The position numbers and the translations under genes are program-made. DNA of 33,400 bases from an uncultured Gammaproteobacteria bacterium (lineage in GTDB: Bacteria > Pseudomonadota > Gammaproteobacteria > Arenicellales > JAANXG01). Below the pieces are notes generated by a model. The model was not told where the DNA came from. It did no database searches and was given only the letters and a program-made list of their open reading frames with translations. The stretch lies in NCBI GenBank assembly GCA_947258975.1, contig CAMYKK010000042.1, positions 1-33,400 of the forward strand. Direction: 5' to 3'. Each line of letters starts with the position of its first letter. Positions within the stretch are counted from its first letter, which is position 1. Positions 1 through 33,400 of the stretch are shown one piece after another.

Positions 1-1
1 C

Positions 2-82
2 CGCGAGCTCGGTGATCCGTTCCGCCGCGACGCCCTGTCGTTGCCGGTGCGCCACCTGCAGAAATACCAGGAGTACGTCTAA
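2..82 (+). CDS. xsc: Sulfoacetaldehyde acetyltransferase, C-terminal end only (partial)
   Basis: Only the last 26 codons lie in the window, ending at TAA 80-82. The readable tail contains GDPFRRDALSLPVRHL and ends KYQEYV, which matches my memory of the C-terminus of Xsc, the thiamine-diphosphate enzyme that converts sulfoacetaldehyde plus phosphate to acetyl phosphate and sulfite. The neighbours support this: the next gene is a phosphate acetyltransferase, followed by a sulfite dehydrogenase, so both Xsc products have a consumer immediately downstream. The identification rests on a short tail plus context. The rest of the gene is outside the window, so no catalytic residue can be checked. Confidence 0.7.
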   Translation, partial: RELGDPFRRDALSLPVRHLQKYQEYV

Positions 83-136
83 CCGGATCCTACGGTCTGT
101 GCGTATCGCGCAGCCGGGAACCCGCATCGATACCGT

Positions 137-163
137 CGCCGGGGCATGTCACACGCCCCGGCG
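137..163 (+). other. Intercistronic GC-rich hairpin between xsc and pta
   Basis: CGCCGGGGC (137-145) pairs perfectly with GCCCCGGCG (155-163) across a 9-nt loop. There is no T-run after it, so it is not a typical intrinsic terminator. It sits 55 nt after the xsc stop and 21 nt before the pta start. It could protect the xsc mRNA 3' end or reduce read-through into pta. This role is inferred. Confidence 0.5.
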
Positions 164-184
164 GCGGCAACCCGGGGATAGTCT

Positions 185-1174
185 ATGAAACCGTTCTACG
201 AACTGCTTGATCGCGCGCGCGCCGATCCGCGGCGCATCGTGCTGCCGGAAAGCGGGGATCCGCGCATTGTCGAAGCCGCCGCGAAGGCCGTGGACGAGGG
301 CATCGCACAGGTCGTGCTGATCGGCAATCCGCAGGGGGTGCGTAGCACCGCGCAAGACGCCGGCGTGTCGGCGGATAAATTCGAGATCCAGGACCCCGCC
401 ACGGCCGGGCATCTGTCCGACTACGCGGACACCCTGTATACGCTGCGTGCGAAAAAAGGGATGACACGCGAACAGGCCGCGGAACGGGCGCCCGATCCCC
501 TGTGGTACGCCAACCTGATGGTGCGCGCGGGCGATGCCGATGGCTGCGTCGCGGGCGCGGTCGTGCGCACCGCGTTGCAACTGGTGGGAAAGCAGGACAA
601 CTACGATCTGGTGTCGAGCTTTTTCATCATGATGCTGTGCCGCCCTTTTCACTCCCTGAAAGGCGCGTTGATATTCGCGGACTGCGGTCTGATCATAGAG
701 CCCGACGCCGGCCAACTGGCGCAGATCGCAATCGCCTCCGCCGACAGCGCGCGGCATCTGCTCAAGGTCGAGCCGCATATCGCGATGCTGTCGTTTTCCA
801 CCAACCGCAGCGCCGAGCACCCGTTCGTGGACAAAGTGGTCACCGCCACTCGGCTCGCCCTCGACGCGCGGCCGGACCTCAATATCGTCGGCGACATCCA
901 GCTGGATGCGGCGATCGTGCCGGAGATCCTCGCCCAGAAGGCGCCGGATCTGGAATTCGACGAGCGCGCCAACATCCTGATCTTTCCCAACATCGAATCC
1001 GGCAACATCGCCTACAAACTGGCGGAGCGCATCGGCCAGGCGGACGCCATCGGACCGATCCTCCAGGGGCTGAAACGACCGGTCAACGACCTGTCGCGGG
1101 GCTGCTCCGCCGAAGATGTATTCCGGGTCATTGCGGTGACGGTAGTCCAATCACAGGCCCACAACGGTGTATGA
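185..1174 (+). CDS. pta: Phosphate acetyltransferase
   Basis: Converts acetyl phosphate plus CoA to acetyl-CoA and phosphate in the cytoplasm. The 329-aa product is the short, single-domain PTA/PTB form, opening with KPFYELLDRARADPRRIVLPES, here cut to its recognisable parts: LLDRARADPRRIVLPES near residues 7-23 and PILQGLKRPVNDLSRGCS near the C-terminus, both typical of Pta. It lacks the N-terminal DRTGG/BioD-like extension of enterobacterial Pta. A GGGGATAG stretch before the ATG at 185 acts as ribosome binding site. The position between probable xsc and soeA means it most likely handles the acetyl phosphate released from sulfoacetaldehyde, as in known xsc-pta operons. A phosphate butyryltransferase is a less likely alternative. 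Confidence 0.9.
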   Translation: MKPFYELLDRARADPRRIVLPESGDPRIVEAAAKAVDEGIAQVVLIGNPQGVRSTAQDAGVSADKFEIQDPATAGHLSDYADTLYTLRAKKGMTREQAAERAPDPLWYANLMVRAGDADGCVAGAVVRTALQLVGKQDNYDLVSSFFIMMLCRPFHSLKGALIFADCGLIIEPDAGQLAQIAIASADSARHLLKVEPHIAMLSFSTNRSAEHPFVDKVVTATRLALDARPDLNIVGDIQLDAAIVPEILAQKAPDLEFDERANILIFPNIESGNIAYKLAERIGQADAIGPILQGLKRPVNDLSRGCSAEDVFRVIAVTVVQSQAHNGV

Positions 1175-1204
1175 CCATAACAATCTAATGATGCGCGCGA
1201 GGCT

Positions 1205-4090
1205 ATGACCGCCTACATCCCGGAATCACAATCGGAGACCGGCGTCACGGAGGTCAAAAACACCACCTGTTACATGTGTGCCTGCCGCTGCGGTATCCGT
1301 GTGACACTGCGCGATGGAGAGGTCCGTTTCATCCAGGGTAATCCGCAACACCCGCTGAACAAGGGCGTCATCTGCGCCAAGGGTGCATCCGGCATCATGA
1401 AACAATACTCCCCCGCCCGTTTGACGCGGCCACTGCTGCGTAAACCGGGCAGCGAGCGCGGCGATGCCGAGTTCGAACCCATCTCCTGGGATCAGGCCTT
1501 TAATATTCTGGAAGAACGCCTTTATCGTATTCGTGACACGGACCCCAAACAGTTCGCGTTATTCACCGGGCGCGATCAGATGCAAGCGCTCACGGGGATG
1601 TTTGCCAAACAGTTCGGTACGCCGAACTACGCCGCCCACGGTGGTTTCTGTTCAGTCAACATGGCGGCGGGCATGATCTACACCTTCGGCGGTTCGTTCT
1701 GGGAATTCGGCGGCCCCGACCTCGAGCGGGCGCGGCTGTTCATCATGATCGGCACCGCCGAGGACCATCACTCGAACCCGCTGAAGATCGCCATTTCCCA
1801 ATTCAAGCGCGACGGTGGAAGGTTCATCTCCATCAATCCGGTACGCACGGGTTACTCCGCCATCGCCGACGAATGGGTGCCGATCAAACCGGGTACCGAT
1901 GGCGCACTGTTGCTTGCGCTGATCAACGAGCTCATCAAACAAGGACTGTACGATCGCGAGTTTCTCATCCAGTACACCAATGCCGCCGAGCTGGTTAACC
2001 TGCGAGAAGGGAACGAATACGGCATGTTCGTGCGCACCGAGGTGCCCGAGGAGGAAGGATGCTTCGACCCGCAGAACAAGCTGTGGTGGGACCGCATTAC
2101 CAACCGCGCGGTCCTCACCCACAACAAGGGGGCCGATCCCCGCCTGATGGGCGAGTTCGAACTCGACGCCGACACCCCGGTCAAGCCGGCGTTCCAGCTC
2201 CTGGCGGAGAGAGTAAAGGATTACACGCCGGAATGGGCGGCACACGTAACCGGCGTGCCGACGGAAACGATACGCCGGATCGCCCATGAGATGGGGGTCG
2301 TGGCGCGGGACCAGAAGATCGAACTGCCCATCCCGTGGACCGATGTGTGGGACAACGAGCACGAGACGATCACCGGCAATCCGGTGGCGTTCCACGCCAT
2401 GCGCGGATTGGCGGCGCACTCCAACGGGTTTCACAGCATCCGCGCGCTGTCGCTGCTGATGACGCTGCTGGGCACCATCGACCGCCCGGGCGGCTTTCGC
2501 CACAAGGCACCGTTCCCGCGCCCGATACCACCTTGCGCCAAGACCGGCACCGGTCCCGAGTCCGTGCGCCCCAATACCCCCTTGGGGGACCTGCCGCTGG
2601 GCTGGCCCGCCGAGCCCGACGACTTGTTCGTCGACGACGACGGCGAACCCGTGCGCATCGACAAGGCATTCTCCTGGGAATATCCGTTATCGGTTCACGG
2701 CCTGATGCACAACGTGATCACCAACGCCTGGCGCGGGGACCCGTACCGGATAGACACGCTGATGATCTTTATGGCGAACATGGCGTGGAATTCAACAATG
2801 AATACGGAACGGGTCCGCGAGATGCTGAACGACAAGAACGAGGACGGCGAGTACAAGATCCCGTTTATCGCCGTGTGCGATGCCTTTCAATCGGAGATGG
2901 TGGCCTTCGCCGATCTGGTCCTGCCGGACACGACGTATCTGGAGCGCCACGATGTCATGTCCATGCTGGACCGCCCTATCTCCGAATACGACGGGCCGGT
3001 GGATTCCGTGCGCATCCCCGTTGTGCCGCCGACCGGCGAATGCAAGCCGTTCCAAGAGGTGCTCATCGAGCTGGGTTCACGCCTCAAGCTGCCGGCGTTC
3101 GTGAGTAAGGACGGCTCGCGCAAATACCGCGATTACCCGGATTTCATCGTCAATTACGAAACCGAGCCGGGATCGGGAATCGGCTTTCTCGCCGGATGGC
3201 GCGGCAAGGGCGGTGAGAAGTTCATGCGCGGTGAACCCAATCCCAATCAGTGGCAGATGTATGAAAAGAACAACTGCGTCTACCACTACCCGTTACCCAA
3301 GTCCTATCAATATATGCGCAACTGGAACAAGGGCTATCTGGAGTGGGCGCAGCGCCATCGGCTCATACGTTTCGCGGAACCCATTAACGTGCACCTGTAT
3401 TCGGAGGTACTGCAGCAGTTCCGGCTCGCGGCCCAGGGCAAGACCGAATACCGGCAGCCGCCGGAGCGGCTGCGCAAACGCATCGCGACCTATTTCGACC
3501 CGCTGCCGTTCTATTTCGATCCTTTGGAAAGCCAGCAGACCGATAAGGACAAGTATCCGCTCAAGGCCATCACCCAGCGCCCAATGGCGATGTACCACTC
3601 CTGGGACTCGCAGAACGCCTGGCTGCGGCAAATTCATGCGCACAATTACCTGTACATGAGCCCGGAGGTTGGGACAAAAGGAGGATTCGACGACGGCGAC
3701 TGGGTGTGGGTGGAATCCATGTGGGGGCGGGTGCGCTGTATGTGCCGGTTCAGCGAGGCGGTGGAGCCGGGTACGGTGTGGACCTGGAATGCGATCGGCA
3801 AGGCATCCGGGGCATGGAATCTGGAGGCCGCCGCCAACGAATCGTGCAAGGGATTTTTGCTCAATCACCTGATCTCCGAGGAACTGCCACCCGGTACAGA
3901 CGGCGACCATCTATCCAATTCCGATCCCGTGACCGGTCAGGCCGCTTGGTACGACGTGCATGTACGGGTTTACAAGGCAGAGGCCGGGGCACAAAAGACG
4001 CACCCCCAATTCAAGACGGTTCACCCGCTTCCGGGCATGAAAGCCACGCCCAAGTCGTGGCTGGCCTTTTTCGCGGGCAGGAGGCGGTAG
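1205..4090 (+). CDS. soeA: Molybdopterin sulfite dehydrogenase, catalytic subunit SoeA
   Basis: Large (961 aa) molybdopterin-guanine-dinucleotide subunit of the DMSO-reductase family. The N-terminal [4Fe-4S] site is C22-x2-C25-x3-C29-x27-C57, with an extra C27 inside it. A Cys near residue 149 in HGGFCSVNMAAG is the likely molybdenum ligand, as in the PsrA/SoeA branch. The C-terminal molydopterin-binding domain is present (WAQRHRL region onward to residue 961). No Tat signal is visible, consistent with a cytoplasmic enzyme oxidising sulfite to sulfate. SoeB and SoeC follow directly, giving the three-subunit SoeABC layout. Other members of this family (polysulfide or tetrathionate reductases) look alike; the choice of Soe comes from the absent signal peptide and the xsc-pta context, where cytoplasmic sulfite is produced. 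Confidence 0.8.
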   Translation: MTAYIPESQSETGVTEVKNTTCYMCACRCGIRVTLRDGEVRFIQGNPQHPLNKGVICAKGASGIMKQYSPARLTRPLLRKPGSERGDAEFEPISWDQAFNILEERLYRIRDTDPKQFALFTGRDQMQALTGMFAKQFGTPNYAAHGGFCSVNMAAGMIYTFGGSFWEFGGPDLERARLFIMIGTAEDHHSNPLKIAISQFKRDGGRFISINPVRTGYSAIADEWVPIKPGTDGALLLALINELIKQGLYDREFLIQYTNAAELVNLREGNEYGMFVRTEVPEEEGCFDPQNKLWWDRITNRAVLTHNKGADPRLMGEFELDADTPVKPAFQLLAERVKDYTPEWAAHVTGVPTETIRRIAHEMGVVARDQKIELPIPWTDVWDNEHETITGNPVAFHAMRGLAAHSNGFHSIRALSLLMTLLGTIDRPGGFRHKAPFPRPIPPCAKTGTGPESVRPNTPLGDLPLGWPAEPDDLFVDDDGEPVRIDKAFSWEYPLSVHGLMHNVITNAWRGDPYRIDTLMIFMANMAWNSTMNTERVREMLNDKNEDGEYKIPFIAVCDAFQSEMVAFADLVLPDTTYLERHDVMSMLDRPISEYDGPVDSVRIPVVPPTGECKPFQEVLIELGSRLKLPAFVSKDGSRKYRDYPDFIVNYETEPGSGIGFLAGWRGKGGEKFMRGEPNPNQWQMYEKNNCVYHYPLPKSYQYMRNWNKGYLEWAQRHRLIRFAEPINVHLYSEVLQQFRLAAQGKTEYRQPPERLRKRIATYFDPLPFYFDPLESQQTDKDKYPLKAITQRPMAMYHSWDSQNAWLRQIHAHNYLYMSPEVGTKGGFDDGDWVWVESMWGRVRCMCRFSEAVEPGTVWTWNAIGKASGAWNLEAAANESCKGFLLNHLISEELPPGTDGDHLSNSDPVTGQAAWYDVHVRVYKAEAGAQKTHPQFKTVHPLPGMKATPKSWLAFFAGRRR

Positions 4091-4096
4091 GCACAC

Positions 4097-4828
4097 ATGA
4101 CACAGCTGGCGCTGGTGATCGATCTGAACGTTTGTGTCGGCTGTCACGCCTGCGTGACCAGTTGCAAGGAATGGAACACGTCCGGCGTGGCGGGGTATCT
4201 GTCGGACGACCGTCCTTACGGCGAAGATCCGACGGGCACGTTTTTCAATCGTGTGCAGACCTTCGAGGTCGGCGAGTATCCCCATTGCGAAACCGTCCAC
4301 TTTCCCAAATCCTGCCTGCACTGCGAGGACCCGCCTTGCGTGCCGGTGTGCCCGACCGGGGCCAGCTACAAGCGGCCCGAAGACGGGATCGTGCTGGTGG
4401 ACTACGACAAATGCATAGGCTGCAAGTACTGTTCGTGGGCCTGTCCCTACGGCGTCCGGGAGATCGATACCCATCAGAAGGTGATGAAAAAATGCACGCT
4501 GTGCATCGATCGCATATACGACGAGGCGTTGCCGGAAAGCGAGCGCAAGCCCGCCTGCGTACTGGCCTGCCCGACCAGTGCGCGCCTGTTTGGAGATATT
4601 CACGATCCGGATGCGGATGTGTCCGTCGCCATCCGCGAGGAAGGCGGCTACGCGCTCATGCCGGAGTGGGGCACCAAACCGGCGAACCACTACTTGCCGC
4701 GGCGCAAAACCCGCATCCGGATCCATGAGGACGAGTTGGTGCGCGCCGACAACCCGCTGAAGAAGGAGCACGAAAGGCCGGTCGGACCGGTGCGCGAACA
4801 GACGCTGGACGACGTGACCAGTTGGTAA
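4097..4828 (+). CDS. soeB: Sulfite dehydrogenase iron-sulfur subunit SoeB
   Basis: Four-cluster ferredoxin-type electron-transfer subunit (243 aa) of the DmsB/PsrB type. Cluster motifs seen in order are CVGCHACVTSC near residues 12-22, CLHCEDPPCVPVCPTG around residue 75, CIGCKYCSWACPYG around residue 105, and CTLCIDR with PACVLACPTSAR further on. It would pass electrons from SoeA to the membrane subunit SoeC. It starts 6 nt after the soeA stop, with an AGGAGG stretch at the end of soeA, so the two are co-translated. No signal peptide is seen, in agreement with a cytoplasmic complex. Confidence 0.85.
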   Translation: MTQLALVIDLNVCVGCHACVTSCKEWNTSGVAGYLSDDRPYGEDPTGTFFNRVQTFEVGEYPHCETVHFPKSCLHCEDPPCVPVCPTGASYKRPEDGIVLVDYDKCIGCKYCSWACPYGVREIDTHQKVMKKCTLCIDRIYDEALPESERKPACVLACPTSARLFGDIHDPDADVSVAIREEGGYALMPEWGTKPANHYLPRRKTRIRIHEDELVRADNPLKKEHERPVGPVREQTLDDVTSW

Positions 4829-4883
4829 AGCCCGTGCGGTCATACGGCAATCCACTTGCTTCCAAATCCGCAGTCTGATCATC

Positions 4884-5855
4884 ATGCATCCCGCGTTTTC
4901 GGTGATTTTTCTTACTACCCTGATCGGCGCCGGTCAGGGTTTGTTTCTGGCTCTGTACAGCGGGGAATGGTTCGTGCACAGTCGATCGGGCCTGCCCTAC
5001 TCCGGAGAGTTCTACGTAAGGGGCAGCGCGCTGTCTATGGGTCTGCTCATTGCCGGCCTGTTTGCGTCGTTCTTCCATTTGGGGCGCCCGGAGCGGGCTT
5101 GGCGTTCGGCGGCGCAGTGGAAGACGTCGTGGCTGTCGCGGGAAGTCATCGTCCTGCCTATCGTCATTGTCCTCGTTGCCTTGTATGGGACAGCGCATTA
5201 TTTTGCATCAACGCCTGACATTGCGCCGCCGCACATCCGCCGCGAGGGGACACTGTGGATCGGCGGGGCTACCACCGCTGCGGTGCTGGCGCTCTTTCTA
5301 TGTACCGGAATGATCTATGCCTGCATCCGCTTTCTGCAGGAGTGGGCGACGCCGCTGACGGTATTCAACTACACCCTTTTGGGCAGCGCCTCCGGGTTTA
5401 CCCTCGCGACCGCCCTGGCCCAGCAATACGCTGCCGAGTTGACTCGGTATTATGGGATGTGGGCGGTTGTCGTGACGCTCGTTGCACTGGCAATGCGGAC
5501 CGCCTCGCTTATCCGCAACACTCGAATAAGAAGAAAATCCTCGCTGCAAACCGCGACTGGAGTCAAACATCAGCGCATTACCCAACGTTCCCAAGGCCTC
5601 ATGGGCGGCTCATTCAATACCCGCGAATTTTTTCCCGGCGCGTCACCCACGCGGTTTCAGCAGTTGATGTGGTCGTTTCTCGTACTGGTGTTTCCGGTGC
5701 CGATACTTTTGATTATCGCGGGACTTTTCACCGAGATGGCCGGATTCTTTGCCGCCGCCTTTCTTGCTCAGTATCTAGGTTTGCTCGCCGAGCGCTGGTT
5801 CTTTTTCGCCCAAGCCAACCATCCGCAAAACCTCTACTACCAAACGATGGGCTGA
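4884..5855 (+). CDS. soeC: Sulfite dehydrogenase membrane anchor SoeC (DmsC-like)
   Basis: Polytopic membrane protein (323 aa) of the DmsC/SoeC anchor family. Hydrophobic segments are visible from the N-terminus (AFSVIFLTTLIGAGQGLFLA) through VIVLPIVIVLVALYG, TTAAVLALFLCTGMIYACI and MWSFLVLVFPVPILLIIAGL. FHLGRPERAWRS (about residues 62-74) is a typical DmsC loop motif. It would anchor SoeAB on the cytoplasmic face and reduce quinone. It lies 55 nt after soeB with only a weak ribosome binding site, and converges with uspA 22 nt away. Confidence 0.8.
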   Translation: MHPAFSVIFLTTLIGAGQGLFLALYSGEWFVHSRSGLPYSGEFYVRGSALSMGLLIAGLFASFFHLGRPERAWRSAAQWKTSWLSREVIVLPIVIVLVALYGTAHYFASTPDIAPPHIRREGTLWIGGATTAAVLALFLCTGMIYACIRFLQEWATPLTVFNYTLLGSASGFTLATALAQQYAAELTRYYGMWAVVVTLVALAMRTASLIRNTRIRRKSSLQTATGVKHQRITQRSQGLMGGSFNTREFFPGASPTRFQQLMWSFLVLVFPVPILLIIAGLFTEMAGFFAAAFLAQYLGLLAERWFFFAQANHPQNLYYQTMG

Positions 5856-5877
5856 GCCCGCATATCACCCCAAGACT

Positions 5878-6375
5878 TCAGTAAAGCGCTTCGGGCAGCG
5901 GGACGATGACCGCGGGGATGCGCGAGCGATGCATGACGCTCTTGGCCACGCTGCCGACAAACGCGTGTCCAAGTCCCTTCTCGTGGGTCCCCATCACGAT
6001 CATGTCGCAATCGAGCTCGTTGGCCTTCTTGAGGATCTCCTCCGCTGGATACGATTCGCACACGTTGATGGACGCGATCTGCTTACTCACCTCACGATCG
6101 GCCGGATCGAGCTGCTTCCAAAATTCCTCCAGGCGCTTGTTGAGCTCTTCTTGCGCCTTTTTCACTCTGCCGGTCAACATAGCGTCGCGATTTTCGGCGT
6201 CGAGCACGTAGGTCTGCAGCACGAACTTAGCGTCATTCGAGAGAATCTCCACCACATGCAGGATATGCATCTCGGCGCCGGTCTTCATCGCCAGGTATAC
6301 GGCATAGCGGAATGCGTAGACGGCGTTGAGCGACAGATCGGTGCTGTACAGGATTTTACGGATGTTGGGTAACAT
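5878..6375 (-). CDS. uspA: Universal stress protein, UspA family
   Basis: Single UspA domain of 165 aa. The opening IRKILYSTDLSLNA contains the Asp of the nucleotide-binding fold, and the G-x2-G-x9-G(S/T) ATP signature appears as MGTHEKGLGHAFVGSVAKSV (about residues 131-150). It is last in the tpa-dctPQM-uspA run, 68 nt after dctM. UspA proteins are often encoded with TRAP transporters; in Halomonas, TeaD regulates the TeaABC TRAP system. A role in tuning this transporter is therefore likely but inferred. Confidence 0.85.
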   Translation of the reverse strand: MLPNIRKILYSTDLSLNAVYAFRYAVYLAMKTGAEMHILHVVEILSNDAKFVLQTYVLDAENRDAMLTGRVKKAQEELNKRLEEFWKQLDPADREVSKQIASINVCESYPAEEILKKANELDCDMIVMGTHEKGLGHAFVGSVAKSVMHRSRIPAVIVPLPEALY

Positions 6376-6443
6376 TGCGAGACGAGTCCTCTTTCAATCA
6401 AGTTGATAACTTCCTGTTTCGCCGCCTTGGTGCAATATGCGGG

Positions 6444-7784
6444 CTAATATCCAATGAGACTGGGTAGCCACAGGGAAAGCTGCGGCACATAGGCGATGAT
6501 AAATATCGCAACAATCGATGCTAGAGCGAACGGGATGGCCTTGACGGAAATGTCCTCGATGGTCGAGCCCCCGATACCCGAAGCGACGAAGAGGTTCTCT
6601 CCCAGCGGCGGCGTCTGGAAGCCGATGGCCAGTGTGGCTACCATCACCACTCCGAAATGCACCGGATCCACCCCCAGATTGTACATGATGGGCAACAGCA
6701 CCGGGGTCAGAATCATAATAGTCGCCAGGGTCTCCATGAACATTCCCACGAACAGCAGGAAGGCGATAACCATGGCCCAGATTACATACATATTGTCGGT
6801 GACTTCCAATAATGATGCGGCGACGATCGCCGGGATCTGATTCTCCACCAGCAGCCGCCCGAACACCGTCGCCGTGAACAGGATCAACAGGACCCGGCCG
6901 GAAATCCAGGTGGTCGTCTCCAGGGAGTGGAAGGCGTCCTTCAATTTGAGCTCCTTGTGCATGAATACGCCGATGACTACCGTGTAGAAGATCGCGACGA
7001 TGGCCGACTCGGTGGGCGTGAAAAACCCGCTGTAGATGCCGCCCAGAATTATGAGCGGAGCCAAGATGGACCAGAACCCCTCCTTGAGGGTGCGCCGCAT
7101 GTCCACAAACGACCAGGAATCGGTGATCCCGCGGTAGCCGCGCTTTTTGGACCTGAAGTAATTCATGATGAGCACATTTGTGGCAATGATGAATGCCGGA
7201 ATGAAACCGGCGATAAAAAGTTTCGGAATCGACAAGGTCTGAAACTCGCCGAATTTCGCAACCGCCTCGGGAGGCGGCTGCATGCCGAGGCCCGAAATCC
7301 CGAAAATCACCATCGGAATTGACGGCGGGATCACCACGCCGAGGCCACCCGATGAGGCAGTGATGGCGGAGGCATAACCCCTGTCGTACCCCCGGTTGAC
7401 CATGGCTGGGATCATCAGCATCCCCACGGCGGCCGTGGTGGCCGGCCCAGAGCCCGAGATCGCCCCGAAGAATACGCAGGCGAAAACCGTAGCCGCCCCA
7501 AGACCGCCGGTGACCGGCCCGGCAAAGGTCTCGGCAATGTTGACCAGCCGTCTGGATACCCCGGCCGCCTCCATGAGGGCGCCCGCGAGAATGAACGCCG
7601 GCAACGCCATCAACGGAAACGAGCCAACCGATGTAAAGGCGATTTGCACGAACTTGATGGGATTCTCGCCCAGGTACAAAAACGCCACCAAGGCGGAGAC
7701 TCCCAGCGACACCGTAATGGGCGCCCCTAGAAGTAATAGAAACAGGAATGCGCCGAACAATATCCATACAACGGTTGTTTCCAC
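6444..7784 (-). CDS. dctM: TRAP transporter large permease (DctM/TauM-like)
   Basis: Large membrane subunit (446 aa) of a tripartite ATP-independent periplasmic transporter. About twelve hydrophobic stretches are seen, with family landmarks LPAFILAGALMEAAGVSRRL (about residues 61-80) and SASIT-like and PPSIPMVIFG segments. The start is GTG at 7784, chosen because GGAG lies 7 nt upstream. The gene begins 17 nt after dctQ. With DctQ it imports the DctP ligand driven by a sodium or proton gradient. Context suggests taurine or a related sulfonate (a TauKLM-like role); substrate is inferred. Confidence 0.9.
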   Translation of the reverse strand: METTVVWILFGAFLFLLLLGAPITVSLGVSALVAFLYLGENPIKFVQIAFTSVGSFPLMALPAFILAGALMEAAGVSRRLVNIAETFAGPVTGGLGAATVFACVFFGAISGSGPATTAAVGMLMIPAMVNRGYDRGYASAITASSGGLGVVIPPSIPMVIFGISGLGMQPPPEAVAKFGEFQTLSIPKLFIAGFIPAFIIATNVLIMNYFRSKKRGYRGITDSWSFVDMRRTLKEGFWSILAPLIILGGIYSGFFTPTESAIVAIFYTVVIGVFMHKELKLKDAFHSLETTTWISGRVLLILFTATVFGRLLVENQIPAIVAASLLEVTDNMYVIWAMVIAFLLFVGMFMETLATIMILTPVLLPIMYNLGVDPVHFGVVMVATLAIGFQTPPLGENLFVASGIGGSTIEDISVKAIPFALASIVAIFIIAYVPQLSLWLPSLIGY

Positions 7785-7801
7785 AGCGATTCTCCCCAGA
7801 G

Positions 7802-8386
7802 TTACCTGTTGTCTGTGCCTTCGACACCGGACCCGGTTTGCTGCTCGGAATCCAGCAGATGTTCCGCCATGTGCTCCATCTCCGCCGATTCCGGATCGCG
7901 AACGTCGACTCCCTTTACCAGCTTGAGGTAGTTCACCTGGACGATACGGATGGACATCAGCGCGAAGGCGATGGGGAGAATCAAGTAGATGTATTTCATG
8001 GGTATGCCCATGGTCTGTGATTTCCAGAACAGATTCATCTTATTGAAGACGAAGTCGTAACTGAGATATACGAAATAGAGGTTGAAGCCCAGCCAGAAAA
8101 GGTCGGCGATAAACTCGCTCACCGTCGCAACCGCTTTGGGCATCATCTTGAACTGAAACGTGACCCGGTTGTGGGCCGCCATCTTTGCCGCGTGGCTGGC
8201 ACCGAAGTACGCAAACCAGACGAACAAGTAGGTTGCCAGCTCTTCGCCCCAGGGAATCGAATACGAGAAAAACTCCCGGGAAACAATCTGTACGAACAGC
8301 AGCGTGACGAAAACCGCCAGCAGGGTCCGGCAGATGTAGCTTTCGATATTATTGAAGAATTTCAACACCATCCCAGATGCAGCCAT
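7802..8386 (-). CDS. dctQ: TRAP transporter small permease (DctQ/TauL-like)
   Basis: Small four-helix TRAP subunit (194 aa from the chosen start). Typical sequence includes IPWGEELATYLFVWFAYFGA and a following charged AAHNRVTFQF region. The ATG at 8386 is preferred because GGAGG lies 7 nt upstream. Reading could extend upstream to 8413, but that adds nine residues with no ribosome binding site. A strong hairpin occupies the gap from dctP. The C-terminal tail of about 30 residues is acidic and polar. Confidence 0.88.
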   Translation of the reverse strand: MAASGMVLKFFNNIESYICRTLLAVFVTLLFVQIVSREFFSYSIPWGEELATYLFVWFAYFGASHAAKMAAHNRVTFQFKMMPKAVATVSEFIADLFWLGFNLYFVYLSYDFVFNKMNLFWKSQTMGIPMKYIYLILPIAFALMSIRIVQVNYLKLVKGVDVRDPESAEMEHMAEHLLDSEQQTGSGVEGTDNR

Positions 8387-8401
8387 GGACAATCCTCCAG
8401 G

Positions 8402-8450
8402 GAAAAGCGGCACTCTATTCGCAAGTCAGGATGATTAGAGTGCGCTTTTC
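8402..8450 (-). other. Intercistronic hairpin between dctP and dctQ
   Basis: GAAAAGCGGCACTCTA (8402-8417) pairs with TAGAGTGCGCTTTTC (8436-8450) through 15 base pairs with one bulged G, across an 18-nt loop. On the transcribed (-) strand it starts about 60 nt after the dctP stop and ends 7 nt before the dctQ ribosome binding site. Such structures after the binding-protein gene commonly keep its mRNA level above that of the permease genes. This use is inferred. Confidence 0.65.
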
Positions 8451-8511
8451 AACTCAGCTAGGGAGTCCCCGATTCATTTCGAGGATCCCGCGGTAACAGG
8501 ATGATCGGTTG

Positions 8512-9516
8512 TCAGCCGCGGCCCAGGAGTTTGAGCACCCGATCGAGCTTCTCTTTGCCGCCGATGCTCTTGTAGTATTTGGGCCACACCTCTTTAGTTG
8601 CCTTGTCGATCCATTCTTTCTCGCCGTCAGCGGGCTCGCTGATCTGCATGCCCTTCTCCATCAGTGCCTTGCGGATCGCGTCCTCGCTTTTGGCGATGAA
8701 TTCGGCGCTGTGCGCGGTGGCTTCCTGTCCGGCTGCGAGAATGGCGTTCTTTACATCATCGGACTGGCTCTGGAATACGGACTCGCTCACAATGAGCGGC
8801 TCCAGTGAAAAGATGTAACGGATATTGGTGACGTATTTTTGCACCTCATAGAACTTCATCGCGTGGACAGTGATGTAGGGGTTGTCCTGGCCATCTACGA
8901 CTTTCTGCTGCAAGGCGGTAAACGTCTCGGACCAGGCCATCGGCGTCGGGTTGATGCCCCAGGACTGATACGTCGCGATCATGATCTCATTCTTGGGGAC
9001 GCGAACGATGACGCCGTCCAGATCGCCGACGGTCTTGATCGGTCGCTTCGAGTTGGTCAGCACCCGAAACCCGGAGTAGGCCCAACCGATAATACGCACA
9101 CCCGCATCGCGCAGGGTGTTTTCCGTCAACTCCTTCCCGACCTCGCCCTGGGTCAGCTTGATCGCGTCGTCCAGGCTCAAAATCACGTACGGCAAAGTGA
9201 ACAGACCCACCGTTGGCGAGAACGGCGTAATGTTGTTGATGGCCAGTATGGAAAAATCCAAGGTGCCGATCGAGGCATCGTTCACGGTATCCTGCTCGCT
9301 GCCCAGTTGGCCGTTCGGAAACAATCTAACGTCGTGCTTACCGCCGGTTTTCTCCTTGAATTTTTCCACGAACTTCGTCCCCAATTCCCATTGGGTGCCA
9401 CCCTGCGCATCGCCAAGTGCGAGTTTGAAGTTCTTGGCGAATGCGCCGGGACTCGCGCAAAGAAAAATCGCGGCGCTAAAGGAAAGGGCTTTTACAATTC
9501 CCGAATTGTGGTGCAT
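8512..9516 (-). CDS. dctP: TRAP transporter substrate-binding protein (DctP/TauK-like)
   Basis: Periplasmic solute receptor (334 aa) with an N-terminal signal peptide ending near AFA-KNF (about residue 27). DctP-family landmarks are present: FPNGQLGSEQDTVNDASIGT, GWAYSGFRVLTNSKRPI, VIVRVPKNEIM with the ligand-carboxylate-binding Arg, and TFTALQQKVVDGQDNP. GGAGG lies upstream of the ATG at 9516. It is the first transporter gene after tpa (134-nt gap, same strand). Taurine or another C2/C3 sulfonate is the contextual guess; the family mostly binds carboxylates, so this is not certain. Confidence 0.9.
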   Translation of the reverse strand: MHHNSGIVKALSFSAAIFLCASPGAFAKNFKLALGDAQGGTQWELGTKFVEKFKEKTGGKHDVRLFPNGQLGSEQDTVNDASIGTLDFSILAINNITPFSPTVGLFTLPYVILSLDDAIKLTQGEVGKELTENTLRDAGVRIIGWAYSGFRVLTNSKRPIKTVGDLDGVIVRVPKNEIMIATYQSWGINPTPMAWSETFTALQQKVVDGQDNPYITVHAMKFYEVQKYVTNIRYIFSLEPLIVSESVFQSQSDDVKNAILAAGQEATAHSAEFIAKSEDAIRKALMEKGMQISEPADGEKEWIDKATKEVWPKYYKSIGGKEKLDRVLKLLGRG

Positions 9517-9650
9517 GGTGTTGTCTCCTCCAGTTGTGGGTAGATTACGACTCTTTACTACATCATTGACATTCCGCGTGGAAATGGTTCAACGCGCTAA
9601 CCGGCTGCAGTGCACTTTAAACCGATCCCGCCAGCTTTTCGCCACGGCGG

Positions 9651-11021
9651 TCAGCATTCGCTCAATACCACGCGCAGGGTTTGACACATGTCGTCTATAT
9701 GACTCCTTTCGGCAATCAACGGCGGTGCTAGGATCCCCGCATCACCGGTAGTCTTGATATGCAGTCCGGCGTCAAACAAGCGCTTTTGCACGGCGTGACC
9801 GCGCATGCCGGGTTTCACACCGGCCGCCAAATCGAAACCGGCAATCATGCCGTAACCGCGAATATCGGTAATGACCGGGAGATCGCTCAGCGCAAACACG
9901 GAATCCAGGAAATACGGGGAAAGCGCCGCCGCCCGGTCAAACAGAGCTTCCTTTTCGTATATCTCCAGCGCCGCTAGGCCCGCGGCACACGCCGCCGGGT
10001 GCGCGGAAAACGTATAACCGTGAAACAACTCCACGGCACCCTGGGGCGCGGCCTCGGTGATAGTGTCATAGATGCCCTGGCGGACTGCCACCGCCCCCAT
10101 CGGCTGTGCGCCGTTGGTGATCGCCTTGGCCATGGTCATGATATCGGGAACGACACCGAAACTCTGCGCACCAAAGGGCCTTCCGGTGCGTCCAAATCCG
10201 CAAATCACCTCGTCCAACACCAGAAGGATGCCGTTGTCATCACAAATTTCGCGCAAGCGCTGCAGGTAGCCCTTGGGCGGTATCAACACACCCGTGGAAC
10301 CTGCCAACGGCTCGACGAAGCACGCGGCGATGTTTTGTCCGCCATGCAGATCCGCCAGACGCTGTAAGTCCTCCGCGAGCTCGGCGCCCGTATCCGGCTG
10401 TCCCTTGGTGAAACGATGCTCCGGTAACCACGTATGGCGCATGTGCACGACGCCGGGCAGGCTGGGGCCAAACGACTCCCGATTCCTCACCATGCCGCTC
10501 AGCGAAGTGCCGCCGATATTCACTCCGTGGTATGCCCGCTCCCGGGAGACAAACATGTAACGTTGGCCTTCGCGGCGCGCGCGGTGGTAAATAGAGCAGA
10601 TCTTCATCGCCGTATCGACGGACTCCGATCCGGAGTTGACGAAAAAGATCCGGTTGAGATCCGCCGGCGTCAAGTCGGCGATGCGTTGCGCGAGCTCGAA
10701 CGACGCGGGGTGGCTGCGCAGAAACGAGGGCGTATAGTCCAGTTGATTGAGCTGTTGGGCTACCGCATCGGCGATCTCCGTGCGCCCGTGACCCGCAGCG
10801 CAAGTAAACAATCCGGAACAGCCATCCAGGATCTTCTCACCGTTTGCGCCCCAGAAATACATGCCCTGGGCACGCACGAATAACCGCGGCTCGCTCTTAA
10901 ATTCGCGGTTACCAGTGAACGGTAACCAATGGTATTGAAGGTCACCGGCCATGGAGGGGCTGCCTTGATCGCCAGCCACATCTTGATTTCCATTATCCAT
11001 GACAGATCGAGAAAGACTCAT
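9651..11021 (-). CDS. tpa: Taurine--pyruvate aminotransferase (class III, PLP)
   Basis: Class III omega-aminotransferase of 456 aa, the usual length for Tpa. It would transfer the amino group of taurine to pyruvate, giving sulfoacetaldehyde and alanine. Visible landmarks are the substrate-loop YHWLPFTGNREF (about residues 30-41), SGSESVDTAMKIC, the Asp-containing VLDEVICGFGRTG, and the PLP lysine K299 in TMAKAITNGAQP. The start is uncertain: 11021 and 11000 are both possible and neither has a clear ribosome binding site. It diverges from a TauR-like regulator and precedes the TRAP genes. Other omega-amino acid:pyruvate aminotransferases share these motifs; the xsc-pta-soe neighbourhood decides for Tpa. 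Confidence 0.78.
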   Translation of the reverse strand: MSLSRSVMDNGNQDVAGDQGSPSMAGDLQYHWLPFTGNREFKSEPRLFVRAQGMYFWGANGEKILDGCSGLFTCAAGHGRTEIADAVAQQLNQLDYTPSFLRSHPASFELAQRIADLTPADLNRIFFVNSGSESVDTAMKICSIYHRARREGQRYMFVSRERAYHGVNIGGTSLSGMVRNRESFGPSLPGVVHMRHTWLPEHRFTKGQPDTGAELAEDLQRLADLHGGQNIAACFVEPLAGSTGVLIPPKGYLQRLREICDDNGILLVLDEVICGFGRTGRPFGAQSFGVVPDIMTMAKAITNGAQPMGAVAVRQGIYDTITEAAPQGAVELFHGYTFSAHPAACAAGLAALEIYEKEALFDRAAALSPYFLDSVFALSDLPVITDIRGYGMIAGFDLAAGVKPGMRGHAVQKRLFDAGLHIKTTGDAGILAPPLIAERSHIDDMCQTLRVVLSEC

Positions 11022-11325
11022 CGACGCCGGTTGTGCTCACAGGCCCAAGTTGCCTGGACGGTACACGTCCAGGCTGCAGGGAGATAGAGCCAGAACGGAC
11101 CATTCAATGAGACCAAAGGACAAAGATCGTCTGCTGTTGCACTGGCCCGCAGCCGACCAAACAATCTCAACCATAAATCTTACCCCAGGGGCCGCGTACG
11201 ACGGTGCGGAGATCTAACAACCCGATTCCCGTTGACCGCTGTGGCCCAATACGGGCGCTGGCTATTGTCATCGCCGCAGCTCAACGCCTAGACTCAACCA
11301 TTCCGAAAAACGTGGCACGCTCTAT
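11022..11325. promoter_or_regulatory. Divergent tpa / tauR control region (304 bp, no gene)
   Basis: Shared upstream region of tpa (-) and the MocR regulator (+). It holds a perfect inverted repeat at 11052-11074 (listed separately). A sigma70-like promoter for the regulator is possible: TTGTCA (11265-11270), 18-nt spacer, TAGACT (11289-11294). CTCAAC occurs three times (11166, 11280 and 11293), the last two 13 bp apart as a direct repeat. I see no coding potential here. Confidence 0.5.
11052..11074. promoter_or_regulatory. Perfect inverted repeat, candidate TauR operator
   Basis: GCCTGGACG (11052-11060), GTACA spacer, CGTCCAGGC (11066-11074). The 9-bp arms match perfectly. The site lies 30 nt upstream of the tpa start, in the region shared with the regulator gene. 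CTGGAC within each arm resembles the core of TauR boxes (CTGGAC-C/T-TAA) that I recall from Rhodobacter capsulatus, although those are direct repeats. Confidence 0.5.
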
Positions 11326-12819
11326 ATGAAAAGCCGCCTGGATCACGTCATGTGGGACCAGTTATTCGAGCTGTCGTCGCGTCGCAACATCAGCTTGCAG
11401 AGTCAGCTCAGGGAGCAACTCGTCGCCGCAGTTCTCGACGGGCACATTCCAGCGGATAAGGCCCTGCCCTCCGGGCGGGAACTGGCAAAACAGCTGGGAG
11501 TTGCCCGCAACACGGTTGTCCTCACCTATCAGCATCTGGTCGACGACGGCTATCTTATTTCCCGCGAACGAAGAGGTTATTTCGTCAATCCTAAGATGTT
11601 GAACGGCCGGGTATCGGCAAGCACGAGTTCGACGCACAAATCCAGTCGGCACGACTGGAATAGCCGTTTCCGGTTCAAACCCAGCACCCAACACAATATC
11701 GTTAAACCGCGAAACTGGGAGGGGTACGACTACCCGTTCATTTCCGGTCAGCCGGATGCGTCACTCATTCCGGTCAATGATTGGCGCGAGTGTTGCCGCC
11801 GGGCGTTGAGTATTTCTTCCATCCAGGAGACGGCGCGGGACCGGGTCGATAACGACGATCCGTTGCTCATCGATCAGATACGCACTCGCATGCTGCCACG
11901 GCGGGGTATCTGGGCGTCCAAGGAGGAGATCCTCATCACCCTGGGAGCGCAACACGCACTGTATCTGCTGGCAAGCCTGCTCGTCAGCGACCGGCATGTC
12001 GTGGGATTCGAGGACCCTGGCTATCCGGATGCGAGGAACATATTCAAGAAGTGCACCCCCTCAATCACGACCCTACCGGTTGATGGGGAAGGAGTCGTCA
12101 TCGATGCGCGGGTTAACGCCTGCGATTATGTTTACGTTACCCCCAGCCATCAGTCACCGACTACGGTCACGATGTCCGCGAAGCGCCGCCAAACTTTGCT
12201 CGAGCAAGCCGACAAGTCGGACTTCCTGGTTATCGAGGACGACTACGAATGTGAATCCAACTTCCGCGGCAACCCCACCGCAGCGCTCAAGAGCCGGGAT
12301 CAAAACAACAGGGTCATCTACGTCGGCAGTCTTTCGAAAACGCTGGCGCCGGGACTGCGTGTCGGCTATTTGGTGGGACCTGCGGAGTTAATTCATGAAG
12401 CTCGTTCGCTGCGCCGCCTGATGGTCCGCCACCCACCGGCTAACAACCAACGAATCGTGGCGCTATTTCTTTCCCTCGGACATCACGATTCGCTGATTAA
12501 CCGTCTCAGCCATTGTCACAAACAAAGGTGGCAGGTCATGGGCAGCGCCCTGGATCGACATTTGCCGGATTCTTCGCACATGCCCACCTATGGCGGCACC
12601 AGTTACTGGGTAAAAGGTCCACGCGAACTCAACACCAAGGAGCTTTATCCCCGAGCGTTGGAACACGGTATCTTGTTCGAGCCTGGAGATGTTTATTTCG
12701 ATTCCGAACCCCCCCCGAAGCATTATCTGCGACTCGGGTTCTCGTCGATTTCCGTTGACCGCATCGAGCCGGGTATCCGTAAACTCGCGGAACTGATCCA
12801 TGGAAAGTCAAACTGCTAA
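11326..12819 (+). CDS. tauR: MocR-type GntR/aminotransferase regulator (TauR-like)
   Basis: Fusion of a GntR winged helix-turn-helix (about residues 15-85; PSGRELAKQLGVARNTVVLTY is in this part, given here as LAKQLGVARNTVVLTYQHL) and a fold-type I aminotransferase-like domain. The PLP lysine is K338 in GSLSKTLAPGLRVGY, and the FEDPGYPD and VIEDDYECE motifs are present, so cofactor binding looks intact. Length (497 aa) fits the family. MocR proteins sense an amine through PLP chemistry. The divergent position beside tpa matches TauR, the activator of taurine genes, and the product would sense taurine. PdxR or GabR-like assignments are possible from sequence alone. A second in-frame ATG at 11350 is also usable. 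Confidence 0.8.
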   Translation: MKSRLDHVMWDQLFELSSRRNISLQSQLREQLVAAVLDGHIPADKALPSGRELAKQLGVARNTVVLTYQHLVDDGYLISRERRGYFVNPKMLNGRVSASTSSTHKSSRHDWNSRFRFKPSTQHNIVKPRNWEGYDYPFISGQPDASLIPVNDWRECCRRALSISSIQETARDRVDNDDPLLIDQIRTRMLPRRGIWASKEEILITLGAQHALYLLASLLVSDRHVVGFEDPGYPDARNIFKKCTPSITTLPVDGEGVVIDARVNACDYVYVTPSHQSPTTVTMSAKRRQTLLEQADKSDFLVIEDDYECESNFRGNPTAALKSRDQNNRVIYVGSLSKTLAPGLRVGYLVGPAELIHEARSLRRLMVRHPPANNQRIVALFLSLGHHDSLINRLSHCHKQRWQVMGSALDRHLPDSSHMPTYGGTSYWVKGPRELNTKELYPRALEHGILFEPGDVYFDSEPPPKHYLRLGFSSISVDRIEPGIRKLAELIHGKSNC

Positions 12820-13278
12820 ACCGTATATTGCACCCAGGCATCCGGAGGCCGGCGACGAGACTTGTCCTGCCCGTCGTCGCAGGGTCGGTTGGTAAGTACG
12901 CGGCGATGGAACGCAACCCATAGCCGGCTATGGGTTGCGTGACGCGCAAGTGTAGGCGCTCGCGGCCCCGTCGTCGCCCTACCCTCTGTCACCGCAGCCG
13001 GCATGGACGGCGAAGTACAAGAAGGGATCTGTTTTTTTGCGTCCTGTTCGTCGGGAACCGGTGCGCATCGTTTGTCGTACCGAGCGCGTTTGATCCGCGC
13101 CGCATCGGCCCTGGCCTGCGCTCGATCTGCCTGCGCTATCGGCTGGAGTTGCTCGGCTTTGTCACCTGGCTGCACGTTTTTCCCGAGCGAACGGACGGAT
13201 CGAGAACGCCGGTCGAATCGCCGGTAACGGCACATCGAATATGAGCTTAAATCACTTACAAATATCGGAGTTGATGGT
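12820..13278. other. 459-bp stretch without a convincing gene
   Basis: Lies between the regulator and the Rieske/GltS gene. Open frames of 158 codons (-) and 104 codons (+) exist, but their translations are Arg/Ser/Ala-rich, low in hydrophobic structure and not recognisable, as expected for chance frames in GC-rich DNA. The only clear structure is the palindrome at 12911-12940. The last 30 nt carry the ribosome binding site of the next gene. It may be the remains of a lost gene. Confidence 0.5.
12911..12940. repeat. Perfect 30-bp palindrome
   Basis: The 15-nt half ACGCAACCCATAGCC is followed immediately by its exact reverse complement, with no spacer. It begins 92 nt after the regulator stop. 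There is no T-run, so a simple intrinsic terminator is not indicated. It could be a REP/PU-like element, an mRNA 3'-end stabiliser or a protein binding site. Confidence 0.6.
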
Positions 13279-14898
13279 ATGAATAAGGTCAAAGTCGCGA
13301 AGTGGAACGAACTGGAGCCGCTTGAGCCTGCCTACGCATTGGTCGCCAAGGTCGATCTGGTTGTGATTCGCTTCAATAACGGTGATCAGGCCTCGGTCCT
13401 GTACGGACGTTGCCTGCACCGGGGCGCATTGCTTGCCGACGGCCACGTGGAGGGTGACAACCTGATCTGTGGCGTTCACAACTGGGATTACTGTTACCAC
13501 ACCGGGGTCAGCTCCTACAACCCAGATGAGCGCCTGAAGCAGTTCAACTCCTGGGTGGAGGAGGATCATGTCTGGGTGGATGAAGACGAGATCATCGCCT
13601 GGGAGCAGGACAATCCGCAGCCCTACGACAGAGAGGCTTACCAAGGACTTTACACGGATCTGCACGGCGGTCCTGAGGAGCCCCATTTCAAATACATTCA
13701 GCATCTGGCTGAGCACGGTCTTTCCAAGGTGGGCCACCACGGCCGCGTGTCGGCAATGGGTGTCCCGCGCGATCAACTGCCCAAGTGGGAGGACATCCAG
13801 ATTGTGACCGCCCAGCTTCACAAGGTACCGCTGCTGGACGATGCCCCGGTCGCCACCGACGTGGTCATTGGTCCCAGGGCCGGCAAGCCGCTCGAGCTCG
13901 CAATACCCCTATTCGTATCGGACATGAGCTTCGGGGCACTGTCCGCGGAGGCCAAGACCGCTTTGGCGAAGGGCGCCGAACTTGCCGGTACCGGAATCTG
14001 CTCAGGAGAAGGCGGCATGCTGCCTGACGAGCAGGCCAACAACTCGCGATACCTCTACGAGCTGGCATCCGCCCGCTTCGGCTTCTCCATGGGCAAGCTT
14101 GAGCGCGTGCAGGCGTTTCACTTTAAGTGCGGGCAGGGAGCGAAAACCGGCACCGGCGGCCATCTCCCCGGCCCCAAGGTGAAGGGCAAAATTGCCGAAG
14201 TGCGGGGACTGAAAGACGGTCAGGCAGCGATCTCGCCGGCCCGATTTCCGGACTGGGAACATGTAGATCAATACCGCGACTTCGCTGAACAAGTACGCGA
14301 TGCGACCGACGGTATACCAATCGGCGTGAAACTGTCCGCGCAACACATCGAGCGCGATATCGAAGCCGCACTGCAGATCGGCGTGGACTACATCATTCTC
14401 GACGGCCGCGGCGGGGGTACGGGAGCGGCGCCGTTGCTGTTTCGCGACAATATCTCGGTGCCAACCATCCCGGCGCTCGCCCGCGCCCGGCGGTACCTGG
14501 CCAGCAAGGGCCGCCAGGACGTGACCCTGATTGCCACCGGCGGCCTGCGGCTGCCAGCGGATTTCGTGAAGGCCCTGGCTCTGGGCGCGGACGCTATCGC
14601 CGTGTCGAACGCAGCGATCCAGGCGATCGGCTGTCTCGGCATGCGCGCCTGCCATACCAACAACTGTCCAGTCGGTATCGCGACACAGAAACCACACCTT
14701 CGAGAAAGACTGATCATCGACAAGTCGGCCGAGCGATTACACAATTTCTTTAGCGCGGCGACCGAGTTGATACAGGTCATGGCCCGCGCGTGTGGGCACG
14801 ACCACATCAATCAATTCTGTATCGACGATCTCACCACGTGGCAGCGCGATATGGCGCACCTCACCGGCATCGCCTACGGCGGCGTATCCGCGCTGTGA
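13279..14898 (+). CDS. Rieske / glutamate-synthase-domain fusion oxidoreductase
   Basis: 539-aa cytoplasmic protein. Residues about 1-110 form a Rieske [2Fe-2S] domain with ligands C45-L-H47 and C64-G-V-H67. From about residue 170 on it is the FMN/synthase (alpha2) domain of glutamate synthase, with the flavin/glutamate barrel motifs DMSFGALS, GEGGMLP, KCGQGAKTGTGGHLP, GVKLSAQH, ILDGRGGGTGAAP and IATGGLR. The GltS [3Fe-4S] triad is intact: C-x5-C-x4-C in GCLGMRACHTNNCPVG. There is no glutaminase domain, so any ammonia must come free or from a partner. GGAG lies 8 nt before the start. The reaction is not known to me. Possibilities are ammonium-dependent or N-alkyl-glutamate synthesis, or a different flavin chemistry. 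Proximity to tpa suggests a link to the taurine nitrogen, which is inference. Confidence 0.85.
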   Translation: MNKVKVAKWNELEPLEPAYALVAKVDLVVIRFNNGDQASVLYGRCLHRGALLADGHVEGDNLICGVHNWDYCYHTGVSSYNPDERLKQFNSWVEEDHVWVDEDEIIAWEQDNPQPYDREAYQGLYTDLHGGPEEPHFKYIQHLAEHGLSKVGHHGRVSAMGVPRDQLPKWEDIQIVTAQLHKVPLLDDAPVATDVVIGPRAGKPLELAIPLFVSDMSFGALSAEAKTALAKGAELAGTGICSGEGGMLPDEQANNSRYLYELASARFGFSMGKLERVQAFHFKCGQGAKTGTGGHLPGPKVKGKIAEVRGLKDGQAAISPARFPDWEHVDQYRDFAEQVRDATDGIPIGVKLSAQHIERDIEAALQIGVDYIILDGRGGGTGAAPLLFRDNISVPTIPALARARRYLASKGRQDVTLIATGGLRLPADFVKALALGADAIAVSNAAIQAIGCLGMRACHTNNCPVGIATQKPHLRERLIIDKSAERLHNFFSAATELIQVMARACGHDHINQFCIDDLTTWQRDMAHLTGIAYGGVSAL

Positions 14899-14932
14899 CC
14901 GCAACTCGCACTCACCGTAAAGGAGGCATGTC

Positions 14933-14983
14933 ATGGCGTCGATAGCTGAACAACCTCAGACCGGTGAAACGCAATCTAGCTAG
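14933..14983 (+). other. 16-codon ORF behind a strong ribosome binding site (possible gene stub)
   Basis: AAGGAGG lies 6 nt before an ATG at 14933, as good a ribosome binding site as any in the window. Translation gives MASIAEQPQTGETQSS and then TAG at 14981-14983. It sits 35 nt after the Rieske/GltS stop in the same direction, where a second operon gene would be expected. Either it is the surviving start of a deleted gene or a genuine micro-ORF. No function is proposed. Confidence 0.4.
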
Positions 14984-15040
14984 TGAGAGAAACAACAGGC
15001 GGCGATGCAATCTTGTTAGTCACTAACGGCCCGATTCTCA

Positions 15041-15868
15041 CTACATACGCTGCGCGCCTGCCTGTTGCACAGTTCGTAGATAGTTCAAGAGCATAAGTTC
15101 GGGATTCCCTGCCGCGCGGATGGTGTCGTACGGCATAATGGCGCCGGTGAATCCCTCATGATGCCAGTATGCGCCGTCGGGCAACGGGGCATCTGTCAAA
15201 TCCTTTGGTGTCGGATAGGCGGTGACGTAGAAATAGGCCTCAGGGATGGCGTCATCCCCACTTAGAAAACCGAAATTCATCTGCTCTTCGCTCGATTCCT
15301 CATCGGCCGGGTCTACGCCCGGAACCAAGCGGCCCGAGAACCAGTTCACTGAAAGATCGAAATGATGCGGGAATACGTGCACGGGTCCGGTGTTACCGCG
15401 CAGTTCTCCCTTGAAGCACTTGAACACGCTGTCTATCCATGCGACCGCCCGCCAATATCGCTCTACAGATCGTCCATCGTAGGCGGCCAGTGCTTGATCG
15501 GAAAATGTACTACCATCGAACTCCGGTTCAATACCCATGCCACGCAACGCCTCAAGTACGCCACCACGCACGCTGGCGATGGATTGTTTCTCGAGAGGCA
15601 GCTCGCACTTCTCCCCGTGGCTGGTACTCATTGCGAACCGATGACTTGTGCAATCGAGCAGCAGCTCCAAAGTTTTGCCGTCAACCGGCATCGGCGTCGT
15701 AGTCAATCCGCTTGCCGCTGCGTGTAATGTAATGTGTCCCCAGTGTTTCTGCCTGGGCATGAACGCCGCACGGAGCTGGCCCGCGAGCTTGGCGTACTGA
15801 TGCAACGTGTTACGACTTTCTCGCCAGTCGGCCAGAGACAGGACGGGTAACTCGAGATTATGGATCAT
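15041..15868 (-). CDS. DUF5996 family protein
   Basis: 275-aa soluble protein. It resembles DUF5996 proteins: LPVLSLADWRESRNTLH at the N-terminus, a KHWGHITLHAAASGLTTTP segment, and a C-terminal AYWHHEGFTGAIMPYD. No signal peptide or membrane segment is visible. The ATG at 15868 is chosen because GGAG stands 9 nt upstream; an upstream TTG at 15883 overlaps that site. The family has no established function to my knowledge. It is convergent with the Rieske/GltS gene and divergent from the following exported protein, so it is probably a single-gene unit. Confidence 0.75.
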   Translation of the reverse strand: MIHNLELPVLSLADWRESRNTLHQYAKLAGQLRAAFMPRQKHWGHITLHAAASGLTTTPMPVDGKTLELLLDCTSHRFAMSTSHGEKCELPLEKQSIASVRGGVLEALRGMGIEPEFDGSTFSDQALAAYDGRSVERYWRAVAWIDSVFKCFKGELRGNTGPVHVFPHHFDLSVNWFSGRLVPGVDPADEESSEEQMNFGFLSGDDAIPEAYFYVTAYPTPKDLTDAPLPDGAYWHHEGFTGAIMPYDTIRAAGNPELMLLNYLRTVQQAGAQRM

Positions 15869-16073
15869 TTTGCAAATCTCCAATCATTGATCAAGCCAAC
15901 CACAACAAGAGGTCAAGAATACTCTTGAACAGGCGCGCGCGAAAACGCATTCAGGTATTCAACTCTAATGATTACCAGAACGCCTCAGAAATTACGAATT
16001 GGACACCCACATGTTGCCATGTTAGGAATCCGCGCCCCACAGGTTACAATGCGGGTTACAGGGAGCACCAATC

Positions 16074-16613
16074 ATGTCAACTCAACTCATAAAGCAGCTC
16101 TTAATCTGTGCCGCGACGTGCTTTGTTGCGGCATCGTTCGCACAAGGAGATGCGGGGAAAGTGCAGATCGTCGTGTTTGATGCCCAGCTCGTCGATACAA
16201 GTGTGCAAGGTGAGATGTATGGCACGAATGAGGAAGAGACAAATCGCCTGGCGATGATTACAGATCAATTACGAGCCGGACTTCAGTCGTCGGAACGCTA
16301 CGTGGTGTTGGACACCGGACTTGCCCAGAGTAACTTAACGAAGCTGCGCGAGAGCGTGCAATATCTTTACGATTGCAACAACTGCGAGCTGCCCATCGCC
16401 AAATCTCTCGGAGCCCAGCAGTCGGCCGTGGTATGGGTGCAAAAGGTGAGCAACTTGATCCTCAACCTGAACGTGGTCATCAAAGACGTCGAGACGGGAG
16501 CGATCGTCAACACGGCATTCGTCGATATCCGGGGCAATACGGACAGATCTTGGCAGCATGGCACAAAGTACATGCTCAAGAACCGCCTCTTGGAGAAAAC
16601 CGATCTCCGCTAG
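16074..16613 (+). CDS. Exported DUF3280/DUF2380-like protein
   Basis: 179 aa with a signal peptide (LIKQLLICAATCFVAASFAQ). The mature part starts with KVQIVVFDAQLVDTSVQGE and contains MITDQLRAGLQSSERYVVLD, resembling the DUF3280/DUF2380 group of predicted periplasmic proteins that often accompany PQQ-dependent alcohol dehydrogenase loci. Two Cys in DCNNCELP (about residues 100-104) could form a disulfide. AGGGAG lies about 10 nt before the ATG. Its role is unknown; it is the first gene of the C1 region here, upstream of frmA on the same strand but separated by about 400 nt. Confidence 0.7.
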   Translation: MSTQLIKQLLICAATCFVAASFAQGDAGKVQIVVFDAQLVDTSVQGEMYGTNEEETNRLAMITDQLRAGLQSSERYVVLDTGLAQSNLTKLRESVQYLYDCNNCELPIAKSLGAQQSAVVWVQKVSNLILNLNVVIKDVETGAIVNTAFVDIRGNTDRSWQHGTKYMLKNRLLEKTDLR

Positions 16614-17009
16614 AACGCGCGCACTGCGATAACTAATTCTTTACGGTCCAATATATCGAGCACTCCCTTGCGTTTGTCAAACTCATGATCTGGGTGTCAG
16701 GCTGGATACCCTGACCGTGTGTCACCGCGATGACGCCGCAAGCATTCCAACCCGGCCGAACCGGTGCCGCGAACGTCGGTGATTCGCAGGTCACGATAAC
16801 GCTTTTCCCGCAAGGCGATTACTCCCTGGCGCGCACCTTCCAAGATATCCACGCGAACAAAGGCTTTTCAAAATTCCCCTCTGTTCATAGGTTTTTGAAT
16901 TCACGAAATAGCTTTGTTGATAATTGGAAACAGGGTTATGCTACCTAGCGTTCGTGTAGGAAATAATTATTTTTGAGATCATCAGCGGCCAAAGAGAGGT
17001 GGATTTGCG
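16614..17009. promoter_or_regulatory. Intergenic region upstream of frmA (396 bp) with a candidate promoter
   Basis: No convincing gene: a 72-codon frame at 16730-16948 has no ribosome binding site and an unremarkable translation. The 3' part is AT-rich. A possible sigma70 promoter is TTGTTG (16914-16919), 17-nt spacer, TATGCT (16937-16942), followed about 68 nt later by the frmA ATG, with GAGGTGG as ribosome binding site. A small inverted repeat GTCAGG/CCTGAC lies near 16697-16713. Confidence 0.45.
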
Positions 17010-18116
17010 ATGAAAACTAGAGCAGCCGTCGCCTTCGATAAGGGTAAGCCATTGGAAATTGCTGAAGTCGATCTGGAAGGCCCCAAAGCCGGTGAGGTTC
17101 AGGTCGAAATTAAAGCAACAGGGATCTGCCATACGGATGCTTTTACGTTGTCCGGCGATGATCCAGAGGGTGCCTTTCCGGCCATTTTGGGGCATGAAGG
17201 AGCGGGTGTGGTCGTAGAAGTAGGAGCAGGGGTGAGGAGCTTAAAGCCGGGAGACCACGTGATCCCCCTCTATACGCCGGAGTGCCGAGAGTGCGAATAC
17301 TGCCTGAACCACAAAACCAACCTTTGCCAGGCCATTCGCGCCACCCAGGGGCAGGGTCAGATGCCCGATGGAACCAGCCGCTTTTCGCTGGACGGCAAAC
17401 CGATCCTTCATTACATGGGGTGTTCGACTTTCTCCAATTACACCGTGCTGCCGGAGATTGCGTTGGCAAAAGTACGTGAGGACGCACCCTTCGACAAGAT
17501 TTGCTACATTGGCTGTGGAGTCACTACGGGAATCGGTGCGGTCGCGTTCACGATGAAAGTGGAACCGGGCTCCACAGTTGCCGTATTCGGTCTCGGGGGA
17601 ATTGGCCTCAACGTGATTCAGGGCGCCAAGATGGTCGGCGCGGCACGGATTATCGGGGTGGATCTCAATGCTTCCAAGACTCCCTTGGCGAAGAAATTCG
17701 GCATGACCGATTTTCTTAACCCCAGCGAGCATGAAAACATAGTGGACACCATAATCCAATTGACTGGCGGCGGTGTGGACTACAGCTTCGAGTGTATCGG
17801 TAATGTGAATGTGATGCGCCAAGCCTTGGAGTGCTGTCATAAGGGTTGGGGTGAAAGCTGTATCATTGGTGTTGCCGGCGCCGGCCAGGAGATTTCCACC
17901 CGGCCGTTCCAGTTGGTGACCGGACGCTCCTGGCGCGGTACCGCCTTCGGAGGGGCACGGGGACGCACGGATGTGCCGAAAATCGTGGATTGGTACATGG
18001 ACGGCAAGATCAATATCGACGACCTGATTACGCATACCATGCCCTTGGAAGACATCAACAAGGCCTTCGACCTAATGCATGCTGGCGAGAGTATTCGCTC
18101 AGTCGTACTGTACTAG
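17010..18116 (+). CDS. frmA: S-(hydroxymethyl)glutathione dehydrogenase / class III alcohol dehydrogenase
   Basis: 368 aa, the normal length. It oxidises S-hydroxymethylglutathione to S-formylglutathione with NAD+. Catalytic zinc ligands C40 (GICHTDAF) and H62-E63 (GHEGAG) are present, as is the structural zinc set C92, C95, C98, C106. The NAD fold [13 protein letters not shown] and the class III-typical [14 protein letters not shown] and SWRGTAFGG segments are intact. It heads the frmA-gfa-fghA run and would detoxify or use formaldehyde made by XoxF. Confidence 0.95.
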
Positions 18117-18205
18117 ACGGCTCTACGTTTGGAAGTTGAAATGCCAGCGTAACTTTTTAACCATAGATTGCGCTGCCAAGCTCCTGGCGTATCGAGGAGC
18201 AATCT

Positions 18206-18242
18206 GGCGTTCTTTTACGCCGTCACTAAATTAAAGAACGCC
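18206..18242 (+). other. Intercistronic hairpin between frmA and gfa
   Basis: GGCGTTCTTT (18206-18215) pairs perfectly with AAAGAACGCC (18233-18242) across a 17-nt loop. It ends 14 nt before the AGGAGG of gfa. No T-run follows. It may mark an mRNA processing or stabilising element that makes frmA expression differ from gfa. Confidence 0.5.
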
Positions 18243-18272
18243 TTACATATACCACATAGGAGGCAACCAGAG

Positions 18273-18839
18273 ATGACTACTTCAATACATCCCGCTGTCG
18301 ACAACGGGGTAAATCCCGGTAGCGAAGATTTTTCGGGCGGCACCCTCTATTGCAAGTGCAGCGAAAATCCTGTAGCTGTTTCGGTAAGCGGTCAGTGTGC
18401 CCATAACCATGTTTGTGGTTGTACCAAGTGTTGGAAGCCAGAAGGCGCTCTGTTCTCACAGGTTGCGGTGGTGCCGCGGGATAGTGTCAGCGTGACGGCC
18501 AATGAGCAAAAGCTCGACATTATTGACCCATCGGCGACGATTCAACGTCATGCCTGCAAGGATTGTGGTGTGCATTTGTACGGCCGTATTGAGAACACCG
18601 GTCATCCGTTCTATGGATTGGATTTTATACACCCGGAACTTTCGAGCGACGAGGGTTGGGCGGGGCCGGAGTTCGCTGCGTTCGTTTCATCCATCATAGA
18701 GTCCGGTGCAAATCCTGAAGTTATGGGTGACGTGCGTACGAGATTGAAAGAGTTGGGGCTGGAACCCTACGATTGCTTGTCCCCCGCGTTGATGGACGCG
18801 ATAGCTACCCATACTGCCAAGGCCTCGGGCGTGCTTTAG
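18273..18839 (+). CDS. gfa: S-(hydroxymethyl)glutathione synthase (glutathione-dependent formaldehyde-activating enzyme)
   Basis: 188 aa, full length for Gfa. Zinc-binding cysteines are C27 and C29 (LYCKCS), C48, C50 and C53 (VCGCTKCW), and C95 and C98 (HACKDCG). It accelerates the addition of formaldehyde to glutathione to give the FrmA substrate. The start at 18273 follows AGGAGG by 9 nt; the frame is open further upstream but without a better start. A terminator-like hairpin follows 37 nt after the stop. Confidence 0.93.
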
Positions 18840-18876
18840 CACCGGATGTCACGGAAACGGTTTGCCATGAACAATA

Positions 18877-18920
18877 GGAGCAAATGTGCGCGGAAGCGTA
18901 CATTTGCTCCTTTAATTCTT
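18877..18920 (+). terminator. Intrinsic terminator-like hairpin after gfa
   Basis: GGAGCAAATGT (18877-18887) pairs perfectly with ACATTTGCTCC (18900-18910), followed by TTTAATTCTT. It lies between gfa and fghA, 21 nt before the fghA ATG, so it could terminate or attenuate transcription into fghA. Confidence 0.7.
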
Positions 18921-18931
18921 GAGCTTCGTTA

Positions 18932-19768
18932 ATGGAAAGGGTTGGCGAAAATAAGAGTTTTGGTGGTAAGCAGCTGCGTTATCGCCACTCATCCAGCAGT
19001 TTGCACTGCGACATGCACTTTTCGATCTATCTGCCGCCACAGGCGCACAATGATCCGGTGCCGGTGCTGTACTGGCTGTCCGGATTGACCTGCACCGACG
19101 AAAATTTTGTCGCCAAGGCAGGTGCGCAGCGGTACGCGGCGGAACAGGGCCTCGCAATTGTGGCGCCGGATACCAGCCCGCGTGGTGAAGGAGTGCCTGA
19201 TGACCCTGACGGTTCATACGACTTCGGTCTGGGCGCCGGTTTTTATGTGAACGCAACGAAACCACCCTGGGATCGCCATTACCGTATGTATGACTATGTA
19301 GTCGACGAGTTGCCTACCCTGATAAATTCACAGTTCCCCGTTGACCCTCACAGGGTGGGAGTTTTCGGACATTCCATGGGCGGCCACGGCGCCTTGACGA
19401 TCGCCCTAAGAAATCCCGACCGGTACCGATGTGTCTCTGCCTTCTCACCCGTTTGTTCACCGATGAACTGCCCTTGGGGGGAGAAAGCCCTCAGTAACTA
19501 TATCGGCGACGACAGTGAAGACTGGTCGCAATACGACACCACTGCCTTGGTGCGGGCGGCGAAGACAAAGCTGCCGATTTTTGTGGATCAGGGTGATGCC
19601 GACGAGTTCCTTGAGGAACAGCTCAAGACTGAGTTGCTGTCAGCGGCGAGTGAGGGTGCGGATTACCCCATGGACATCCGAATGCAGCCGGGATACGACC
19701 ACAGTTACTTTTTTATCGCGTCGTTTATCGAAGAACATATCCAGTTCCACAAACGACATCTCTCCTAG
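18932..19768 (+). CDS. fghA: S-formylglutathione hydrolase
   Basis: 278-aa esterase D family serine hydrolase that splits S-formylglutathione into formate and glutathione. The nucleophile is S148 in FGHSMGGHGAL; the Asp is in VDQGDADEFL and the His in PGYDHSYFF. The N-terminus MERVGENKSFGG is family-typical, which supports the start at 18932 even though no strong ribosome binding site precedes it. It completes the glutathione pathway started by gfa and frmA. The upstream terminator suggests separate or attenuated expression. Confidence 0.94.
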   Translation: MERVGENKSFGGKQLRYRHSSSSLHCDMHFSIYLPPQAHNDPVPVLYWLSGLTCTDENFVAKAGAQRYAAEQGLAIVAPDTSPRGEGVPDDPDGSYDFGLGAGFYVNATKPPWDRHYRMYDYVVDELPTLINSQFPVDPHRVGVFGHSMGGHGALTIALRNPDRYRCVSAFSPVCSPMNCPWGEKALSNYIGDDSEDWSQYDTTALVRAAKTKLPIFVDQGDADEFLEEQLKTELLSAASEGADYPMDIRMQPGYDHSYFFIASFIEEHIQFHKRHLS

Positions 19769-19910
19769 CGCGCATGTTTCACGGCCCTGTCGCGAGGAGC
19801 CGCATGGGTGCAAAGATACAAGGTGCGCAACGGATCGCGCGCGCAAGCGTGTTTCTTGTGCCGCCGCTTGGCATAGTATGATCGAAATATTGACGACGCG
19901 GAGAAACCCC

Positions 19911-20732
19911 ATGACGCTACTAGCACCCCCAAGACGCGGTACCCGCCTGACACTAGGGATAGTCTGCGTATGGGCGCTTTGGACAGCAGGAGTGGCCGCC
20001 CAGAACATGCTGGATTTGGTCGACATGGACAGCCCGGAGATGACCGAGGCCGAGATGACGAGAGCGCAGCTCGTCGCGCTGCTGGAGGAAGCAGCGCCCG
20101 GTCAGGTGCCGGACCTCTCCGAGCGAAGGCTCTCCGGTCTCGATCTAAACGGTATTGATTTCCGCGGGGCGGACATGCGCTGGGCCCGACTCAACGGCAC
20201 GGATCTGCGTGGTGCCGATCTGACCGAAGTGAAGCTCGACTCGGCGTGGCTGGTGGCGGCCAATCTCGAGGGTGCCGACCTCTCAAGGGCCAGCTTGTTC
20301 TCGACGCAAATGCCCCGAGCCAACTTGAAAAATGCGAAACTCGACGGGGCGCGCATCGTTGCCGACCTGATGCGCGCCGACCTCAGCGGCGCCAGCCTGC
20401 GCAATGCCAAACTGGCGCCGGACATGAAGAATCAGTCGATGGGGCTGATGCGCGCCCGATTACGGTCCGCAAACCTAGACGGCGCGGACCTGCGCGGCGC
20501 CGACGCATCACGCGTAGACTTGGAATTCGCTTCCCTGCGCGGCGCCCGACTCGAAAACGCCAACTTCTCGGGGGCAGAGGTCGCCGGCGCGGATCTCTCC
20601 GGGGCATTCGTTGCTGGACTCAACCTCACCGGAGCGGACCTCGCGTCGACCAAGCTGCACGCCCTAGTGAACAGGCAGCAAATAATAGGTCTGGAAACGG
20701 CCAAGAATCTGGACCAGGCATACATGGACTGA
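19911..20732 (+). CDS. Exported pentapeptide-repeat protein
   Basis: 273 aa. An N-terminal signal peptide (LTLGIVCVWALWTAGVAAQ) is followed by a short acidic segment and then about 190 residues of A(D/N)LXX pentapeptide repeats, for example LDGADLRGADASRVDLEFAS, which fold into a right-handed quadrilateral beta helix. The ATG at 19911 is chosen because GGAGA lies 6 nt upstream. A -10-like TATGAT lies at 19877-19882. Pentapeptide proteins are usually cytoplasmic; export to the periplasm next to xox genes suggests a scaffold or interaction role in quinoprotein function, which is inference. Confidence 0.85.
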   Translation: MTLLAPPRRGTRLTLGIVCVWALWTAGVAAQNMLDLVDMDSPEMTEAEMTRAQLVALLEEAAPGQVPDLSERRLSGLDLNGIDFRGADMRWARLNGTDLRGADLTEVKLDSAWLVAANLEGADLSRASLFSTQMPRANLKNAKLDGARIVADLMRADLSGASLRNAKLAPDMKNQSMGLMRARLRSANLDGADLRGADASRVDLEFASLRGARLENANFSGAEVAGADLSGAFVAGLNLTGADLASTKLHALVNRQQIIGLETAKNLDQAYMD

Positions 20733-20769
20733 GCGCAGACGCCGCCAAGCAACGCCAGCCGGCAATTAA

Positions 20770-20920
20770 GGAACCTCTGATTAATTCAGAGGTTCCGCCG
20801 GTACCAGGACGTACCGACATAGATCAATCACCTAGGTGATTGATCTATGGAGAAAAACGAAAATCGCAGTTTTCGTTTTTCGTGCTCTGATAGTTCATGG
20901 ATGAATTAATCAGAGCTTCC
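20770..20920. mobile_element. MITE-like 151-bp element with 18-bp terminal inverted repeats
   Basis: The left end GGAACCTCTGATTAATTC (20770-20787) and right end GAATTAATCAGAGCTTCC (20903-20920) are inverted repeats matching at 17 of 18 positions. Flanks TTAA (20766-20769) and TCAA (20921-20924) may be a decayed target duplication. Inside are three further self-complementary units: the left-end hairpin to 20796, a perfect 32-bp palindrome at 20818-20849, and a 12-bp stem at 20852-20881. It carries no ORF. It sits between the convergent pentapeptide gene and xoxJ, where it could also act as a two-way terminator. Ends of this type are reminiscent of IS5-family elements, which I cannot confirm. 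Confidence 0.65.
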
Positions 20921-20941
20921 TCAAAGAGTAATAGTCCCTGG

Positions 20942-21799
20942 TCAGTTGTTCTGGGGCGCCGCCAACAGGTGCGAGCCGTCGCCGGTGACAAGCGGAACTC
21001 CGTATTCCCGAAGCAATGCCTGGATCCGATCCGCGTTGCGCTCGAGGGACCCGTCCAGCTCGTCGCGCCATTCGCCGTCCGGATGGCGAACTCCTACCGC
21101 TATGGAGAAGTGAAATCGCACCCCAGGTTCAGAGAACAAAGGGATCAATTCCACCTCGACGTCGGTTACGCTTCGCTGAACGTGACCGGCAATGGGGCCC
21201 CAGAGTATCGCCGCATCAATCTTTCCCGCCAGCAGATCCTCTGCCGCCAATTTGCCCGGATACTCGGCCGGATCGCCCGGTTGAGCGATGTACGTGACCA
21301 TCTGCTCGAACATATCGTTCTTAGCCAGCCACAAGTTACCCGGATCCCGTTCATTCAACCCGATCTTTAGCTTGGATCTGCGCCCCGCCTCCAGATTGAC
21401 CAGGTCCTTGCCGTCGCGAATGTCGTCCAGGCCCCGACCCTTGACGTACACCAGGGCGTAGGTCGAGGTATAGTATGGGCGAGTGGTGATGGTGAGCTCG
21501 TAGCCATGGGGCACGTTCAGCACGACGTCGCACTTATAGCCCTGACCGCTGGAAGATTCCGCCCGCAGCGTGTTGCGGATAAAGCCCATGCGGGCCGGAA
21601 ACCACATATACTCCACGGTCAGATTCAGGTCATCGGCCAGTATGTCCGCCAACCGGTTCTCCAGGCCGTTCCGCTCGCGGGTGGAAAAGGGCGGGTAGTT
21701 GGGGTCCGCACACACGCGGAGAACCTCACGCTCTGCGGCCGACGCGTAGCTGCCCAACGCCATCAAGCCGGCGACTACCGCCATCAACAAGCACCTCAT
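20942..21799 (-). CDS. xoxJ: XoxJ, periplasmic binding protein of lanthanide methanol dehydrogenase
   Basis: 285 aa from the chosen start, with signal peptide RCLLMAVVAGLMALGSYASA. The mature part begins REVLRVCADPNYPPFSTRE, as in the quinoprotein-dehydrogenase-associated substrate-binding family (MxaJ/XoxJ), and contains GQGYKCDVVLNVPHGYEL and AILWGPIAGHV. XoxJ is thought to bind and help activate XoxF rather than import a solute. ATG 21799 has GGAAG about 10 nt upstream; ATG 21808 and TTG 21820 are alternatives. It is the third gene of xoxFGJ, 59 nt after xoxG. Confidence 0.85.
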   Translation of the reverse strand: MRCLLMAVVAGLMALGSYASAAEREVLRVCADPNYPPFSTRERNGLENRLADILADDLNLTVEYMWFPARMGFIRNTLRAESSSGQGYKCDVVLNVPHGYELTITTRPYYTSTYALVYVKGRGLDDIRDGKDLVNLEAGRRSKLKIGLNERDPGNLWLAKNDMFEQMVTYIAQPGDPAEYPGKLAAEDLLAGKIDAAILWGPIAGHVQRSVTDVEVELIPLFSEPGVRFHFSIAVGVRHPDGEWRDELDGSLERNADRIQALLREYGVPLVTGDGSHLLAAPQNN

Positions 21800-21858
21800 C
21801 GAGTACATTCTTCCGAACAAACCACTTGACGCGAACTATAGCCTGAGTATATGCGGGT

Positions 21859-22320
21859 TCAACGATCGTAGCGTTCAATCTTACCCGGGGGTATGGCACC
21901 GTCGGAACGTGCCAGCAGGTATAGATAGAGATTGTCGACGTATTTCATCACATTTGGATTTTGCTTCCATCCCGGCATCACCCCGATCTGGCCCTTGTAG
22001 CCGTTCGCCACCACCTCCATAAAGCGGTCCTTATCGATCTCACGCAGCGTCTCCACCAGGCTGGGAGCGAACGAACTGCCGTTGCCGTCGAGGCCATGGC
22101 ACACCTGACACTGACTAAAGGCACGAAAGCCGCGGGTGAGAAATAAATCGATGCGGCATTTTTCTCCGGCGCCCGTTTGGCCCTGTTCGCACTGCACGTG
22201 GTCTCCGTAGAGTGTGGCGTGGCTCTCGGCCCGTGCCAGTACTGCCACCAATGCCGCCAGCGCGACAAGGCCCCAAGACACGGCGACGGTAGTGGCTTTC
22301 CAGCCTGAATGCTTGCTCAT
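21859..22320 (-). CDS. xoxG: XoxG, c-type cytochrome electron acceptor of XoxF
   Basis: Small monohaem cytochrome (153 aa) with signal peptide (TTVAVSWGLVALAALVAVLA). Haem is bound at CQVCH and the likely axial Met is in VMPGWKQNPNV. It accepts electrons from the PQQ of XoxF in the periplasm. Start choice is open: ATG 22320 is 15 nt from GGAGG, whereas a TTG at 22329 is 6 nt from it and may be the true start. A hairpin separates it from xoxF. Confidence 0.87.
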   Translation of the reverse strand: MSKHSGWKATTVAVSWGLVALAALVAVLARAESHATLYGDHVQCEQGQTGAGEKCRIDLFLTRGFRAFSQCQVCHGLDGNGSSFAPSLVETLREIDKDRFMEVVANGYKGQIGVMPGWKQNPNVMKYVDNLYLYLLARSDGAIPPGKIERYDR

Positions 22321-22416
22321 CAAGGTCAATGTTATCCTCCTCATTTTTAGAAAGAGGCCTGCGCGCACAGCGCCCAGGCACAGCTCGGTTCAGGCAAGCG
22401 GAGCCAAGAACGAACT

Positions 22417-22447
22417 CGACCCGCTCGCCGGTGGGGCGAGCGGGTCG
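22417..22447 (-). terminator. Strong hairpin between xoxF and xoxG
   Basis: CGACCCGCTCGCC (22417-22429) pairs perfectly with GGCGAGCGGGTCG (22435-22447) around a 5-nt loop. On the transcribed (-) strand it starts 39 nt after the xoxF stop and is followed by AGTTCGTTCTT, only weakly U-rich. It probably acts as a partial terminator or 3' stabiliser, keeping xoxF mRNA above xoxGJ. Confidence 0.65.
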
Positions 22448-22486
22448 TCGTTCGTGGATGGCTAGAGAGACGCCTCTGATCTTTGG

Positions 22487-24292
22487 TTATGCACCGTCAG
22501 GTAGCACGAATACCGTCAGCACGCCGCCGAGTTGGGTGTGCTTCGCCAGCGCCTTGTAGGCGCCGACCGCGCCCAGGCCCTCGGTATCGCCTTCCAGACC
22601 GGCCGCCATGCCGATCCCGGCCCAACCACCGACACCGGAAAGCACTCCGATGTACTGCTTGCCGTTGTACTCCCAGGTATTGACGTTGCCGATGATCCCG
22701 GACGCGGTCTTGAACTTGTACAGCTCCTTGCCACTCTTGGCATCCACGACCTTGAGATAACCCTCCAGGGTCCCGTAAGCGACAATATCGCCGGCCGTGG
22801 CCAAGGCGCCACTCCACGCCGAAAACGGTTCCGAGATAGACCACTTAATCTTGCCGCTACTCGCATCCCAGGCAATAAAGTTACCGAGATTGTTGGTACC
22901 GTCGCCGGTAACTTTACCCGCGGGGAACATGCTCAGTGTGGCACCAACGTAGGGCTGGCCCGCAACATACTCGACCCGAAACGGTTCGTAGTCCATGCAC
23001 ACGTGGTTGGTTGGCACGTAGAACAACCCTGTTCGCGGCGAAAACGCAGCCGGCTGTTGGTCCTTGGAGCCGAGCGCGGCCGGGCAGATGTTCTTGGTGT
23101 TGACGTCCTCACCACCCTGACCGGTGCTGTACTTCGCCACGACCTGCGGGCGGCCCGTGGTCATGTCGACGTGGGTCGCCCAGTTGACCGCCGGATCGAA
23201 CTTCTCGGCGACCAGCAGTTCACCGGTGACGCGATCCATGGTATAGCCAAAACCGTTGCGGTCGAAGTGCACCAGTGCCTGACGCTTCTGTCCCTTGACG
23301 TCGATGTCGGCCAGGATCATCTCGTTGATGCCGTCGTAGTCCCACTCATCGTGGGGCGTCATCTGGTAAAACCACTTGGCCATACCGCTGTCGGCGTCAC
23401 GGGCCATGATGGTCATCGACCACTTGTTATCGCCCGGACGTACGACCGGATTCCAGGTGCTCGGGTTGCCACTGCCGTAATAGATCAAGTTTAAATCCGC
23501 ATCGTACGAGAACCAGCCCCAGGTCGTGCCACCACCGATCTTCCATTGGTCGCCCTTCCAGGTCTTTAGGCTCGAATCCTTGCCGATCGGCTTACCCATG
23601 GCCGTAGTCTGGTTCGGATCGACGCACATATCGCTGTCCGGCCCCATGCTGTAGCACTTCCAAGCGAGGCTGCCGTCCTTGATATTGTAGGCGGCGACGA
23701 AGCCGCGCACACCGAACTCACCACCGCTGATCCCGGTGTACACCTTGTCTTTGACGACAATGGGTGCGTTGGTGTTGGTCTCGCCCTTCTTCGGATCGCC
23801 ATTTTTCACCGACCATATCAATTTGCCGGTTTTGGAGTCCAGCGCCACTAGCGTGGTGTCGGCTTGCTGCAAAAAGATCTTGCCGTCGGCATAGGCCAAA
23901 CCCCGGTTCACGGTGTCACAGCACATCACTGGAATCGTGTCGGGGTTCTGCTTGGGCTCGTACTTCCAATTGATGGTCTGGTCGGCCAGGTTGATCGAAA
24001 ATACTTTGTTGGGAAACGGGGTGTGTATATACAGCGTGTCCCCGAAGACCAAGGGCCCGCCCTCGTGGCCACGCAGAACGCCGGTCGAAAACGTCCAAGC
24101 GACCTGCAGTTTTTTGGCATTGCCGGTGTTGATTTGATTGAGTTCGCTGTAACGTTGTCCAGCGTAATTCCCACCCCAGATCGCCCAATTGGCGGAATCT
24201 TGAGTGAGTTTCATCACTTCTTGGTTCGCGTTCGCGAACCCCGAAGCGATGGTACCGGCGAAAACCGCCAGCGTTAATGCAGACTTGCGCAT
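22487..24292 (-). CDS. xoxF: XoxF, lanthanide-dependent PQQ methanol dehydrogenase
   Basis: 601-aa eight-bladed quinoprotein with a signal peptide ending near ANA (residue 22). It oxidises methanol (and possibly formaldehyde) in the periplasm. The vicinal disulfide C124-C125 ([10 protein letters not shown]) is present. The catalytic Asp D318 is followed two residues later by D320 in EWDYDGINE, the Asp-x-Asp pattern that marks lanthanide rather than calcium enzymes. Tryptophan-docking repeats (for example [17 protein letters not shown]) are seen. GAGAGGAG precedes the ATG. It leads xoxFGJ from a well-formed promoter. I cannot assign the XoxF clade without a tree. Confidence 0.95.
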
Positions 24293-24362
24293 GGTGATAG
24301 TCTCCTCTCTTATATTATCCGGTAACCCTTTTGGCCACCGGGCACTTTGGGGTGAGGGGGGG

Positions 24363-24392
24363 ATTATACCAAGTAACTCGATCAGGTATAAT
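24363..24392. promoter_or_regulatory. Symmetrical divergent promoter between xoxF and the metallo-hydrolase gene
   Basis: ATTATACC (24363-24370) and GGTATAAT (24385-24392) are perfect inverted repeats separated by 14 nt. On the - strand this gives TTATAC (24391-24386), 17-nt spacer, TATAAT (24368-24363), about 65 nt before xoxF. On the + strand the same letters give TTATAC (24364-24369), 17-nt spacer, TATAAT (24387-24392). Each -10 box therefore overlaps the -35 box of the opposite promoter. The assignment is from sequence pattern only. Confidence 0.6.
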
Positions 24393-24557
24393 TATAATTT
24401 ACTTCCCCATAAATTTATTCCTCGGCGTGTACGCAACATCTCCATACTTTTTGTAGGTGATTGGAATCCCCATCCGGTGACAAATTTTTCGGTCCGAGTT
24501 GTCAAACCGCTTTCGGTCCCGTTCCGCACCGGCGTCCGTCGGGGCCCCAATGGCGGC

Positions 24558-25517
24558 TTGCGCTCTGCGACGACCTTTTACGGTGCCTGGTGCCTGATGA
24601 TTTCCCTGCTCCTTGCGCCAGCCGTTCCGGCCGCTGAACCGGGCGCCGCAAACACCGGATGCGCGGCGATGGCCGAAGTCACCGAGATCGCCCCGGGTAA
24701 TTTTGTGCGTCCCGGCCGGGATGTTGTCGTCTTCGAGGGATCAGGCGTGGCTAACATCGGATTCATCATCGGCGAAACATGCGTCGCGGTCATCGACACC
24801 GGCGGCAGCGAGGCCGAGGGATACGCATTGGACTGCGCCATCCGCACAGTAACATCCCGGCCCGTCTGCTATGTTATCAACACGCACGTCCATCCCGACC
24901 ATCTTCTTGGCAACGCCGCTTTCCAGCGGGAAGGTGTGACCTTCATCGGCCATTCCGGTTTACCGCAGGCCTTGGCGCTGGTTGGAACAACCTATCTGCA
25001 ACGAGCCCGGGCGTACGAGGGACGGCCGCTGTCACCCGGCTATCTCGTGCCGCCGACCCAAACCGTGACCGCCGAGGCCCGTATCGATCTTGGGCGGCGC
25101 GAATTGCGGTTGGTGGCATATCGCAGCGCCCACTCCGCCACGGACCTCACGGTTTGGGATGCATCAACCGCGACGCTGTGGACAGGCGATTTGATATTCG
25201 TCGGCCACGTGCCGGTGATTGCGGCCAGCCTTTTAGGATGGTTGGAGGTGCTGGACAAGCTCAGCGGTGTTCCTGCCCGCCAGATCGTTCCGGGACATGG
25301 GCAGCCGGCGGTCCCGTGGCCCGAGGCCGGGTCCGACACTCAACGCTATCTGCTTATCCTGCGGGATGAAATCCGCACGTGGCTGAAGGGCCGTGAAGAC
25401 CTGGCTGACGCCCAGGCACAGATCGGTTACTCCGAAAAAGGCAAATGGTCTTTGTTCGAGCAATATCACCGACGCAACGTCGCTGCCGCGTTTGCGGAGC
25501 TCGAGTGGGAGGACTAG
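24558..25517 (+). CDS. SoxH-like zinc metallo-hydrolase (quinoprotein relay type)
   Basis: Metallo-beta-lactamase fold protein with a signal peptide (SLLLAPAVPAA) and an intact zinc set: THVHPDHLLGN (the HxHxDH motif), HSAHSATDL, and VPGHGQP. It resembles the family named quinoprotein relay system zinc metallohydrolase, found with PQQ-dependent dehydrogenases and SoxYZ-like carriers. The start is uncertain: TTG 24558 gives a good signal peptide, GTG 24477 a longer N-terminus, ATG 24597 a short one; none has a strong ribosome binding site. The SoxYZ-like gene follows after 22 nt. Substrate unknown; a thioester or persulfide on the partner carrier is a plausible guess. Confidence 0.8.
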   Translation: MRSATTFYGAWCLMISLLLAPAVPAAEPGAANTGCAAMAEVTEIAPGNFVRPGRDVVVFEGSGVANIGFIIGETCVAVIDTGGSEAEGYALDCAIRTVTSRPVCYVINTHVHPDHLLGNAAFQREGVTFIGHSGLPQALALVGTTYLQRARAYEGRPLSPGYLVPPTQTVTAEARIDLGRRELRLVAYRSAHSATDLTVWDASTATLWTGDLIFVGHVPVIAASLLGWLEVLDKLSGVPARQIVPGHGQPAVPWPEAGSDTQRYLLILRDEIRTWLKGREDLADAQAQIGYSEKGKWSLFEQYHRRNVAAAFAELEWED

Positions 25518-25539
25518 AATCGCACGCGATGGGGAAAAC

Positions 25540-26394
25540 ATGATGCAACGAGGCACGCACACGGGAAGGCAATATACAGCGGTCGGGGCATTTATCGTGT
25601 TGCTCCTGCAAGCGGCCGCCTGCCCGGCCGGCAGCGACCAGAACTCACGCTGGCGAACCCAACTGCAGGAACAGTATTTTCAGGATCGACCACTCATCGA
25701 GAGTGACGAAATAATCGAACTCGAGGCACCGGACCGCGCTGAGGACGCCGCTATCGTTCCGTTGCGCATCAAGGCTAAGATCCCGCAAACCGACGCGCGC
25801 TACATTAAGACCATCACGCTGATTATCGACAAGAATCCGGCACCGCTTGCGGGTAGATTTCACTTCACCCCGATGAGCGGTCGTGCCGATCTCGCGTTAC
25901 GGGTACGTGTCAATGAGTACACGTCGATCCGGGCGATCGCGGAGACCAGCGACGGCAAGCTGTACATGAGCCGCCGCTTCGTGAAGGCCAGTGGCGGCTG
26001 CTCTGCGCCGATAGGTACTAACCTGGATGCGGCGATGCAAAGACTGGGTAAGATCAAGGTCCGCGTTCACGATGAGCAGATGTTGGGCACCCCCTTGCTG
26101 ACCCAACTCGGTGTCAGCCACCCCAACATCACCGGCATGCAGATGGATCAGTTGTCGCGGTTGTACAGCCCCGCGCATTTCGTACAGAGCATCAAGATCA
26201 CGTTCGCAGGGGAACTAGTACTCTCCGCGGAGACCGATATCTCAGTCAGCGAAAATCCGAACCTGCGGTTTTACTTCGTGCCCCATAAGCCCGGGGAGCT
26301 AAGGGCCGAGGTGCTGGACAACCGGGGCATGCGATTCAACCACTCCTACACCGTGGCTCCGGATCAACCTTCCCCACCGATCGCCAGTAAGTGA
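25540..26394 (+). CDS. SoxYZ-like fused carrier protein (quinoprotein-associated)
   Basis: 284-aa exported protein with an N-terminal SoxY-like half and a C-terminal SoxZ-like half, as in the quinoprotein dehydrogenase-associated SoxYZ-like family. The likely carrier cysteine is in VKASGGCSAPIG, at the end of the SoxY half, rather than at a free C-terminus as in true SoxY (GGCGG). The signal region ends LLLQAAAC, so a lipoprotein anchor is possible. The ATG at 25540 is followed directly by a second ATG. It pairs with the metallo-hydrolase upstream. The bound intermediate is unknown. Confidence 0.8.
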   Translation: MMQRGTHTGRQYTAVGAFIVLLLQAAACPAGSDQNSRWRTQLQEQYFQDRPLIESDEIIELEAPDRAEDAAIVPLRIKAKIPQTDARYIKTITLIIDKNPAPLAGRFHFTPMSGRADLALRVRVNEYTSIRAIAETSDGKLYMSRRFVKASGGCSAPIGTNLDAAMQRLGKIKVRVHDEQMLGTPLLTQLGVSHPNITGMQMDQLSRLYSPAHFVQSIKITFAGELVLSAETDISVSENPNLRFYFVPHKPGELRAEVLDNRGMRFNHSYTVAPDQPSPPIASK

Positions 26395-26401
26395 AAGCGG
26401 T

Positions 26402-26758
26402 TCAACCGCTTTTCTTCTGACCTGCGGAGCAGACGCGTTCCGCCTCCTCACGGATTCGGCGCAGATTTCTGACCTCCTTGCGGGCGCCGGGTGCGTCGCG
26501 AAACGCACCACCGCGCTCACCGGGGGTCGTGATCATCACCGACATTGTGTCCGCATGCTCGTATTCCTTATAGGTCATCCGCTCGGCGATCTTGTCGATG
26601 ACGCAGACACAGGGATACAGGGTGTCGTAGCTCTGGCCCCCGTGGTCTTCCATACACCCCAACACGAATTCCACCCTGGCCTGGGTCGGAAAATCATTCG
26701 CCAGCCCTAATCGGGGGATGACACTCAATACGACAACTAACAATACTCGCAATCGCAT
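26402..26758 (-). CDS. Small exported four-cysteine protein, unknown function
   Basis: 118 aa starting at the ATG at 26758, which follows GGAGGAG by 5 nt. A signal peptide (RVLLVVVLSVIPRLGLA) precedes a mature part with FVLGCMEDHGGQSYDTLYPC, a further Cys in CVCVIDKIAERM, and a last Cys in ERVCSAG. TPGERGGAFRD follows. I recall similar unnamed proteins near PQQ methanol/alcohol dehydrogenase genes. The four cysteines suggest two disulfides or a ligand site. It converges on the SoxYZ-like gene with a 7-nt gap. Confidence 0.7.
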   Translation of the reverse strand: MRLRVLLVVVLSVIPRLGLANDFPTQARVEFVLGCMEDHGGQSYDTLYPCVCVIDKIAERMTYKEYEHADTMSVMITTPGERGGAFRDAPGARKEVRNLRRIREEAERVCSAGQKKSG

Positions 26759-26856
26759 CTTGCTCCTCCAACCACGTGATGCTCCCGGCATCCTAACAGA
26801 GTCCCGGGTCGCCGTCAGCGGAAGTTATACGGGTCTGTCGGCGCCGGTCGGGCGGC

Positions 26857-27318
26857 CTATCGTGCGGCCTCGGAGACAATCGCACGCAGCACGTCGTTGA
26901 TTTTCGTCGCGAGGTCCGCGATGCGCGGATCCACCGGCAATAACCAAGTCTCGATGATAATTTCATCGCCCACCTTATACACCGCGATCTTGCACGGCAT
27001 GTGGAGCAGAAAATCCGGTGCTGCATCGAGGATCGTCCGTGCGGTTTCCAGGTTACAGAAGTGGATAACTGTAGAGGGGTTAAAGCGGCTTCCGTGCCGA
27101 CGACTGAGGGCGGCACCGATGTCGTTCTCGCTGGTGATCCGGTAATTCCTCTCAGTAATCGCAAACTTGAGGTCGGCAACGATACTATCGTAGGCCTTCG
27201 TGGTCCGCACGCTGTAGCGAACAGGGACTTCGTCAGGCTGCTCTGCCGCCGACACGACTACCATCGAGCACCAAATCACGATCCCGAAAAAGAGTGCTCT
27301 GTTGTCCGGTACAAACAC
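26857..27318 (-). CDS. Exported DUF302 protein
   Basis: 153 aa from a GTG at 27318, chosen because GGAG lies 6 nt upstream and the product then begins with a signal peptide (ALFFGIVIWCSMVVVSAAEQ). The frame is open to 27483, but that extension is basic and lacks a signal sequence. The mature part has the DUF302 pattern: YDSIVADLKFAITERNYRI near its start, and FCNLETARTILDAAPDFLL with MPCKIAVYKVGDEIIIET later. DUF302 proteins occur near respiratory and sulfur genes; function unknown. It lies 98 nt upstream of the small Cys protein on the same strand. Confidence 0.75.
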   Translation of the reverse strand: MFVPDNRALFFGIVIWCSMVVVSAAEQPDEVPVRYSVRTTKAYDSIVADLKFAITERNYRITSENDIGAALSRRHGSRFNPSTVIHFCNLETARTILDAAPDFLLHMPCKIAVYKVGDEIIIETWLLPVDPRIADLATKINDVLRAIVSEAAR

Positions 27319-27590
27319 CAAATTCTCCGCAGTCCCACTGCCGTGGGAGCGTAGTGCGCGCAGCTTCGTAGCGACAGCCTCGGCGACCTGGGGCACGGGA
27401 TTCGCCGTATCGACGCAGCTACCCGCTTGGGAAATTCCCCGTGGATCAGGCGGTTTGGCGGGTTTCTTGCGGTCACCTCGCACCTAGAAACCGGCGCGCG
27501 TTAGGAAAGAAAGCGCGTCCGTTCGATCGTTAACCTGCTGATAATGTACCATAATGAATATGTGGGTAATCAATGAGGAAGGATTGTGCG

Positions 27591-28667
27591 ATGCAACAAG
27601 CACTGAACCTAGACACACCTACACGACCGCGAGACGCAGCGTGGTTGCACCACCGGCGATCACGGGTACAAGCCGTTGCGGTCGATCGGCGCGATGTTAT
27701 TAGATCCCGATCCCAACGCATATTGCCGCTTATCGCCGCGCTGATGGCCGGCGGCGCACTACTGACAGGGCCACCGGTGTCGGCACGAAAAGCGGAAAAC
27801 CCGCCTCCGGGCCGGATGGTGGACGTAGGCGGCTATCGTCTGCATCTCAACTGTTGGGGGTACGGTCAACCGACGGTGGTACTCGAGGCCGGCTTGGGTG
27901 GAAACTCACTCGACTGGGCGCGAGTACAACCCGGCGTAGCCCGGCTCACGCGCACCTGCGCGTACGACCGAGCAGGTTATGGCTGGAGTGAGAACGGGCC
28001 CCTACCCCGCACCAGCGCACGCCTCACCGAAGAACTGGACACCCTCCTGGATCGAGGGGGTATCACTGGCCCTTACGTGATCGTGGGGCACTCCTTCGGC
28101 GGTCTCATCGCTCGCCATTTTGCCAGCCGCTACCCGCAAACCGTAGCCGGCTTGGTCCTGGTGGATGCGTCACACGAAGATCAGTTTGGCCGTCACAAGG
28201 CCGATGCCAAGGCGATGGATATCGCGCCATCGCGCCTGTTCATGCGCGCTAACCGACCCGTCGCGCCCACGAATCTTCCGCGACATGTGTTGCCCCTCGC
28301 TCACCGGCTGGCGTCGACGCGGTCCGCGTATGTTGCGCTGCAAGGAGAGATTCAGTCACTGCTGTTCAGCGCGCAACAGCTTCAACACACCTCCCAGTTG
28401 ACGGACATTCCCCTGGTAGTCATCAGCCGGGGAAGGCGGGAATGGCCGGACACAATAACCGGTAATCGCATGGAGCAGCTCTGGGAGCAGCTGCAACAAG
28501 ATTTTCTGACCAAGGTGCCCAATGCCCGGGTACCCCCGCGCCGCGTGATCGCACCGAACAGCGGGCATTACATCCATCTCGACGAGCCGGAGATCGTCGT
28601 CATCGCCGTTCGTCAGATTGTCACACGGGTAAGGAGTAAGCTCGGTCCAGCGGTGCCGGTAATCTAG
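27591..28667 (+). CDS. Alpha/beta hydrolase, exported or membrane-anchored
   Basis: 358 aa. About 45 basic, polar residues precede a hydrophobic segment (ILPLIAALMAGGALLTGPPV), so it is either a long signal peptide or an anchor. The hydrolase core has nucleophile S168 in GHSFGG, the oxyanion region EAGLGGNSLDW, an acidic residue in LVLVDASHED or nearby, and H326 in NSGHYIHLDEP. ATG 27591 is preferred: AGGAAGGA lies 7 nt upstream; ATG 27573 would overlap that site. Substrate unknown. Related exported hydrolases are seen in methylotrophy loci, but I cannot assign a role. Confidence 0.8.
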   Translation: MQQALNLDTPTRPRDAAWLHHRRSRVQAVAVDRRDVIRSRSQRILPLIAALMAGGALLTGPPVSARKAENPPPGRMVDVGGYRLHLNCWGYGQPTVVLEAGLGGNSLDWARVQPGVARLTRTCAYDRAGYGWSENGPLPRTSARLTEELDTLLDRGGITGPYVIVGHSFGGLIARHFASRYPQTVAGLVLVDASHEDQFGRHKADAKAMDIAPSRLFMRANRPVAPTNLPRHVLPLAHRLASTRSAYVALQGEIQSLLFSAQQLQHTSQLTDIPLVVISRGRREWPDTITGNRMEQLWEQLQQDFLTKVPNARVPPRRVIAPNSGHYIHLDEPEIVVIAVRQIVTRVRSKLGPAVPVI

Positions 28668-28750
28668 CGCGTATCCCACACTTACTCGTGGCGACGGAAC
28701 CGCATGCACACGCGTCTCCGGTGCTGCGCGCGGTCCAACTGCTCAACGGA

Positions 28751-29476
28751 CTAGCCCGGGCTGTCGCTAACCAGAGTGAGCACCTCTTCGAGCAGAGGCT
28801 CGGCGTTGGCATCGTTCCGATCGGGAGTGGACGATTGCAGTTGGAAAAAATGGCCAGGCACCTCGGAAGACAGTACAAGCATATACGTCCGGCCCGCATA
28901 GTCCGCGAACCGTTCTCGATTCGGATCATTCAAAAAGGGCGTCAGTGTGATCCGTTGCGCCTCGACCACGCGCCCGTTCCAGGAAACGGATATCGTTTCC
29001 GTTTCCTCCGCCTTAGCCAGAGCAAGACGGACGCGTTTCTGGAAATAACGCCAACCACCGCCGGTTAATCGGCCCAGCTCGTTGACATCGCGCTGTAGGA
29101 ACAACATAACCACCGGATTACCACGCACGTTCTCCATCGGCGGCACCTGGCGTCGGCGATCGCCGCTGAAGTAGCCGATTTGGACGCGTTTGGCGCCAGC
29201 TTCCGTTGGCCCTGAAATCTTAATATCGATCCGGTCCTCGAAGGGCTCGGCCTGACTTCCCCGTCTTTGAAATAGGTAATGAAGGGTAGTCGGCTCAGAG
29301 ATATCGGCAAGATGATCGGTGCCGAACAGCAGTCGGTCCGCCGCAGAAAATTCTTCGGCAGCGCAGATCGGCGGCGGCGAAATCAGCATTGACACTACCA
29401 ACGCGAAGATAAGCAGCCATCGCCACGGCACATCGTCGTGGCGTGTATCCAAGGCCGTTAGTTGCACGTGTCCCAA
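28751..29476 (-). CDS. Conserved exported protein of methanol-oxidation loci, unknown function
   Basis: Up to 241 aa. A signal peptide (RWLLIFALVVSMLISPPPICA) precedes a mature part with RLLFGTDHLADISEPTTLHY, GNPVVMLFLQRDVNELGRLT and ITLTPFLNDPNRERFADYAG. I recall unnamed homologues adjoining mxa/xox genes. TTG 29476, GTG 29467 and GTG 29431 are all possible starts and none has a clear ribosome binding site; the last still leaves a good signal peptide. It lies head-to-head with the mxaK remnant, fitting an old methanol dehydrogenase locus. Confidence 0.65.
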   Translation of the reverse strand: MGHVQLTALDTRHDDVPWRWLLIFALVVSMLISPPPICAAEEFSAADRLLFGTDHLADISEPTTLHYLFQRRGSQAEPFEDRIDIKISGPTEAGAKRVQIGYFSGDRRRQVPPMENVRGNPVVMLFLQRDVNELGRLTGGGWRYFQKRVRLALAKAEETETISVSWNGRVVEAQRITLTPFLNDPNRERFADYAGRTYMLVLSSEVPGHFFQLQSSTPDRNDANAEPLLEEVLTLVSDSPG

Positions 29477-29584
29477 TTGTGTGGCGGTCGGGAGAGATTG
29501 GAAATATACTGCACTGGACCATAACCTTACAGGGTCTTCGCCGATTCGTAAAATACTCGCAAGCTTCCATAGAGTCAGGGTGAA

Positions 29585-29879
29585 GTGAAGATCCCGGACA
29601 ATCTCCGCAACAACACGGGCAACGTGTATCTACCAATGGGCCATCGAGCGGATGCGGGACGCGGATCACGCCACCGCCTTGCCACTAGTGGAACTGGCCA
29701 AGGAAACCTTCCGCCGCCTGCTACGCCGCGATCACCGCGTCTGGTCGGCCCGCTACAACCTCGAACGCGCTCTGCAAATCGCGCCGGATTCCGACGCCCC
29801 GGTGCCCGCGACGCATAGCATGCCGGAACGCAGCCCGCGGGCCGTGGGAATCATCCGCAGCGAGATGGAGCTGCCCTGA
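29585..29879 (+). pseudogene. mxaK: mxaK remnant: 5'-truncated and frameshifted
   Basis: Two adjacent frames together reproduce the C-terminal half of MxaK. Frame one reads NLRNNTGNVYL up to 29632. One extra base in CCAA (29633-29636) then shifts to the frame reading WAIERMRDADHATALPLVEL, AKETFRRLLRR and SARYNLERALQIAPD, with the closing PRAVGIIRSEMELP before TGA 29877-29879. The N-terminal membrane segment and first half, about 100 residues, are missing; stops precede 29585 in both frames. MxaK is an accessory protein of calcium methanol dehydrogenase maturation. Its stop overlaps the mxaL start (TGATG), the original operon junction. Confidence 0.75.
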
Positions 29880-30887
29880 TGCGGTCTTCGGCAGCTCAAT
29901 TCGCCGGACCGAGAACGTGGCTAGTTACCGCGCTAGTGCGGCTGACGTTGACCTACGTGCACCGTCAATTGAACTGGATCGAGCCTACTTTCGCTACCTT
30001 GTCGTGTTCGATATCACCCAGAGCATGAACGTGCGCGATGCCGCCGTGAACAGCACACCAGCGACTCGTCTCGGAGCCGCCAAGAATGCGGCACACGAAG
30101 CGGTTACCCGGATGCCGTGCGGGACCCACGTCGGGCTCGGTGTGTTTACCGAACACCGTACGCTACCGATGTTTACGCCGGTGGAAATCTGCGCGCACCG
30201 TGATGAGATCGTCACCGCCATTTCCGATATTCACTGGCGATTGGCGTGGAGGGCAAAGAGTGAAATAGCGAAAGGTCTGCATTCCGGACTGCGGCTCGCG
30301 GCGGGGCTCGAGCAACCCGCTCGCCTCGTCCTGTTTACGGACGGCCACGAGGCGCCACCGATCCACCCCCGATACACGCCGCAGTATGATGGTGATCCGC
30401 CCGCGGCGTCATCGTCGGCGTGGGTGGTGCCCTGCCCCGGCCAATACCCCGATTCAACGGCGCGGGAGAACTTGCCGGCACTTGGTCTGCTGACGAAGTG
30501 ATGTAGGTCGACGTATATTCCCTCGGACGCAGCGGCACCGTGGCGGGAGAAGCGATGGTAGGCGTCGATCAATCGGACTTGCAATCACGCATCACCAGAG
30601 GCACAGAACATCTCTCCTCGCTGCGCGAGGACTACCTTGAACAGCTCTCGTCGGCGCTGCAGCTCGACTATCATTGACTGACGCCGGATAGCGTTCTCGA
30701 AGGGGTGCTCACGCGACCCTCGTTGGCTTATTATGAGCGCGGAACCGTGGACATCCGCGGTTGGCTCCCCGGCCTGGCATTGGTGGCAATCCTCGTCGCC
30801 GTCGCGACCGGAACGGGGCCCAGTTGGCGGGCGCCGATTGCGGCGCGGGCGGGGACGACAGGCAAGCGGCGGAATCACGCCGGATGA
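29879..30887 (+). pseudogene. mxaL: mxaL remnant: von Willebrand A protein with frameshifts and two stops
   Basis: The original gene is spread over three frames. It starts at ATG 29879 (RTWLVTALVRLTL, a damaged membrane segment), shifts near 29950 into the frame with the vWA domain (YLVVFDITQSMNVRD, LVLFTDGHEAPPIHPRY), and shifts again near 30400 into the frame with RGVIVGVGGALPRPIP and GTEHLSSLREDYLEQL. In that frame ATG-TAG (30504-30506) and CAT-TGA (30675-30677) are stops, each one C-to-T change from an expected Gln or Arg codon. A C-terminal membrane helix (WLPGLALVAILVAVA) ends at TGA 30885. The product cannot be made whole. Confidence 0.78.
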
Positions 30888-30903
30888 GTGTTGCTGTGCC
30901 GGC

Positions 30904-31686
30904 TTACCATGGAATCTCTTCACCCCGATAATCAAAAAAACGGCCCGTGTCGTGTGGTTTCAAGCCGTGCAACAACTCGATCATACCCCCGATACTCTCG
31001 GCCGGGCTTAGTGGGGCGCGCGGACCACCCATGTCGGTGCGGACCCAACCAGGACTGACAACGATGCATACGAATCCTTCTGGCCGAAGCTCCGCAGCGA
31101 GCGTTCTTGTGAACATATTCAATGCCACCTTACTCTCCCGGTAACCATACGCACCTCCTCTTATGTTACGTTCGATGCTGGCTAGGTTGCTCGAAATATT
31201 GACGATAAGTTTGCGATCACCCTTGCGCAGCGAGGGCAGCAAAGCCTGCGTTACCCGCATCGGGCCTAATACGTTGACCTGAAAGTAACGCTCGATCGCA
31301 TCCACATCCACATCCCCAAGTGCGATCAATCGGCTGCCGATACCAGCGTTGTTGATAAGGATGTCCACGGGTCTGTCGCTGATTCGCGCAGCGAAACGCG
31401 CCACTGACCGGCTGTCGGCGACGTCCAGCTCCTCAATTCCTACCCCCAACGCCCGCAGCTCTTTGGCTGCCTCCGGCCGACGGGCGGTACCGATTACCTT
31501 GGCGCCGGCCAAAGCAAACTGGCGCGCAAACTCGAGCCCGAGTCCACGGTTTGCACCTGTGACCACGACTGTGGGTATTGGATCCCAGGATCGCTCCACT
31601 GACAACACCGAGCCGGGAAAGATCGTAAAACCAAGCATTGTTACCAAGGTAATGGCGAACCGTGTGCGCCCGGGAACATCGAGCAT
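30904..31686 (-). CDS. Short-chain dehydrogenase/reductase with hydrophobic N-terminus
   Basis: 260 aa from ATG 31686, which follows AAGGAG by 6 nt. The frame is open to 31869 but without a start signal. The Rossmann motif is TGANRGLGL, the NNAG motif is ILINNAGIG, and the catalytic set is Ser in IVNISSNLAS and Y-x3-K in YGYRESK; VSPGWVRTDMGG follows. About 35 residues precede the Rossmann strand and include FAITLVTMLGFTIFPGSVLS, a possible signal or anchor, which is unusual for an NAD(P)-dependent SDR. Substrate unknown. It is divergent from the FAD protein gene. Confidence 0.85.
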   Translation of the reverse strand: MLDVPGRTRFAITLVTMLGFTIFPGSVLSVERSWDPIPTVVVTGANRGLGLEFARQFALAGAKVIGTARRPEAAKELRALGVGIEELDVADSRSVARFAARISDRPVDILINNAGIGSRLIALGDVDVDAIERYFQVNVLGPMRVTQALLPSLRKGDRKLIVNISSNLASIERNIRGGAYGYRESKVALNMFTRTLAAELRPEGFVCIVVSPGWVRTDMGGPRAPLSPAESIGGMIELLHGLKPHDTGRFFDYRGEEIPW

Positions 31687-31877
31687 GACCTTCTCCTTAA
31701 ATGGACCAATTCGCCTATTATGCCGTTGTTCCCTGGCTTCAGCAGAGGAACGGGTGTGTTCACCGCCGATACCCGCTAGCTCTATCCATTGTTTTTTCAG
31801 AAACAGTGGTGCGTTAGAGTAAAATTCGAGCGCAATGTAAACTGATGGCTTGCGCCAACCCGTCGACAATCTTCCCT

Positions 31878-33260
31878 ATGAACCGGCACCAGCCTGAACG
31901 CAGGAAGCTGCTTAAAGTGATTGCGGGATTGGCGGTCGCCGGACGTGCTGTTGGAGCTACCGAAGGCCGAGACGGCAATCGGCGTGTCCTGGTCGTGGGG
32001 GGCGGTCTAGCAGGCTTGGCGGTGCTGGACGCGCTGGTGGCGGCCGGACTCCCGGTCCGCCTGCTTGAAGCCTCTTCGCGGACGGGTGGGAGGATCCTTA
32101 CGTTACGGCACGGCTTGGCACCTGGCCTGCGTGCCGAAGCCGGGGCCGAGCAGATTCCCCAGAGTCACTATCGCGTCCGCGCACTCGCCGCAAAGCTCAA
32201 CATCTCCCTCGTGGACTATCCCGAACCGCGTGGAGCCTTCGTGTTTCGCCACGGACATAAAATCATCCACTTTCATCATCCCTCGGACCTTCCCGCTGAA
32301 TTGACCGCAGGGCTTTCACCGGCGGAAAAGGCCGAGTGGCCTTATCGCTTACACATTTTGTATGCCAAAAACGCGGAGCCGGTCTCTGTTGAGGACCCAC
32401 GAAGCGCCCTGGAATGGCTTCGAGATCTGGGTCTCACGCAACGCGGGGCAACCTTTGTCAAGGCGTTTTCAACGGTCGATCCGGAATCAATCAGCGCATC
32501 GGCATTCCAACGCATGTCGCAACGGCAAGTGGAACGCGGCAAATCGCAGATCGTCGCGGACGGTACCGACCGTTTGATTCGCGCCATGGCGGAGCGGCAC
32601 AGGAGTCTGATCAGCCTGGAAACCAAAATCGAGAAAGTCATTTTGAGAAATGAACGAGTTGTTCTCGTTGATAATACCGGAACGACCCACGTCGCTGATC
32701 GTGTCGTTTTGGCCCTGCCGTTGAAGCCGTTATCGACGCTTAATTTTCTTCCCCACATGCCGCAATTGATTGCAGCCTGGCGAACGGCACGCAGGACTGC
32801 GTTCGAACTCAAGGTGCATGCTCAGATCCAAGCCGAAGAACCCCACGCACTCGGGGTCAGCCAGTTCGCCATGGCGCTGGATTTTCCACACATGACTTGG
32901 GTGTTGCCGGAGGTGTCGCCCGATGGCCAAGCCGTTCTCAACGCAACGGTGATTGACAAGGCGCTGGCCTTGGTCCGGTCCCGGCGCGCCCACGGCTCGC
33001 AAGCATTGGAACAACTACTCCGTGCGCGGCTACCGTGGCTCCAGACGTTGCGCGTGGCGACGCTGGGGGTTGATTTGAATGCCGATCCGCTCATTGGAGG
33101 CGCCTACACCTATGCTCCCGCTGGCAGACCGGTGTCGTCACCACCTGTGCGTGAAAATCTACTGACTCTCGCAGGCAGCGACTTCTCCCATCATCCCGGG
33201 TGGATGGAAGGGGCCCTGGAATCGGCGGAACGAACGGTGCAAGCCATCCTCGCCTCCTGA
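31878..33260 (+). CDS. Tat-exported FAD-dependent amine oxidase-like protein
   Basis: 460 aa. The N-terminus has a twin-arginine signal (ERRKLLKVIAGLAVAG), so the folded flavoprotein would be exported. The dinucleotide fold is VLVVGGGLAGLAVLDAL, followed by LLEASSRTGGRI, the second flavin motif of the amine oxidase/phytoene desaturase family. The C-terminal flavin segment is represented by LTLAGSDFSHHPGWMEGALE. ATG 31878 is chosen to fit the Tat signal; 31845 is an alternative and neither has a strong ribosome binding site. Substrate unknown; a periplasmic amine is plausible for the family. Confidence 0.8.
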   Translation: MNRHQPERRKLLKVIAGLAVAGRAVGATEGRDGNRRVLVVGGGLAGLAVLDALVAAGLPVRLLEASSRTGGRILTLRHGLAPGLRAEAGAEQIPQSHYRVRALAAKLNISLVDYPEPRGAFVFRHGHKIIHFHHPSDLPAELTAGLSPAEKAEWPYRLHILYAKNAEPVSVEDPRSALEWLRDLGLTQRGATFVKAFSTVDPESISASAFQRMSQRQVERGKSQIVADGTDRLIRAMAERHRSLISLETKIEKVILRNERVVLVDNTGTTHVADRVVLALPLKPLSTLNFLPHMPQLIAAWRTARRTAFELKVHAQIQAEEPHALGVSQFAMALDFPHMTWVLPEVSPDGQAVLNATVIDKALALVRSRRAHGSQALEQLLRARLPWLQTLRVATLGVDLNADPLIGGAYTYAPAGRPVSSPPVRENLLTLAGSDFSHHPGWMEGALESAERTVQAILAS

Positions 33261-33303
33261 AAGTTTAGCGCGGCTCTCACCCACGCACACCCGCATTTGG
33301 CCT

Positions 33304-33400
33304 CCTAGCCCGGATTATTCATGAACAGGTAAAGCAAAAGCCTCGATTGTGCGAAAATAGTGTTTTCTGACAAATACTTAAGCACGCAGGAGGCTTTTGC
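33304..33400 (+). mobile_element. Possible left end of an insertion sequence (continues beyond window)
   Basis: The sequence from CCTAGCCCGGATTATTCATG (33304) resembles, from memory, the terminal repeat of IS1380-family elements. GCAAAAGCCTC (33334-33344) is an exact inverted repeat of GAGGCTTTTGC (33390-33400). No transposase is visible before the window ends, so the call is tentative. Confidence 0.35.

Follow-up and report, generated by a model that had tools for sequence, protein, structure and literature searches.

The question raised by this locus is what a Rieske [2Fe-2S] domain does at the head of a glutamate synthase (GltS) domain. We analyzed a window of 33,400 nucleotides (the whole stretch of DNA under study, from an uncultured gammaproteobacterium), in which an ATG-started gene on the plus strand (P0001; 13279..14898) encodes a 539-aa fusion, hereafter Rieske-GltS, defined by its open reading frame, Pfam matches, and homologues. 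The Rieske domain (residues 3–88; 13285..13542, plus strand; PF00355, E 7.7e-11) and the FMN TIM-barrel synthase domain (residues 201–507; 13879..14799, plus strand; PF01645, E 3.1e-91, with a GltS alpha fold match) both score above the curated Pfam cut-offs. Ligand alignment placed the Rieske cluster-binding stretch, C45-x-H47 ... C64-x2-H67, at 13411..13479 (plus strand), and the [3Fe-4S] cysteine triad, C452, C458, and C463 (14632..14667, plus strand), corresponds to residues 1137, 1143, and 1148 of Synechocystis Fd-GltS in the PDB alignment. All seven residues were invariant in an alignment of the window protein with 55 homologues (56/56). The original prediction of a complete Rieske site and of a GltS synthase domain with its [3Fe-4S] triad on one chain is thus borne out, as is its remark on the missing amidotransferase: Pfam matched no glutaminase (GATase) or GXGXG family on the chain, nor zf-CDGSH, nor any electron entry module other than the Rieske domain. 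Full-length homologues with 66–84% identity occur in many genomes, so the reading frame is not a chance fusion; Rieske-GltS is a real, widespread architecture, for which no functional study was found in the literature searched. Besides Rieske-GltS, the window's genome encodes GltB at full length (1539-aa frame) and, as a third member of this kind, a 526-aa GltS-like gene, so Rieske-GltS need not be the housekeeping glutamate synthase here.

The Rieske domain is of the dioxygenase-ferredoxin kind according to NCBIfam, PDB chains, and motifs. Its best NCBIfam and PDB matches were dioxygenase ferredoxins (BphF and HcaC) and NirD, from which it differs in being covalently fused to a GltS domain; we take its CxH/CxxH ligand pattern to lack the additional cysteines that bc1-type Rieske proteins have. 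An AlphaFold2 model of the whole chain (pLDDT 79.9, pTM 0.66) retrieved GltS alpha subunits as its top seven PDB rows (Z 26.4–27.1; 22–25% identity over the aligned fold). Rieske-GltS shares with GltS alpha and Fd-GltS (PDB 1EA0, 1LLW, and 1OFD) the FMN TIM-barrel, the [3Fe-4S] triad, and three residues, E244, K289, and R309, which map to E903, K972, and R992 of Fd-GltS, presumably active-site residues. Judged from the sequence, FMN and the [3Fe-4S] cluster should bind as in GltS. Rieske-GltS departs from these enzymes in having neither an amidotransferase nor a GXGXG domain, in its N-terminal Rieske domain, and in the replacement of Q978 of Fd-GltS by H295, so its substrate pocket is not identical to that of GltS. 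Model pLDDT fell below 50 at residues 287–297, 378–389, and 454–469, loops that lie close to where FMN and the cluster are expected, so that distances among the Rieske cluster, the [3Fe-4S] cluster, and FMN are not readable from the model.

We found that the nearest sister proteins align with Rieske-GltS only from about residue 131 onward (64–68% identity; 22 fetched) and carry, in their first ~110 residues, two CDGSH-type motifs in place of the Rieske domain; zf-CDGSH (PF09360) was confirmed in three examples. This group is the published 'type 5 CISD' of Lin et al. 2011 (PMC3174974), who describe it as a type 6 CISD joined to the FMN-binding domain of glutamate synthase, and an association of CDGSH with Glu_synthase is also noted in PMC5859297. 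Neither a functional study of a CDGSH-GltS fusion nor any biochemistry of CDGSH-GltS or Rieske-GltS was found in the literature searched. The original prediction had stated that no characterised example was known; this agrees with the literature searched, but a close architectural relative, CDGSH-GltS, is already in print.

The likeness of Rieske-GltS to type 5 CISD (22 examined) extends to the GltS body, a similar length, the N-terminal position of the [2Fe-2S] module, and nearly identical active-site columns; the difference lies in the tandem CDGSH motifs that stand where Rieske-GltS has its Rieske domain. E244, K289, and R309 were kept in 36/36 Rieske and 14/14 CDGSH rows, and D215, H295, S353, R377, and N444 were the same in all of these rows as well. 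Among the GltS-like groups compared, D215, S353, R377, and N444 were peculiar to the Rieske and CDGSH groups, while residues 322, 324, and mostly 459 differ between the two. The shared body and these four peculiar residues suggest that CDGSH-GltS and Rieske-GltS probably catalyze the same reaction with a different carrier.

In trees of the synthase body, for which rows were chosen by hand (36 of 56 Rieske and 14 of 22 CDGSH sequences), the CDGSH proteins formed one clade (100/100) nested within the Rieske rows. The Rieske rows formed a single clade in 0 of 200 bootstrap trees, and likewise in a second tree. Such a clade was not rejected by AU tests (p = 0.406 and p = 0.138), so we do not claim that CDGSH replaced Rieske in preference to two separate fusion events. 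By sequence comparison, the GltS body bears either a Rieske or a CDGSH domain at one and the same position, and both versions may coexist in one genome (G107, where the CDGSH-type row was judged by length and match range). That a second, unrelated His-ligated [2Fe-2S] domain occupies the same place on the synthase suggests that the job of this domain is electron handling. The Rieske/CDGSH pair on one synthase body also offers a direct comparison.

Rieske-GltS was detected in 15 of 60 relatives (window's genome included; contig ends truncate the copies in G005 and G017; G058, with a fragment only, left out), in at least 10 of 229 genomes of the class (window's genome included; one copy cut and one with an in-frame TAG; the deeper-branching cases G266 and G120 left out), and, at E ≤ 1e-150, in at least 11 of 398 genomes of the phylum (window's genome included; one copy truncated at residue 332 and one with an in-frame TAG; G436, matching without the N-terminal part, left out). 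The class and phylum counts are lower bounds, with the best 3–6 first-look candidates scored per genome. A wider genome scan gave 568 confirmed stretches, the best 80 of which (69–84% identical over the best segment), many from MAGs, carry record titles that place them in Gamma- and Alphaproteobacteria, Acidobacteriota, Neomarinimicrobiota, Nitrospinota, Nitrospirota, Planctomycetota, Cyanobacteria, Poribacteria, and others. In addition, the full fusion, with its Rieske domain confirmed, occurs on three haloarchaeal plasmids (Halorarius, Salinirubellus, and Halorubrum) at ~60% identity, where it is annotated as 'glutamate synthase-related protein'.

We investigated the gene neighborhoods at the best 80 of the 568 loci, at 19 further Rieske-GltS loci, and at 20 CDGSH-GltS loci. 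At least three contigs occur twice among the 99 Rieske-GltS loci, the flanks vary, and many loci are short; ORF calling was crude (the longest frame wins), so that single genes can be missed, such as an annotated Rieske-PoxB of Halorarius. Rieske-PoxB, a Rieske–ThDP fusion nearest pyruvate oxidase (~660 aa; e.g., L119 12515–14494; families determined on one example), was present at 32 of the best 80 of 568 loci and at 6 of the 19 further loci, and FRD-Rieske, a Ferric_reduct membrane domain with a C-terminal Rieske domain (e.g., L105 13822–15084), at 19 and 1, respectively. The same best 80 of 568 loci included a cation/H+ antiporter (Na_H_Exchanger) at 20 (5 of the 19 further loci), DUF5996-like genes of two clusters at 13 (6 of the 19, and the window), and EgtB/EgtD at 5. 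Rieske ligands were kept in 37 of 38 Rieske-PoxB cluster members and in 17 of 20 FRD-Rieske members. Within the best 80 of 568 loci, Rieske-PoxB lay downstream of Rieske-GltS on the same strand at 28 of 31 oriented loci, as did FRD-Rieske at 15 of 18, and the antiporter lay upstream on the same strand at 18 of 20. Of the best 80 of 568 loci, 51 have a recognised core flanked by 4 kb or more on each side; 29 of these hold one or more of the four main partners and 22 hold none. The orientation and flank counts leave out L085, L090, L112, and L119, which have no recognised core, although L119 and L090 do hold partner genes. CDGSH-GltS differs in this respect as well: the Rieske-PoxB, antiporter, FRD-Rieske, DUF5996-like, and EgtB/EgtD clusters were absent from its 20 loci, which had no recurring partner of the Rieske kind, and no CDGSH match that would point to a CDGSH-PoxB was seen on a ~660-aa frame among those listed for 16 CDGSH-GltS genomes.

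In one genome (G326), the antiporter, Rieske-GltS, a small protein, FRD-Rieske, a c5 protein, and Rieske-PoxB follow one another on one strand in this order, and the end of Rieske-GltS overlaps the start of the next gene. G326, G376, G459, and G483 are the four phylum genomes in which Rieske-PoxB was found, and in each of them all three Rieske fusions share a strand and span ~6 kb at most; the FRD-Rieske match of G483 contains two in-frame TGA codons. Near FRD-Rieske, some of the best 80 of 568 loci also have a small protein (7/80) or a 253-aa protein (9/80), and no Pfam family matched the tested examples of either. On the haloarchaeal plasmids, Rieske-PoxB and the antiporter lie ~3–6 kb upstream of Rieske-GltS in Halorarius, Rieske-PoxB accompanies it in Salinirubellus, and neither was found within 8 kb of it in Halorubrum. 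The ergothioneine genes egtB and egtD adjoin Rieske-GltS at four loci (L066, L067, L072, and L111), the first of which also has DUF5996.

Rieske-PoxB and Rieske-GltS also co-occur across genomes. In the phylum set, Rieske-PoxB was found in at least 4 of 398 genomes, every one of which belongs to the 11 that have Rieske-GltS (hypergeometric p = 3.2e-7). In the class set it was found in at least 3 of 229, again all within the 10 that have Rieske-GltS (p = 6.1e-5). Of the 60 relatives, 8 have it, and 7 of these 8 belong to the 15 that have Rieske-GltS (p = 1.2e-4). These p values ignore shared ancestry. The exception among the relatives, G053, has Rieske-PoxB and no detected Rieske-GltS. FRD-Rieske was found in at least 6 of 398 phylum genomes (at most four candidates scored per genome), 4 of which have both other fusions and two of which (G361 and G555) are without Rieske-GltS. 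In the window's genome, homologue searches gave no match for Rieske-PoxB or FRD-Rieske, and its 5 Rieske hits and 8 TPP_enzyme_N hits lie on different frames; of the partner set, only Rieske-GltS and DUF5996 are present on the window's contig. Given this and the 22 of 51 loci without partners, the partners cannot be obligatory. The association of Rieske-GltS with other Rieske fusions was not found in the literature searched, in which no title or abstract opening named a Rieske-GltS or a Rieske–pyruvate-oxidase fusion.

We lean slightly towards the view that Rieske-GltS is a GltS-type flavoenzyme (FMN plus [3Fe-4S]) with a built-in, exchangeable 2Fe-2S carrier, forming part of a multi-Rieske module in many genomes. 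With its cluster sites occupied, the enzyme would pass electrons one at a time among three centers (the Rieske cluster at the N terminus, the [3Fe-4S] cluster, and FMN), while hydride would be exchanged between FMN and 2-iminoglutarate/glutamate. Since the chain has no amidotransferase domain, the nitrogen source would be free ammonium. The Rieske domain would act as a replaceable electron-transfer module, as suggested by the tandem CDGSH domains that hold the same place in the sister family. The likeliest electron partners would be Rieske-PoxB (ThDP) and the ferric-reductase-like FRD-Rieske (b-haem by family), in a module with the cation/H+ antiporter. The original prediction had described electron flow from a Rieske domain to a GltS flavin as an unusual route; it is the most economical reading, and the Rieske/CDGSH exchange and the co-localised Rieske-fused partners strengthen it. 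We favor a carrier on three grounds: the Rieske domain is the sole electron entry module found on the chain, its place can be taken by a second cluster fold, and the neighbors bear Rieske domains as well.

The direction of such electron flow can be argued both ways. Dioxygenase-type Rieske clusters have potentials of about −150 mV, close to those of the GltS centers and of the 2-oxoglutarate/glutamate couple (about −120 mV). As these values are close together, reductive amination and glutamate oxidation would both be thermodynamically possible. We consider it rather unlikely that the enzyme runs oxidatively. In that case FMN would be the site at which glutamate (or some other amino acid) is dehydrogenated, and FRD-Rieske or the respiratory chain would receive the electrons from the Rieske domain. 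The fairly high potentials of His-ligated Rieske and CDGSH clusters (mitoNEET lies near 0 mV) would fit the role of acceptor no less than that of donor. Membranes are a common destination for electrons from pyruvate-oxidase-like enzymes, and the membrane protein FRD-Rieske lies near 19 of the best 80 of 568 loci. However, GltS enzymes are known to run reductively, and FRD-Rieske was found neither at most of these best 80 of 568 loci nor in the window's genome (at most four candidates scored). It is less probable still that the Rieske/CDGSH domain carries no turnover electrons and instead switches the synthase as a redox or pH sensor or as a stabilising domain. What two unrelated His-ligated cluster folds at one position have in common could be sensing just as much as electron transfer, and pH-sensitive clusters would fit the neighboring cation/H+ antiporter (20 of the best 80 of 568 loci), but Pfam finds no second module for electron entry on the chain, and three different enzymes in the same gene clusters bear Rieske domains.

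Two other readings concern the nitrogen substrate, and both came from the original prediction. One of them, that Rieske-GltS makes an N-substituted glutamate from small amines, like MgsC of N-methylglutamate synthase, has lost ground and now seems improbable to us. It draws on H at position 295, common to Rieske-GltS and a ~43% identical group of ~450-aa free-standing GltS-like proteins, which we take to be MgsC-like and in which no N-terminal iron–sulfur motif was seen (14 fetched), and on formaldehyde-oxidation genes 2–5 kb downstream in the window; such genes were found at 0 of the 99 other Rieske-GltS loci. MgsC works with MgsA and MgsB, and the sole GXGXG match (PF01493) in the window's genome lies inside the 1539-aa GltB, so no stand-alone MgsB-like subunit was found there (the genome is 96% complete and a miss is possible). 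Amine–glutamate exchange should need no net electrons, whereas the Rieske-GltS chain has a dedicated electron carrier. The other reading, in which Rieske-GltS recycles taurine or alanine nitrogen beside tpa, we regard as very improbable, even though taurine-type genes flank it and xsc lies elsewhere in the genome. When 18 window proteins were compared with the ORFs of the 99 Rieske-GltS and 20 CDGSH-GltS loci (E 1e-15), mocR, pta, soeABC, usp, and TRAP dctM/dctQ were found at 0 of the 99 other Rieske-GltS loci (80 of them the best 80 of 568), dctP recurred once, weakly, and the class-III aminotransferase recurred at 4 of the 99. Rieske-GltS starts 459 bp downstream of mocR, with one promoter-like match (12801–12829), although such matches turn up about as often as expected by chance, and with no terminator-like match in between, so the two genes may or may not be co-transcribed. 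With no conserved linkage to taurine genes at 99 loci, an outcome that the original prediction itself had named as counting against it, a taurine role as the general function was rejected, and the taurine genes near this copy look incidental.

Returning to Rieske-GltS as an enzyme with a built-in carrier, a broader picture can be drawn tentatively, and we hold it to be possible but doubtful: a Rieske-wired metabolic module common to bacteria and haloarchaea, in which electrons from Rieske-PoxB would pass from Rieske to Rieske, with no soluble ferredoxin, to Rieske-GltS and/or the b-haem FRD-Rieske. Pyruvate oxidation would thereby be coupled to ammonium assimilation (potassium glutamate, beside the cation/H+ antiporter) or to respiration, and CDGSH would stand in the Rieske domain's place in the sister lineage. 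Rieske domains are best known from bc1/b6f complexes and oxygenases; the recurring trio of Rieske-fused enzymes suggests that the Rieske domain may be a shared plug that wires central carbon and nitrogen enzymes.

The window holds several other gene sets. At 185–12819 lies a taurine/sulfite-type cluster comprising pta, SoeABC-like subunits (molybdenum enzyme/ferredoxin/DmsC-like), Usp, a TRAP transporter, a class-III aminotransferase that scores as AptA in NCBIfam, and a MocR regulator that scores as PdxR; xsc was located at the start of another contig of the window's genome (G000:C122, locus L188). Genes for glutathione-dependent formaldehyde oxidation (class III alcohol dehydrogenase, gfa, and S-formylglutathione hydrolase) occupy 17010–19768, and a quinoprotein relay set (cytochrome c, PQQ alcohol dehydrogenase, SoxH-related metallohydrolase 2, and a fused SoxYZ-like carrier) occupies 21859–26394.

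The window gene that does recur beside Rieske-GltS is the DUF5996 gene (PF19459; 15041..15868, minus strand), which encodes 275 aa from its ATG, is convergent with Rieske-GltS, and was found at 11 of the 99 Rieske-GltS loci (E 1e-15; 80 of the 99 being the best 80 of 568). Of the 13 DUF5996-like neighbors at the best 80 of 568 loci, 5 cluster with the window's gene; the remaining 8 group together further away, and the single member of that group that was tested reached 25.0 bits, which is the Pfam cut-off itself. No mention of DUF5996 was found in the literature searched. Its predicted model (pLDDT 89.2, pTM 0.87) had no PDB match at E ≤ 0.001 (best Z 6.0) and gave no functional hint; H168, D171, G204-D205, and Y212-x-Y214 were invariant in 13 sequences.

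Other GltS arrangements were also encountered. A deep-branching second Rieske-GltS subfamily (L200 4848–6527, with Pfam run on L200, and L201) is ~40% identical to the window protein. At L083 (4445–9200), a GltS-like protein whose N-terminal part has hydrophobic stretches, a ThDP enzyme that lacks a Rieske domain, and an aldehyde dehydrogenase (all identified by eye) adjoin Rieske-GltS, which makes another GltS/ThDP pairing. Finally, a 660-aa chain at L203 (2337–4316) joins an FwdC-like N-terminal part to a GltS domain and represents another rearranged GltS architecture.
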